Both the position numbers and the translations under genes were made by a program. From Ischnura elegans (lineage: Eukaryota; Arthropoda; Insecta; Odonata; Coenagrionidae), in assembly GCF_921293095.1 (NCBI RefSeq), contig NC_060251.1, positions 56,251,585-56,315,584 on the forward strand: DNA of 64,000 nt, written 5' to 3'. Below the pieces are notes generated by a model. That model did not search any database and was not told the origin of the DNA. It saw only the letters and a program-made list of their open reading frames with translations. Below are positions 1 through 64,000 of the stretch, in pieces (positions within the stretch are counted from its first letter, which is position 1; every line of letters starts with the position of its first letter).

Positions 1-3000
1 TACGCAAACTGCAACGCGAGGATAAGGCGAAGCAAACAGGTGGAACACTCCATTAACCTCTTTGTATTCACAGAAATGCCGTTAAATTGGTCGAATTCAC
101 TATCCGAACTAAAATCAACGTGAGGCGTGTTCCGACATTCTCTGGCACTACTCCTACACCGATGTAGCAAAACGGAAGGAAAAACAGCACTACCACAGCA
201 AACAAAGCAGTTATTTCGGATTGGTCATCAACTGCTTCCGTTTGAAAACTTCGCGGGAAACAGTGAAAGGTGCAATTTCCACTTTCAAAACGAATTCCCT
301 ATATTATGTATGTTGTAAGCAATAAAATAAAATTGATGGATTGTGGCCTAAAATAGTACATTTTGATATCATGTGCAATCGAGGAGACTCACGTAAGAAC
401 TATAGCCTTAACTTCAATCTCAGGTGGAAAAATGTCTTCACTTATAAGGTTTTCTTTGCGTAAACGTAATCGAGAATAATTTTCGATGCATTAAAATATG
501 AATTATCTAGCTGAAATTGTAACTAACGCCATCTATTGAGAAAATTTTAAACTATTTTCGATATGGAAAATAGTTTTGATTAATCTGAGCACAATGGAAA
601 AAATTATAAATGCCTGACAAATTAATATTGTAATGTAATCAAAAGCATTAATTGGGCGATGTTTCAAGTCGATACAACGATGGGAAGTGGGAAAAATAAA
701 ATACAAGATTCCAACGATGAAACAGGTAAACAAACGTAACAAGTTAAGAAAAAGCGGATGAAAATAACATAAAACACAATGATGTTTGTGATATAAACAC
801 CTTATAATGGTTGATTAAGACAAAATATGTGTGGTTTCGTTTCTTCAATAAAAATGTGGATATTGTGATAGTTTAAGCACAAATTTAACCCTAGATGTTT
901 AATTAACAGATATTCTCTTTACGCAACTCTCCAAAGAGATAGTAAAAAAGAGATTCAATGGTTTATAACATTATACCATGGATAGCAACAAGAGACCTCA
1001 AATAAATTCCACAAGTTAAAATATAAACATCGAACCTGTGCAACACCAGAGCTTGAATTCATACCCATGGTCTTGGCATCCAATCATCAATTTCTCTTGT
1101 TTAATGTCTCCTTTATCCGTGGTTAACACTGATTAAAAAAATAAGGAAGAAATATTTTCACGGACATCCGTCTGTGCGGAAAAATGACAGGGATAAGTTC
1201 CAGATCCAATTTTTTTATTCTTTTTATCGCCATTCTTATCATATAGCACATTTTCAACCTCACTCGTTGACAGGGATGATTCATATTCACGTGGTCATGA
1301 TAATATTGTCTTTCCAGCTGTCCAGAGCTATACAACGCAGGCGTTCCTTCCTAGCGCGGTTCATCACGGATATCGTGGGCAGCTTAGGGCAAAAACGAAC
1401 ATTGCAATCCTAGCTAGACGTTCCGGAGGTATTATAAGACATATTCATTTCAATTAATATACATCATATGTAAAAAAAATTGTACTTGCGTGGAAAAAAA
1501 ACAATAAATGATTCTCTCAAATTAACAACAAAATTGAAATTGCCCGCAAATTTCCAGGAAAGAATGCACTTTGAGCAAATATGTTGGAGTAATTCACTCA
1601 AATAATTTGCAGCCTTTATTTTCAGCTCCAGCTTTTTCACAATTAAAGACCTTTGTTTCGTATTAGTGGGGATTAATTGGAGTTCGACCGACACTCAGCT
1701 TTCATGGAAAGAATTTACGCCATTGTATAGCCAGCAGATTGAAGAGACATTCTAGCACGTAACCGAAAATAACCCTTTAAAATCATTTGAATTCTGGGGT
1801 AATAAGGGAAAATTCATTTGGCCAAGAAAGGATTCAATTACATAGATTCAAGCACAAAAGCTTCTTATATTTTTTTTAAATTGGTAATGCAGTAAAATAC
1901 TAAAATAAGTGCCTTGAAAGTACATTGTACACAATAATATCATGTGTGCTGACTGTTAAGAGGCACGTTTCTTTACATTTCAAGGGACTTGAAAAAAATA
2001 ATATGATTATATTGTACATAATTAAAACCCTTGACAAATTAGAAATCTACATTCTGACGATCCGATATCTTCCTGAAAATAAATACAAAATTATCCACTC
2101 AGACATTCCCTCGTGAATTTAAAATAAGCAAACACGAAATTTGCCACCCACTTGGACTGAGTTGATGACATCATCTTAGTTCTGGTTCATTTAATTCTTC
2201 ACGGAGAGGTAAGTAGTCTCTATCAAGATTGTAAATAACCAGCGTAATACTATAAGTCCAAGAAAAAGGCCGAGGCGCATCTGAGAAGCGGAGAACTTCC
2301 CGGCATGAGTTTTTGACGTCATCAACTTATCCGCGAAATGGTTTAACGCCATCGATTTTTCATCAAGAATAGCTCGAGAACTAGGTGACGTATCGAAAAG
2401 CTAATGAAATATGAGTCTCTTTATTTTTAAACTCTATCACCATCGTCCGTAATATAAAATTGTTGGACAAGCCCACAAAAATTTGGAGGCACACATGATA
2501 CATATTTCTCTCTAGACTTCCAGCGTGTCATCAAATTACACCGAATGACTTTCATGCCATTCATATTATTTCATAGGCTTTGAGAGTGTCCAGAAATTTT
2601 CTCTCGACACAAAACGGGAGTCCTAATTGAGTCGAGGACTAGCACCAATTCGACTATGGGAGTTGCTCACATTTGTCACTGAAATTCGATGACCAATTTG
2701 TCGCCATTTGCACTGCACATACCAATAGCTGCACTGGAACACATTTATGTCTTCCCAACAGAATGGCGACCACCATAGATGTGTGCATCGACCATTATGA
2801 CTTCACAGACGGTCAACATCAAGACCGCGGTGGGCCACTTTTCAGAGGTTCGATGACGTCGTCTTCGATACGATAATAATCGTAAATATATACGTCACTT
2901 TTTATATTCCACTATTGAGGCAGTTGATCCAACATCATCCCAGACTACTGACGTCACACTGATTATATTTTTGCCTGAGGAGCCCATTTATGGTTTCAAG

Positions 3001-3640
3001 CATGCTTAGAGGGAGCTCACACCACCCTCACGAATGTGTACCTATCTGTTAACTTTATTGTTGTATTTTGTGGATAACCATGGAGTGCGCAAGTGACTTA
3101 TGGTATGGCGGTGATTATTTACCCCTTCAAAATACCCTGGGGATGGCTTTCAGGGTATTATGTATATGTAGTTCTCTGGGGTTGCGTAAACTCCGTGGGA
3201 CACATGAAGCGTGTGACGATAATGGTCCAGAGCTAGCAAACTCACAAAAATGTAAGATTTTACACTTTCCCGGCGAACAGAATATTTAAAATTTTCTTGG
3301 AATTCCGCGCGGGTAATATTTTCTAAGAGCGCCGGAGTTTCGGGTACCGACTCGTTACCCATTCTCACGGCTACTGAATCAATATTTGAAGTGACCGTTG
3401 AAGATCAGCATCAGGAGGGGCGGGATTGGTCTAGTCCCAATTGTTGTCGCGAAGGACCGTGGACCAGCGTAGACTTAGCTCTGGCAATCATAATTCTTTT
3501 AAGAGTTCTATTCCAAGAGCTGCTGATCAAATATCCGGTGTCCCTGTTGACATTTTTATTTTCCAGTCTTATCTCTATAGCCTCTTTAGTTAAACGATCT
3601 CAAAATTGATTTGATCGCCATAAAACTCGGGTGTCATCCC
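1..3640. other. AT-rich flank downstream of the receptor, no gene recognised
   Basis: Only short, uninformative open frames. TGACGTCA-type octamers occur at 2314-2322 and 2949-2956. A short inverted pair lies at about 2161-2171 and 2314-2327. No recognised repeat ends were found. Confidence 0.5.
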
Positions 3641-3730
3641 ACCTTAGTTTATGGTCCTCATCCAGGCTGTGCTCGACTATGGCTGAAACGTCGGCGCTCT
3701 CAGAAAATCTTACCCCCGCGGAATCCCAAG
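3641..3730 (+). repeat. Fragment with a GAAACGTCGG motif (retroelement relic)
   Basis: GAAACGTCGG lies at 3684-3693, downstream of a degenerate CTG-rich stretch. The same motif marks the fold-back elements at 35.4 and 37.1 kb. The fragment is too short to classify further. Confidence 0.3.
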
Positions 3731-4189
3731 AAAAGTTAAAATATCCTTATAAAACGTTTTAATGATGGGACGAAGTATATTGGCCTAGAGTTCATTTCAA
3801 ACATCTTTGCGACTAAGAGGCAGACCCAAGTTTTTTGGGGGATGAGAGCGGAAGGGAAGTGACTTCCTGAAAACCATCCAAAATGCAAAAGGCGGAGTAT
3901 AGCCTCCGGGAAATTCAGCCACATTCATTGTCAGACCACCGTGGTGTACGCTGTGTGCATAAATTAGTTGTGTTGCCAAATAGGAGGAGGTTTTTTTTGT
4001 AGTCTTTTGTTTCCATGCACTGACTGAGTCTTTTGAGAAAACATGGCAACGTCCGCCACTCTCTTTCTCCCCATCCCACGTCCCTAGTATCGCATGTCCC
4101 ACCTCCTGCTGCGACGCCGCTCGAAACATTCCGAATTTGCACGACTGGGCCAGCCATCAAAATATTTGAAAAAGGAGCATAGCAAGACT

Positions 4190-4545
4190 GTTTACACGAA
4201 GGGGCCTGCATAGGGGAGGCCCAATTCCATCCGATACACGGCTGATTTCTGTTGCCACTTCGGTCGCATTTTTATTGGTTTTTTAAAATGTCCGCGGCGC
4301 GGTGACGAGTGCAATGTAATCCACTTTTTTCTAATATTATGCAGTAAAATTTTTGCAATTGCAAGATCACATCATCATATATATAAATTTTGATTAAAAC
4401 CCCTGATTATACCTTATTTCCCCGTGAAACTCGGGTCAATTTGTCTATCAGTGACGCGAGTGGCGACTTTTGTAAACCCATTAAAGTGCAGGGTGACTGA
4501 CAACACAATAAGAGGTCGTATAGAGGATCCTCTTTTGTAATATTC
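4190..4545 (+). repeat. Dispersed repeat X, copy 1
   Basis: The first 130 bp (from the GGGGAGGCCCAATTCC-like start) match 13640-13790. The last 120 bp (from AAACTCGGGTCAAT to TAATATTCGTG) match 14490-14610. This copy is uninterrupted, so it defines the order in the broken copy. No coding capacity. Confidence 0.65.
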
Positions 4546-4617
4546 GTGGTTTTCACATAAACGAAGTGTTCGACATCCTCGGGGGGAAAAGGCTATCGAG
4601 ATGAGGACATGATTAGT

Positions 4618-4851
4618 TCATCTAATCTCCTCTCGGAGGTCGTCCTCTTCCTCTTCTTCGAGGCCGTTGGGGTGCAGGAAGGCCTTTGGGTCGGAGGCGC
4701 GGCCCATGGAGGTGCGGGACCGACGGTAACTCCAGGCATCCTCGCGGCGCAGCGAACTCACGGAGCGGAGAGAGGTCTGAGTGCGGGTGGACATCGAGGA
4801 CGCGGTTGAAGACAGCCGAAAGCGGCGCGCGAACTCCGTCTTGAACTTATC
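4618..4851 (-). CDS. RYa-R: RYamide receptor exon 6 (residues 369-445): C-terminal tail and stop
   Basis: Acceptor cttgggcag precedes 4851. It begins DKFKTEFARRF, the helix-8 region equivalent to EKFKREF in relatives, continues through a Ser/Thr/Arg-rich tail and ends in an EEEEEDD cluster before TGA at 4620-4618. The tail is much shorter than that of the Drosophila receptor as I recall it. No polyadenylation site was fixed. Confidence 0.9.
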   Translation of the reverse strand, partial: DKFKTEFARRFRLSSTASSMSTRTQTSLRSVSSLRREDAWSYRRSRTSMGRASDPKAFLHPNGLEEEEEDDLREEIR

Positions 4852-7800
4852 CTGCCCAAGAAGAGAGGAAAAAATTAATGAGGTACAAAGCGAAGATTAT
4901 AATTAAAGGCTACATGGAATACTATGGAAACCACCCGGCTTGTCTCCACTCCAAAATTGGAATAGGGTGGTTTCCCTTTTATTTTTTTATTGTCTAAATC
5001 GAAAGATTATTACTCCTGGAGTACGCCTTTCACGCTTTTAGAATTTTAAATGACGATATCTATTTTTCACCATTGATTGAAAAGTGAAAATTTTTAAGTG
5101 CGCGAAAACGCGACGGCTAAGTATGAATGCCGGGAAAATCCCGTGTGACGTCATTCTGGTTCCAGCTGCCGCCGTGTGAGGCCACCTTGGTTCGAGGCTA
5201 TGAGCGCCGATACGATACCGGCTGCTAGCGGGTAGCATAGTATCCTGCTACCAGGTAGCGCTTGGCTTAAATAAGGATTATTAATGCCCTATCAAACGAA
5301 GGAAACCATTGGCAATTTTATTTGGTGATTATTAAGAGATGTTTCCCTGAGCTCTGTGCCAACTGCATGCATTGGTAATTTCAGACTACGTAAAACTCCT
5401 GACAACTCGTATAGTATCTAGGTCCATGTGACGTCGCGTGGAGTGGCATCGCATGGCCGCCAATCTAGCCTTTTTTAATGAGATTAAAATTGACCATTAA
5501 CATTCGCCTAAACTGGGATATCTAAAACCAAATAATTTGTATATGTATTATGAAAACACTAATGTTGGGTAACAAATCGCAATTAATGCCTTTCGTTTTC
5601 TTTGAAGAAGGAAACAACCCTATTCCCTTTCCGATTCACAACAAGGCTTATACCCCCTTCATTCTGTGAATAATTTCTATTCTCTTCCTCCCCATTCCGC
5701 ATCTATCACGCATTCTTTCCTAATGCACGGTACGTGACATTACCTCCCCGCTCAGTACTCGCTCCATCCGTACCCTCTGTCTCCTCCCCAACCATATCAA
5801 GTACTTCGCCGTATCTCACCCATCAGGTCCAACTCACCTTCTCCAATCTCCTCAACACCCACATTTCGAACGCCACCTGTCTTATCTCGTCATCTTTCCT
5901 CAGCGTACACATCTCCACACCGTAAAACGCTGATCTCCAATTCCAAATCTTGAATAGCCTTTTTTACACTATCACGCAAAGATCCTCTTCATTGGTTCTT
6001 TTGCAAACACCTCTTTAGCCTTCGCAATTATATTCCTGATTTCCTTTCTGCAGAGCTATTTTTCCTTTAATGTGCCACCCAAATAGTTGCATTGTTCCAC
6101 CTTTTCAAGTTTGTAACCACCTGCTTTTATAATTAGCCTGGCTTTCCTAACTCGCGATGGTAAAAAATCGCATAAATTTGGGCCTATTGTGATTGATCTT
6201 CAATCCATGTTCCTCCCTCCGTTTACCCAATGCATCGACTAGTGCCGTCAAACCTTTCGCAGACTGAAGATCTCCGGATAATTACAGTATGCCTTTGTTA
6301 AGCTCCTCATGCATTATCAAACCGGCAGAAACTCGCCACACGTAATATTTATGCCCTTGTTGGAAATGCAGATAATTGTCTTCACACTCATAATGACAAT
6401 GCCGCCCTTTGGATTAACTTGACTTCGTGTAATCATGCGGCAACAGTCAACAATCCAAGTAGCGTATTAATGTACGCAAGGCATTTCAACGCATGCGCAA
6501 AGAATTTCTCTGGATTTTTTGGGTTTTATGAGGCGCATATCCCATGTTAATTGACGATGAATTGAAACATAAAGTTTCTCTTGTTGTTTATTTATTAGAG
6601 GTAATAAATTCCCATTATACTAATGGTAAAAATGCATTGACATTATAAACTAATTCAGGTGATTAAATTTGTGCGATGTAATAAAATATAAGAGAATATA
6701 TCGAAAGAAGAAAATATTGAAGAAAATAATGCCTAGAATTATTTTACCTGAATTTTTCGTATGAAGGAAATCATCTCAATGCATGCGAAAACAGCGGATG
6801 TTTTCAGCGGACGGTACTAATTTCACAAAGATTTTGAAACTAACAAAAAAATATGTTTAGGTCAAATAGGGAGAGTCCTCGGTACTGAATTTTTTTCAAG
6901 ATTTTTATGCTATGTAACTGAGAAATATTGCTAATAATTGATTTCAGAATGCTTTGTTTTGATTGGGGTATATCGTGATGCAGCGTAGAACTTGTTTACA
7001 GTTAGTAGATGGCATTAAAATATAACTTAATTAATTAATAAATTCTGTACTTGCAGAGGATTTTATATACATCAACCTATATATGCTGTCAAACGCCTGC
7101 CTATGCTGTATTTACAACATTTACTAACGAAGAAAGAAAAACATTTTCCATTTAATGGTAATTTTAAACACAAATTAAGTTATTACTCACGCTATATATT
7201 CCGTAGATAATAGGATTGCAGCAGCTGTTACTCATGGCCAGCCAATCGCAGCAGAACCAAATGATGTTGATGTATTTATACCTGGAGAAATAAAACATGA
7301 CGGGGTTGATTATGATTCATCAATATAATTAAAAACTGAAAACTATCTAATATAAACTAAAATTTTTTTCACTTCATTGATTGGCGAGTTTCCAACGTAA
7401 AATACATTTTTAGAACTATTACTATCCTTTTCACAACATTTCACAACAACGGCGAATACAATTTATTGCGATTTGGAAAAAACACATGAGTTTTAACCAT
7501 GCATTGCTGCTCCTATCAATAGCTCTAGGCCATGGATTAAGTTGGATAAAGCATGTTGGTGGTTATTGAAAATTTGAGATTGATTATGCTTTAGAAAAAA
7601 ATAGTCTCTTTTAATGAGAGTCTCTTATAAACTTTCATGTAAAGGTTAGAAATTACTAAATGATTAAATTTTGTGGGTTAGTTTCATTGAAATCAGCACG
7701 TCGGCCTCGGTGGCGCTGGGGTAAAATCCTCGCCTACCAAATCGTAGGTCGCGGGTTCAAATCCCGCCTAGGTAGGTGGTCCCTATCCTGGGCATGGATG

Positions 7801-10800
7801 TTTGTGTCATATTTCGTTAATACCTCCGTTGTAAATGGCATCTATTTGCTGTTTACGGGGAATTTGAAAAAAATAACTAAATGAAATACTTTCTGCCTTA
7901 TTTCACTCATGGTTCAAAGACAACTCGTTAAGGTAAAATTTAATGGAACCTTTATTTTGACCTTCACATATGACCTTTAAGTACGCAAGAAAATATGTAA
8001 AAATTTTAATATTTTATTTTTCAAACCCGAGCAAAATGCAAGAAATTACTCTGTACATACAACGGTTTTGAAAATAAATAAATCCGCAATGCATGACAGT
8101 ATCCATTCAAGATATCATCGGGGGATGGAAGCAATTTTGTGATTATTCCCGAACAAAATGATGAAAGAGGGGAAAGTAAACCTCCATCATAATATTTCCG
8201 GTCTTGCACTCAAAATTTATTACACATATTTAAAGTTCCATTTCCATGAACCCAGCAGGTTAATTTATTCCAACATTAAAGAATAAATTAAACCCATAAC
8301 GCAACTTTTTACACTAAAAAGTTTAAGAAGACGGGTGCGTTGAATATTTTAATGCTATTTAAGATATGGCAATATAATTTTTTTCATGAAAAGAAATACT
8401 TTAAAACGGAACCAGTCCAAGAGGCAATAATGTCGAGCCAAACTGGTCGTTGCTCGATGATTCCGCTGCAGATAAGGCCTTACTGACGGTAGCCTTCCTT
8501 AAATTAAAATACCACCCAAATGCCAGAGCATAAATATGGAGGAAAACTTCCGCAACCAGTTGAAAAGTAGTAAATCAATCGCCATAGATTTTCTAGGGAT
8601 TTCCGTCTAAGGTCAAAAGGCCTTGCTACACGGTACATTAACATGCACGAGTTAATGCCTGTTTGCATGAATGACTTCTGTGGAACGGAACATGTGCGAA
8701 TGCATGAACCAAATTAGAACAGGTTCTATTTTCTGTGCATGCATTCGCTCAAGTTGAGTGGTTACACGTTGTATTTCGGTGTTCATTCACGCGTTCATAC
8801 ATTTAGACATAAACTTGTATGTGTAACCAGGCCTAAAGAAGCGATTTCTTGATAATATGTAGATTTGTCTAATAATGTATTTGTATTTGTACTGTATTTA
8901 TTTTGCGATATCTCTCGATAAAACCGAAAAAATATGCTTGATCGAATTAGTGCAATGATTAATGCAATTTTAACACGCAGTATAATGGAGTACGATAAAT
9001 TTCAACCTAAATGGTCTAACGAACGTACCGATCTTCGTCTAAGGAATATATGATAAGTAAAATATTATTACAAAGTATTAAATGAAAAATCAAGGAACAA
9101 AGGAACCGATTAGATGTGCCTAAAAATACTTTTGCTGGCTTTGCGGAGCAATGGTAAAACAAATCATGCTTTAAAAAGACAAAGTTGTGATAAATTCTTT
9201 CGTGGATTCCGCTGCTTCGAGATTAATGAGTCCCAAATCATCTTTATCTGCCCTTCCTTACAATATGGCCTTAAAATTTTATGAAAGTAGTCATTTATAT
9301 AGGCTCTCAAAGATCTTGGATATTCGTTTCAACCACCAACAAATACGAGTATACTCACTGGTTAATATGGGGGAATATGGCCTGCATCACGTTGTAGGTT
9401 TGGAGCGGCAGCCAGCACAAGGCGAAAAGGGCCACGACGATGAAGAGCATCTTGATAACCTGCAAAGCAATAGGGGTATTAGTGGACAATACTGAAAAGG
9501 AAAGGTCAACCATGTGTGCATAACTATCAAATGGAAAGATAATGAGGCATGAATTGTGAAAGCGCCTGAAAGTGAGAGGAAACCAACGCAGTAAATTTTC
9601 ACAGCTTTTTCCTATCCTTAACAAGGTTTCGACTACCCCACAGTCAATATGAAGATGAATTTCTTTTTTTTTTTTTTTAATCACATCCCCCGTAAACAGC
9701 ACATAACGGCCTTTTACAACGAGGGTCTCCAATATTAACAAAGTACAACACAAACATCCATGCCCTGGATAGGGATCACCTACCCAGGCGGGATTCGAAC
9801 CCACGACCTACGGTTTGGCAGGCGAGAACTTCACCCCACCGCCACCGAGGCAATTTGAATTTGGTAATTGCCGCGCAGGCATATTGAGCATTAGGGTTAC
9901 TATGAAACTTGATGGTCATAGGCGTAGCTTTTAAAATCCATTTCAAAAATAAGAAAAATGCGTCAACTGACAATTTCCCTGACTTTTTTAATTGCCTGAA
10001 TTTAAATTTACCTGAATTTTGTCAGGGAAATTGTCAGTTGACGCATTTTTCTTATTTTTGAAATGGATTTTAAAAGCTACGCCTATGACCATCAAGTTTC
10101 ATAGTAACCCTAATGCTCAATATGCCTGCACGGCAATTACCAAAATTCAATGCCGGAATTCAATGACGTTAGATGAAAGGTAATGACGAACAGCCAATTT
10201 TCTTTGGCATTATGTTGTCAAAAAACAGGAAGTACTTGTATACAAAATTATAGAATACAAATACTTCAACGCCCTTAAATGCATATTGAAGGTATTTTTT
10301 TTTAAAGATATAGTTAATTATAAATTTATTAACCCATTATGACCCAATGTTGCTTCAAAGCAACATCAAAAACGTATACATTTTAGCTCTATTTAGGAAA
10401 TATCTAAACAACATATTATTTTAGGGTGTAAATTTTAATAACGAAATATTGATCTGCCTCGATAATTATGATTGAGTGCAAAATTTTCATCTTTTCAGAA
10501 TGAAAAATCTTGAAATTTGATTTCTTTCTTAAGCAGCTCTGGGTTATAAAGGGTTTAGTACTTTGAAAATTTCAATAGAGATGAGGAAATAAAACTTTGC
10601 CATGAACGCAACATAATCTTCGAAATAACTTCTTTGTGACTAAAATTTGAGTCAACAAATTTCTTTTAAAAGGTGAAATTCGTGTACAAGACCTATAGCA
10701 AGTAATTTTACAACAGTGAACATATATGTCCATATTACTATTAAAATTAAATTCCTTCAAGTAGTAGCGGAATGGGCACTTGCTTAGCCCAGTGTAGTCT

Positions 10801-13800
10801 AATACTTAAATATTATTTTGTGAATTTCTAGTATTTACTGTATTAGTCCTGTCTGGCTAATCTTAGACTGTTTTGTTTAGATAATTTACTTTTGAATTTA
10901 TAAATTATGACGTATCATGAAGATACGCACCAAGGTACCTAGAAAGTAGGCTAAAATCATATTATTTTTTTGAGGCTACCTAAAGCTTCCAAAATATCTT
11001 TGTATGATATATTTGTTTTTTTTAATGCAATTTATGGAAGTATTAAACTAGTAATTGTATGGTCATTTCGGATGCATGGATCAGATGCTTCATTGGGACA
11101 TATTGTACCGGTCCCGATGCGTCCAAATATATCGGAATGTGTAGAGGAGAGCGGAAATGTATAGCGACACTTCCTTCAGGGCTGCGTAGTGATTTTGCGA
11201 CCAGATAAGTGAAAGTAGTTCCACGAATCGACGGCGGAGGTAGAGTATGAGATTTTTCAGGTTTTTCTTGGAAGCAGTCTAAATAAGCATTGTAAAAGGA
11301 TCGCCGATGAGGAAAATTGGGCTTAGCAGATAAGATAAGACGAATAACAAGGAGAATGTCTGGCTGCAGTACCTTCTCTTACTGGCCACAAGTTCTGGAA
11401 TGCAATATCTTCGTCTCCGAAACACAGATAGTACTAAATAGATTTTTTGATGGCCTAAGACAAAAAGGAACATCTGTCGTAACATCGAAAATACGTCAAC
11501 GTTCTTTCGAAACATTTTACATTACCTTCAAGCGTGAACGGAGGTATCAATTGAGTCCACAACAAACAATTCCCGTGAATTCCATCCCTTCTCAATGTTT
11601 TTTTTTGTTTTGGGATACACTTTCACCCTCATTATCCCATTTACCCCCTACAATTCGTTCATGTTTCCATAGCACAGTGGCGTAATCGACTCTCAACATC
11701 ACTTCATACGATGAAGAAGGTCAGGAAACTTACTATTACTAGGGATGAAGTAATTATTTTTTATCTATTCGTTTAGTCCATTAGTTTTGGCATTGCCTAA
11801 TCACGGTGCTCTCAAGCTGAAAGATGCATATTACTTAAATATTAGCCACAAGCTTAATTGCAGTGCATCAGGTTTGTAATTACATTAAATCGATTTGTTT
11901 TTGTTTGAACTTGGAAAAAATGATAGAAATGTGTCAAAACTGACCGTTAGAAGATTTAACCGATGAACTTTGATCGCCCTGAGGCATTCGTTGAAATAAA
12001 TTGAAAAACTTATAAACATAGTGGGCAATGCTGCCGACTTTTAAGAGTACGAAATCAATTATTTGTGAGTTCACTTCGTAGAATGGTGACGTGAAAGATT
12101 CAAAAATATTTTTTTATTCCACACAGTATTTATTTTAAAAAACTTTACCGATTGAAAAAATGTTCTGTCAACTCAATGTCCTGAAAATACCAAAACCGGT
12201 GGTTTTTTAAAATAAATACTGAATAGAATATAACAAAATTTATTTTTGACTCTATCATTTTATAGTACGATTCAGGACACATCATTGTACAAGTATCCAT
12301 TTTCTAAGTTACCAACACTTAACCCGTGACATTCGGACATGCATACAATTATATTAAAATTTCAAATGAAAGTGGCAAAAAAGTGCTTTAAATCATTCCA
12401 CACAGTACAAAAAAAATATCTCAAAATAATGTCGACCGATATTTTGAACCGCAAGGCACTAAAATTATTAATGATTTCAACCGATTCGGGCGTAATTAGT
12501 GGAAGTTCGACACATGGAAATAAAAGTTAGTCGCAATTTTCCACAATAATTTAATGCGTACGACGCGTTTCGGCATTGCGCTAAGGTCGGTTAAAACTAG
12601 AGTAAGTGGGAGAAACCTGCCCCATCGCCATGTTTACAACAAATTCTATTCGTTACAAAATCCACTGAAGCAATTTAGATTGTATGCCACACATAAATAA
12701 TCCATAAACCATGACCTTCAATCATAGTACTCACCTATTGCGCCTAAACTAAAAAAAACTTAAACAAAACACATTTAGCGTAGGTATAGAATTTTACTGA
12801 AACACGTGATTTCTAATTGATTCCTAGCACGATCTAGTCTAGATCTTTTTCTAAATGTTTATATTGTATGTTCTATGTATGATCTTTTTCTAGATGTTTA
12901 TCTAGATGTTTTATTTGTATTGTGTGGAATGATCTAAAGCCCTTTTTTGCCACTTTCATTTGGAAATTAATATAATTGCATATACGTCCGAATGTCACGA
13001 TCTAGTGTCTATTGTATGGATTAGCTCAACTGGGCCATCCTGCCCCTAAGGCCAACGTGCCCCGGTCTCCCCTAATTGAAATAAAAATTCATTTTCTAAT
13101 CTCAGTAATGTTACGTAATTTTTTAGCGCGAGGGAAAACTAGAAATTTTTCTACATACCGTTATACATTCTCTCTACGTTCTAAAGTACCAATCTTTTAA
13201 CTTCCGAGAACAATATATTCTCCTCTACCATCGTATGTAATAAATGACAATTAATAAATCATATAATCTTGTGCCAGATGATGGCTCTGTGAGATGGAAC
13301 GCGTAGTACGCATTTAATAATAGTGGAAAAGTGCAACTATCTTCTATTTCAATTCTAAAATTCCACCTATTCAATATGATGAAAATATTCAAAATTCATA
13401 CCGGCTGAGGATGGAGCCATGATAAGCTTTCCGAGGAGCTTGTGAAGACCACAACAACTTAACGATCATTTTTCCATTCTGTCACCATAGCACGTCACGA
13501 GATTTAAAACGGTGCCATAAATCTTCCAGTCAGGCGAGCCAACTTTACACAATAGCCTGGAGGCCCATTCTTTGCCAACAACACAAGGCATTCAACCCAT
13601 TTGGTGGAACATGGAGAAACTGAAGTAGGACATGGACCAAGGGGACTACATAGAGGAGGCCCAATTCCATTCAATAGAAGGATGATTTCTGTTGCCAATT
13701 CGGTCGCATTTTAATCGGTTTTCAAAAGTGCCCGCGACGCGGTGATGAGTGCAATGCAATCCAGTTTTTATCCAATATTTTTCACCATAGTGTTTGTAAT

Positions 13801-16800
13801 TGGGAGGAATAGCATTGATAGATCACATTATAATGTGATCTATCGGTTAATACGGTTAATTTAAATACGGTTATCGGTTAAATTCGGTTAATACCTATAA
13901 TTATATGTAATATTTCTAATCCTGCCGCGTGAACGGCGGTGAAATATTTATTAATTGCCGTGAGAAAAAATTCCCCTGGACCGAGAATCGAACCACAGAC
14001 CTTGGCTTACCGGGCCAACGCGTAGACCACTGCGCTATCCAGGTACCTTAATTCCTGTTTTCCTGAGTACAATAATATGAGACTCGGTACAATTTCCATG
14101 GGAATTAAGTAACCTGGGTAGGTTAGTGGTCTGCGCATTAGCCCGGAAAGCCGGAAAATTTGATAAAAGAATAATAATCTATTGTTTATGTTCTTTGCTT
14201 ATTTTTACCTCGAAATTTTTATTTGAATGAAAATGTCTAAGATACGCATAGAAAAGCTTATTTAAATGATTGAGATCAAAATTTTAAATGCTTATAATGT
14301 TGTACTTTTATATACTTGTATGTGATACCAATACGTTTGAAATTGTTCCCATTAGATGTATTATATATCTGTTCGTACCAAAAATTAAGCAATAAAAGCT
14401 TATTTCATCGAAAGCCGAAGATCCGAAGTACGATTCCCGGTCCAGGGGAATTTTTTCACATGGCAATTCCCATAATTACCTTATTTCCCTGCAAAACTCG
14501 GATCAATTTTTCCGTCAGCGACGCGAGCGGCGACTTCTGTAAACTAATTTAAATGCTTGGTGGGAGAAAACATATTGTTAGGCTTACTCTTTTGTAATAT
14601 TCGTGAGATGGACCATATTGAAGTACTTTTACCCGGGTGCCTCGCGTACCCATCGTTTAATTTCCTAGAGCTACGTTTTTCTTCCACCATCGGGTGTTAT
14701 AAATGACAAAGTATTTCATAACGATGACGGGAAACCATTTTTCAATAAGATATTTTCCCACTCGGTATTTTGATAGAATGTGTCAGTCTGAAGGCCACCG
14801 TTGGACGAAACTATGGTCCACTGAGCTGTAAACCAAGTGTGAAAACGTGGCTTCGCCCCACACAAACGATACGTTTTTTTTTATTTTCATGACGGGGAAT
14901 GCCAAACGGTTATGTGAATTTCAACCTTATAATAATTCAAATCATAGCAAATTTACCAATCTCAACTACACTATACAAATTCTAAGAAGGAAAATGAATC
15001 CGCCAATAACCGCATTTACAAGGTGCATCATAAGATTTAGAAAGTTTTCGGGTTTTTATTCGTGCAATAAATGGCAAGTTATTTCATAATTGTGACATAA
15101 AACCATTTTTCAATAACATATTTTCCCTCTCGCTTATTTTGATAGAATGTGTCACGCTGAAGGTCGCCGTTGGACGAAACTACGCTCCGCTGAGCCATAA
15201 ATCAAGTGTGAAAACGTGGCTTCGTTTCACACAAACGAAATGATGTTCATTGTCATGATTAGAAAATGCCAGATGGCAGTGTAAATGCCAAACTTATTAT
15301 AGCAGTTCACATCACAGAAACTTAACAATTTCAACATTTAGGAGGAAAATGAATCCGCCGATAACCGCTTTTACAAGGCGTATTATAACAGAAGTTTACT
15401 TGTTTTCCTTTCTCTACATATACATCTACATATTACCCTGCCAGCCAGGTACGGAGGTGTTTGGCAGAGGGTGTCCCATCACCAAGATGCACCAGGGGAT
15501 TAAGATTTACTTCCACTAACATGCACTAAGCGTCATGTGGGCTATGTTTGACTTGTAATATACCATATCCTACTTATAAAGGTAATCTGACTATGACCAG
15601 TGGTGTAGTTGGGCCGGTATGGCGTACCCCCTAAAATCCAAACTATTATATTAAATATCCAATCCAATATTATATTACATTATAAATTATAAGCGTACCG
15701 GTTAAACTACCTTTTAACATATATAAAAAATAGCCCTACTGTAAATTGTCCAATAGATTTCAGAAAGAAAAATCGGAAATGATTATTTACTTGATCAGAG
15801 TGGCACACCTTGGAACTAAGATAAGAGTTGGAGTTAGAATTTTAATCGCGGCCGGATGTATAATACATGTTCAGCTGTTGGCAATCTTTGGTGAGTACCG
15901 CCTAAATTTTTCCCAACTACAGCACTGACTATGACCATGCAAAAAATGCTGTTTGAAACTCGAAGAAAAATTCAGGAACATGCATTAAGGAATACTTAAT
16001 TTAGTAAGCTACACTACCTGTCAACTATCGTATGCTTAAGCCCTAACACTGCCGTTGTAGTGTTTTATCGATCTCGGAAAAAACTACATCCTAAATCTAT
16101 CTAACCGAGTTAAACTCCCCAGTTTTACTGGTATGATCTGATCTATTCTTCGTGCTTAAAAATTACTTGTCATGACTGGGATTAAGTCAATGAGCTTTTA
16201 CTTAAATTACTGCTTTCTCTAGTTTTTCCCAACCTTATCGTAATTATTATAATTTATACAGTGCCTCTAGATTTCAGAAGTTTTTTTAAAATTAGCAGCA
16301 TTATGAACCTTAAGAAAATTTTTAACTACTTCCAAAATAGTACCAACTAAATGAATGCTATTTTTTCTGCAAGAATCCAGAGCCTCACTGACAACTTCTG
16401 ATTTAACTATGTGAAGCCTTTCCATTATGGAAAATAAAAGAATAAAATTTGTAAGGTTCACTAACATAATTAAAAAACATGACCAGGTTCCATAACATTT
16501 TTACATTTTCGTGTCCTAAGTTAAGACACGAATATGTAATTATGTTATGAAACCCTGGTCGTGATTTTTTAAATATTAGGTGACCCTAGCGGAAATTTCA
16601 GACTTTCACGCTCTTAGGAAATAAGTATTTTTTCCATACCACCGAAAACAGTCCTATACGGCCTTTTACATCGGAGTCAGTAACATGTATGCAAACAATT
16701 TCACGAGCACAAACAACCATACCCTGGATGGTTACCCTGGGGGTAACTTACCCAGGCGATACTCGAACCCGCGACCGCCTTTTTGGCGTGCGAGGACTTT

Positions 16801-19800
16801 ACCCCACTGCAGTAACGGATGCAGGTAAATCTCAAGTGGGGAGCCCAAAAGATATTTTTAGCTACCTTGACTTTTATCGTAATGAAAAATAATCAAGTTG
16901 CATGCAGAATTTAAGATTAAGAATTTAAGTTTTATTTTAACTGATTTTACGTATACACAAGGCAATGCTATCTTATGATATAAAAAAGTTACAATTGTGG
17001 TTCTGCAATGTTCGGTAATGCGGGCAGCCCCGCAAGGCGGGTGGCGCGCAACATGCGCCCCCCATATGTATCCGCCACTGCCCCGCCGCACCCGAGGCCA
17101 GCAGTATATTAAAGAAACGGTGTAATTGCGTTCTAAATAGAGAAGAAAGTGTATCATAAAGTAATTTCTTCATACTTGCCTTCTGACAAAATCATAAAAA
17201 AACATTTGAATAAAATATAAGCAAGAGTTTGGTACTTATTTACTCGTAATACACATTATTGTTTAACACACGATGTCTCTTTTAGAAAGCATTTAACATT
17301 CTTCATGCCTATTAGGCTTTATTTATAATATTTTTGCCTCCTTATGTTACACATCTTTGGTTCAGGTATGGATGTAACTTGTTTTTAAATCTATCTTTAA
17401 GTTAAGAATAAAAAAAATGTGTGGAGTCGATATGCCTCGAGTGAGTAATCGACATGGAAAAATCGAAACTTTTAGTTCAAATTAATGAGTAAATAGTAAC
17501 ATTTGAGATTAATATTGCAATTTTCGTGAAGAGCCGGTAATTCAACGTTTAAATCGATAGCTTATTTATCAATGTAGGAGCAGTATTTACGGAGCATATC
17601 GATGGCTACGTTCTAACATCACGTATCTCAAATTCGGCCGGTTTGAGACAGGTATCTTAAACAAATTGTAATTACACGAAAAAAATAAAATACAAGCAAA
17701 AAACAACCCTTTGTGTGCAAATGAATGCTTCTTTCTCAGTTTTATGAACTTTTGGTTTTTAATTTCAGAGTACAAGTTAAACTAATTAATCGTTTTTTGC
17801 CCTCCTGAAAAGTTGCTATTTTTAAGATACGTGTTAGCCATCGATGTATGGAATGACAGAGAAAGATCTTTCTGTAATAATATATATGATATAAGTGTAT
17901 CTTACAAAGTTTATTTTATTATTTTCCATGTTGATGTAACCTTAAGAAGTATCTATGTAATGAAACTCGGGTCGCGCTTTTTTAAATAAGTGAACCCTAT
18001 AAATTTTATTCTTTAATTTTCCAATATCCAGAGTATTATTCTGTAGTAGGTGATCGGAGCTCCTCAAACAAAACAATTCTCTAGATTCCAAGAAAATGAA
18101 CCGGCTCCCAAACCCCAAATGTTTGAATTTCACAACATACCTCGACCTTTACCTCGCCGACCTCGGTGGCGGCGGGATAAAGTCCTCGCCTACCAAATGA
18201 GAAGTCACGAGTTCGAGTCCTGCCTGGGTAGGTTGCCCCTTTCAACAACATGATTGTTCGTGCACGTGTAAGTGTTTAATTTGTTGCACGACCTGATGTA
18301 AAATGGCCAATATATGCTGTATTCGGTGGTTTGGGAATAAATAAAAATGTAAAATAGATAACTACTAATTCTTTCTTCATAGATATTAAGATCTGAAACC
18401 TTTATATATATAAGGGAGCGTCCATTGATTACGCGAGGTGATTTTGCAGATTTTTGGATCACCTTTTCCCCCCTGTATGAGATATCGTGAAATTTGACTC
18501 GACCCCTCCCTATAATCTCACGTGAGCTTGTTCAAAATGCGTATTTTCAGTGCAAATAAGTTAATCTGTGCTTCATTACGTAGGATTAAAAAGAAAACAA
18601 TTTGTTCTAGATTAGACATTTAAGATTACTGAGATCGCAATTTTACACTGTTAATTGCGGAAAAAAACGTGATATTTGCCACGACCTTAATCTCCCACGT
18701 GAGATTGGGTGAGAATCGGCTTGAACCCCTCGACCTCCCCCCCCCCCCCCACACTAAACGCCTCACGTAATTAATGGATGCCCCCTAAAAAGAAAGAATT
18801 TAACTCTGCAACTCAGCTGATATCTCCCCTCTCTTGCGTGGGTGCCGGGTGCTGTGAATCGTTGGGAGTAAAAGAGGACACATTCAGTGGGCCGTGTCGT
18901 AACAGGTGTCGTTTGCACTGGGCTGCGATTTATTGTGTTAAGCGCTCCATGTCTCTCTCCCCCCCCCCCCCCCCTTACGATGTGCTGGTGCTCTTACGCA
19001 ACAGACGTCACGGATCACCCTGGGTGGCGTCGAAAATCTTTTATGAGAATTTCAAGTGGAGGGGATGGTGCTCCCGTTTTTTTTTTCACTGCCTCTTGGT
19101 CTAACACCAAAAACAATGACGCACTTGGTGGCGGTTCTTTTGAAGGAGGTGCTGTGATTTGCTCACTTCAAAGGGGCACAAGGAGACGACATAGACGAGA
19201 GGGTCTCTATTCGAACACAATCTGCGGGACGTTGGTTATTTGTTATAGATCTGTTGCTTAAATAAAGATGATTTACTGAACATTAGCCGGCAATATTTTT
19301 ATGTGTAGAATAAAATCCTTTCCCATGGATAAAACGAAATCCCCTTAAAAACAAAATAAAATGTTGGTTCCTGAAATTCGTTATAAGCGAATTTTACTGC
19401 ACATAAGTTCTCATTAGTGCAAGTGCGTAGAAAGAAATATTGTCAAATAATTTCAATAAATTTTTTCGATTCCCTTTTCCATACTGTATCCAATGATGCA
19501 GTTCGTTACTGGTCTTGAGACGAGCCGATAGACGTTTGAATTGTTTAAGAGGCTTGTGGATTTGATGACTGAGACATTTGATGACATTGTAGTGTCATAT
19601 GTGATCGAGTATTGTGCCGATAAGCGTTTCAACCATTATTAGTTTCCTTGAGTATTTCGTTGAAACGTCACTTTTCGGGAGGTAGTCTGCCTGCTCGTAG
19701 GGTCGAGGAGACGGTCCTGCGTGGGTGAGCTGGTCGCGGATTAGCGACCCTTCGAAGTGCTTCGGCGTAAGTGCTGACCGCATGTCTCCACTCTGTCCAG

Positions 19801-22800
19801 AGCTTTGCCTCATGTGCCGTAAATACTTTTTTTGTATTGCTCTAGCTCATTTGGGAGGAAACTCTTTTCGGAGGAAAGCCTTTTCATTCTCCTCTCGACA
19901 TATGTTGGAGGAGAAAAAAAACTCTGAGAGTTTTTTTATTTCCTCTGAACAGAGTTCTCCTCCCAAGAGTTTCGGAGGTAAGGAGTTGGGAGGAATCCCT
20001 CCTGACTTTCCTCCAAGGAGGACTCCCAAACCCTGTTGAAAAGGAAGAAATGCTCACGGAGCACCTTCATAATCGCTTGAATTCTTTGAGCGGGGTTGAT
20101 TTGACGGCAGGCAATGTGACATTGTTGATTCACGTGATGTAGCATATTCATCTACATCTACGAGATTAGGTTCAAGCCACTACCTGGGTGTGTGGCACGG
20201 ATTGATTCCACACCAGTCATGCAGCACTCATCTTAGCCTTAACCTTTAAGTTCAAAGGGACATATATATCCCAAATTTTTTAAATTATCTCAAAATTAAA
20301 TTAGAAGGTGTATTATTGAAAGAATTGGTTCTATTGAAGAATAAGTTATTGGCTTCTAGTTTTCAATTCTTTTCGTGATACCCTATCCACAGAGTAGATA
20401 TATACAGAGGGGACATTAGGTGGCTGTACCATAGGTTTCTATGTAATGAAAAATGCGCACGGCGGCCATATTGAAAATGAGTAAAATTATGCGGTAAATT
20501 CAAACCAAATAGTGCTAACGACTTACCATCCACCGAAAAAAGAGGGTTTAAAATTCAAAGTAGCCTAATTATTTCTTTACTAATAAAGATAGAGCAAGGA
20601 CCGCCAAATCGCACGCACAAATTCGGCAATTATTATGTAAATAACTGACAGTCTTGTTTTCTAAATCCGACCGACGACATCGAATCACACATTCCTTGGA
20701 CCTGCGCCAACACCTCAAGTTCTTATTAAACTTTTTCGACAATTTCATTTCCCATGAAAATAATACTCGAATATAAGTTTAGTTTCTTCGATCAGCAATG
20801 TAACTCAGAAAAAATATGGAATTACTTACCTCACAGGGTCTTTAGGGAAACTGAAGAAACTCAACTTTGCTTCCGTCATGCCCGCATTGTTTTTGCAGTT
20901 AATGGCTGAAAATCAAGCAAAACCTTTTCTTCTCGTCTTATTTTCCACTTCCTTCATTTTCCACGTTTCTTTAAAACACTAGCACACTACGTGAAAGTAT
21001 TGAAGAGTGGAGGTATAAAAAAAAATTCGTGCGACAACACTCCACGCCAAGCGCGAATGATAGCAACGATAGCAACCAAATAGCAACTCAAGCCACGTTT
21101 CCTTATTTAGAACATGGTGAAATGCGCAATAAGCTGATTACCGCCTTCAGCCGTTTTGTCCTCTCTGTATATCCCTACTCTGTGCCCTATCGATATCGTT
21201 GTTTCCACATTGTTAAGAACTTTCACTTGAAATGCTGTTTACGGAGTGGAAATTTGATAGTTTATAGCAAATCAATTGCAACAGGACTTTCGGTTTACCA
21301 TTTACGTGTACCTAGTTTGTGGAGTTAGTACGAAAAACTCCGCACTTGTGCTTTAATTTTCTCAGAATTAGTGTTTTTATTTAATGTGACACATATGTCC
21401 GTGTGGACCTTAGGGGGGCGAGAATCGATGTTATTTCACGTCCTAGACTGTATCTCATAAATCATAAGAGATGTCGATTTCATATTAATGGTTTTCTAAC
21501 CTACGCATTAATATTAGCCTAAAAACGTATTTTGTCATGCAATCTAATGGCTGTAATCTTTATGGACCTCAGAGGGTCAATGGGTTGTTTAAGAGAGGGG
21601 CAATAGTAAGTCTACCGACAAATAGGGCGACGTGCAGTCCACAAGCAAGTTTACGTGGTGTTTCGAAGCTGATGGTGGTTATGAGCAGTTTATTGGCAAC
21701 CAATTGCACTTAGTAGTGCAACTGGAGCACGCGCCGTTATTCAAGCCACGTGTCAAGATGTCGCCATGAAACATCATAGACCAGCAATCATGAGATTTGT
21801 CCGATGCAGCACAGCACTCAACTATACTATCAGTTAATCTTTTCCTATTTACGCTTGTCATTTGTTTTACATCCTTGATAACTTGACCCAGATGACTCAA
21901 TCAAGGCCATCCATTGCCTTCATTCCCTTACACTTGCACTTCGGTGAAACTCATCATTAAACCATATACCTTTTAATGGATAAATAGATATATCGAAGAT
22001 GTCGATCACCACCTCCAAATATCATACCATATCAGTGTTGTGATAGAAAAATCGATTTCGATTAAAATCGAAAATCGAGTTTTAATATTCAAAGATCGAA
22101 TAAATCGACATCGAGCCATGATCATCGAGTTTCCATCCAAACTCGATGTTTCAATTTCGATCTTCACCATTTCGTTTGATCTCAGCAAGGTCACTACCGG
22201 CCTACGACAACGTCATCCGTCTCGAATGAAATGCTATCATTTAATGCCGGTAAGTTTGGAAAGGCACGCCTTCGATAATAAAGAAAGCATCGCAATGACT
22301 TGATCTTAAAAAAAATATTATACGTAGGCGAATGGTTCCATACGGTGATCTCAAAATTTTAATGTGCGTGCATTTGTAAATTTTAATTATTAATAATCCA
22401 ATCATGTATTAGGAATAGATTTGTTGGTATTTTTCTACGACTCAAATGTGTTATTTGAGTATTTTTTTCGAATAAATAAAGAGCATGATTTTGCTCGAAC
22501 TGTATTTTTTCAAATACGAATCGTCGACTTTTCCGACCAATCCATCTTTTGATTCAAAATTCGTAATTTGCTGAAAAATCTAGCTTTTCATTTCGGTTAA
22601 AAATCGATTTTGACTGTCACTTATCCATCACAAATCATGCCTCAAGATTAAGCAGATTAAATTGTCCCGTCCGCGGAAGGGAACGCAATACTATTTTCTA
22701 CTGGTCATTCTTCCCACGGCGAATTACTTGTTCGAAACATACGCCATCCTTTTAATATTTTCTGGGTACATGAAGTAGAACTTTGTCATCTTTTAACTGT

Positions 22801-25800
22801 ATCCCAAATTTGCATAGTATTCTCAAAACATTAATATGATAAGTATCCACGGCAAGGATCGCAGCAACCGGTCCCTAATAAATTTTATAGATTGTATTGC
22901 CGGGGAATCATAAGCCGCATTGAGGGAATAAAAAAGAAAAAAAAATAATTAAAATATTTGAGAAAGAAATTTTATCTAAAAAATAAATAATATATAACAA
23001 TAAATAACCAAAAAAATAAAAATTTTATAATGTATTAACATCTGTTATGTTATACCAATGTAATGGCAACCAAAAAGCCAATATTCATGTTTTAAATATT
23101 TTAGTTATAAGTTTCTATTTCACACAGACAACCCAATACTCCCACAAGAGTACCGTGCACGTGCGCCATTTTTAATTCAATCATTCTTAACTGGCTGGTT
23201 GGGGTGAGCCAAGGCTCACCGGAACAGCATTACCAGGACCAGGACGTGACTATTAATAAAAACTAATCGATACGATCATCATCATCATTATTAGTTTACA
23301 ATCCAGGTACTGATTTGACGCAGCTCTCCTATCCGCCAACCTTTTCACTGCTACATCTTTCTTCTCTTTTACATTCTTTTTAACTTATCCTATGTAAAAA
23401 ATGGCCTTCATTCGAGGCCGTCCTTTGCCCTTCTTCCCTTCCAACTGTCCTTCTACGATTGTTTTCACCAGGCCATCATACCTCGAAATATGGCTAACCA
23501 CGTTGTCCCTTCTTCTTCTTAAGGTTTCTAGAAGACTTCTCTCACCCTTCTTAGCACTTCCTCATTAGTTACACGGTCGATCCATTTTATCTTCATCATT
23601 CTTCGGTGGCACCACATTTCGAATGCTTCCACTCTTGACTTCTCTGCTGCTGTCAACGTCCAAGCCTCGCTCCCTCAGAGAAAATTTTTCCATGTGTAGC
23701 ATCAATTAGTACAATTGCGCAGAGAAAAAGATAAAGCATCGTGGAAACAAAATAAAGCAACAGAGGGGAATACGAGTTTGGAAGTAACGAAGAGCCTAAT
23801 CAAGAAATAATGTTGGTTGGCTCATGGAAGGGACATATTGTACCATGGAATAATCCCGTTAGTAAATGCCTAAAGCAGTCAATGCAATTGAGTAGAGGTT
23901 GCTGGAGACAGCGGGGTAATTTCAAGCGGCAATTCGTGTCACTTGTGATTGGTAGGTAATTAGAGTGGGTATTTGCTAGGTGAGTGTAGATAAGCTCCTT
24001 CGAAATGGGACCCGTTCACAAACAAGTGGCCACGTGGTAATTGTGACACGCTGCGACATATCTTGACGTAACTATGACGTTGAAAACTCTATGAGAAAGT
24101 CTGTTGGTTCACAACAGCTGTACAACTCGACTTAGCGTATTGATTAGTAAACCAATGCCTAAGTCAAAGATGAAACCAACAAGAAAGGTTGTGTCGTTTT
24201 CTGAGAGTCACGTAAAATATTTAAGGTCCTCTAAAATCTATTTCAATATTGATGTATGGTCTGACGTGTGATGGGCAAAACATTTCGGTGTGGGACACAT
24301 TATCTTAAGTAACGCCGAGTAAAGTTGTTATGAATGGGGCTTTACACTCATTGGAGGAAAGCTAATAATCGTTTATTCATTCATTATAACCGTGCATTGA
24401 TTTTATGCACCTGCCGTCAGCACCAGGTCTCGAAGTTTTCTTTTCTTATCAGTTTTTCCAATTTTCAATGTTTTCTGATCCGTAAAATGCCACTCCCCTC
24501 ACGGATGTGTTTCACTGCCGTGTGCTTGTCTTCATTTTTATGTTCCAGATTCTCTTTCCGTCAAAATATCATAGTTTTATGCAGTGACTTCATGGCAAAT
24601 TTAGCAGTGCCGGAACGCACTTTCCTGAGCTTTCTCTGGATGTGAATTATTACTTTGTGTGTGTTTTATTATAACAAGCCATTATTTACATTTTATTACT
24701 ATTTTTTTGTCTTGGTTACGAATACATGAATTAGAAATTTTGAGGCAACAGATTTGATAAAAATCGTTATTTGACTATTATGTCTTTTGTTTACTAGTGC
24801 CGGAACAGCGTTCAGGCACGATGACACCACTGGTTTTTATGTGAATGGAGCTGCTAAAGGCTCCCTGTCCATCCTTAAGCATTTTATCTTAAGCACTCGC
24901 CGCCAGCACTAGATCTCGAAGGCTTCGAAACTTTTCTGATGACATGTTCTAATTTTACATGTCTCTCAAAGACCATAGTTTTATATCCATAGCGTTTAAT
25001 ATATTAAAAGCAAATTTTATTCATATTTTCGATTCATTCAATTTATCTAGGGGAAGCTTTCTAACGCGTTCCGCGGCAGGGAACTCCTGCCTTCGCTGTC
25101 ATCCTTTGAGTGGCAGTAGTTTGAATTGTAGCAGTGGCTATTTCTGAAGCCACGAAATGAGAAGATGAGAAAAATGGGAGTTATAGCTGAGATGAAGCAG
25201 CGAAAATACGTCTTCCTGCAGAAGAATTCCGACCATGGAGTTCCTTTCGACAGATAAATAACTACGCTATAAATATTTCACCCATCATTCCCTTACAATC
25301 TGTATAATATCGAAGAGGAATAATTCGGACCAGAAGGAGGACTAGTACGATAAAATGTCTTCGTGCCGATTTGACTAGTAGATATGTTGATCATCATATT
25401 CTAATCCTTAAGGTTTTCAAAACTACACAGTATATTTCGTTATGGAATACATTTACACACTTCCAGAAGTTCAATACGTCCTCTATTCAACATATTTATT
25501 TATATTATACACTCGTTGAAATATTCATTTATTCATTTATTTTTATTTATTTCATTGCCATATGCTCTGTTGGATATTCTACTGGAGGCCACCAGTTATG
25601 CCCGTTGGTTTGGGGAAAAAGGGTGTTATGTTATAACCTACCTCCTGACTTGGCTAAATCAGCACAAGAACATGAGAATTTCTATCGGCCTGAGCGCCGA
25701 GTAATGACATATATTAAGCACTACTGTTTTGCTGATACTTCAACTGAACATTCTGTAAAAGAGCCCTGGCCCGGGGAAGGAGGTGGCCGGATTGTGGCCT

Positions 25801-28800
25801 CACCCGGGCCAGGTAAAATAAAAGGAACAGTTAAGTCCACAGCGAAAATCAATAAGATTCTCCTCCCATTCTTCGCCATAAAATTTAAACCAGCACTCCA
25901 AAGAAAATAAAAGCATCGAATTTTATGTTGAAACGAAATTTCAAGGTCATACGTGACCAGGACGTACCATAACATACGACTTAATTTATAAAACCCTTGC
26001 CTTTTGCAAGCTTTTTGATGAGGTTGAATAGCAAAGAATATTCATTCTTTCGTGAATAAATGTTAGAAATCCTATTAAAATCAGATTATTTGGCGGAAAG
26101 CATGCATATCTCTTGTTTTTTCTCAGCATATGGCTTTGAATAATAGTTTAAATCACAAAATAATGACTATGAATCAGCTAATTCTAATTATACAATTGGC
26201 AAGAATTATTTATTACGTTTAGAAATGATTTGATGTTATTTACCATGCATTACTTGTTTCCCTGAGCTTTTATTTTACATAAGTACCAATAAATATATGT
26301 AATGCTGTCAGGAAAATATCTTATTTACTGTTATTGTGTAGTAACGGTAGTAAAGTTAAATCTATTTCATAAATGTGTGTTTTTCGGATGCACCGAAAAC
26401 CTCTTATATTTTTCCATTGAAACTGGAAGAAATAGCCAAATATCACATAAAAAAGCACGCAGCAATATATTCCAATGATCTTGAGAACAAGTAGAAGCGA
26501 GTCAGAAGAAAACCACTTCTAACTGGAGATGATCTGGAATTTATAAAAGGGATGGAAATCTTTTTAAGGCCCATCGTTAACTCCCTGTCAATGCATAAAA
26601 CGTTTCCTGCTTCAAGCCTTTCCCTCGAACCCAAATGGCCACGTCGAGATTTTTCCAACATAATCCAAACATCTCTCGAGTATAGTTGCCTATTCCTTTT
26701 GGGAATAAACAGAATGCATCCTGCTTCCTTCTCACGAAGATTCAACCACTAACATGGGAGAATTTACGAAATATACGAAGATATTTCATGGGTATTTAAA
26801 AAAAATCCTTCGAGTCTCACCTAATACGTGTAAACATAAATGTTTTTAATTTAGTGCTGACCACAGCATGTTTTTGAACAATCGTATCACGTTAATAGCC
26901 GCAGGGTACCCGTTTACACCGCAGATAGATCGACGATGAGAGTCGATTACAGACATTACGGATGTTGGTTTGAGAAACAAAGTACCTGTCATTTTCATGA
27001 AATTTAATCCTAGACCTTACTGTGAATATTACATAAAGGGGCCCTAACTTAACCTTTCAACCACGATTAATGTCGACCATGATGACATAAAAACTTTCCT
27101 CCATAATATATGCGAAATATGTATGTATTTTAGCGAGCAGTAGCGAACCAAATTCCTCTATCAGAATGATATTTAATAAGATTCCCTTTACTCTACGACC
27201 TAAGACTATGTCCAAGAATAATCCAAGGCCTTGTCCAGGACCAAACCCCAAATCCCACAGTCTATGTCTTTACAATTTATTTATTTATTAAAATATTCTA
27301 CCGATTGAGGTAGGTTTCCATGGAGTATTTAAGAGGTATTCTAGCTTCATCCACTTTCTTCATGTATTTCTCTTTTCAATTCACAATAAGGCATACTCCC
27401 TTTCATTCTATCAAAAAAAAACCCATTCTCTTTCTTCCTCTCCCTCGTTTACCCAACACTCTACCTTCTAACACTTTTAAATCTTGAAAATGACACAATG
27501 CGTTGAAACCTGGGTCGGTTGTTGAGTTTTGGAATTTTTCTTTAGTTTAAAAAGTGTGGAAAATACAATTAGCGCTCTTTCATCATGGGCATATCGAACT
27601 TCAACCAAATCAAGCCTGAAACGATTTTACACTGTTTTGAACATCCCCTCCACGCTAAGTAATCGCTTCATCCATTCCTTCTGTCCTCTCCGTACCTCAT
27701 CCAGAAGCCCTTACAATAGTACATGCATGCTCATTGGCATCACGGAATGAGTAGATGCATGGCCACCTATAATACAGGCCGGAACATGGAATTTTGGCAA
27801 CGCTGTGCCGGGGTGCGATTGTGTTTGCTTAAGAGCATGGCGACTTATGCGTGAAGAGTGTCCGTGTGGCCTAAGAAGCATTAAATCTCTTGTTAAAAAG
27901 GCAGAACTGGACTTATTTTGTGGATATCCCATTGGCTAAAGGTACGTACAATAGTTTAAAGATATTTTTTGGGAGCTGAAGGAGGAAAATCACGTTTATT
28001 ACTTCAAAAGTATTGTGATCACATGCCGGCCGGCCATTAATGGAAGGGAATTGAGAGTGCAACAATACTGGTTTTAAATGGGGAAAAAGAATTATTTTTC
28101 TGTACTGTGTTTTGCCTTACGGCAAGTAAAATAGTTAAAAGATATTCTCAGTGTATTGTGAGTGGATATTCAGCAGTATTTCATCCAAAGCATTGCGTCT
28201 CTTGGCGGCCGGCCACGAAGGAACATTAAGAGAACACAAATGAAACGAAGTGTATTTGTCGGGTATTTAAATGCTGCGTTGTTTTTTATAATATTATTAT
28301 TCTTGAGTTAACAGTGATTGCTATATTTGGTTGCCTTATGAATAACTATGTGTAGCTGTATCTATAATAACGTCGTATATTATTGAAGGAAGAATGGCTA
28401 CTCATTAACTCTATTAATGTTTCTAGGTACTAATGTCATTCATATTTTCCAAACTAATCATGAATGCACTCCTTTTTTTCTGTAATCAGCGAAACTATTT
28501 TTATTCATGCAACTTTCCATTGTTTTCATTTAAGGTGCCCAAACGTTATCGTGTGCCATATTGCAGAAGCAACTACCTATCCACCAAGAACAAGGGGTAT
28601 GTGACTGTGTTCCAGTTCACCAAAGATGAACGCAGTTGACAGAAGTGGCTGAAGAATATCCCTCGGAAGGATTGGAATCTTTCTTCAAGCGCAATAGTTT
28701 GCGTCAAGCATTTTGCTGAGCAGGATATCCTACACCGTGTAACTTACATGAATAAGAACGTTGAAGTGAAAAGTTACGAGTTAGATCGCCTAAAGTTGTC

Positions 28801-31800
28801 CCCTGGTGCTACTCCCACAGTGTTTCAGGCCCTCTCCTCTTCTTAAAACTTCTTATTGTGATCAGTGAACCATGAAAATCTGTGAAAATAATTTAAGTAG
28901 ATGAGTTGTACTTCTAAGAAATGAAATCAGGAAATATTGTATGAATCAGTGGAACAGGAAAAGACTGCTGATGAAATGATAATATTTATCATTATTTCCG
29001 AAATACATGCTAATTTGACATCTGGCCGCCTTCTACTACTGAAGGTACATTGGAAAATCAATTGCTACTAAGTGATACGGAATATATAAGTGGTATTTTG
29101 AACTAATTCATCTTTCCCTTGCAGGTAGAACTTCTTGTTGTGATCAGTGAACTATGAAAACCTGTGAACATAAGTAGATGTAAATCTTGGAAATGAGATC
29201 AACAAATATTTTATGAATCGGTGGAACATGAAAGAACATTGATGAAATGTCAATATTTGTTCTCTTATCGATAAGGGCACCTTAATTGATAATTATCCGC
29301 CTTACAATATTCTAGGTATATTGAAAATCCAAGGGTACTGAGTGATATATCTATACGTGGTATTTTTGAACTAATCCATCTTTCTCTTGCAGGTAAAACT
29401 CCTTATTGTGATCAGTGAAGCATGAAAATCTGTGGAAATAATTAAAGATGAAATGAACGAATATTGTATGAATTAGTGGAACATGAAAGAACTTCTGAGG
29501 AAATGACTATATAAGTTTTCATATTGAAAATACTTAGTAAATTGACGTCTAGCCGCCTTCCAATACAGTAGGTATATTGGAAAATCCATGAGTGCTGAGT
29601 GAAATTACATATATGTATGTAGTATTTAGAACAATATAATAATTTTCTCTGCAGCTAAAACTCCCTTTTGAGTGAACGTTTGTTAGTGAACCTTGAAAAT
29701 TTGGCCATATAACCAATTATGAAGAACCTGTTGTGGCTACCATTATCGAGATTAATTCAATAATTTCTTCTCGTTTGTAAAATTTGATTTTCTTTTAATA
29801 AGTATTGAGTTAAATGTTAGTATAATGTTATTTGTTGAGATATTTTTCCAATTCGGAAGTCGTTAATATTTCATTATACTGATCTTGTTGTTAAGAAATA
29901 TTAGATTGAATATATATTTATCTTCCTTGTGGCTTCATATTTTTTAAACGTTGTCCAATTTATATAATGCTAAGACTAGTTTTTTTTTATATCACATAGT
30001 TTTCTAATTAGCCATAACATTTGTACTGATCATTTTTTTCCATCAGGTAATGTGGTGCCTGTGAAACTGATAGCTGTTGCTGGTGACGGTTCATCGGTGA
30101 ACTTCAAATGGCAAGATCTATGGAGGTTGTTTCCAGCTGAAATTGAAATTAAGAACCTGTGGCAGCTTTTATTTATTCCACTTTCTGGAGTAATATTTAT
30201 GCTTTTATGGCCATGTCTTGTGACATTGTGAGGTTGTTTGACCTCTTCAATATGAAATGTTTACCGGAAAATGTATATATCTGATTTTTAGTTTAAATAA
30301 ATGTTGTTGAACTTCATAAATTATTTTTCTCTCCTGAAATACCGCGACGAAAGGTGCTAGAAAATAACGAATTACTTTTTAACATGTTAATTTTTTAGGT
30401 TATGCAGGGAGGTGAAATGATGTTTATTTAAAAGCCGCTCTTTATTTCTAAGTCAATAAATTTTATAGGGTGTTCTTCCATATTAACAACCAATGGGTTA
30501 AGTAGTAAACTAAACGGTATTTCCTTCTTGGTCTGAACTTCTGGGACGTCGATCGCAGTACTTAAATATATTTCCGTGAATAATCTCTCGTATCCCTTGG
30601 CTTGTTATTAGTTCTCACGATTACTTTTAATAAATAGCTGTTAAAATACGAAATATAACTACTCGAATAACTCAACCCTACCGTAATTTTTAGCTTAACT
30701 TTAGGGAAGGTGAACGGAGGTCCAACCGTATTAACGTCAACAGCTGAGAGGCCGATCCACCGCACCCCAGGCGATGTGCAGAGTAGCACCCCTGACGTCA
30801 CGTAAAGCGCTGTCGCCAAATTGCATGTTCCGGCCTGTATTATAGGTGGCCATGGTAGATGCCTTCATTTCATTTCATATCTCGTCCCGTCTCTTCTAAA
30901 ACCGCTATAAACCTGGTTACCACTGGTTATCATACCGTAAGGCCTATGAGTAAGCCATGAAGCCTCCTCCCTCTCAGCCAATAGTTCCGTAGCACCCTCA
31001 TTGTCGGCAATTTCCCCGCATTCATCAATTGTATCGAGGACAAGGTATTCTCCATTTCACCTTTTCCGCGCGGTGCATGCACCGCCCGTGAGCTACAGCA
31101 GCCGCGAGCAACGTCCTTCGCACTCAGCTCGACGACGGGGAAGGACGCGCGCAAACAAAAGAAGGGGGAGAGGGCGAAGACGTAAAATACGACCATCGAG
31201 CCACGGCAAGCGATCGTGGTAGACACATGTGGAACGGACGAATACGGCCCCCTCTCCTCCTCAATAACGGCCCCCTCTCCTCCTCAATAACCCACATGCC
31301 TTGCATTTCATACAATGGTTCACGGAATCGTGCATTCACGTCCGTCGGCAGCGCCGTGGTTTTCTGTCACAAGGTTGTTTCCATAGTTTAGGGCTGAACC
31401 CAGTTACGCAACGTCTTTTTGTTTCCATTCATGTGCACGCAAAGTATGTCGTTCATTTCCACGGAAAATACTTTTCCTCGTTTAAATGATGTTGCATTAA
31501 AATTTGAAAACAATCGGCCTCAAGACCTAACAAATAAAAGCAAATAAATTTTGATTAATACTTGGTAAAATTTTTCAGATTCGGCGGCATGTCAAAAAGT
31601 CGTTTTAGCTTTCGTTGCTACGTTTGATTAAAACCCAATCATTGCTTGAAATTGCCAACATTGTTCATCAATAATTTCAACGATTAATTGCTATGGTGCA
31701 TCTAATATAACGAATGACCATATTATTCTTTCAGAGAAAATCCCATTTTATTTTTTTTATCTTCAGAGAAGGTACCTTTTCATTAATTCTTACATCTTCG

Positions 31801-34800
31801 TTTAATTAATACTGAATTACATTTTTTTACTTTTTTACCATCTGCTTCATCTCTCGCGTTGGTAGCTAAAATATAGGGTCATCTTAAAGTAATGGTGCGG
31901 TTTTAGTAATTTATAGGAAGAATGTAGGGGATATCGGACTCACACCATATGATATCTCCTCTTGAGGGTAAATAAAATACCTTTTTTTATCCCACGTTCA
32001 ATCAAATGCGTTATCTCAACATAATTAATGAAGCTATTACAATCATTAACCAAGAAATGCTAACTGGGTGAGGACCACTGAGTGCTTTGTTCAACTTCCG
32101 GGTCCACCCTTCAGACAAACCAAACAAAAATTGAAATTTGGACATAATATGTTATGTTATATTTAAAATAAATGCGAAAACTTCGAAAGTGATATCACCA
32201 TAAGTACACTCACCGAATAACATTACATCTTCCATGGTTTTTGTCCATAAGGGACAATTTAGAATAAACTAAACATAGAAGTTTATACCTATTTTGAGTC
32301 ATTGGCATCCGGGGCGTATCTCGATATATTTTAGAAGAAAACGGAAATTTTGTTTCGCTGACTCGATTAACCGAAGCAACATAGGTAATGGATTTATAAT
32401 CATCTGGAAAACTACAGTGAATTTAAATTTCTAAGGAAATTTCATATGATATAGGATGAGTAATAATAACTTTAATGGAAAATAACCACTCGGAATAAGG
32501 GCACCATTTTTCATTACTATTACATTTTTCTTCATAAATGATGAGCAAGCAAGACCGCATTACCCAGAGAGTTCTATCGGATTCGTCATCTTCCTTGGGC
32601 TTTCCCCAAAAAAAATGTATTATCGGAGAAAAAATGTCTTTGACCTTGACAGTAGGTCTGATAACGGGCGCTCGAGACTTTAAACCCATATGCTCTGGCC
32701 TCTAATCCTACCGGGAAACGGTTGTCATGTCATTGCCCCAGAAAGATTCTCAGCAGCATTCCTGTACCGAAGCGGAGTGCCTTGTTTCCCCCCTATTGGA
32801 TTCGAGGCAGAAAATATTTAACACTCAACAGTAGTCTGTTCAGCAATGAAAACCTTTGTGTGGGAATGCTGGTACTAGAGAAGTGTTTGCAGAACCTACT
32901 TGTAATAATCGTTAATGGCTATTGATAATAGAGGATTATGGATATGGGCAGTTCTTATTTTCCATTACTTTTGGAGTTTGGAAGTAATTATTGCTATTAC
33001 GGAGCATAGAATCACAAAGCGTACGAAACTTCAGCCCTCAAGTCAGTAGAGTAAATTAATTAAATCCTTGGACGGCCAAGGTCAATGGTAAGTTGGGTAA
33101 ATTAAATTATTTACATAGGGGCATCATATGCTTTTTTATACACTTAAAAACAAATGCGAGATTCAAAAAATACTGAAATACGACAACACAAGTACGTAGA
33201 TAGGAAGTACTACTATAGCTCTAAGCGGTGAGCGGTATAATCCGGGTTCGAATCCCGGTCAAGGAGAATGATTTTTCCTCCGCGGATTTCCGCTATTTTG
33301 TGCATTGGGGGTCTGTAGCCACCGTGGTTAGTCCCGGTATACTACAATACCCCCAATAAATCCTTGCCAACCCAAGTTAAAGGCTACACCACGACGATAT
33401 GTAAATGTTGCGCCGCGACGCATGATGAAGTGTAATTTTTAGACTCACCCTCTTCTTGTTCTTGAGTAGGTTGGCGTCGCGGCGCCTCTGCGCGGTTCCG
33501 GGCGTGGTGGCGCCCCAGAGGCGCATGCCCACCTTGGCGTAGGCCACGGAGATAACGGCGAGAGGACAGGCGTACTGTAAGGCCGCCAGGGCGTGGCGAT
33601 ACGCGTTCATGGTCCAAGGGGAGATGCCCACGTTGCTGCAAAACGGCTTAGTCCATTCCTCAGGCCACTCACCGCCCACCTCCTCCATCGGAAACTCCGT
33701 CTGCACACAGTGGAGGACGAAGGTTTATCGTGAATATTTTTCTCATCGTAAATTTTTTCTTCACTTTTTTCTCATTTATTTTCTTCCTTGAATTCATGAT
33801 TTATCATGTACTTGCATTGTTGTAATTTAAAATTCTTATTTTTGTCTTTATTACACTCTAGCACAGTAATTAATATACATTTCAATACAATCTGATTTGT
33901 TTTCCTGCTATTAGATTTAAAAAATGTTTATAAATCTGCGCCAGGCGTCATTTAAGCTAGCAAACGATGGTACCTCAATTCAGGTTAACCTACGGAGTAA
34001 TTATACTCCACAGTGCAGTTTCCAAATATTGTGTACACATGTATATACTTAAAGAGTATATTTAGCTAAGGTAGAATAATGAGAATTATAGCTATTTTTT
34101 ACCATTACTATTATTTTATATTAATTATTCGTATATTGCTTAACAGTAAAAACTATATATGGCATTCATTGTGATCTTAATTTAATCTTGGTGAGGTACC
34201 ATGGAATAAGCATGCATTTACGGTATGACTCGCGTTAAAATCACGCACCTGCTCACGAATATTGAAAGTTGGGGTTCTTAAGTAGACTGATTGAAAATGT
34301 TGTAACCCACCGCGCATTTAAATTAGTTTACAGAAAACAACACTCGGCCAGAGCTATTCGAATTTCATGGAAACATAAGCTGTAATCAAGGCTATCAACC
34401 GAAAGATATGTCCGAGATGAAGCGTGGAATTACCACGGTGTTATTAATATGTTGATGATGTTGTTGTTACCACGATGCAATGAATTACGCCATTATTTAT
34501 CTCACAGACGCTCCAATCTCCAACGCTATAACATTCATAACTGTTCAGTGCTAATCCTCACCACTACGAACAATAAATAGTTAATATTAAGAGTGAATGG
34601 ATGACTGTCAGCTCATAACCGCGCTGCGGACATTTTTGAAAACTGATTAATATGATCACTAAGTGGCAGCAATAATCAAGCTTCAACAGTACGGACTTTA
34701 TATTCCCCTAGAACCTAGGTATGATTTTTCGGACCCCATGTTGAAAATCATCGTGCTTAGAGTGGATAGCACGATTGGGCGAATTGGGTCCGTAACTCTT

Positions 34801-37800
34801 GCGTATGCTTGGATTTTTAACTACTAAGCATATGTACCTATTCCAGTAACATCCTTCCGAACTGTCAGAACTGGGATTTCTTAAATTTAACGTGAGTCTA
34901 TCTTACAATCAGCACCTATTTGTTTCACATTCACATCTGCAACTACTTTAATCCTATTGTTATACTAATAAATGGCCGTGAAAATCAACTGATAGCATCT
35001 TAAAAACGCTGCCTTTAAAAATCAGTCATGTTGTCTGCCTTAAAATCAGATCGAGCTTTTATTATGTAATCAATTATCCGTAGGTTCCGGTCATTAATGG
35101 CAGAGAATATTATGGCTATTGTATTATACATGCACAGTCATTTGTGGAGCGCAGAAAAGATAGTCCTCAAATTCGAAGACCAAAAAAAGCCTACTTATTC
35201 GAAAAAAAAGTCGCACCACACCAACAGCGTCCTATAAACTCGTCAAATAATTGATTAAAATACGTTCTGTGGAATGAAATTGAATAATATTTTCAGTTAA
35301 AACCTCTAAATTTCTCCTTTTACAATAGTTAAAAATGCCTTTTCCGCTCTCTAGTGTCCAGTCACCTCCAGCCAAACACCTTCGAAGTGAAGAATGATCT
35401 TAGGCTTTGCCGGCGTATGGAATCGTGGAAGGTTAATCGGGAATTCCACCGGGTCAGGTTCTCTAACTCTATCTCGGCCGAATTTTCGAAGTACGAGTTG
35501 TCCATCATCACCCGGGCCCATTACTGTTGCCCTGATGCCCCGATGACGACTCGTGCGTCGAAACGTCGGCCGAGATGGAGTTGGAGAACCAGACCCGGTG
35601 GAATTCCCGAGTAACCTTCCACGACTTTGAAATGGTGTAATGAAAGTGTTAATGTAGGCCGCATTATCGGGGTTTCACCGCGTCGTTGTTGCGTTGGGGA
35701 CAACAGTTTCTCCTGCATTCTGGCAGGCATCTTCAGGTCGAAGTCAGCTAGAATGCAGGAGAAACTGTTGTTCCCAACGCAACCACGACGCGGTGAAACC
35801 CGGAAAATGCAGCCTACATTACCAGCGCACCGCGTAAGCCTTCGCACCAACGTAATGAAGTGTTGATGAGGCACTCACCGCTTCCAAGAGAGAAGATGGT
35901 GTGACTCCATCGGCTTCGTCCCCGAACCACTCGAAGGATGGGTAAGGGTGCAGGAAAGCGAGCTCATGTGTGACGCCGAGGGCGAGGGCCATTGGGAGGG
36001 CGAGGGCGGCCGAGACGACCCAGATGGCGGCGATGAGGATGCGGGCCCTTAGGCGGGAGGGCCTCGCTCCAGACAGCGGGCGCACGATCGCCTGATGGCG
36101 GTCCACTGCGATCGCAGTCAGGGTGAAGATGCTCACGTTCACGCTCAACACCTGAGCGGGGGAAGGAGCAGGAAAATATATCAGATAATGGAGGATCAGT
36201 AAAATATGGAGTAATATGGCAATAGTAATAACTGTGTAATATAATAGTAATATTATATCACATATTAGTATTAAATTACATAATATTATTTATTTTTTTA
36301 TTTTTTTATATATTATTATTTTTATATTTTATCATATTATTATATTACATGATAGTAATATTATATTACTATTATATTACACATATATTGCTATAATAGT
36401 AATATTATATTACACAGTTAGGTCGTAATATTTATACACTGTCGTAAGCGAGAGCTTCACAAACCTGTGCGTGTGTGAGTGCATGTGTCCCCCGCGGACA
36501 TTTTTTCCTTGGAAAAAATCCGCAAGGTGCTTGAGTGTGAGCGTGATTTTCCTAGTTATTTTTTTTGTCTTTTTCTTTGGTGTGAGTGGGTCACTGGCGT
36601 GGGCGGAAGCTACGCAAACCTGAGTGCTTGTGTGATTGAGACCTAGGTGGAAATTTGTTCCTCTGAGCAAATCCACTAGGTGCGAGTGTGGGAGCGCGAT
36701 GTTTCTAGTTTTCTATTTCTGTCTTTTACTTTGGTCATCCTTCCAAATCCCCACCCCTCCCCCACCTTTTTGCCCAGCAAGGAGTAAGGCCTTGTGGAAT
36801 TTTATTTCTTTCAATTACCTATACCAATAATACCTGTGTATCTATCGAAATCAACAAAAATCGGATTTGAACCAGAAGATCGATTAATCGAAAAAATCAA
36901 CTGTTTTTCTTAATATAGCTTGTACAAAAACATTTTTATAATATATTCGACGGTTATTATATATTCGATAAAAACTCAAAGTGCCCATAAAAACCTAAAA
37001 ATCTAATGGGTGCTAACTTACATGGGTGAATTATTAGTTGTAAACATATAAAAAAACAAGCACATTGAAGTCATGGGATCACCGCTTGGAACCATTCGGC
37101 TCCGATAAAAATTTTTAAAGAAAGATCAACTGATTGTGGTGCTGAAGTTGTTTCGTGTTTCCCACCGGATGAGGTTCTCCATCTCTGCCGTCGTTTCTAT
37201 GGTCGTGTCGTCCATCGTCATCAGGGCAGGGAGGATGGACGACACGGCCATCTAAACGTCGGCAGAGATGGAGAACCTCATCCGGTGGGAAACCCGCAAC
37301 AACTTCAGCATCATCATATGCCGGGAAAACCTCAGATCTTTCTTCAATTGATTGAGGTGTTTTCTAAATTATTGAGGGCATGCCTCTCCAATTTTAGCGG
37401 CCTTGAAGAGAAGTCTTTCGCATGGGACGGATGACGATATCATAGGATTGTAGTGACGCTAAGATGAAACAAAACAGTCGAGAGCGAACTTGAAAACTCG
37501 AGTTTGTATCGAAACTCCAAGATCAAGTCTTGATCTCGATTTCCTCGATATTTGGCATTTGAACCTCGATTTTCCATCACCACACCTGTACGGGGGAAGG
37601 ACCAGGGAAAATATGGATCAATGTGTTAGGCGAGTTATGATGAGAATCTTTACAGGAGCGTGGAGCAATGATTAGGCTGAATTTACCCAGTAAATTTTGA
37701 GAGGGCTTTTTTCCCAGAAGACATGAAGCATACCCTTCCTTTACCCGTCGTACTATGGTATACGATATAACGAGAAGAATATAAAGGGAATAGACAGCAA

Positions 37801-38602
37801 AACATAGAAATTTAAAATGCCATTCTTTCCTCGATTTAGGATAGCAACGGTGCCTAAATTAATAAAATTAACGACGTCACTCGATAGGTCTACTCATAGC
37901 ATATTTCATTTATCCATATTCTAACCTTTCATGGATTAGCTATTGGGATTTCTAACCGTTGGCAAGCTCTGCCTTTGCATGTGCACGTATATTTTGTTAT
38001 TGTGCGCAATATTTTGGTGGTAGAGGTGGCATGTTAACGAGTCATCCCGTTTGAGATCGTGCGTTTTTCGAAACTTTACTGTAAACTGTATTTCTTTACT
38101 GCAACTTTCTAATATTTTCAAGCTAAGATAATGGCTTCACCATGTTCAGGATAGCACAAACCAGTCATCATAAAACCGCCACTCTAATAATCATTTCACA
38201 ATCATGATTTCTCACCTGGACGAAGGGGCAGAAGGGGCACATGAACTCGGGGAGGTCCCATCGCTGGAGGAGCGCCGCCTGGAACTGGAAGGGAATGGAG
38301 AAGAGTCCGATGATGATGTCGGCCAAAGCGAGGTTGGCGATGAAGAAGTTGGTGGACGATCTCCGCATGCGGTGCGATCCGAACACGGCCCAGATGACGA
38401 GCGCGTTCCCGCCCACCGCAGACACCGAGAGGAACCCGTAGCAGAGGGATAGGAGGACCACAACGCTCGCCGGCACCGAGTAGATGGTGTCACAACCGGC
38501 GGGGGGCGACACGTGGTCATCCGACGCGTTCATCGCGAAGCAGCTGTAGGGGAACGGAAGGTCACCCTCCTCCGTGGTCAAGGCGGGAGACACCGTTGTC
38601 AT
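4618..38602 (-). CDS. RYa-R: RYamide receptor (class A neuropeptide GPCR), complete six-exon coding region
   Basis: Joining exons 38602-38216, 36151-35879, 33700-33449, 9459-9359, 7281-7191 and 4851-4618 gives 1338 nt, 445 residues plus TGA. All five introns are GT-AG and every junction keeps frame. Seen: N-glycosylation site N25; TM1 with GN (65-66); LALAD in TM2 (D95); ECL1 Trp115 and C122 (position 3.25); DRH (146-148); W173 in TM4; C241 in the second extracellular loop; P266 in TM5; CWLP (319-322) in TM6; NPIIY (360-364) in TM7. Stretches such as PFQFQAALLQRW and WFCCDWLAMSNSC match the insect RYamide receptor as I remember it. Family knowledge: a plasma-membrane receptor for RYamide neuropeptides, related to NPY receptors and signalling through G proteins. 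The C-tail is short (77 residues in the last exon), Ser/Arg-rich and ends in an acidic cluster. An acceptor at 38617-38618 implies at least one upstream, probably 5' UTR, exon that I could not place. Exons are GC-rich against AT-rich introns. Confidence 0.93.
4961..5624 (+). mobile_element. MITE family A, copy 1 (664 bp)
   Basis: Starts AATAGGGTGGTTTCC and ends with its inverse complement with one mismatch, a roughly 15-bp terminal inverted repeat. Internal sequence matches three other copies in the window throughout. Non-coding. All copies have TA within the terminal AATA/TATT, compatible with TA targets, but the true target duplication cannot be separated from the conserved ends. Confidence 0.82.
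5625..6300 (-). pseudogene. RTE-type LINE reverse transcriptase remnant
   Basis: Minus-strand translation shows broken RT segments: GLKINHNRPKFM (around 6170-6210) and KLEKVEQCNYLGGTLKE (around 6075-6125), both typical of the RTE/BovB thumb region, with stops and frame changes. It abuts the end of MITE A copy 1. Not functional. Confidence 0.7.
6301..7190. other. Receptor intron 5, AT-rich, nothing recognised
   Basis: Roughly 890 bp of AT-rich sequence upstream of the exon 5 donor. No repeat ends or frames of interest. Confidence 0.5.
7191..7281 (-). CDS. RYa-R: RYamide receptor exon 5 (residues 338-368): TM7
   Basis: Acceptor ctccag precedes 7281; donor gtgagt begins at 7190, phase 0. Encodes YKYINIIWFCCDWLAMSN then SCCNPIIYGIYS. 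The exon is only 91 bp. The residue before the NPxxY motif is Cys, where relatives that I recall have Tyr. Confidence 0.93.
7702..7880 (+). repeat. tRNA-derived SINE family 1, copy 1
   Basis: tRNA-like head with A-box-like GGCGCTGGGGTAAAATC and B-box GGTTCAAATCC (about 7754-7764), then a non-tRNA body ending TTTACGGGGAATTTG plus an A-rich tail. Three other copies share the head. It is a retroposon, not a tRNA gene: there is no matching acceptor stem. Confidence 0.8.
7881..8617. other. Receptor intron 4, no feature recognised
   Basis: AT-rich intronic sequence between the SINE and the AGGCC-ended MITE. No coding signal. Confidence 0.45.
8618..8834. mobile_element. MITE with AGGCCT termini, copy 1 (217 bp)
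   Basis: Left end AGGCCTTGCTACACGG and right end, inverted, AGGCCTGGTTACACAT. The interior shares an ACCAAATTAGAACAGG block with the copy at 56783-57017. Non-coding; the target duplication was not resolved. Confidence 0.65.
9359..9459 (-). CDS. RYa-R: RYamide receptor exon 4 (residues 305-337 plus split codon): TM6
   Basis: Acceptor tttgcag precedes 9459; donor gtgagt begins at 9358. Encodes VIKMLFIVVALFALCWLPLQ, the TM6 CWLP signature, followed by the third extracellular loop. It ends with CA, completed to CAG (Gln338) by the first base of exon 5. The preceding intron is 23,989 bp. Confidence 0.93.
9663..9851 (-). repeat. tRNA-derived SINE family 1, full-length copy 2
   Basis: Minus-strand head with B-box GGTTCGAATCC and a body matching the copy at 7702, followed by a poly(A) tail seen as a T-run at 9665-9679. 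It lies just upstream of exon 4 in intron 3. Confidence 0.82.
9855..10150. repeat. Near-perfect long hairpin: two 129-130 bp arms
   Basis: Arms 9855-9983 and 10021-10150 are inverse complements with only a few differences, separated by 37 bp. The left arm directly abuts the SINE at 9663-9851. Such low divergence implies recent origin or gene conversion between arms. In the receptor pre-mRNA this would fold into a duplex of about 130 bp. Confidence 0.88.
10333..10553. mobile_element. piggyBac-type MITE, copy 1 (221 bp)
   Basis: Starts CCC directly after TTAA (10329-10332) and ends GGG directly before TTTA, a decayed TTAA. Terminal repeats are of the type CCCATTATGACCCA / TGGGTTATAAAGGG. It matches the copy at 47825-48037. 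TTAA targets with CCC...GGG ends are the piggyBac hallmark. Non-coding. Confidence 0.75.
10560..12115. other. Intron 3 sequence, no feature recognised
   Basis: AT-rich; short frames on both strands carry no recognisable domain and share no boundaries with repeats seen here. Confidence 0.45.
12117..12230. repeat. Small inverted repeat
   Basis: CAGTATTTATTTTAAAAAAC near 12125-12145 is mirrored by the inverse complement at 12202-12222. Spacer of about 55 bp. Possibly a MITE relic. Confidence 0.6.
12326..12998. mobile_element. Element with about 85-bp terminal inverted repeats
   Basis: 12326-12411 (starting GTGACATTCGG) is the inverse complement of 12913-12998 with scattered mismatches. A further inverted pair, 12540-12565 with 13299-13322 (GCGTAC...GCG), crosses its right boundary, so two elements seem overlapped or nested. 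No coding sequence. Confidence 0.7.
13600..13835 (+). repeat. Dispersed repeat X, copy 2, left part
   Basis: 13640-13790 matches 4200-4320. Similarity ends near a GATCACAT block at about 13830, where foreign SINE sequence begins. It resumes at about 14470. Confidence 0.65.
13817..13844. repeat. Perfect 28-bp palindrome followed by GGTTAA repeats
   Basis: GATAGATCACATTA and its exact inverse complement are contiguous with no spacer. The next 50 bp hold four short CGGTTAAT-like units. Confidence 0.85.
13930..14048 (-). repeat. tRNA-derived SINE family 2, inverted copy
   Basis: Minus strand: A-box TAGCGCAGTGGTCTACGCG and B-box GGTTCGATTCTC, then GGTCCAGGGGAATTTTTTC. It lies head to head with the copy beginning at 14106, sharing short inverted TTAATTCC flanks. 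Confidence 0.75.
14106..14464 (+). repeat. tRNA-derived SINE family 2, copy split by an insertion
   Basis: A-box half (GGTTAGTGGTCTGCGCATTA) at 14121-14140 and B-box half (GTACGATTCCCGGTCCAGGGG) after 14427 are separated by a 256-bp insertion. Removing the insertion and one target copy restores collinearity with the neighbouring inverted copy. Confidence 0.78.
14154..14409. mobile_element. 256-bp insertion with 8-bp target duplication
   Basis: GAAAGCCG occurs at 14146-14153 and again at 14410-14417, exactly flanking the break in the SINE. An 8-bp duplication fits a hAT-type element, but no clear terminal inverted repeat is visible, so the class is uncertain. Non-coding. Confidence 0.72.
14465..14615 (+). 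repeat. Dispersed repeat X, copy 2, right part
   Basis: From CCTTATTTCCCTGCAAAACTC to TAATATTCGTG it matches 4410-4545. It completes the copy begun at 13600. Confidence 0.65.
14703..15395 (+). repeat. Two diverged tandem copies of a roughly 368-bp unit
   Basis: 14703-15070 and 15071-15395 share TTTTGATAGAATGTGTCA, AAGTGTGAAAACGTGGCTTC and GGAAAATGAATCCGCC blocks in the same order and spacing. No coding continuity. Confidence 0.8.
15417..15540 (-). repeat. Repeat with GTAGATGT tail, family L
   Basis: Inverse of the 40440-40557 and 51705-51850 copies: a shared core around TGCCAAACACC, then a tail of ATCTACAT repeats. Truncated members ending in a simple repeat suggest the 3' end of a LINE. 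Confidence 0.5.
16471..16573. mobile_element. Fold-back element of about 100 bp
   Basis: Arms beginning AAAAAACATGACCAGG (left) and its near inverse at the right end, with the GTGTC/GACAC pair closing a loop near 16510-16528. Non-coding. Confidence 0.72.
16641..16832 (-). repeat. tRNA-derived SINE family 1, diverged copy 3
   Basis: B-box-like GGTTCGAGTATCGCC and the CCTGGGTAAGT junction on the minus strand match the family. The head has several mismatches. Confidence 0.7.
16980..17080 (-). mobile_element. CAGTGGCGGATACAT-type element fragment
   Basis: Minus strand from 17080 reads CAGTGGCGGATACATATGGG then a G-run and a CTTGCGGGGC block, matching the start at 51271. Only one end was recognised. 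Confidence 0.6.
17100..18150. other. Intron 3 sequence, no feature recognised
   Basis: AT-rich, with scattered short frames lacking any domain. Confidence 0.45.
18153..18345 (+). repeat. tRNA-derived SINE family 1, copy 4
   Basis: Head CCTCGGTGGCGGCGGGATAA, B-box GAGTTCGAGTCCTG and the CCTGGGTAGGT junction match the family. The body ends near TGCTGTATTCGG. Confidence 0.8.
18414..18785. mobile_element. Harbinger-type MITE (372 bp)
   Basis: Left end GGGAGCGTCCATTGATTACG and right end, inverted, GGGGGCATCCATTAATTACG, flanked by TAA on both sides (18411-18413, 18786-18788). Three-base TWA-type targets fit PIF/Harbinger. A 14-base C-run precedes the right end. Non-coding. Confidence 0.75.
18790..19840. 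other. Intron 3 sequence with poly-C tract
   Basis: C-run at about 18959-18974. Two overlapping plus-strand frames (18778-19104, 18887-19261) run through it and have no recognisable domain. A GAAACGTC motif lies at about 19662-19669. Confidence 0.4.
19845..20035. repeat. Cluster of GGAGGA/TCCTCC motifs with small inverted repeats
   Basis: About 190 bp in which GGAGGA-type and TCCTCC-type hexamers alternate. AAACTCT / AGAGTTT at about 19918-19937 forms a perfect small hairpin. Origin unknown. Confidence 0.6.
20150..20235 (-). repeat. Repeat family L fragment (ATCTACATCTAC tail)
   Basis: Begins with an ATCTACATCTAC simple tail and continues into family-like sequence (CACTACCTGGGTGTGTGGCA). 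Shorter than the other members. Confidence 0.4.
20240..22030. other. Intron 3 sequence, no feature recognised
   Basis: Mixed-composition intronic DNA. Short frames only, none with a recognisable motif. Confidence 0.45.
22036..22637. mobile_element. ATCGA-rich element with inverted ends
   Basis: Left end GTGATAGAAAAATCGATTTC and right end (AAAAATCGATTTTGACTGTCAC) carry inverted GTGATAG/ATCGATTT features. The left 120 bp contains many ATCGA/TCGAT pentamers in both orientations. Related ATCGA-rich sequence appears at 36840-36980 and 37480-37590. Boundaries are approximate. Confidence 0.45.
22640..23274. other. Intron 3 sequence with A/T low-complexity tract
   Basis: 22925-23035 is nearly pure A/T with AAATAA runs. 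No gene. Confidence 0.5.
23275..23695 (-). pseudogene. RTE-type LINE, C-terminal region remnant
   Basis: Minus-strand translation across frames gives VEAFEMWCHRRMMKIKWIDR, VTNEEVLRRVRE and DGLVKTIVEGQLEGKKGKGR, the characteristic RTE/BovB C-terminal blocks. It ends at a (GAT)n-like tail near 23275. Frameshifted and dead. Confidence 0.8.
23700..27295. other. Intron 3 sequence, no gene recognised
   Basis: Includes the longest uninformative frame of the intron (plus, 25371-25910) with no domain and AT-driven composition. 24334-24470 and 24840-24960 share CGAAG and CCAGCAC blocks, suggesting an old duplication. A small GC hairpin (CCCGGG-type) lies at 25770-25815. Confidence 0.4.
27300..27757 (-). 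pseudogene. RTE-type LINE fragment
   Basis: Shares CCCATTCTCTTTCTTCCTC and ACAATAAGGCATACTCCCTT-type blocks with the RTE remnant at 5625-6300. Near 27481-27515 a GTTGAAACCTGGGTCGG segment of a different kind interrupts it. The P-type element is inserted at its right end. Confidence 0.55.
28535..28846 (+). pseudogene. THAP zinc-finger domain, broken
   Basis: Follows a 3' splice site (TTTCATTTAAG). The reading frame from 28535 gives VPKRYRVPYC, FQFTKDERS, a TGA at 28637-28639, then QKWLKNIPRKDWNLSS, CVKHF and LSPGATPTVF, ending at TAA 28844-28846. This is the C2CH THAP layout: second Cys, the tryptophan, C-x2-H and the AVPTIF-like box are present. The first zinc cysteine is Tyr and the stop interrupts the domain, so DNA binding is lost. 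THAP domains bind transposon ends in P-type transposases and are also found in host regulators. Confidence 0.88.
28844..29700 (+). repeat. Tandem array of about 265-280 bp units inside the P-type element
   Basis: Units begin at 28844, 29126, 29393 and 29655 (last one partial). Each starts TAAAACTTCTTATTGTGATC-like, contains TGGAACA(G/T)GAAA and CCGCCTTC blocks, and ends in a CTTGCAG-like acceptor sequence immediately before the next unit. No shared reading frame. Confidence 0.82.
30960..31300. other. GC/CpG-rich island in intron 3 with 24-bp tandem duplication
   Basis: Contrasts sharply with the surrounding AT-rich DNA and is rich in CG dinucleotides. 31242-31289 holds two exact copies of ACGGCCCCCTCTCCTCCTCA plus four bases. 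No domain in any frame. It could be a regulatory island, an unannotated first exon or a transposon piece. Confidence 0.4.
31490..33200. other. Intron 3 sequence, no feature recognised
   Basis: AT-rich, only short frames; nothing matches other parts of the window that I could see. Confidence 0.4.
33215..33300 (+). repeat. tRNA-derived SINE head, fragment
   Basis: B-box GGGTTCGAATCCCGGTC at 33244-33260 follows a degenerate A-box. It continues GAGAATGATTTTTCCTCCG. Different body from families 1 and 2. Confidence 0.55.
33449..33700 (-). CDS. RYa-R: RYamide receptor exon 3 (residues 221-304): ECL2, TM5, ICL3
   Basis: Acceptor tgtgcag precedes 33700; donor gtgagt begins at 33448. Encodes the loop cysteine C241, TM5 with P266 and Y274, and the third intracellular loop MRLWGATTPGTAQ...LLKNKKR, which matches the LLKNKKK region of the family. 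Confidence 0.93.
33701..35421. other. Receptor intron 2, mostly unremarkable
   Basis: AT-rich, without recognised repeats up to the fold-back elements at 35422. Confidence 0.45.
35422..35629. mobile_element. Fold-back element 1 with hammerhead-like core
   Basis: Arms starting ATCGTGGAAGGTTA (35422) and the inverse at the right end pair over about 65 bp. Near the axis the plus strand has CCGATGA - CGAC..GTC - GAAACGTCGG (about 35542-35573). This resembles a type I hammerhead core, with C in place of the second base of CTGATGA. Confidence 0.6.
35651..35820. mobile_element. Fold-back element 2 with hammerhead-like core
   Basis: Arms AATGTAGGCCGCATT (35651) and its near inverse ending at 35820. 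Minus strand 35736-35706 reads CTGAAGA, stem TGCCTGC/GCAGGA around a six-base loop, then GAAAC. This is the CUGANGA...GAAA layout of hammerhead ribozymes. It ends 59 bp from the exon 2 donor. Confidence 0.65.
35879..36151 (-). CDS. RYa-R: RYamide receptor exon 2 (residues 130-220): TM3, DRH motif, TM4, ECL2 start
   Basis: Acceptor gctcag precedes 36151 and donor gtgagt follows 35879; both phases are 0. Encodes SVNVSIFTLTAIAVDRH, the TM3 end with D146-R147-H148, an arginine-rich second intracellular loop, and W173 in TM4. A fold-back element ends 59 bp into the following intron. Confidence 0.93.
36225..36420. repeat. AT palindromic low-complexity block
   Basis: Repeats of TAATATTATA in both orientations form a large imperfect palindrome. 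A TAATATTATATTACACAGTTA-like end mirrors the start. Confidence 0.75.
36449..36740 (+). repeat. Two tandem copies of a roughly 158-bp GT-rich unit
   Basis: Both units run CACAAACCTG/CGCAAACCTG, a GTGTGAGTG stretch, an inverted AAATCC pair, then TTTTCTAGTT and GTCTTTT. They start near 36449 and 36607. Intron 1 of the receptor. Confidence 0.65.
37140..37310. mobile_element. Fold-back element 3 with hammerhead-like core
   Basis: Arms TGCTGAAGTTGTTTCG and inverse, about 75 bp each, including GTTTCCCACCGGATGAGG. Minus strand 37224-37193 reads CTGATGA, stem CGATGG/CCATA around ACGACACGA, then GAAAC. CTGCC before and GGCAG after could form helix I. The cleavage triplet is GAC rather than GTC. Confidence 0.68.
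37315..38215. other. Receptor intron 1, ATCGA-rich piece and plain sequence
   Basis: 37480-37590 is rich in TCGA and resembles the right end of the element at 22036-22637. The rest is unremarkable. Confidence 0.4.
38216..38602 (-). CDS. RYa-R: RYamide receptor exon 1 (residues 1-129): N-terminus, TM1, TM2, start of TM3
   Basis: Start chosen at the first ATG (38602) of the exon. The exon itself begins at 38616 after a pyrimidine-rich tract ending acag, leaving a 14-nt leader. Donor gtgaga starts at 38215, phase 0. The N-terminus has NAS (N25), two cysteines (21, 37) and no evident signal peptide, as is usual for this class. If coding extended into an upstream exon, the start would move. Confidence 0.9.
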
Positions 38603-38693
38603 CTTCGGCAGATCCACTGTAACGAGAAGAGGAAAACTAGGGTAGAGCGATTGTTGGCGAGTCCATTTTGTGAAAATTCATTGTACGTAATAA

Positions 38694-38942
38694 CAGTAGC
38701 GTAGCCAGGATTTTAAAATGGAGAATTTGGGGCCCTTCCGAGGTATATGGAAAATACTCCAGGGGAAAGGGGGTTCCCCGGGAAAATTTTCGGATTTAAG
38801 ATGTTGAAAACGTGATTTTTAGGGCTGAAAACAATAAAAATCACGAAAAATAGTAACATCTTAATCATTTTTGGCGCCTCTTTTAAAGGCTTTAGTGGGG
38901 GTTGTAACCTGGAAACCAACTACGCCTACGGCTGTGCCACTG
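38694..38942 (-). mobile_element. hAT-type MITE family B, copy 1 (249 bp)
   Basis: Perfect 8-bp duplication CGTAATAA flanks it (38686-38693, 38943-38950). Ends CAGTAGCGTAGCC and, inverted, CAGTGGCACAGCC. The interior matches the copy at 41876-42084 in opposite orientation. Non-coding. Confidence 0.85.
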
Positions 38943-38950
38943 CGTAATAA

Positions 38951-39879
38951 GGTAAAAATAGCTGTAGTAATTTTCCACACTATTTCATTATCACACAAAA
39001 TAGTACGGAAATTACCACAGCTGTTTGTATCCTATAACGGAGGAGAGGAAATATAGCGATTAGCACCCCATGAAAATCACCGAAGTTTGACACAATGTGT
39101 CAATGACACATTATGAAACCTGTCTAAAGCCAAGCATAGTGTTTCCACGACGTATATTGCGTTGGTAGGCTACTCGGGTTTTTCATAGGGTAAATGATGG
39201 CATGGCTGTCGACGTTTCGAAGAGTGACTTGGTATCTTTGACCTCAGGGCAATTCCATTCGTGACGGAATCACCTTTGGAGAAAATTATGCAATAGGATA
39301 TTTCGATTGATTTGTAAAATAAAAAAAAATGGAAAACTTGTAACTGTGCATGATCAAGAAACATTTATGAAGGTGATTTTCATGTACATAAACAAAATAA
39401 ATTATGGAAATGCCTTCTAAATAAGCCCATAAATAACATGTGACGGAATTAGTGCGAGGTCAACCTCCAAAGTGCAATGAATTTAAACATCTTCAAAGCT
39501 CTGTGAATCGAAGTATAGTTTGAACACTTTTAGCAAGGCTGTGAATAATATTTCAAGCATTGATTTTTTGAAATTCAATCAATTAGCTGTTGATTTATAA
39601 AGATAAAATATTTCCAGACTAAATTTTAATTTGTGAGAAAAAGTTGACATTTTCATGGAAATGCCCCTCAATGAGCATTACAATAATATCAGGCATGGTG
39701 GAAATACATTAATGTATGTTTTCTTTTTGTATCCTCGCATCCCGTTAATTTCTTCAGATTTTAGAATTTAGTCAGACCAATCTCAAAGACAACATAGAAA
39801 GCGCGTGGGGTTAGATATTGATTAAATGTAAAATAAGCAAGGACCTCTAATATGTTAATTTTTTTTAAAATATAATAAG
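38951..39879. other. Upstream flank of the receptor, no feature recognised
   Basis: About 930 bp of AT-rich DNA. No promoter element could be assigned because the first exon of the receptor is not located. Confidence 0.4.
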
Positions 39880-40045
39880 ATGAAAAGCAAAAGAGCTGGT
39901 AGAAGGGAAGAATGGCAGGCCCGATGAGCTGCATATGACAGGTTATAAAGGATGTATAAGAGACGAAATACGTCGCTATGAAAAGGGTAACGGACAGACG
40001 AGAGCTGCGTCAAACCAATCTAAGGATTGCTAACTTATGATGATG
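39880..40045 (+). pseudogene. RTE-type LINE 3' end remnant
   Basis: Contains GAAAAGGGTAACGGACAGAC, GAGCTGCGTCAAACCAATCT and a terminal GATGATGATGA tail. The same ending (GAGCTGCGTCAAATCAGTAC... with GAT tail) is seen inverted at 23275. Confidence 0.7.
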
Positions 40046-40439
40046 ATGACAAAATAAAAAGCAAACTTGTGGGAATCAGAAAACTGTTTTTGGGCGGCAT
40101 CTCATAATATAATAAACATGCTTTCTTCGTGTAAGGGAGCTTGTATTTCACTGATACTTTCACTTAACCATATCTTAATGACGCCAACATACTACGGAAA
40201 ATCAGATCATATAAATAAAATAAGAGAGAGAGAGATTGTAGAACAGACAGATTCAGAATGTCATTTTTTTTCCACGATCGATAAGAGATTATAACGGCAG
40301 CGATAGACCTCATAAATAGATTGCATGACTTGTAGTATAGCCAACTAACCTATGTAAAACTTAATTCATGCTTCTTAATTTTATTGTTATTTCTAACAGC
40401 ATATAGTAGTATAATTTGTTAGTATGCGTGACGTTTTTT

Positions 40440-40557
40440 GAACTGTGTGGTGTGCATGTTGGAGTCCAATTGCATGCTGCATGCCGGTGATTGATCACCC
40501 CCTGCCAAACACCCTAGAGGTGGCTCGCGGGGTATTATATAGATATAGATGTAGATG
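40440..40557 (+). repeat. Repeat family L, copy with GTAGATGATAG tail
   Basis: GTGTGCATGTTGGAGTCCAA, a core CCCTGCCAAACACCCTAGAG and a TAGATATAGATGTAGATG tail, as in 51705-51850. A partial inverted piece (TTTGGCAGGGGGTGATCAAT) lies at 40760-40815. Confidence 0.65.
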
Positions 40558-40924
40558 ATAGTTCAGTATTACGTCCGGCAGTTAAAGTCAATTTATGAGT
40601 GGGTTCATTATACACCATCATTTGATTGAATTATCGGCGGAAGCGGCGGAATAAACGAATGATCAATTGATCAACCTATGCCTATAATTTTCTACCCTCC
40701 CTAGGAAAAATAGTCAACATCTGCGTCAACATAATAACCTCCGAGTCATCTCTAACGTGTTTGGCAGGGGGTGATCAATCACCAACACGCAGCATGCAAG
40801 ATGATTCCCATACGCACACCTCATATCAAGCTGAAATGTGGACCAAAAGGTCTGTTATGTTGAAATTGAGCACAATTGTGCAATCTTTATAAGGGTAAAT
40901 TGGCAGTCGTGACACAGGAACCTC

Positions 40925-41592
40925 AATAGGGTGGTTTCCTATTATTTTTTTATTGCCTAAACCGTAAGATTATAACTCCTGGAGTACGCATTTCACGCTT
41001 TTAGATTTTTAAATGACGATATCTATTTTTGGCGATTAAATGAAAAATGGAAATTTTCAAGCGCACGAAAACACGACGGCTAAGTATGAATGCTGGGAAA
41101 AGCCCGCGTGACGTCATTCTGGTTCCCGCTGCCGCAAGTGAGGTGACCCTGGGGCGAGGATATGTGCGCCGCTGCGATGCAGGATGCTAGCAGGTAGCAG
41201 AGTACCCTGCTGGCAGGTAGCGCTTGGCTTAAATAAGGATTATTAATACCTTATCAAACGAAGGAAACCTTCCGATCATGGGCAGTTTTAATTGGTGATT
41301 ATTAAGAGATGTTTCCCTGAGCTCTGTGCCTCATGCATGCATTGGTAATCTCAGACGATGTCAAACTCCTATCTACTCGTATAGAAACTAGGTCCCTGTG
41401 ACGTCACATGGAGTGGCATCGCATGGGCGCCAATCTGGCCTTTTTTCAAATGAGGATAAAATTGACCCTTGCTATTCGTCTAAACCGGTATTTCTAAAAC
41501 CAAATAATTTGTATATTATGAATACACTAACGGTGGGTAACGAATCGCAATGAATGCCTTTCGTTTTCTTTGATGAAGGAAACTAACTTATT
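40925..41592 (+). mobile_element. MITE family A, copy 2 (668 bp)
   Basis: Same ends and full-length similarity to the copy at 4961, in the same orientation. Internal landmarks include TACTCCTGGAGTACGC-type and GAGCTCTGTGCC blocks. Confidence 0.85.
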
Positions 41593-41740
41593 CTTGCACG
41601 TACAACATTTTCTTGGGAATTTGGTGAGAAGCATATATCAAATAAATTGGAGTAACTCCCAACCGAACAACACTTCAAAGCCACCAATACTTTTTCATCG
41701 TCATCCACCAAACATACTGCGATGCGTAATAAAGCAGGAT

Positions 41741-42232
41741 CATATGATGACCCTAGAGGCCAAGGGGTACAGTCGCAATTTTCATAATTTCGGGAATAAG
41801 TGCAGATGATGGTTGGTGGGGTACGCAATATTGTTGTGGCAAAGGTAAACAAGTGAATCACTGATAAGTATACATCAGTAGCGTAGCCACGGGGGGGGGG
41901 GGGGGGAAACGGAATTACTGTTTTGAGTCCTAAAAATCACGTTTTTAACATAAAAAATCCCTAATTATTCCGGGGGAGGGCCCGGGCCCCCTGTTGCCCT
42001 GGGATGTTTTCCGTACTCCTCGGAAGGGCCCCGAAATGTACGGCAACCCCCTTCCCTCCATTTCATGTTTTGGCTACGCTACTAGTGTACTTATTATATA
42101 GATTCATTGATTTAAGTACTTTTATTTTTTAGCCAAAACAGTATTGTGCACCACACCAATCATTATCTACACTTATCTCCGAAATTATGAAAATTGCGCT
42201 TGCACCCCTTGGCTTCTAGAGTCCTCATATAA
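41741..42232. mobile_element. Fold-back MITE family C, copy 1, invaded by a hAT-type MITE
   Basis: Arms of about 120 bp: AGGCCAAGGGGTACAGTCGC...TTCATAATTTCG on the left and its inverse on the right. The hAT-type MITE at 41876-42084 sits in the loop. A second copy is at 49963-50500. Confidence 0.75.
41876..42084 (+). mobile_element. hAT-type MITE family B, copy 2 (209 bp)
   Basis: Ends CAGTAGCGTAGCC and inverse TAGTAGCGTAGCC, flanked by GTATACAT / GTGTACTT (6 of 8 match). A G-run of about 17 follows the left end. Contains TCCTAAAAATCACGTTTTTA, the inverse of the matching stretch in copy 1. Confidence 0.8.
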
Positions 42233-42809
42233 GTATGCTATTCTCATAAAAGTATTTTAATACTTTGGAAAGTGAGATATGCTGCATTCCTTACTTAGGC
42301 ATGTAGAAATATCAATTTCACGAAAATAAAATCTCAGAATCCACAAAGAAGGAAAAGCAGTGATATACGCATATATCATTCCAAAGCGGACGTTTTCTCG
42401 TAAACTTAGTACATACTAAAAATTATTGCTTCCAGAAGTCATTCTTCCGAGCGGAAACGTTTCTGCGGTCTATTTAAGTATCTTCGACTTCAAAGGAAGA
42501 CAACCAAACAATAAGTTGCTGAGATGTAATAAATTATTCCTCTCCACGACCAATACAGACACGAAGAATCTTCGACTGTATTTATCGGCTGAAGCGCTCG
42601 TCAATGCTTTTCTCCATCTAGAAAATCTACCGGTGCACGGACTAACGATGCTTTGCGAGACAAATTTTCAAATGGTAGCGTTAAGCTAACATAAGAGGAA
42701 AACTACGATAAATCGTCTTATTCTGACAAAATTAAACTCTGAAGGAACATTGATGTGTCGAGATTTTTCCAAAGCCACTGACGAGAGAGTAGCTTAATTG
42801 AAAGTGCTC

Positions 42810-43476
42810 AATAGGGTAGTTTCCTTCATCAAAGAAAACGAAAGGCATTGATTGCGATTCGTTACCCACCATTACTGTATTCATAATATACAAATTACTC
42901 CGTTTTAGAAATACCGGTTTAGACGAATGGCTATGGTCCATTTTTAACCTCATTTGAAAAGGGCCAGATTGGCGCCCATGCGATGCCACTCCACGTGACG
43001 TCACAGGGACCTAGTTTCTATACGAGAAGATAGGAGTTATACATCGTCTGAGGTTACCAATGCATGCATGAGGCGCAGAGCTCAGGGAAACATGTCTTAA
43101 TATCACTTATTAAAACTGGCTAAGGTCGGAAAGTTTTCTTCGATTCATAAGGTATTAATAATCCTTATTTAAGCCAAGCGCTACCAGCCAGCAGGGTACT
43201 CAGCTACCCGCTAGCAGCCTGCGTCGTATCAGCGCTCAACTCGCCTCAAGGTCACCTCACAGGGCGGCAGCGGGAACAAGAAATACGTTACACGGAGAGA
43301 TTTCCCGGCATTCATACTTCCGCGTCGTGTTTTCGCGCGCTTGAAAATTTTCACTTTTCATTTTATCGCGAAAAATAGATATCGTCATTTATAAATCTAA
43401 AAGCGTGAAATACGTACTCCAGGAGTAATAATCTTTCGATTTATGCAATAAAAACATAATAGGAAACCACCCTATT
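42810..43476 (-). mobile_element. MITE family A, copy 3 (667 bp)
   Basis: Inverted relative to copies 1 and 2, full length, with the same termini. Together with copy 2 it makes an inverted pair 1.2 kb apart. Confidence 0.85.
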
Positions 43477-43479
43477 ATC

Positions 43480-45680
43480 GGCTAACCCTGGAATTCGTGT
43501 TGATCAGTTAAATTTTCGCGCTTTTGAACAATATTAAGCATATCTAATTCACTGAAAGACTGAAACTTAATAATTACTTTAGAGAGTGTAACTTAATAAT
43601 TTCATCACAGCTTTTTATTTATACATAGGTCAACGTGCGTATTGAAACCGGCGCGAGAGATCGAATCTAAAGTAATCACATAGTGAAAAAAAAGAAAAAA
43701 GTGTGATTACTTCGGAATCGAATCCTCCCACAACTCATACCAATTACCCCGCACGCAAAAAAACCTACTCTGCAACGGAGCCACGTCTTCCTGATGTATA
43801 AACTGTGAGTTCCGATATGAACCAAAAGAAAGGAAAAACCAATCAGTCCGACAGAGAACACTCCGACGGCCCAAATTTTGCGTGGACGTGATTTTCCTCA
43901 ACGTATTCCTTACACTTAGGCGTAGAGTTTGACTCCAATTACGTCATTCCGGTCGAATCCCCGTCCTTCCTTGTCGGCTCTTGGTGGCGTAAAAGCAAAG
44001 GATGCAGTTTACCTTGAGAGCCAACCCTCCACATTTTTACTGACCCGGCCTCATTAGTAAAATTGGATACGTGGGTGTCTAGATATTTTTGAAAAAAGAT
44101 AGCAAACAATGCCAATGAAGTGACGAGGAAGATGGGGTTTAAATATCGAACATCCATTCTCACTCGTTCAAGGCGGCCGTCTCCTTGACATTTTTTAGAT
44201 ACAGTAAAAAGAGCTTGATCTCCAATAAAGATTTAAAGCTATTTACCAATCATTTTGATGTCCACCACCAAAATGAAGCTATTTTGAAACCAAAGTACGT
44301 AGTTTAAAGCGTTAGCGGACCACTTAATCAGCGTATGCTACAGAGGTCCCCTTGAAGTATAGAGGACTCTGGGGCGCATCTTCCTCCTCAAGTACCAAAC
44401 AAAATAGCGTTGTGTTCTCATTCTGTAACGCCCCTTTCCACGTACTTATATTGAATTCAACTCATTGCCAGTCTTCTCACTCACTAGGCCAAACACCCTT
44501 TATGTCGCGACCTCCATCTTATCCACCCCGTTTAAATACCAACACAATGCTTTGTTTACATTAAACGCGTTCAAAATACTTCAGGAAGGATAATGGGTAA
44601 TGAAACAGTTCTCCAGGTGGTAGATACGTATCTGATCCGCTTTACGAACTTTTTTTTCGACATACTTTCTCGGCGGGAGTAAACACTATACTCTTGGATC
44701 GATTGTGAGAATCGTATGCAAACAAGCTCAAAATAATCATTTCTCGAGGGTTGAAAATCATTTCGGGAAATACTAAATATTTGAATATTGTTTTCCGAAG
44801 GTGACGCGTTAAAGGACGGATATGGAATAAAAGGGGAAAAATAAGTAACTTGAAACTAACGCGTTATTGTGCATATTATGAATGATATTGGGTTCAGTGA
44901 AGAGATTTTCATATACCGGACGGAGCCTCATTTTCTGTATGAATGGCAGCAGCCACGTAAATGAGGATCCAAATGATATGAAGACCCAAATAGAAATTAT
45001 ATCAATCGCAAATCTCCAACAATGGCCAGGCAAAATTGTTTAAAAAAAGGCTTTAAGAGAATGCACCCCTCTTGCTCGAACGGTCCTCTTAGTCGCTTAA
45101 TACCTTATCAAAACTTGTTAAATTATTTTGAAAGTCTCAGGTTGCTGAGAGAATGTTGGTATCAATCTAGCTAAAGACAGTTTTATATTATATTATTGCA
45201 AAGTTGGTCACACCGCTATGTAAGTGGGGCTTTGTATTATGTCTTAAAAAATAATAGACACTTTCATTTGTGTGTAAAACGAACATAGCGTCATCACTTA
45301 CGTAGTCTCAGTAAATAATTGAAATTACACTAGAATAAGACAGCTAATACCATAAAATCTAACGCATGGCACGTAGAGTAGACCTCTATTAACATTTGTC
45401 TGCAACTCAACTTTGAAAATTTTAACTCATAATTGTCTCAAATCTCTCGTTCTTATATATGGAATGGAGGTAAATGTTGAAAAAAAAAGTTTACTAAATG
45501 TGCACTGAAAATTTGAAAAGGATAGCGTAAGTTTGAAGCAAGTTATACATGACGAAAAAAGAGAGATTGGGCGTAAGTGGTGCATGGACATAACGATACT
45601 ACTAGTACAATACTTGAAAAGGACCACGGAGGCCGATATTTCATCAGCAGAAAAATTCAGAGGCCAGAAGAATGCCTTCC
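43480..45680. other. Intergenic, no gene recognised
   Basis: A short hairpin AGTAATCACA/TGTGATTACT lies at 43670-43712. Otherwise only short uninformative frames. Confidence 0.4.
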
Positions 45681-45685
45681 CAACA

Positions 45686-45960
45686 TAAGGGGTGGCCAAC
45701 CAAACTGATCTTTTCGGAGGATATGAATCGTAACTCCGCGGTATCCATGATAAAAACACGAACGGTACAAACACAAATAACTCCGCGGGGCACGTATACA
45801 ATTTCAATATATAAGTTTTTAATAAATGAATGCGGAAATTTTTTTAAGCTTTGGTATTTAATAATTTGGCCTTTAATAAATGAATATATTTATAAAAGTG
45901 TGATGAATGTAGCAGGCCTCTAATCGGACCGCGTGAGGCCCTAGGGTTGGCCACCCATAG
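45686..45960. mobile_element. Element with GGGGTGGCCAACC termini (275 bp)
   Basis: Left AAGGGGTGGCCAACC and right, inverted, ATGGGTGGCCAACC. Such ends are common on hAT-related MITEs. No clear target duplication remains. Confidence 0.62.
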
Positions 45961-46204
45961 TTTAAATATATTATGATTTTTAGTATCCAAACTTAAACCG
46001 AAATTAAGGCGTGCAGGCAGATAACTTGAGTTAAAAATAATTGTGATTAGTATTTTAGAGTGTAGGTCTTGAAAAATTTAACTTAGGTCAAAACTCTAGT
46101 CTCTTCTTTTTAAAAATTTACAACCGACTGTTTCCTCTTTTTTATGTTATTGTAGTAAAGAAATTGCAATATCCTTTTATGCTTTCATGCGCCAAATTAA
46201 TGTA

Positions 46205-46265
46205 TTCATATTCATTCATAGCCCCGATGAAGGCACGTAAATATGCCGAAAGGTTGGCAAAAATT
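46205..46265 (+). repeat. Short hammerhead-like relic
   Basis: CCGATGA (46224-46230), stem GGCA..TGCC, then GAAAGGTTGGC. Same layout as the fold-back cores but without long arms. Weak on its own. Confidence 0.35.
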
Positions 46266-46379
46266 TGCATTTGAATTATTCTACACCTAAACTCCAAGGC
46301 ACTAATCAACGTTAAACATAGAGGTGAAGAGAAAGAAAAAAAACTCAGATAAAATTAGTAAATTGGTGCTTCAATGGCT

Positions 46380-47018
46380 AATAGGGTAGTTTCCTTCATC
46401 AAAGAAAACGAAAGGCATTGATTGCGATTCGTTACCCACCATTAATGTATTCATGATTTACAAATGATTAGGTTTTAGAAATCCCAGTTTAGACGAATGG
46501 CAACGGTCAATTTTAACCTCATTTTAAAAAGGCCAGATTGGCGCCCATGCGATGCCACTTCACGTGACTTCGCAGGGACCCAGTTTCTGCACGAGTAGAT
46601 AGTTTTACATCGTCTGAGATTATCGATGCATGCATGAGGCACAGAGCTCAGGGAAACATCCCTTAATAATCACATATAAAAATTGCCTATGATCGGAAAA
46701 TTTCCTTCGTTTGATGGGGTAATAATAATCCTTATTTAAGACAAGCTCTACCTGCTAGTAGCCTGCATGGTAGCGGCTCTCACAGCCTCGCACCAAGGTG
46801 GCCTCACACGGCGGCAGCAGGAACCAGAATGATGTCGCACGGGATTTTCCCAGCATTCATACTTAGCAGTCGCGTTTTCGCGCGCTAGAAATTTTTCACT
46901 TTACATTCAATGGCGAAAAATAGATATCGTCATTTAAAAATCTAAAAGCGTGAAATACGTACTCCAGAAGTAATAATCTTTCGATTTAGGCAATAAAAAA
47001 ATAGGAAACCACCCTATT
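46380..47018 (-). mobile_element. MITE family A, copy 4 (639 bp)
   Basis: Inverted orientation, same termini, with a small internal deletion relative to the others around the CTACCTGCTAG block. Confidence 0.84.
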
Positions 47019-47019
47019 C

Positions 47020-47820
47020 TGCCATCGTCCTCAGGGCGTTGAGTGATGGTCCAGATTTTTCCGCGTTCATAATACAATAATTTTTGTCTAAGAATAAGAT
47101 TTGTCCGCGCACATATATTAACAAATCTTGACCGCGTTCACAATATAATGTAATAATTTTTGCCTAACAGTAAGATTTGTCTGCGTTCATGTATTAAATA
47201 AACAAATCTTGACCCGCGAAGCACTCATCCACAAAATTAGTAAAAATCATAAAGCAATCGTCGACAAAATTGAGAGTTTGCAGGAATCTCTCCTAAATCC
47301 TAAAAAAAAGTCCTCGGGAAAGAATGTCGTAAAACTATTGTTTGTGATTCCTAACGCGCTGTTCCAATGGAATACGAGGGAATGAGGAAAGGCCGACGTT
47401 TCATTTCATTCACATTTTTCCTTTCGCGCCATCCTGCCTCTTGTTTATCGTTCCGCGGTACTAAAAAAAAAGCAAGTGGAAGAGGAAGGGAGTAAGTGGA
47501 ACGGATGGAATTATATGACCCCCTTGAGCCATAAAAGAAAAAGTGTAAGTTTTAGCATCGCCGCCGCCAGGGAGAGTTTACGGAAAAGGATATGTGCAGC
47601 AAGGGGGATGATGAGGATCTCGAAGACGAAAAAAGAAGGGATTTCAAGGGATGGGGTTATAAAGGGTGGTGGACGTGTTCTTTTTCCAAGTCCTTGGCAA
47701 GTGTTTGCGCACTCTTTTTAAAGGTCGTTCAAGCATTATAAAAAATGACAACGGACTGATTGTTATCTGAATTCTTCCAGATTTACCAGCCAATCACGGT
47801 CGCATCGAATATTTTCCCTT
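47020..47820. other. Intergenic, short local duplication
   Basis: Two related stretches at about 47066-47125 and 47138-47212 repeat CAATAATTTTTGTCTAA / AAGATTTGTC / ACAAATCTTGACC. Nothing coding. Confidence 0.5.
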
Positions 47821-47824
47821 TTAA

Positions 47825-48037
47825 CCCAATATTGCCTCTAAGAAACAAAAAAAGTGAGCTTTTTCACCTAGCTCTATTAAGGAAATGCTTAAACTACGTT
47901 TACTTTATGCTGTAAAGTTTAATGGCTAAATATATAGCTGCCACAATAATTATGATGAAGTAGAAAATTTACACATTTTTAAAATGAGAAGTCTTGAAAT
48001 TTAATTTCTCCCAGAAGAAGCTCTGGGTTTGAAAGGG
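47825..48037. mobile_element. piggyBac-type MITE, copy 2 (213 bp)
   Basis: TTAA (47821-47824) then CCCAATATTG at the left, TGGGTTTGAAAGGG then TTGA at the right. The interior aligns with the copy at 10333-10553 (CTCTATT, ATAATTATGAT, CTTGAAATTT). Confidence 0.75.
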
Positions 48038-48039
48038 TT

Positions 48040-48660
48040 GATTCACGCCTAAGTAGAGGTGTCGCAACTAAGCAAATAAATAATAGTAACAAATTTGTAT
48101 TGTAATAGACCCAAAAGGTCCCAAAAACTTTACAGAAATGAAAATTTCACTTGCTTTTTCAAATATAAAAGAGAAAGAATTAATAAAACATTTCGAAAAA
48201 CCACAACAACTTCCACTCAATACAAAACTAGACTTGAAACAAGAAACAATATTGATCTTAAACAGAATGGAATTTGAGAAATAAATGAGAAAAGTTCACT
48301 AAATATTTAAGAAAAATTGAGTAAACCGTAAAGCATAGTTGTACACACTAGAGAGACCATGTCTGTTTACCAATTATAAGAATTCCAGGTTTACACTCAT
48401 ACAGAAGGAATAAGCAGTTCATACATAATATCAATAGCAGTCGGTAGTCTGTCGAGTGTGCTACAGACTTTAATTATATACATAATAATTACGATTATTC
48501 GAATGGGTACATTATTCAAAATGATATCCGATGAGTTTTTAATGTCTTCGATAATCCCTTCATGAATATCAAAAAGAATAGCAGCGTATTATCCATGCAG
48601 ATTAATAAATGACAATATGTTACCCTAACCACCTCTTCCTCTCGTTTGAGCCACTGGGCT
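48040..48660. other. Intergenic, no feature recognised
   Basis: A-rich DNA; no repeats or genes recognised. Confidence 0.4.
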
Positions 48661-48661
48661 G

Positions 48662-49253
48662 CAGTCCACGGCGGATTTAGGGGGTGGGTACAAGGGGTCA
48701 TGACCCCCCAAAGTTTATACACTTCATTTTATTAATTTAATATGAGTAACAGTTTTATATTCTAGCACAGCAGTAAAGGGAATGCATATGTCCAGTAGCG
48801 TAACTATGAGGGGGATAAGGGGATAGATCCCCCCCAAAGCCTCAGAGAAATAAAAAATTATTTTGTTTTCTAGTTTTGACATATTATAACTTTATCTCCT
48901 TAAAGCTAAATTTTTAGTACCTAAATTACGTAAAATTTATTTCCAGGCATGTCATTTTTAAAAGTTTTCCTGGATCTACCGTTACCTGAGGGGGGGTCGC
49001 CCCTCAGACTATCCCATCCCCTCCAAAGCATATTCCTAGTTACGCCACTGCATATGTCAATGCGTGGCGACAAGTCCCGAATGTGAAAGAAGATTGAGTT
49101 GTATTTAACGTAGACAGTAGCATTCCTATAAAAAAAATAACACGGGAGAATGCCCCTCTCTCCAGGGGGTTATTCTATGCTTCCCGGAATAAGGTCATGA
49201 CCCCCTCCCTCTCCCCCCCCCCCCCCCCAAATGTGATCCTGAATCCACCCGTG
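48662..49253. mobile_element. MITE family D, copy 1, invaded by a hAT-type MITE
   Basis: Left CCACGGCGGATTTAGG and right, inverted, CCACGGGTGGATTCAGG. GGTCATGACCCCC lies near both ends. The interior shares AAGTCCCGAATGTGAAAGAAG-like sequence with 55358-56335. The copy is split by the insert 48793-49050. Confidence 0.65.
48793..49050. mobile_element. hAT-type MITE family B relative (258 bp), perfect target duplication
   Basis: CATATGTC at 48785-48792 and 49051-49058. Ends CAGTAGCGTAACTA and, inverted, CAGTGGCGTAACTA. G- and C-runs flank the ends. Non-coding. Confidence 0.87.
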
Positions 49254-49254
49254 G

Positions 49255-49960
49255 TAACATTTTACCTATCACAGCAATAGTATGAATGAATGAAGAGAGC
49301 CAAGGCATCCGTAAGCCAATCTTATGGATGCACGATGCATACAACTACTCCTGACAATGAGTAGACCAACCGTGATGGAAATAGTCGGGCGACCTCACGT
49401 GATAAAGGTTGGCTATAAATAAGCAAGCTCACACGAGACTTAGGGTAAATGACCAGACAAAGGAGCGGTAGTAAACACGAATCGGTGCCTCCTTTAGAGA
49501 GAGGAGTGCAGTCAAAGAGAACCATACGTGACGGTCAAAATATACAAAAAGTGAGTGGATACTCACAGTCAACGCGTGGAAATAAGTTCTGGGCGTAATG
49601 CTTCATTCGCCAACGGGCTGCCATCAATCAAAATTATTTACACAACCTTAAGATGTGGACAATGAAAACTGGAGGCAAGAGAGATATTTTTGATTTTTTC
49701 AACATCGGAAAATTAGATTAACCAGCGCCCGACAGACGGATAAGCATAAAGTAATAGTGTAGCTACTGATATCCATTTCAATTTAAATCAGACTCTTCTC
49801 TTACTTTTCTTTTGAGTTAATAGATAACCTTGACATAGGGATCTCCGAATATGTAAAAGAGAAATTGTAGCTTTATTTTATTTTAAGTCTAATAAAGTGG
49901 ATAATTGCTCAAATCCACGCATTAAAATCTACTTGCACATGTAGCTTGGTGAAAAATATT
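49255..49960. other. Intergenic, no feature recognised
   Basis: No repeats or coding signal noted between the two nested MITE blocks. Confidence 0.4.
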
Positions 49961-49962
49961 CA

Positions 49963-50500
49963 CATATGAATTGAGACTCTAGAAACCAAGGGCTACAAGT
50001 TCGAATTTATAATTTCGGAGATAAATACAGATGATGGTCGGTAGGGTACACCTGAGGCGCAGCGAGGGGGGGTCTTGGGGTATAAAACCCCCCAGAACTC
50101 ACAAAAATTTTGAAATTTAATCCATTTTACGTAATTGGATAAATATTACTTTTAGAATAGTGTAAGGATTAATAAAATATCCCTCAGAAAGCCGTAAAAC
50201 TCACCATTTTGAACCACTTGTCTTTAAAAAATTCTGGGGGAGGGCACCCGCACCTCCCGTATTCAATACCCCCCCAGTATTAGTTGCTCCTAAACCTCCC
50301 CCCAGCTGCATACCTGGGGTAAAAATATTGTTGTAACAAAGAGATACACGTTGATCAATGATAAGAGTGTATGACATACAGATTCAGTGATTCACTTGTA
50401 TCCCTTTGCCACAGCAATATTGTGCAACCCACATACCATCTGCACTTATCTCCGAAACTGTAAAAATTGCCACTCTTGGCTTCAAGGAATCCTCTATTGA
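49963..50500. mobile_element. Fold-back MITE family C, copy 2, invaded
   Basis: Arms match copy 1 (AGACTCTAGAAACCAAGGGC...TAATTTCGGAGATAA, and the inverse ending CTTGGCTTCAAGG). A family E element occupies 50050-50314, at a different point from the insert in copy 1. Confidence 0.72.
50050..50314 (+). mobile_element. G-run MITE family E, copy 1
   Basis: GGCGCAGCGAGGGGGGGTCT start, CCCTCAGAAAGCCGTAAAAC in the middle and a C-run plus GCTGCATACC end. Matches 55898-56206 in inverse orientation. Confidence 0.7.
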
Positions 50501-51270
50501 CATTAATTATTTAAGGTAAAGAAATATTTTTTCATGTCCTCTCACTCTCACGTCGTTAACCATCTTTAAAAAACATTCCAGCTTCACCTGCATATAAATG
50601 AAAAGTTAAACTGGATTTTTTTCTAACCATGCCGTCAACTTTGACAAATAAACACGGGAGAGAACCACTAACACTAAAACTTTCTGATGCACATTCGCAG
50701 TACTTTAATGCCTAGCCCTTCATCACGAAACTGTCAAAATAGGGAGGAAGTAACAACGAGTTCCCATTCTCTTTTCTCCTCTGTTAACACGAGAATGGGA
50801 AGTTAAAGCACGCCAAGGGAAGAAAATACAATGGAAATAAGCAAAAAGAATTACAGAGGAGTTAAATTACGATAAAAATTGGAAATAAGGTAGAAATCTG
50901 AGGCTGTGCTGATAAAATAATGAATGCTTCTACTAACCAAATAATACTCATATATATTTCATTCGCAGAAACTCTAAGATGAGTACCAGCGCAGTAGATG
51001 AGCTAATAACTATATAAAAGTTAAAAATTAAAAAAACAGGGAAAATCTACATACTAATTTGAAAGGACGAATCACTCTACCCAAATCAGTCGTATTTTTC
51101 CTGTTTAGAGATGTATTGTTTTTTTTTTCAAAACTCGACCCAAAATCTTGATAATTTCAGGGTTATTAAAGTAATCTTTGTTAACATTTGACCTTAATTC
51201 AAGCGTCAAAATAAAGGGAGAAAAGTTTGGGGTAACACATTGAAATTTGAGATGGAGACTAACTTTTAAT
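50501..51270. other. Intergenic, no feature recognised
   Basis: AT-rich, nothing recognised. Confidence 0.4.
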
Positions 51271-51350
51271 CAGTGGCGGATACATATGGGGGGGGAAAGG
51301 GGGCGGTCCCCCCTCTTGCGGGGCCGCCTTCTTTGCCGGACATTGACGTT
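51271..51350 (+). mobile_element. CAGTGGCGGATACAT-type element fragment
   Basis: Same start and CTTGCGGGGCCGCC block as the minus-strand copy ending at 17080. The right end is unidentified. Confidence 0.6.
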
Positions 51351-51704
51351 GACGCAATTTTTAAACAAGTAATACGTCATAAAAAAGACTGGTACGTCAA
51401 GAAAAGGAGTCATGCGTCTTCTTAATGACATTAAGGAGATTTTTAATTCGATATATCTACCTTTAATGGTTTCCTTGCCTCCACGAGAGAGTAAGGGAAT
51501 ACATAAAGATCTCTTGAAAACAATAGCGTAGTGATTTCAAATAATAATTATCGCTTAAGGCTAAAACATAACAGGCTGGAAAGAAACAGAGATGGTTAGC
51601 AAAATTTAGTGACTTAATGAGTCAATGACAGTTTGGTATTTTGAGCCACTGACACATAACTAATCATTTGGAAGGTATAGGAGAAAGTTTTGTCTTTGCA
51701 TAAA

Positions 51705-51850
51705 TATGAACGCATACTTTTTTTACTATGCGTAATAATTTTATGACCGTCTGGTGCGCAGGTGAGTGTCCTCTTGCATGTTGCTGATTGATCATTCCCT
51801 GCCAAACACCCTAGAGGTGGCCTGAAGGGTATCTTGTAGATGTAGATACT
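51705..51850 (+). repeat. Repeat family L copy
   Basis: TGCATGTTGCTGATTGATCA, core CCCTGCCAAACACCCTAGAG and tail GTAGATGTAGATA. Best match to 40440-40557. Confidence 0.65.
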
Positions 51851-52164
51851 CTCATTATTTGATACAAAGAAATTCAGTATTAAATAAATGAAGCCTCTCC
51901 ATGTCCTATGCCCGTCATGCAATTCTTCTTCTTTAATTCTTCCCCTTTAACCAACAATGGCCCAAAATATTGGAAAACAGACAATAAAGTTGGTTTCACC
52001 GGCCGTAGAAAAATGATGGACCTGGGACAATTAACAATGTGCAAATCAGGTGATTTTGATGGTCACATAACAATGAAAAATATTAAAACCCGCATGAGCA
52101 ACAGAAAGTAAATAATTAAAGGTGGAAGGGAATGTTATTCAGATGAAGATGATGACATGTATAG

Positions 52165-52526
52165 TAGGGTGGATAAGAAAATTCGATTTCTTTCGATGAA
52201 ACCTGGCCCAGTAAAAAAGTTGTAGAACTGATCAGAAATAAAGCCAAAAAATGTTCAGACCACTATTTCCAAGTCATTTTCTATAGATTTTGTCGGATTA
52301 TTTTCCTGAGGGGCAATAACTCGGCAAAATCTATAGGAAATGACTATGAAATATTAAATTCGTCGATTGGTTATCCTTTCCCCTCGTAAATGGCCGACGA
52401 GCCAGGGTAAGGGGTTCGCCTAGAGGTCTGTATAATTTTTTGGCTTTATTTTTGATTAGTTCCACAACTTTTTTGGGTTGGGGAAAGTTTCCTTGGGGAA
52501 AAAATCAATTTTTCCGACCCGTCCTA
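52165..52526. mobile_element. Fold-back MITE with outer and inner hairpins (about 360 bp)
   Basis: TA-flanked ends TAGGGTGG and, inverted, TAGGACGGG. Outer arms include AAAAAAGTTGTAGAACTGAT and its near inverse. An inner pair TTTTCTATAGATTTTGTCGG / CGGCAAAATCTATAGGAAAT is nested inside. TA targets fit Tc1/mariner. Confidence 0.75.
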
Positions 52527-53189
52527 ATGTACAGCTGCGAAGGCCCTGAGCAACCAAACCAATACATTAAAACTAAAAATGGATCTTTATACTTAAAAAA
52601 TAAATGAATTAACCCGTTAAACAAGAATAGTTACCGTCAACGTTAAATGCTATAATATCCCCGAACCCAAAGACGATGGTTGGAGGTTAAATGCCGCTAC
52701 TTACTCCTTCCCAGACGTTCCTCCGTACAGCTACCGCAACTCTTGAAAAATCTTATTCCGCAGAGCACAAATACTGACACCAGTCTTCAATGGCACAGAT
52801 GTCTTAACCTAGGCGAGTTGAACTCACTATGGCGGTGAGGTTGTCCAAGTGAAACATCTAGCACACACTCTGATCCACCACAGACCGGGAACATTCGAAT
52901 ATCGCGCAGTTTTTGCCTTCTTGAACGTGCCTGAATCGGTAAACAACCTGGACTTTGAACCAGACCAACCCGATTAGAGGTCAAACATTCCACTTAAAAG
53001 GTTAGAAATTAGTTATTCACACTCACTACCACTTAATCAGGGATTCAATCCGTTGGGTTGGTTTTCATAGGTGAGGATGGAGCTCACCCTGAACTAAGGC
53101 GTATTAATCTCACACATTCATGGCCAGTTCCTTTTATCTAGGCCACTTCTCGCATGGGAAATTTTGTTTAGGGATATCCGAATGCTTCA

Positions 53190-53265
53190 AGCGGGGCTTG
53201 AACTGGAGGCCTTTCGATCAGCATCCAAGCGCTGTACCTATCCACTAGCCTAAAACACTGTTTTC
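53190..53265 (-). repeat. tRNA-derived SINE family 3, head
   Basis: Minus strand: A-box-like TAGTGGATAGGTACAGCGC and B-box-like AGTTCAAGCCCCG. The body would extend left toward 53000. Not a functional tRNA: the stems are imperfect. Confidence 0.55.
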
Positions 53266-53269
53266 ATAG

Positions 53270-55355
53270 GGCTCTAAAATGTTAACAACGATTAGTAACT
53301 GTTTCGGCGGAGGACCTCCAAATTCCTTTAGGTCAGCAGCCGAGCTCATTAAATAACCACACTCTTCACTTTCAGTACATGAACCTCAACTCAAAACGGT
53401 GAATTCATGTGTTACAGTTTAAGTTACTTTTATGTGAACATTCCACCTCCTCTACAAGGTAACAAAGCGCGGATTGACAACTTCGAATCATTCAATTTCC
53501 CCCGCGACAGGGCACGAGCTTCCACCGCCAGAAGCCTCCAGCACTTTCTAGGTACCTTGGTTACGCCGATGAATAGCGATAGTAAATACGCGATGCTTCA
53601 ATTGTTTAGTTGCGACAGAGATAAGTAGCCTTCCATGGATGCTCCAGAGTATGAGCGCGTCAACTGGAACTATTGACGGCTTCGGGAAAGCAATAGATAT
53701 CCATTATCCATACAGCAATCATTCTTCACAATATGAATAGCCACTGTCACCCTTTATGGGGCAATGCTAAAAATCTGATTTAAGCAGGATAAAATTATCT
53801 TAAACTTCTAAAACTCTGAACTTCACACGAAATTCTTCGCTTTTTCACAGAACCAGAAAGATTTTTCCACAGCATGTGGTAAATTTAAGCCAAAGTTCAC
53901 TTTTAAAAAACTCGAATGATGTAAATGTCAACGAACAGTTAATGCCTTATTTCGAATAGAGTACGTGAAAGTATATCTCACTACACACAACTATGCATCT
54001 CACTGCATACTACTATGCTGGAATCAAACTATTTCCGTCCAGATACCTTGGAAAACTCTTGCCATCACCCAAAATACATATTAGAATGTCATCACAAAGC
54101 GGAGGAATCTGTGAAATATATTACGTGGAAAGTGTTCGTCACTCAAAAGCTTTCACCTCTTAGCCATTAAAGTCTGTTTTCACGTTCATAGAAAGTCCAA
54201 ATAGCAGTCAGAAATGGTTTCGATACTGCATACTTGACAAATTATTCAGCGATGCAACCTAATATAAAAAATCTTGATTTTCCACCAGTGGACTGTAAAC
54301 TCAATAAAGAAGTAAACATCCACCGCATATAACCTGTACACAATCGAAACTAAACGGTCTGCTGATATTCATTCAAACTAATAGTCGATCAATCGAATCA
54401 TTCCTTACCCTGTCATCGTAAAGTTCAACACATGTGCAACTAGGTTCGTAATTTATGAATGAAATGTTTCAATTTCCAATCAATCAATAATGTAATCCAA
54501 GAGAATTTTTTCTATGGAAAGCTTAAGAAGGATATATTTTATGTGTGTGAGATTAAAATTATCTCTCAAATACTACAAAAACAAAGGAAACAACTCTCAG
54601 AAGCAAAAAAATACTGTTCCAATTCTTTCCATTTCGAAACACTTTTCGCGAAATGTCATCCAAGATAAAATGTCTCACGTCCGACCCAATAAAGGGTTTA
54701 AAATGGAAAATAAACGGAGAAGAACTTTGCTGATGGGCGTTTAAAATAAACATGTAATTCACACGAATATGAATGAAAAATATTCCGGAGGCAGAAAAGC
54801 GATCACTTATATAAGTTTACCGAGTTTTTTAACACTTTTTGCAAAATGCCATTGAAATTAAAATCCTCTATTTTTCTCTACTGATGGGTCACAGTTCGAC
54901 TCCAGCTCGGGATCCACGGTTTGCGGGGTACGACGAAGAAGATCACATCTTTAGATCACGACACTTCCAGTTCGCGGAGCCGTGGAAACTGATGCAGCAC
55001 AACTGCTATCGTTCGAGACAAGTTGAACGGGAGTATCCTCCGAACGAAATGTATTTGGAGTGTCTGCGGTAGCGAAGGAGAGGGGGTAGGGTGGGGATTT
55101 GAAACAGTGGAAAGGAAAGGGTCGGGGGGGGGTAAGGGGAAGGACTGGCCTCAGCATAGGGGGCAGGTCGGAAGTGGGGGGAGGAGGCGGAAAACAAATA
55201 CCTAGGGACAGAGTAGTGCGATAAGAACGCCGGCACCTCGTGAATGATTTGCGCATCTGGAACAAAAGAGGAAACAAATGAAGGCGCACCTCGCATTCAC
55301 GAGTGTGGAATCGGGTCGGTTAGATGGGGCTTGAGTTATGGAGTCCCTCCGTCAA
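53270..55355. other. Intergenic, GC-rich patch at 54890-55210
   Basis: Frames exist on both strands in the GC-rich patch (plus 54839-55072; minus 54951-55289) but are mutually overlapping and have no domain. The rest is AT-rich. Confidence 0.4.
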
Positions 55356-55357
55356 GG

Positions 55358-56335
55358 GCTGGCGGATTTAGGGGGGGAGGGTGACTGGGGTCATGACGAC
55401 CCCTCAAAATTTTATCAAAGTGTTTTAATTTTTATTAGCTTAATAGTATTTGTACCACTATAAAGGAGTTTTCGCAGACTTTTCACGCCCCCTTCTTTTG
55501 TGAGCATTTTCCTACAGGGGTTTTTTCCAATAACGACGAAACTCTATACTCTATATCCTTAGGTTTTACCCACGTTTCTTCACACCTTTTTACACTTGGT
55601 AAATGTAAATTTGTTCTCCCTGTATTTTTTACAAAACATTCTTCTAAGTATCTTTTGTTCCAATTCGACTTCATTTAACTTTAAGAGTAACTTGACATAT
55701 CCTCTGCAAATATTTCACGCATTTCGAGGCGTTAGATTGAAGATGGGACTTTCTCGTCCAAACCTCGCCCAATAAAGATGACTTTTTATTATAATTATTA
55801 AAGGGAGTGAGTAATATACACTGTAGATATATTCAAATGTATGGCTACAAGTCCCAAACGCGAAAGAAGTTGGAGTTGTATTTATGGTAGAGATTAGCAG
55901 GGGGGCAGCTAGGAATTAAGGCTGGGGGGGGGGGGTGTTAGGCGCAACTAATACCGGGTTGTGTGGTGGTATGGAATACCAACCAGGATAAGAGGTATAT
56001 GCGAGATTAGTAAATTGCGGAATTTTAAAATAAATGGTTGAAAATGGTGAGTTTTACGGCTTTCTGAGGGATATTTTATTCATCCTTACACTATTCTATT
56101 AGTTATATCAATCCAGTTAAGTGAAATGGATTAAACTTAAAAATTTCTCTGAGCTCTGAGGGGGGCTTTCATCCCCCAAACCCCCCCTCCCTCGCTGCGT
56201 CACTGGAGCGTAGCACTCCATTCGGTAAAAAAACAAGCTCAAAAATAAAATAAGATGTGTCATTAAGCTATCTCGGGGGGTATTTTTTGCTCCCTAGGTC
56301 ATGACCCCCCCCCAAATTTTGATGCCCGCCCCTGT
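55358..56335. mobile_element. MITE family D, copy 2, invaded by family E
   Basis: GGCTGGCGGATTTAGG left end and GGTCATGACCCCC near the right end, with an interior matching copy 1 (ACAAGTCCCAAACGCGAAAG). Split by the insert at 55898-56206. Confidence 0.62.
55898..56206 (-). mobile_element. G-run MITE family E, copy 2
   Basis: Minus strand begins CAGTGACGCAGCGAGGG, contains CCCTCAGAAAGCCGTAAAAC and ends with a C-run. Flanks GAGATTAG / GAGCGTAG match at 6 of 8 positions, suggesting an old 8-bp target duplication. Confidence 0.7.
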
Positions 56336-56782
56336 TCAAGGTCGCGGTTTCGAAAATATGGCGGAAGCTGTGCTTTTTTGTCGGAAATACGATAACCGAA
56401 TCAACATATCAAGTTGGTCAATTCGCTGTGACCAGAGCCAATCATACGAAAGTGTAAAGGTATTTTTCATTATAGTAGGCATTCTATCAGCTCATTTTGG
56501 AGCTATAGCTAGGAAATTTGTTCGGAGGAAAGAAGGTGGTTCTTATGGAGGGGGTGCACCCTAAAGCGTGAATCACTCGATCATTTATTCCGTCCCTCAG
56601 AATGATAGCTGAAGCGATAGCTTTTCAGGGACCGAGTAGAGTAATCGGACCGGAAGGTGTAATCGCTCGACCAATCATTTTCAGAATCACATGGCCATTT
56701 CCACCCTCCCTTTTTCCATCGCTTATTCTGTCACTTAACGTAATTACAGCTGTCATTCAATGAAAAGCCAAGCGTGGAGTTA

Positions 56783-57017
56783 AGGCCGTTTTACACTGGG
56801 CATGGAATTGCGCAGGTTAGAAATGCATTAATTTCTACAATGGCGTGGAATCGCGCGAATTCATGAACGAAATTAGAACAGGGGCTATTTTGCCATCTCA
56901 CATCCACGCATTCTCGCATGTTTTCTAGCAATTCACCGCTTTACACGACGCAATTTTGACTGCACCTTCGTACACACGTCAGATTGTGCAATTCTGTGCC
57001 CCGTGTAAAACGGCATT
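56783..57017. mobile_element. MITE with AGGCC-type termini, copy 2 (235 bp)
   Basis: Left AAGGCCGTTTTACACTGGG and right, inverted, AATGCCGTTTTACACGGGG. Shares GAAATTAGAACAGG with 8618-8834. Confidence 0.68.
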
Positions 57018-57305
57018 TACAATCGCTGTTAGCGGCCGTGAGCCCTGATCGGCTGAAGGACGGTGCCAGCGATGGTTTCAGCGATGGAAAAAGGGATGGG
57101 ATTTCTATCCCTGGAGCCATCGCATGAAAAGGTCACTTTTTCCGCCATAATCGGAGCGATCGCTAGAGCTGTCCCTCGAAAGGAATGGAAAAACTGATCG
57201 TGAGATTCAGGCTTAAGACTACATCACCCAAACTTTTCGTGGGGAGCATTGGCGTAGCTTGAGGGTGAGAGTCCGGACCGAAATATAAAAACACAATTAC
57301 TTTGT

Positions 57306-57494
57306 AGGAATAGTTCTCGGGTTTCCCACCGGGGGTAGATTTGGGTCACAGGTCCCAACCTTTCGATGACTAAGTCCGCCATCGTCTTCAGGATTATGCC
57401 AGGGTTTCTTCAAAACCATGTTTGAACGTCACTGTGCGATATGTAACTTAATTTTTTTTATTATTACAAGGTGGGAAACCCGAGAAATATTCCT
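57306..57494. mobile_element. Fold-back element 4 with hammerhead-like core
   Basis: Arms AGGAATAGTTCTCGGGTTTC and the near inverse at the right. Minus strand 57391-57360 reads CTGAAGA, stem CGATG/CATCG around an 11-base loop, then AAAGG. The GAAAC of the other elements is altered here. Confidence 0.58.
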
Positions 57495-57499
57495 GCAGA

Positions 57500-60400
57500 G
57501 CATGCGCCGAGAAAAACTCTAATTCTACAATTACTTTGCTTTTTCATAAAAGGAAACAAAATATTGAAAAATCATGAATAATTTATCTTTTTTAGTGCCA
57601 GCCTATTTTGTCCGGTATGGTGAAGAATGCTAGGGCTTTTTTTTTGGCGAATTTGCAGGTTTGCACTTAAAAATTTACATAAAGCCTAATATGCATTTTC
57701 AATGACTATTTTTTTTACTTGGCTCCCAAAACTTACGGGTAGGTTAAAGCATGACAGATACTAAAAAAAGATACCAAAGCTATAAGAGCATACCCAGAAT
57801 CAAAACTAGGGGGCAAAACTAGCTGTAGTTGTTCAAGTTGCTTTTGCACAAAAAAGTTAATGAAACCAAAATTTTAAGGAAATTATGAAAGCCATTTATG
57901 AGTTTTTATAATTATTTGTTTGAAAAAATAATGATTTTTAATTTAGTTCCATATCTTATACTAATATCAATTTTCTTCAAAAGGAAAATTTGTTCATAAC
58001 TTTTGTTTTGAACTAAATATATTTTCATTTCTAGGGGGAGGCGATTACCCCCTCTCTACCCCCCGCTGGGTACGCCCACAGGGCTGGATTTACCCAAAGT
58101 TACGCTGTAGGCACCTCTCCATTGAGCGCCCCTCCTTACTTGAGCCCCCCCCCTCCCTGATTTTTATGATAAGGCATAGCCACTCACATGAGGCGACAGG
58201 AGGCGTCCCTGGGACTGCGACACGCCAAGGTACGTGCCTATTTTGCCTTACAGTAAATTCGGCCCTGTACGCCCATGCAAAGTTACATGAAACTCAGAAA
58301 ATAAAAGGTGTGAGTGTAAAACAATCCCGGCCAATAGATCAGCCCTTGGCACTCTTCACACATACCTCCCGCGCCAATGGATCAGCCCACTGGCACTATA
58401 AGTGTTATAATAATTATTTATAAAAGATTTTTTTGAAAAATTAATCTCATTAGATCATGAAAAGTATTAAAATTAGTTTGAAACCCTCTACTTGGAACTA
58501 TGTTTTTTTTTTTTAAACTTTCTCCCTGTTTTGGACCCCCCTCCCAGAGAACAAAATTCCTGGTTACACCACAACTGGGGGGCTTGAACTCATTGCCCTA
58601 CTCCACTCACACTATGGTCTTAGTTCAGTTAAAGCCTAAATCACAAGTTCATTTTTTTCCATCCCTTTCAAGGGACGGTTCCAGCAATTGCTCCGAATGA
58701 TTGCGAAAAAAACGATTGTTTCACGTGATCATTTTCCACTAATGATCAAGGGTAGGAAAACCTTACCTCACTCAAATTGCTTGATCAAACTTCAATTCCC
58801 TGTTTTCAACCATAAATTCAATTATCTCCTTCTCTTGCATGTAGATACTAAAACTCATTCATTTGCTCGAGAAAACTCTCATGATTTCTGCAATGAGGAA
58901 AGAAAATCAAAATTACATGGGAAGCTTTTAAGAGTTGAAACACATTAAGCTTTCTTGGGAGGAAATTTAGCATGGAAACTAAATACAGATAAAATAGGTA
59001 AATTAATAGTTTTTGTATCTTTGTTAAGGAATTTTGCAGGTTTTTCACACCCCCTTCTTGTGTGGGTGTTTTACTGCAGTGGGTTTTTTTCCTATAAGGG
59101 TGAAAGTCAGTATCCTTAGGTTTTTCATTTCCATCATCATTCAATAAAAAAATAATGAACAAATAAAAATATGACTGGTTGAAATTAATTAGTTTTTTTT
59201 TAACAATAACTAGAATGAGGAACATAATAAGGCATTTGAGAAATAATTAATTACCAAGTATATATTCACGTGAGGAGATCAATTTTTCTCTATTAATCAA
59301 CCAAAAAACCATAATTAAACGTCACAGTGTGATATGTGACTTCAACTTTTTATCACATGGATTGACCAAAGCAAACCATCTAGAAATTATTAGCTTAGTA
59401 TAAAGAATGTACCAGAAGCATTCCATGATAAGAAATGAAAAAATTTGAATTGCGTTAATAGATACATAGAAATTAATTACTTCCAATATCATTATTTAGT
59501 GAATGCTTAGCACATAAATTTGCATTACCCACATGATAATTTAGTTTTTAGCAAGAAGTTGGATAATGACTCAAAATTAAGGAAATTGCAATGCATTTCA
59601 ATTTTAAGACAATTTGTGCCACCATTTTCTCCAATTTACAAGAGGCACAAATGTGTAAATCGTTTGTAGTTGATGTTGAGCTAAGATTTCCACTGAATGG
59701 GTGTGAACTAAGATTACATGCGCAAGCCAGCCAAAATTTTATATGTAATTTGCTTAAATATGTTAATCAATTATCTGGTCAATGAAAAATTTCTCCAAAG
59801 ATTAGTGCTCATGATCTCTTACACAAGAAAGTTAAGTCATCACATTGATAATATTCAAGTCAGAAGTGATTGAAGTTAAATATTAGCTAGTCTGAACATA
59901 CATACAAACCTTTAAATAATAAAATGTTTTGGCATTTAGTTTCTCACCATTCTTGAAAATAAAATAGTCAAGTAATTAATTACAAAATAATGGACAACAA
60001 CAAATGCCATAAAGGGCATTACTATTTGCCATTTAGTAACAAATCCAAAATTACTATGGTAGAATTATTTCAATCACGGAAAAAGGCATTACTTTTATTT
60101 TATAAAATAATTTATTTTCATTGGACAAATAGTAAAATAAGTGAATAATGCATGAAAACATGATTGCCTCATGAGTTCATTTAATACTTATTTAGCAGAC
60201 ATTTCCACTCAGCTAGGTTAGTTGTATTGAATATATACATACAGACAACAAACTAAATAAATCAGATATCTTGCCAAGCATATATTGCACTGATGATGAC
60301 TGATAAACTTCACCTACCATTTAGCTATCTTTGATGAATTTAATAATGAGAAAACAAAGATGAATAAAACATTTCTGAGGTCAAGAATATATTCCTAGCA

Positions 60401-60780
60401 TTTTTCAGGCTATTTGTGAGCCATTGTCAAAAATAAAAAAAATGACAGCCAGTTTTTGCATGTCATGAATCTATCTACCTATTTCTCTCCATTAAATTAG
60501 GATAGAAGTTAATTAAGCTCTGTACATTCAACATTATAAATTAAAATATACATATCTACACAAATACTTCAACAAAAACAAATAACTGTTAAGGAAAAAC
60601 AGAAATTAAAAGGGAATAAAATTTTGGTGATACTCCAAATATTTATCAAGCAGATAGAAATAATAAGCTGACGGTAAAGTAAGCTGGTCAAACAAATGTT
60701 AGTAGTCAAACATAAAAAAGAATAACAATGAAAATAAATATTAACTTCCCAACAAAAAATAAAATTACATTTTTTCTTTC
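57500..60780. other. Intergenic and 3' flank of the second gene
   Basis: 58021-58170 and 58530-58580 contain C-rich remnants like the G-run MITEs. 58700-60780 is AT-rich and probably holds the 3' UTR of the minus-strand gene. TTTATT (AATAAA on the gene strand) occurs several times, for example near 60093 and 60112, but the site cannot be chosen. Confidence 0.4.
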
Positions 60781-60782
60781 CC

Positions 60783-61961
60783 CTAGTGAGGAGTCCTCTG
60801 GTTGTCATCAGACAAATTCTTCCATTCGGTACCATCAGATGTATTGCCACCACTGATAGACGAGGGTGCTGAGTCACCAATGAAAGGAAAACCAGATCGG
60901 GCACCCCTGCTTCTCTGCTCCCCAGAATTGGACGAGGATGACCCATCACCACTGAAGCTATGCTTTGGCGTTGAATGCTTCAGCATTAATTCAGGAGTAC
61001 CTTTGGGAACGGCAGGAGATTCCACGTGAGATCTGTCCACACCTGGACTTAATTTCTCCTTTAATAACGTTAGTTCCGGGAAACTCTTGCCCATATTCCT
61101 GAATGCACCTGGTGGTAAAATACTTCCCGTCCCAGGCTGGTGTTCGGGGAGAAAGAAGGATCCTGAACCGTGCGAATAGGTGAATTCCTTGAAGGATGCG
61201 ATCGGTGTGGACTGAAAGTCTGCCGGCTCCAAACCCATCTCCTTGAGGAAGCCCCCCCTGCCCACCGATTGATCCCCACTCTGCTGTGACTTGGCACTGG
61301 ATGTTCCGATACAGAGATCTTTGAAGGAACCCAGTGGGGTGAACTGCAAACTAGATTTCTGGAGTTCTGAATCACCTGCCATACCCTTCAATTCTCGTTC
61401 AGCCACAATTGTTGGACTACTACCCCCAACGGTAGGTGATGTCCTACGATCATCTTTTGGGGGACTGGATACAGGAGAAACCGAGGCGCTGCGAGACTTT
61501 TTTCCAGGAGAACCTGATTGTGAAGATGTGGCAGAGGATGCATTACCAGATTCAGATGAAATTCTTCTCTTTAAAATGCTAGGCGAGATTCCTAATATTC
61601 TTAAAGCATCATCCAGGTTACAGGGAAATTCAGCAGAGTTGTCTAAAGAGGAAAATGACAAGGGCAGTGACACATCTGATTTATCCTCTTCCTCAACCAC
61701 ATCTTGCTTTGGTGATTTGGTCCGGTCAGTCAAAATTCTGGCCTCTGCAGAATCTTTCAAAACTATTGATATGTCTGAAGAGGGTTTCTCAGCAACATCT
61801 GTAACTGATTCCTTATCTTCCGCCAAACTGCCCACAGGTACCTTCTCCAGGAAAAGCACAGGAGACCTGATCCCAATTGCTTTTAAAACTTCAGATTCCT
61901 TAAATGGGTCTTCCAAAGGCTCTTGCTGATGCTGTGTGCTAATGACTGATGTAGAATATTC
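60783..61961 (-). CDS. Unrecognised Ser/Pro-rich protein, terminal exon (392 residues)
   Basis: Acceptor CTTTCAG precedes 61961, phase 0; TAG at 60785-60783. Function unknown. Low-complexity, probably disordered, with many proline-directed Ser/Thr sites (for example at 34, 126, 151, 162, 175, 209, 252, 305, 315, 322, 331), as expected of a kinase-regulated scaffold or nuclear protein, though that is inference. Internal short repeats: LKAIGIRSP (26-34), LRILGISP (120-127), LKEMGLEP (239-246); TPLGSFKDL (208-216) and TPIASFKEF (252-260); FPELTLLK (294-301) and TPELMLK (322-328). A basic patch, PGKKSRS (152-158), could be a nuclear signal. An overlapping plus-strand frame (61291-61929) is its shadow. 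No catalytic or globular domain seen; the N-terminal part of the protein lies in upstream exons. Confidence 0.85.
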   Translation of the reverse strand, partial: EYSTSVISTQHQQEPLEDPFKESEVLKAIGIRSPVLFLEKVPVGSLAEDKESVTDVAEKPSSDISIVLKDSAEARILTDRTKSPKQDVVEEEDKSDVSLPLSFSSLDNSAEFPCNLDDALRILGISPSILKRRISSESGNASSATSSQSGSPGKKSRSASVSPVSSPPKDDRRTSPTVGGSSPTIVAERELKGMAGDSELQKSSLQFTPLGSFKDLCIGTSSAKSQQSGDQSVGRGGFLKEMGLEPADFQSTPIASFKEFTYSHGSGSFFLPEHQPGTGSILPPGAFRNMGKSFPELTLLKEKLSPGVDRSHVESPAVPKGTPELMLKHSTPKHSFSGDGSSSSNSGEQRSRGARSGFPFIGDSAPSSISGGNTSDGTEWKNLSDDNQRTPH

Positions 61962-63012
61962 CTGAAAGATGACAAAAATACTTATTGACATGCTCAATGT
62001 ATAGATATTTTAGCTTGAGAGCTTCAATAATTGTATTTAAAATGCCACAGAAGAGATATAGCAAAAATATAAGATAAAGTGTTTTGCTATTACATAACAA
62101 AATTATATTTAATTTTTATTACAATTACAAAATTATTTTTAAATTTACAATATTATATTTAAATTTTGGCAATATTATAACTCAAGAAATAACACTTAAA
62201 GTAAGTATCATCCTTAGAGATAATATAGAGATATATTACCTAAACATGATTACCAGAAAAGCATTTCATTGCAAATTAAATATTCAAAAGTCAATTTTTC
62301 AAACACTTTCTCTAAGTTTAATCCCTAACACCATATTTCAACACATAAATTTGTGTGGATAAAAGAATATTTTTAGCAATCAAAGCAAATGATACCATTA
62401 TCATAAATTTGACTAATATCTTACCAATTAAGGCTGACGGAAAATTTTAAAATAAAATAATTTCCTTTCTGTAAAATAAACTAATTCATCAGTTATGTGT
62501 ATATTTCGGCAATTTCTCAATGAACTTTGACTTCAAGGTCAAAAAACACTTAAATTCCAATAAGACAGTGCCGTATTGGCCTCCAGGTTAACTTGACAGT
62601 GTAAGAATCACCACTCTTGAGCAGCTTGGGCATTGTGGCAAATGAAACATACACTATGTGATGTAAAACTTGGTAAAGATAATAAAAATGAAATTCCCTG
62701 AGAGCAATACAATATCCAGTCAGCTAAGCGAGACAAGAAGTGGCTATCATTTTTTTTATGATAAAAAAAATCTAGATGCAGAGGGTGTCATAGTAGCTAT
62801 TTCATCTAACTTCAATTCGCTCGGTGTAACATCTTGGAGGCAAAGGTGCAAAAATGATCCTCCTTCTACAGGTGCTTTGTAAATGTAAATCCATGTAAAG
62901 GCTCCATCTTAATATACAGAAACTGTAAGAAGACTTTTGACAGCACAGTAGACTATTGTGTCACTTCATTGAGCTAATTTGTCTTGTTAAGATTTAAAAT
63001 TGAAAAGCTCAC
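61962..63012 (-). other. Intron of the second gene
   Basis: GT at 63012-63011 and AG at 61963-61962. AT-rich, no recognisable repeat. Confidence 0.75.
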
Positions 63013-63115
63013 CTCCCCTTTCTTCTGTCCAGCAAGAGAAGTTGCACTGAACAACCTGGAATCAACTTCCGCAATAGTAGAAAGCTCATGAGGTATTTGA
63101 AATTCACTGCCAATC
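63013..63115 (-). CDS. Unrecognised Ser/Pro-rich protein, upstream exon (34 codons)
   Basis: Acceptor TTTTAATAG precedes 63115 and donor gtgagc begins at 63012. One base completes a split codon, then 34 codons from IGSEFQIPHELSTIAEVDSR to GQKKGE join in frame to EYSTSV of the next exon. It requires an upstream exon ending with two bases of a codon. Confidence 0.75.
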
Positions 63116-63777
63116 CTATTAAAATGAAGGAGAAAATTTTAAGATCAGAAAAGTTCACAGTTTATCATTATGCTCATAAAAACAGCCACGCTCACATAAT
63201 TATAGACTAAAAAAAGCAATGAACTATACAAAATTATAATAAAAACACTATCAACTAAAGCCTAAATATAGTTTTAAAAAGTAGACCAAATACAATATCT
63301 AATTATAGATAGGGTTACAAAAATTTCTTAACCTTTGGTTTGACATAAAATATCATCTGAAACTGACCCTAACAAAAACAATAATTAGGACACATTGAAA
63401 GGCAGTTATAAAAACCAAGTAGAAAGTGATCAATAGTAGAATTGTCCATAAAGTTGATGGAGGCTAATGGCAAATTCTTTCACAAAAAAATTTCATGTAT
63501 ACAACATCTATACCTCATGGCAAGGGAAGAGAGGTAATAAAATATATTAAAAAACACAGCAGTTGGGCTTGTCATATTAACATATACATAAATATAAAAG
63601 GTAGTTGTATGAAAAGCCAACTTAAATACACAGTTTAGCTGAAAGCCAATGACAACACTCAAACCATGTGAGTGCTGAAAACGCTGATGTTAAAATGGAA
63701 ACAGCAAAAAGTTCGAAAATTACTCAAAGCCTTAATAATTTATTCTATTCTAAGCCTTCCCAGATAATTCTCCTTAC

Positions 63778-63808
63778 CTTGAGTACTGACTTCCAAAAGA
63801 AAATAGCA
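63778..63808 (-). CDS. Possible 31-bp micro-exon of the second gene
   Basis: Strong donor CAAG|gtaagg at 63778/63777. An acceptor TATTCTAAG before 63808 would give LFSFGSQYS plus a split AG-G codon that joins in frame to the exon at 63115. A larger exon in the needed frame is blocked by a stop. Speculative without transcript data. Confidence 0.3.
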
Positions 63809-64000
63809 CTTAGAATACAAACACTTTCCTTATAATTGCAAAATTATTGAATAATTATTACATATATCTCCTAACACTTGTACAATTGAAACAATGAGAA
63901 ATGAATGATGCTATTCAAGAAAGGAATTTTTCACATTCTCAGGATAAATATGTATCTCAATGAGACATACTTATTTTCCTACAAAATTACTACTAATAAA

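Follow-up and report, generated by a model that had tools for sequence, protein, structure and literature searches.

Inverted ends that begin with CA(T) are typical of transposons of the P superfamily, including the P element of Drosophila, the ends of which begin with CATG. In one survey, the superfamily was found in every arthropod species investigated (PMC6327564). According to the cited accounts, the Drosophila P element has inverted ends of 31 bp, occurs also as copies with internal deletions (PMC7776569), and has a THAP site at bp 53-63 of its 5' end (PMC3688188), and Galileo, another member of the superfamily in Drosophila, generates duplications of 7 bp, sometimes 8 (PMC4168063), and has unusually long, Foldback-like ends (PMC3688188). 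The P elements and P-MITEs of Anopheles gambiae are described with 27-31-bp ends, non-autonomous derivatives, and 8-bp duplications (PMC1562414), and zebrafish Pdre2 with ends starting with CAT, a THAP9-type transposase, 13-bp ends, and 8-bp duplications (PMC10983969). THAP-bearing transposases are also described for Kolobok, together with TTAA duplications and AG ends (PMC6004289).

The present study concerns a transposon in a stretch of 64,000 nucleotides (hereafter, the window) from the blue-tailed damselfly, Ischnura elegans. An earlier note, based on the letters of this DNA, had assigned it to the P superfamily and described P elements as patchily distributed in insects, a description that does not hold at the arthropod level in the survey cited above. 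The 3.1-kb damselfly element is new, and its kind, the transposase-less relatives of P elements, is already known; the element has recently been copied to many places in the genome, apparently by a borrowed enzyme. The first 21 letters of its terminus had no match in a literature text search, and among the matches listed for P elements in connection with Ischnura or Odonata, no title concerned its family.

Results

The element occupies positions 27758-30854 of the window, and a sequence comparison confirmed that its 31-bp termini starting with CATGG are exact inverted copies of each other (Table 1). With up to three mismatches, the window contains two matches to the terminus, compared with a mean of 0.00 over 100 shuffles, and the ends remain similar as far as approximately bp 44 (two mismatches, one gap). 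The GTAGATG duplication claimed previously abuts the element on either side; of 60,600 window positions, 13 show equal 7-mers at the same spacing. This copy could also be read as having an 8-bp duplication, GTAGATGC, if one C is shared; such a reading requires a C at the eighth place, which is present in only 16 of 31 copies, and 7 bp is therefore the rule. The left subterminal block is a candidate binding site for a transposase or its THAP domain. Subterminal GGGGTGCG alone did not reach significance (521 of 1000 shuffles contained a shared inverted 8-mer, and 52 of 1000 did so for bp 46-105) and was retained only because its position is conserved in the related transposase-encoding family, which has AGGGGTCCTAC where the window element has AGGGGTGCTAC.

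Table 1. Features of the damselfly element and its host intron (window positions)
Feature	Position	Strand	Remark
Receptor-gene intron containing the element	9460..33448	-	GT/AG ends
Left target site duplication GTAGATG, 7 bp	27751..27757	.	7 bp in 31/32 copies
Left terminal inverted repeat, 31 bp	27758..27788	+	Outer 21 bp: 94 exact genome places
Left subterminal block TGGCAACGCTGTGCCGGGGT, bp 38-57	27795..27814	+	19/20 bases equal in transposase-encoding family
Broken THAP exon	28532..28846	+	Pfam PF05485
Tandem units of ~260-280 bp, three and the start of a fourth	28845..29730	+	73-77% identical; approximate borders
Short open frame with DGSSVN motif	30049..30231	+	Resemblance to second catalytic Asp region not significant
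Right subterminal motif AGGGGTGCTAC, bp 62-72 from right end	30783..30793	-	
Right terminal inverted repeat, 31 bp	30824..30854	-	Exact inverse of left
Right target site duplication GTAGATG, 7 bp	30855..30861	.	

The location inside a neuropeptide receptor intron was also borne out. The intron measures 24 kb and belongs to a neuropeptide-Y-like receptor gene, to which the element is antisense. Three of the four minus-strand exon candidates matched 7tm_1 (1.8e-15, 2.7e-12, and 6.8e-6, the last of which is below the family cut-off), and neuropeptide Y receptors were the best PDB matches of the first exon; the exon candidate preceding the intron had no match and was assigned by reading.

The THAP zinc finger is real, with the exon matching PF05485 at E = 3.4e-15 when read through an internal TGA (28637-28639) and at E = 1.2e-8 when the portion after this stop was used alone; the frame closes with a TAA at 28844-28846. 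A second lesion is TAT in place of the first zinc cysteine codon (28547-28549), at which one copy (L020) has TGT and a related transposase (L061, below) has cysteine. In a PDB search with the exon, the best E was only 0.16 (THAP2, 0.46), and no catalytic domain was found in the window copy in six frames read through. The earlier description of a broken THAP exon and no visible catalytic core was thus accurate on both counts, but the stop is inherited and not private to this copy. The tandem units start where the transposase coding sequence goes on in a relative, L062, the similarity of which stops at window position 28834. The short open frame downstream had no match in Pfam or PDB and was unsupported in a comparison with L058 and L059; as a catalytic remnant it was rejected, with 117 of 300 shuffles being equally good against L061, and 43, 208, and 127 of 300 equalling it against the L062 frames.

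The outer 21 bp of the terminus occurred exactly at the number of places in the I. elegans assembly given in Table 1 (control, 0), and the outcome that the earlier note had named as refuting its reading, a terminus matched nowhere else, did not occur. These termini form 40 pairs and 14 unpaired ends. Thirty-four pairs span 3,053-3,098 bp, and the other six, all above 3.1 kb, consist of this element carrying inserts, an 18.5-kb pair having been read in its two outer 4.5-kb pieces. With up to three mismatches, 243 termini are present, the first 100 of which were listed, and a sister terminus that differs by one change is matched exactly at 32 places. The exact terminus had 0 matches in a bacterial/archaeal collection and 0 in a viral collection, and no THAP relative was confirmed from 39 bacterial/archaeal and 6 viral pattern stretches.

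Thirty-two complete copies (the window copy and 31 others) were compared, picked by likeness to the left end of the window copy, which favours young copies. The starting set comprised 40 places, one of which was the window; 37 of the 39 others were fetched, of which 31 contained both ends within 3.5 kb. The six places outside the counts were three with nested inserts (L049, L050, and L052) and three (L029, L031, and L051) in which the right end was absent from the approximately 9.8 kb read. L049 and L052 were rejected as autonomous forms: L052 has an insert that resembles a LINE by eye, and no frame in that of L049 exceeds 106 aa.

The 7-bp duplications flanking 31 of the 32 copies are all distinct, which indicates that these copies spread as transposons rather than within duplicated large segments; no 8-bp match was found at the CATG borders of the 31 fetched copies. 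The preferred target approximates TGG|GYTNARC|CCA, and single target sites are weakly symmetric (7 to 16 of 31 complementary pairs). The THAP-exon TGA is common to 23 of the 32 copies, all in one clade with a mean pairwise difference of 0.43%, and three pairs of copies at different sites have zero substitutions. Of the nine older copies, which are without the TGA, seven retain an open frame that would give a short THAP-only protein, already without the first zinc cysteine.

A related element, L061, encodes a P-type transposase and not the unrelated enzyme that the earlier note had regarded as refuting. It measures 12,504 bp, was read except for approximately 3.3 kb ahead of its right end, and has 23-bp exact ends, an 8-bp duplication, and an open 931-aa frame with matches to THAP (3.2e-17) and PF21787 (TNP-like RNase H N, 1.3e-12). 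At E <= 0.01, neither the GTP-binding part nor the C-terminal part of RNase H had a Pfam match in L061; the GTP-binding insertion domain PF21788 matched at 1.3e-45 in L058, another damselfly P-type transposase. When L061 and the window element were compared end for end, 55 of 81 (left) and 63 of 80 (right) aligned positions were equal, against 49 and 47 of 82 in the crossed pairing. Of the intact relative with the same ends that the earlier note had hoped for, only a version with similar, not identical, ends was obtained, agreeing at 24 of the first 31 bases; the THAP domains are approximately 50% identical. L062 shows 86% DNA identity across window positions 28441-28834 and has downstream broken coding stretches that are 40-62% identical to residues 4-930 of L061; by this comparison, it is a decayed relative that is closer than L061 and joins the THAP region to a P-type transposase. 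In the loci read, with 10 of the 14 unpaired exact ends lying outside them, no transposase-encoding element with exactly the window ends was found, and the 94 exact ends all lay at least 15 kb from each of the 150 scored RNase H matches (of 678 candidates).

Discussion

The inverted ends, the 7-bp duplication, and the N-terminal THAP domain, broken in the window copy, agree with the P superfamily, and the P-type RNase H core, absent from the window copy, is present in L061, both ends of which match. The damselfly element is very probably a non-autonomous cut-and-paste transposon of this superfamily that was copied by the P-type transposase of another element. Since 23 copies at different sites share the THAP stop and nine older ones are without it, the frame was already broken when the last burst began, and these copies were moved in trans, which strengthens the earlier suggestion of a transposase made elsewhere in the genome. 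A P-type transposase like that of L061 presumably binds ends of this type and moved them, and the conserved subterminal block would be the binding site of such a transposase. The ancestor would have had a first exon encoding the end-binding THAP domain of such a transposase; its catalytic part would have been lost, with approximately 2 kb of other sequence, including the tandem units, now occupying its place, whereas both ends were retained, and the copying to many sites would be the work of the transposase of another element. The latest and largest set among the compared copies would derive from one founder already carrying the TGA, and its own THAP product would thus have been unneeded.

Regarding the source of the transposase, it may well have been an autonomous element of the same family with exactly these ends, now lost, absent from the assembled individual, or among the termini outside the listing and reading, an explanation that falls just short of being probable. 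The near-matching and sister termini and the longer decayed relative L062 are consistent with such an element, whereas none of the 40 exact pairs contains a scored transposase domain despite the very recent movement of the family. It is also possible, albeit somewhat doubtful, that the L061 family acted across families on ends that have outer bases and a subterminal block in common. Its open frame has both domains and its ends are similar end for end, left-right asymmetry included, which makes cross-mobilisation plausible from the sequences compared; however, the outermost 31 bases include 7 differences, and the two THAP domains have diverged.

Truncated P proteins repress movement in flies, and the THAP-only protein of the older copies could compete for ends and repress movement. 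Loss of this self-made repressor may, at a stretch, have released the burst lineage, which would still have used the transposase of another P element; against this idea, the seven open frames had already lost the first zinc cysteine, and a single event allows no statistics. Multiplication through segmental or tandem duplication, a thought raised by the X, on which long repeats carrying P-type matches at regular spacing seem to exist, is refuted for the compared copies by 31 distinct duplications and is very improbable in general. Membership in another THAP-bearing superfamily, such as Kolobok, the transposases of which also carry THAP in the cited account (PMC6004289), is equally improbable because the TTAA duplications and AG ends described there contrast with the varied 7-bp duplications and CATGG ends of the damselfly copies, and because a P-type RNase H domain is encoded by L061, the ends of which match.

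The element documents P-type transposition of very recent date in a damselfly, an insect remote from the flies that supply the best-known P elements. An inactivating mutation common to copies at many different sites makes this a clean natural case of trans-mobilisation, the recent spread being readable straight from the copies themselves, and related long open P-type transposase frames in the same genome make it directly testable which transposase moves which ends.

Among the known systems, the Drosophila P element and its non-autonomous copies resemble the damselfly element in their 31-bp ends, CATG start, THAP domain, and subterminal THAP site, a candidate site in the damselfly element; the shared length, to which the earlier note had drawn attention, is no special link, as the exact ends of the related damselfly family measure 23 bp. 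The damselfly element differs from them in its 7-bp rather than 8-bp duplication, in the letters of its ends, in retaining no catalytic sequence, and in containing tandem units. The P elements of Anopheles gambiae likewise belong to a non-Drosophila insect and have non-autonomous derivatives; according to the cited account, they generate 8-bp duplications, and the MITEs consist of retained 5' and 3' segments flanking an unrelated middle (PMC1562414). Zebrafish Pdre2/THAP9 shares the CAT start but, as described, not the end or duplication lengths (PMC10983969), and Kolobok shares THAP and differs in its described duplications and ends (PMC6004289). In the length of its duplication, the damselfly element is Galileo-like, unlike the 8 bp of the Drosophila P element, although the target preference described for Galileo, AANGT/ACNTT, is different (PMC4168063) and its ends are long and Foldback-like in the cited description (PMC3688188), in contrast to the 31 bp of the damselfly element.

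The window element and its host gene

Features of the window and their positions
Feature	Window position	Strand	Remarks
P-superfamily element, 3,097 bp	27758-30854	THAP exon on plus strand	Exact 31-bp inverted ends
TGA interrupting the THAP exon	28637-28639		
Intron holding the window element, 24 kb	33448 down to 9460	Minus-strand gene	GT and AG at intron ends
Perfect 23-bp tandem repeat, 2.1 copies	31244-31291		0.4 kb beyond the window element
Other inverted repeats	41300-43102, 46380-47003 and 9853-10151		

GTAGATG stands on either side of the window element, the 31-bp terminus of which, with up to 3 mismatches allowed, was found at no further place within the window beyond the two ends and gave 0 matches across 100 shuffles. 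The THAP exon matched PF05485 (3.4e-15) when the frame was read through the stop, and its first zinc-cysteine codon is replaced by TAT. No match to a catalytic domain was obtained in the element (six frames, read through), and a short frame at 30049-30231 was not demonstrable as a piece of the catalytic core. 3' of the THAP exon, a unit is repeated in tandem, with three copies (73-77% identical) and a partial fourth one. Since the ends are identical over 31 bp versus a difference of approximately 25% among these units, the sequence suggests that the interior of the element drifted while its ends were kept. The other inverted repeats of the window, among which are 293-nt arms that are 90% complementary and 131-nt arms that are 97% complementary and separated by 37 nt, are perhaps further foldback-type elements.

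As its THAP exon is encoded on the plus strand, the element is antisense to its minus-strand host gene. Three of the four exon candidates of this gene matched 7tm_1 (1.8e-15, 2.7e-12, and 6.8e-6, the last being below the cut-off), and the fourth had no match in the same search; the best PDB matches of the first exon were neuropeptide Y receptors (6.6e-12). The exons across the intron join as LLKNKKR/VIKMLF. The window sits on C6, which is chromosome 6 by its place in the contig order. The genome searched comprised 1,722,721,009 bases in 110 contigs, and ioIscEleg1.1 of I. elegans is described as 1,723 Mb in 110 scaffolds, with chromosome 1 of 170.58 Mb and X of 123.64 Mb (PMC9975421).

Family size and a recent burst

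The genome-wide terminus search proposed in the earlier note was successful, with the outer 21 bases being exact at 94 places (control, 0); these formed 40 pairs, 34 of which span 3,053-3,098 bp, and 14 unpaired ends. When 3 or fewer mismatches were allowed over 24 bases, 243 termini were obtained (control, 0). Of the 231 candidates retrieved with the leftmost 101 bases, 40 were scored, 33 of these being 100% and 7 being 99% identical.

A terminus differing by one base, CATGGCCACCTTTAATACAGG, occurs at 32 places, at least 14 of which are no more than 1.5 Mb from a chromosome end; one of them, L060 (C2:106675278-106680277), is a sister element that is 93.9% identical. A THAP search of the genome (675 candidates, 150 scored) included, among the matches listed, 45 places 89-97% identical that match from residue 9 onward (e.g., C11:53715029). 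The copy L020, the exon of which is one base shorter, belongs to these places, which may represent a subfamily with a common one-base lesion. On C19 (X), matches recurred approximately 2.023 Mb apart in two separate searches (119.80/121.82 Mb and 120.38/122.40 Mb), which suggests that a very large segment is duplicated close to the end of X.

Among 32 copies compared, including the window copy, each with both ends within 3.5 kb and chosen by likeness to the left end of the window copy, such that young copies are over-represented, 23 carried TGA in the THAP exon and the remaining nine AGA. TAT replaced the first zinc-cysteine codon in all except L020, which had TGT. The two 31-bp ends were identical in 31 copies (one mismatch in L025), and an exact 7-bp duplication, different in sequence each time, flanked 31 (none in L039). 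The TGA copies formed one clade with a mean pairwise difference of 0.43% (0-0.65%), versus 1.37% among the nine AGA copies, in seven of which the THAP frame was open; deletions broke it in L019 and L020. No substitution was found within the pairs L012/L042, L028/L033, and L046/L047, and the duplications differed within each pair. Because of the common TGA, single clade, low divergence, and different duplications, the TGA clade looks like the product of a recent burst, with a single founder that was already defective. The earlier note had proposed that the window copy was moved by a transposase made elsewhere, and this view is strengthened in that copies could move without an intact THAP frame of their own, 23 of the 32 having TGA.

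Empty target sites revealed a preference of approximately TGG|GYTNARC|CCA, amounting to 5.59 bits over 13 columns (2000 random sets with a base composition set by us: mean 0.94, maximum 1.81 bits). It was concentrated in few columns, and single sites were weakly symmetric.

Transposase relatives and candidate sources of mobilization

Besides the window family and its near kin, the THAP search detected a 50%-identical THAP domain on C13, where it belongs to an open frame of 931 aa (L061; THAP 3.2e-17, PF21787 1.3e-12). The termini enclosing this frame delimit an element of 12,504 bp, which was read over its initial 9.1 kb and final 81 bases. The frame is followed 3' by a period-300 bp repeat array (L061/L063, C13 ~20666500-20670100); the window family likewise has internal tandem units. 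The outer 21 bases of L061 occur exactly at 18 places, giving eight pairs of 2,291-12,504 bp, all with 23 exact bp of terminus; the duplication is 7 bp in six, 8 bp in that on C13, and absent from one.

The ends of L061 match those of the window element end for end, with 55/81 (left) and 63/80 (right) aligned positions agreeing when like was compared with like, versus 49/82 and 47/82 when crossed. Both elements have AGGGGT(C/G)CTAC at bp 62-72 of the right end and a left block, TGGCAACGCTGTGC-GGGGT, which is a candidate binding site because it overlaps the position of the THAP site of Drosophila P (bp 53-63 of the 5' end; PMC3688188). L062, a more closely related but decayed element, is 86% identical in DNA to window 28441-28834, beyond which it consists of broken pieces 40-62% protein-identical to residues 4-930 of the L061 transposase. 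The point at which the catalytic part was lost is thereby located at approximately window 28834.

P-type transposases are abundant in the genome: PF21787, the P-type RNase H domain, had 678 candidates, all 150 scored were above the curated cut-off, and frames reached 926 aa. In L058 (C10:104786300-104791200), an open frame of 911 aa encodes HTH, RNase H N and C, GTP-binding, and THAP9 C-terminal domains.

In the DNA read, no transposase-encoding element with exactly the ends of the window element was found, and no exact end was less than 15 kb from any of the 150 RNase H matches scored among the 678. The helper, namely, the transposase source that would have acted in trans, may have been a close relative of the window element that is lost or outside the listed termini. 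Judging from its ends, an L061-like transposase may also have served. The six longer exact pairs were rejected as transposase-encoding versions, their extra length being inserts (the two outer 4.5 kb of the 18.5-kb pair were covered). Of the 14 unpaired exact ends, four were within the DNA read.

Comparison with known elements

The earlier note regarded P elements as patchy in insects, which does not agree with one arthropod survey; P elements are to be expected in a damselfly because that survey lists the superfamily in all the species it investigated (PMC6327564). The outer 21 letters of the terminus were not found in any of the papers searched. Non-autonomous P derivatives are known in Drosophila (PMC7776569) and Anopheles (PMC1562414), and the target pattern of the window family is unlike those given for Galileo, P, and 1360 in PMC4168063. 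What is special in the present family is the direct record of a recent, apparently trans-mobilized burst with a common disabling mutation, together with an associated family carrying an open transposase frame.
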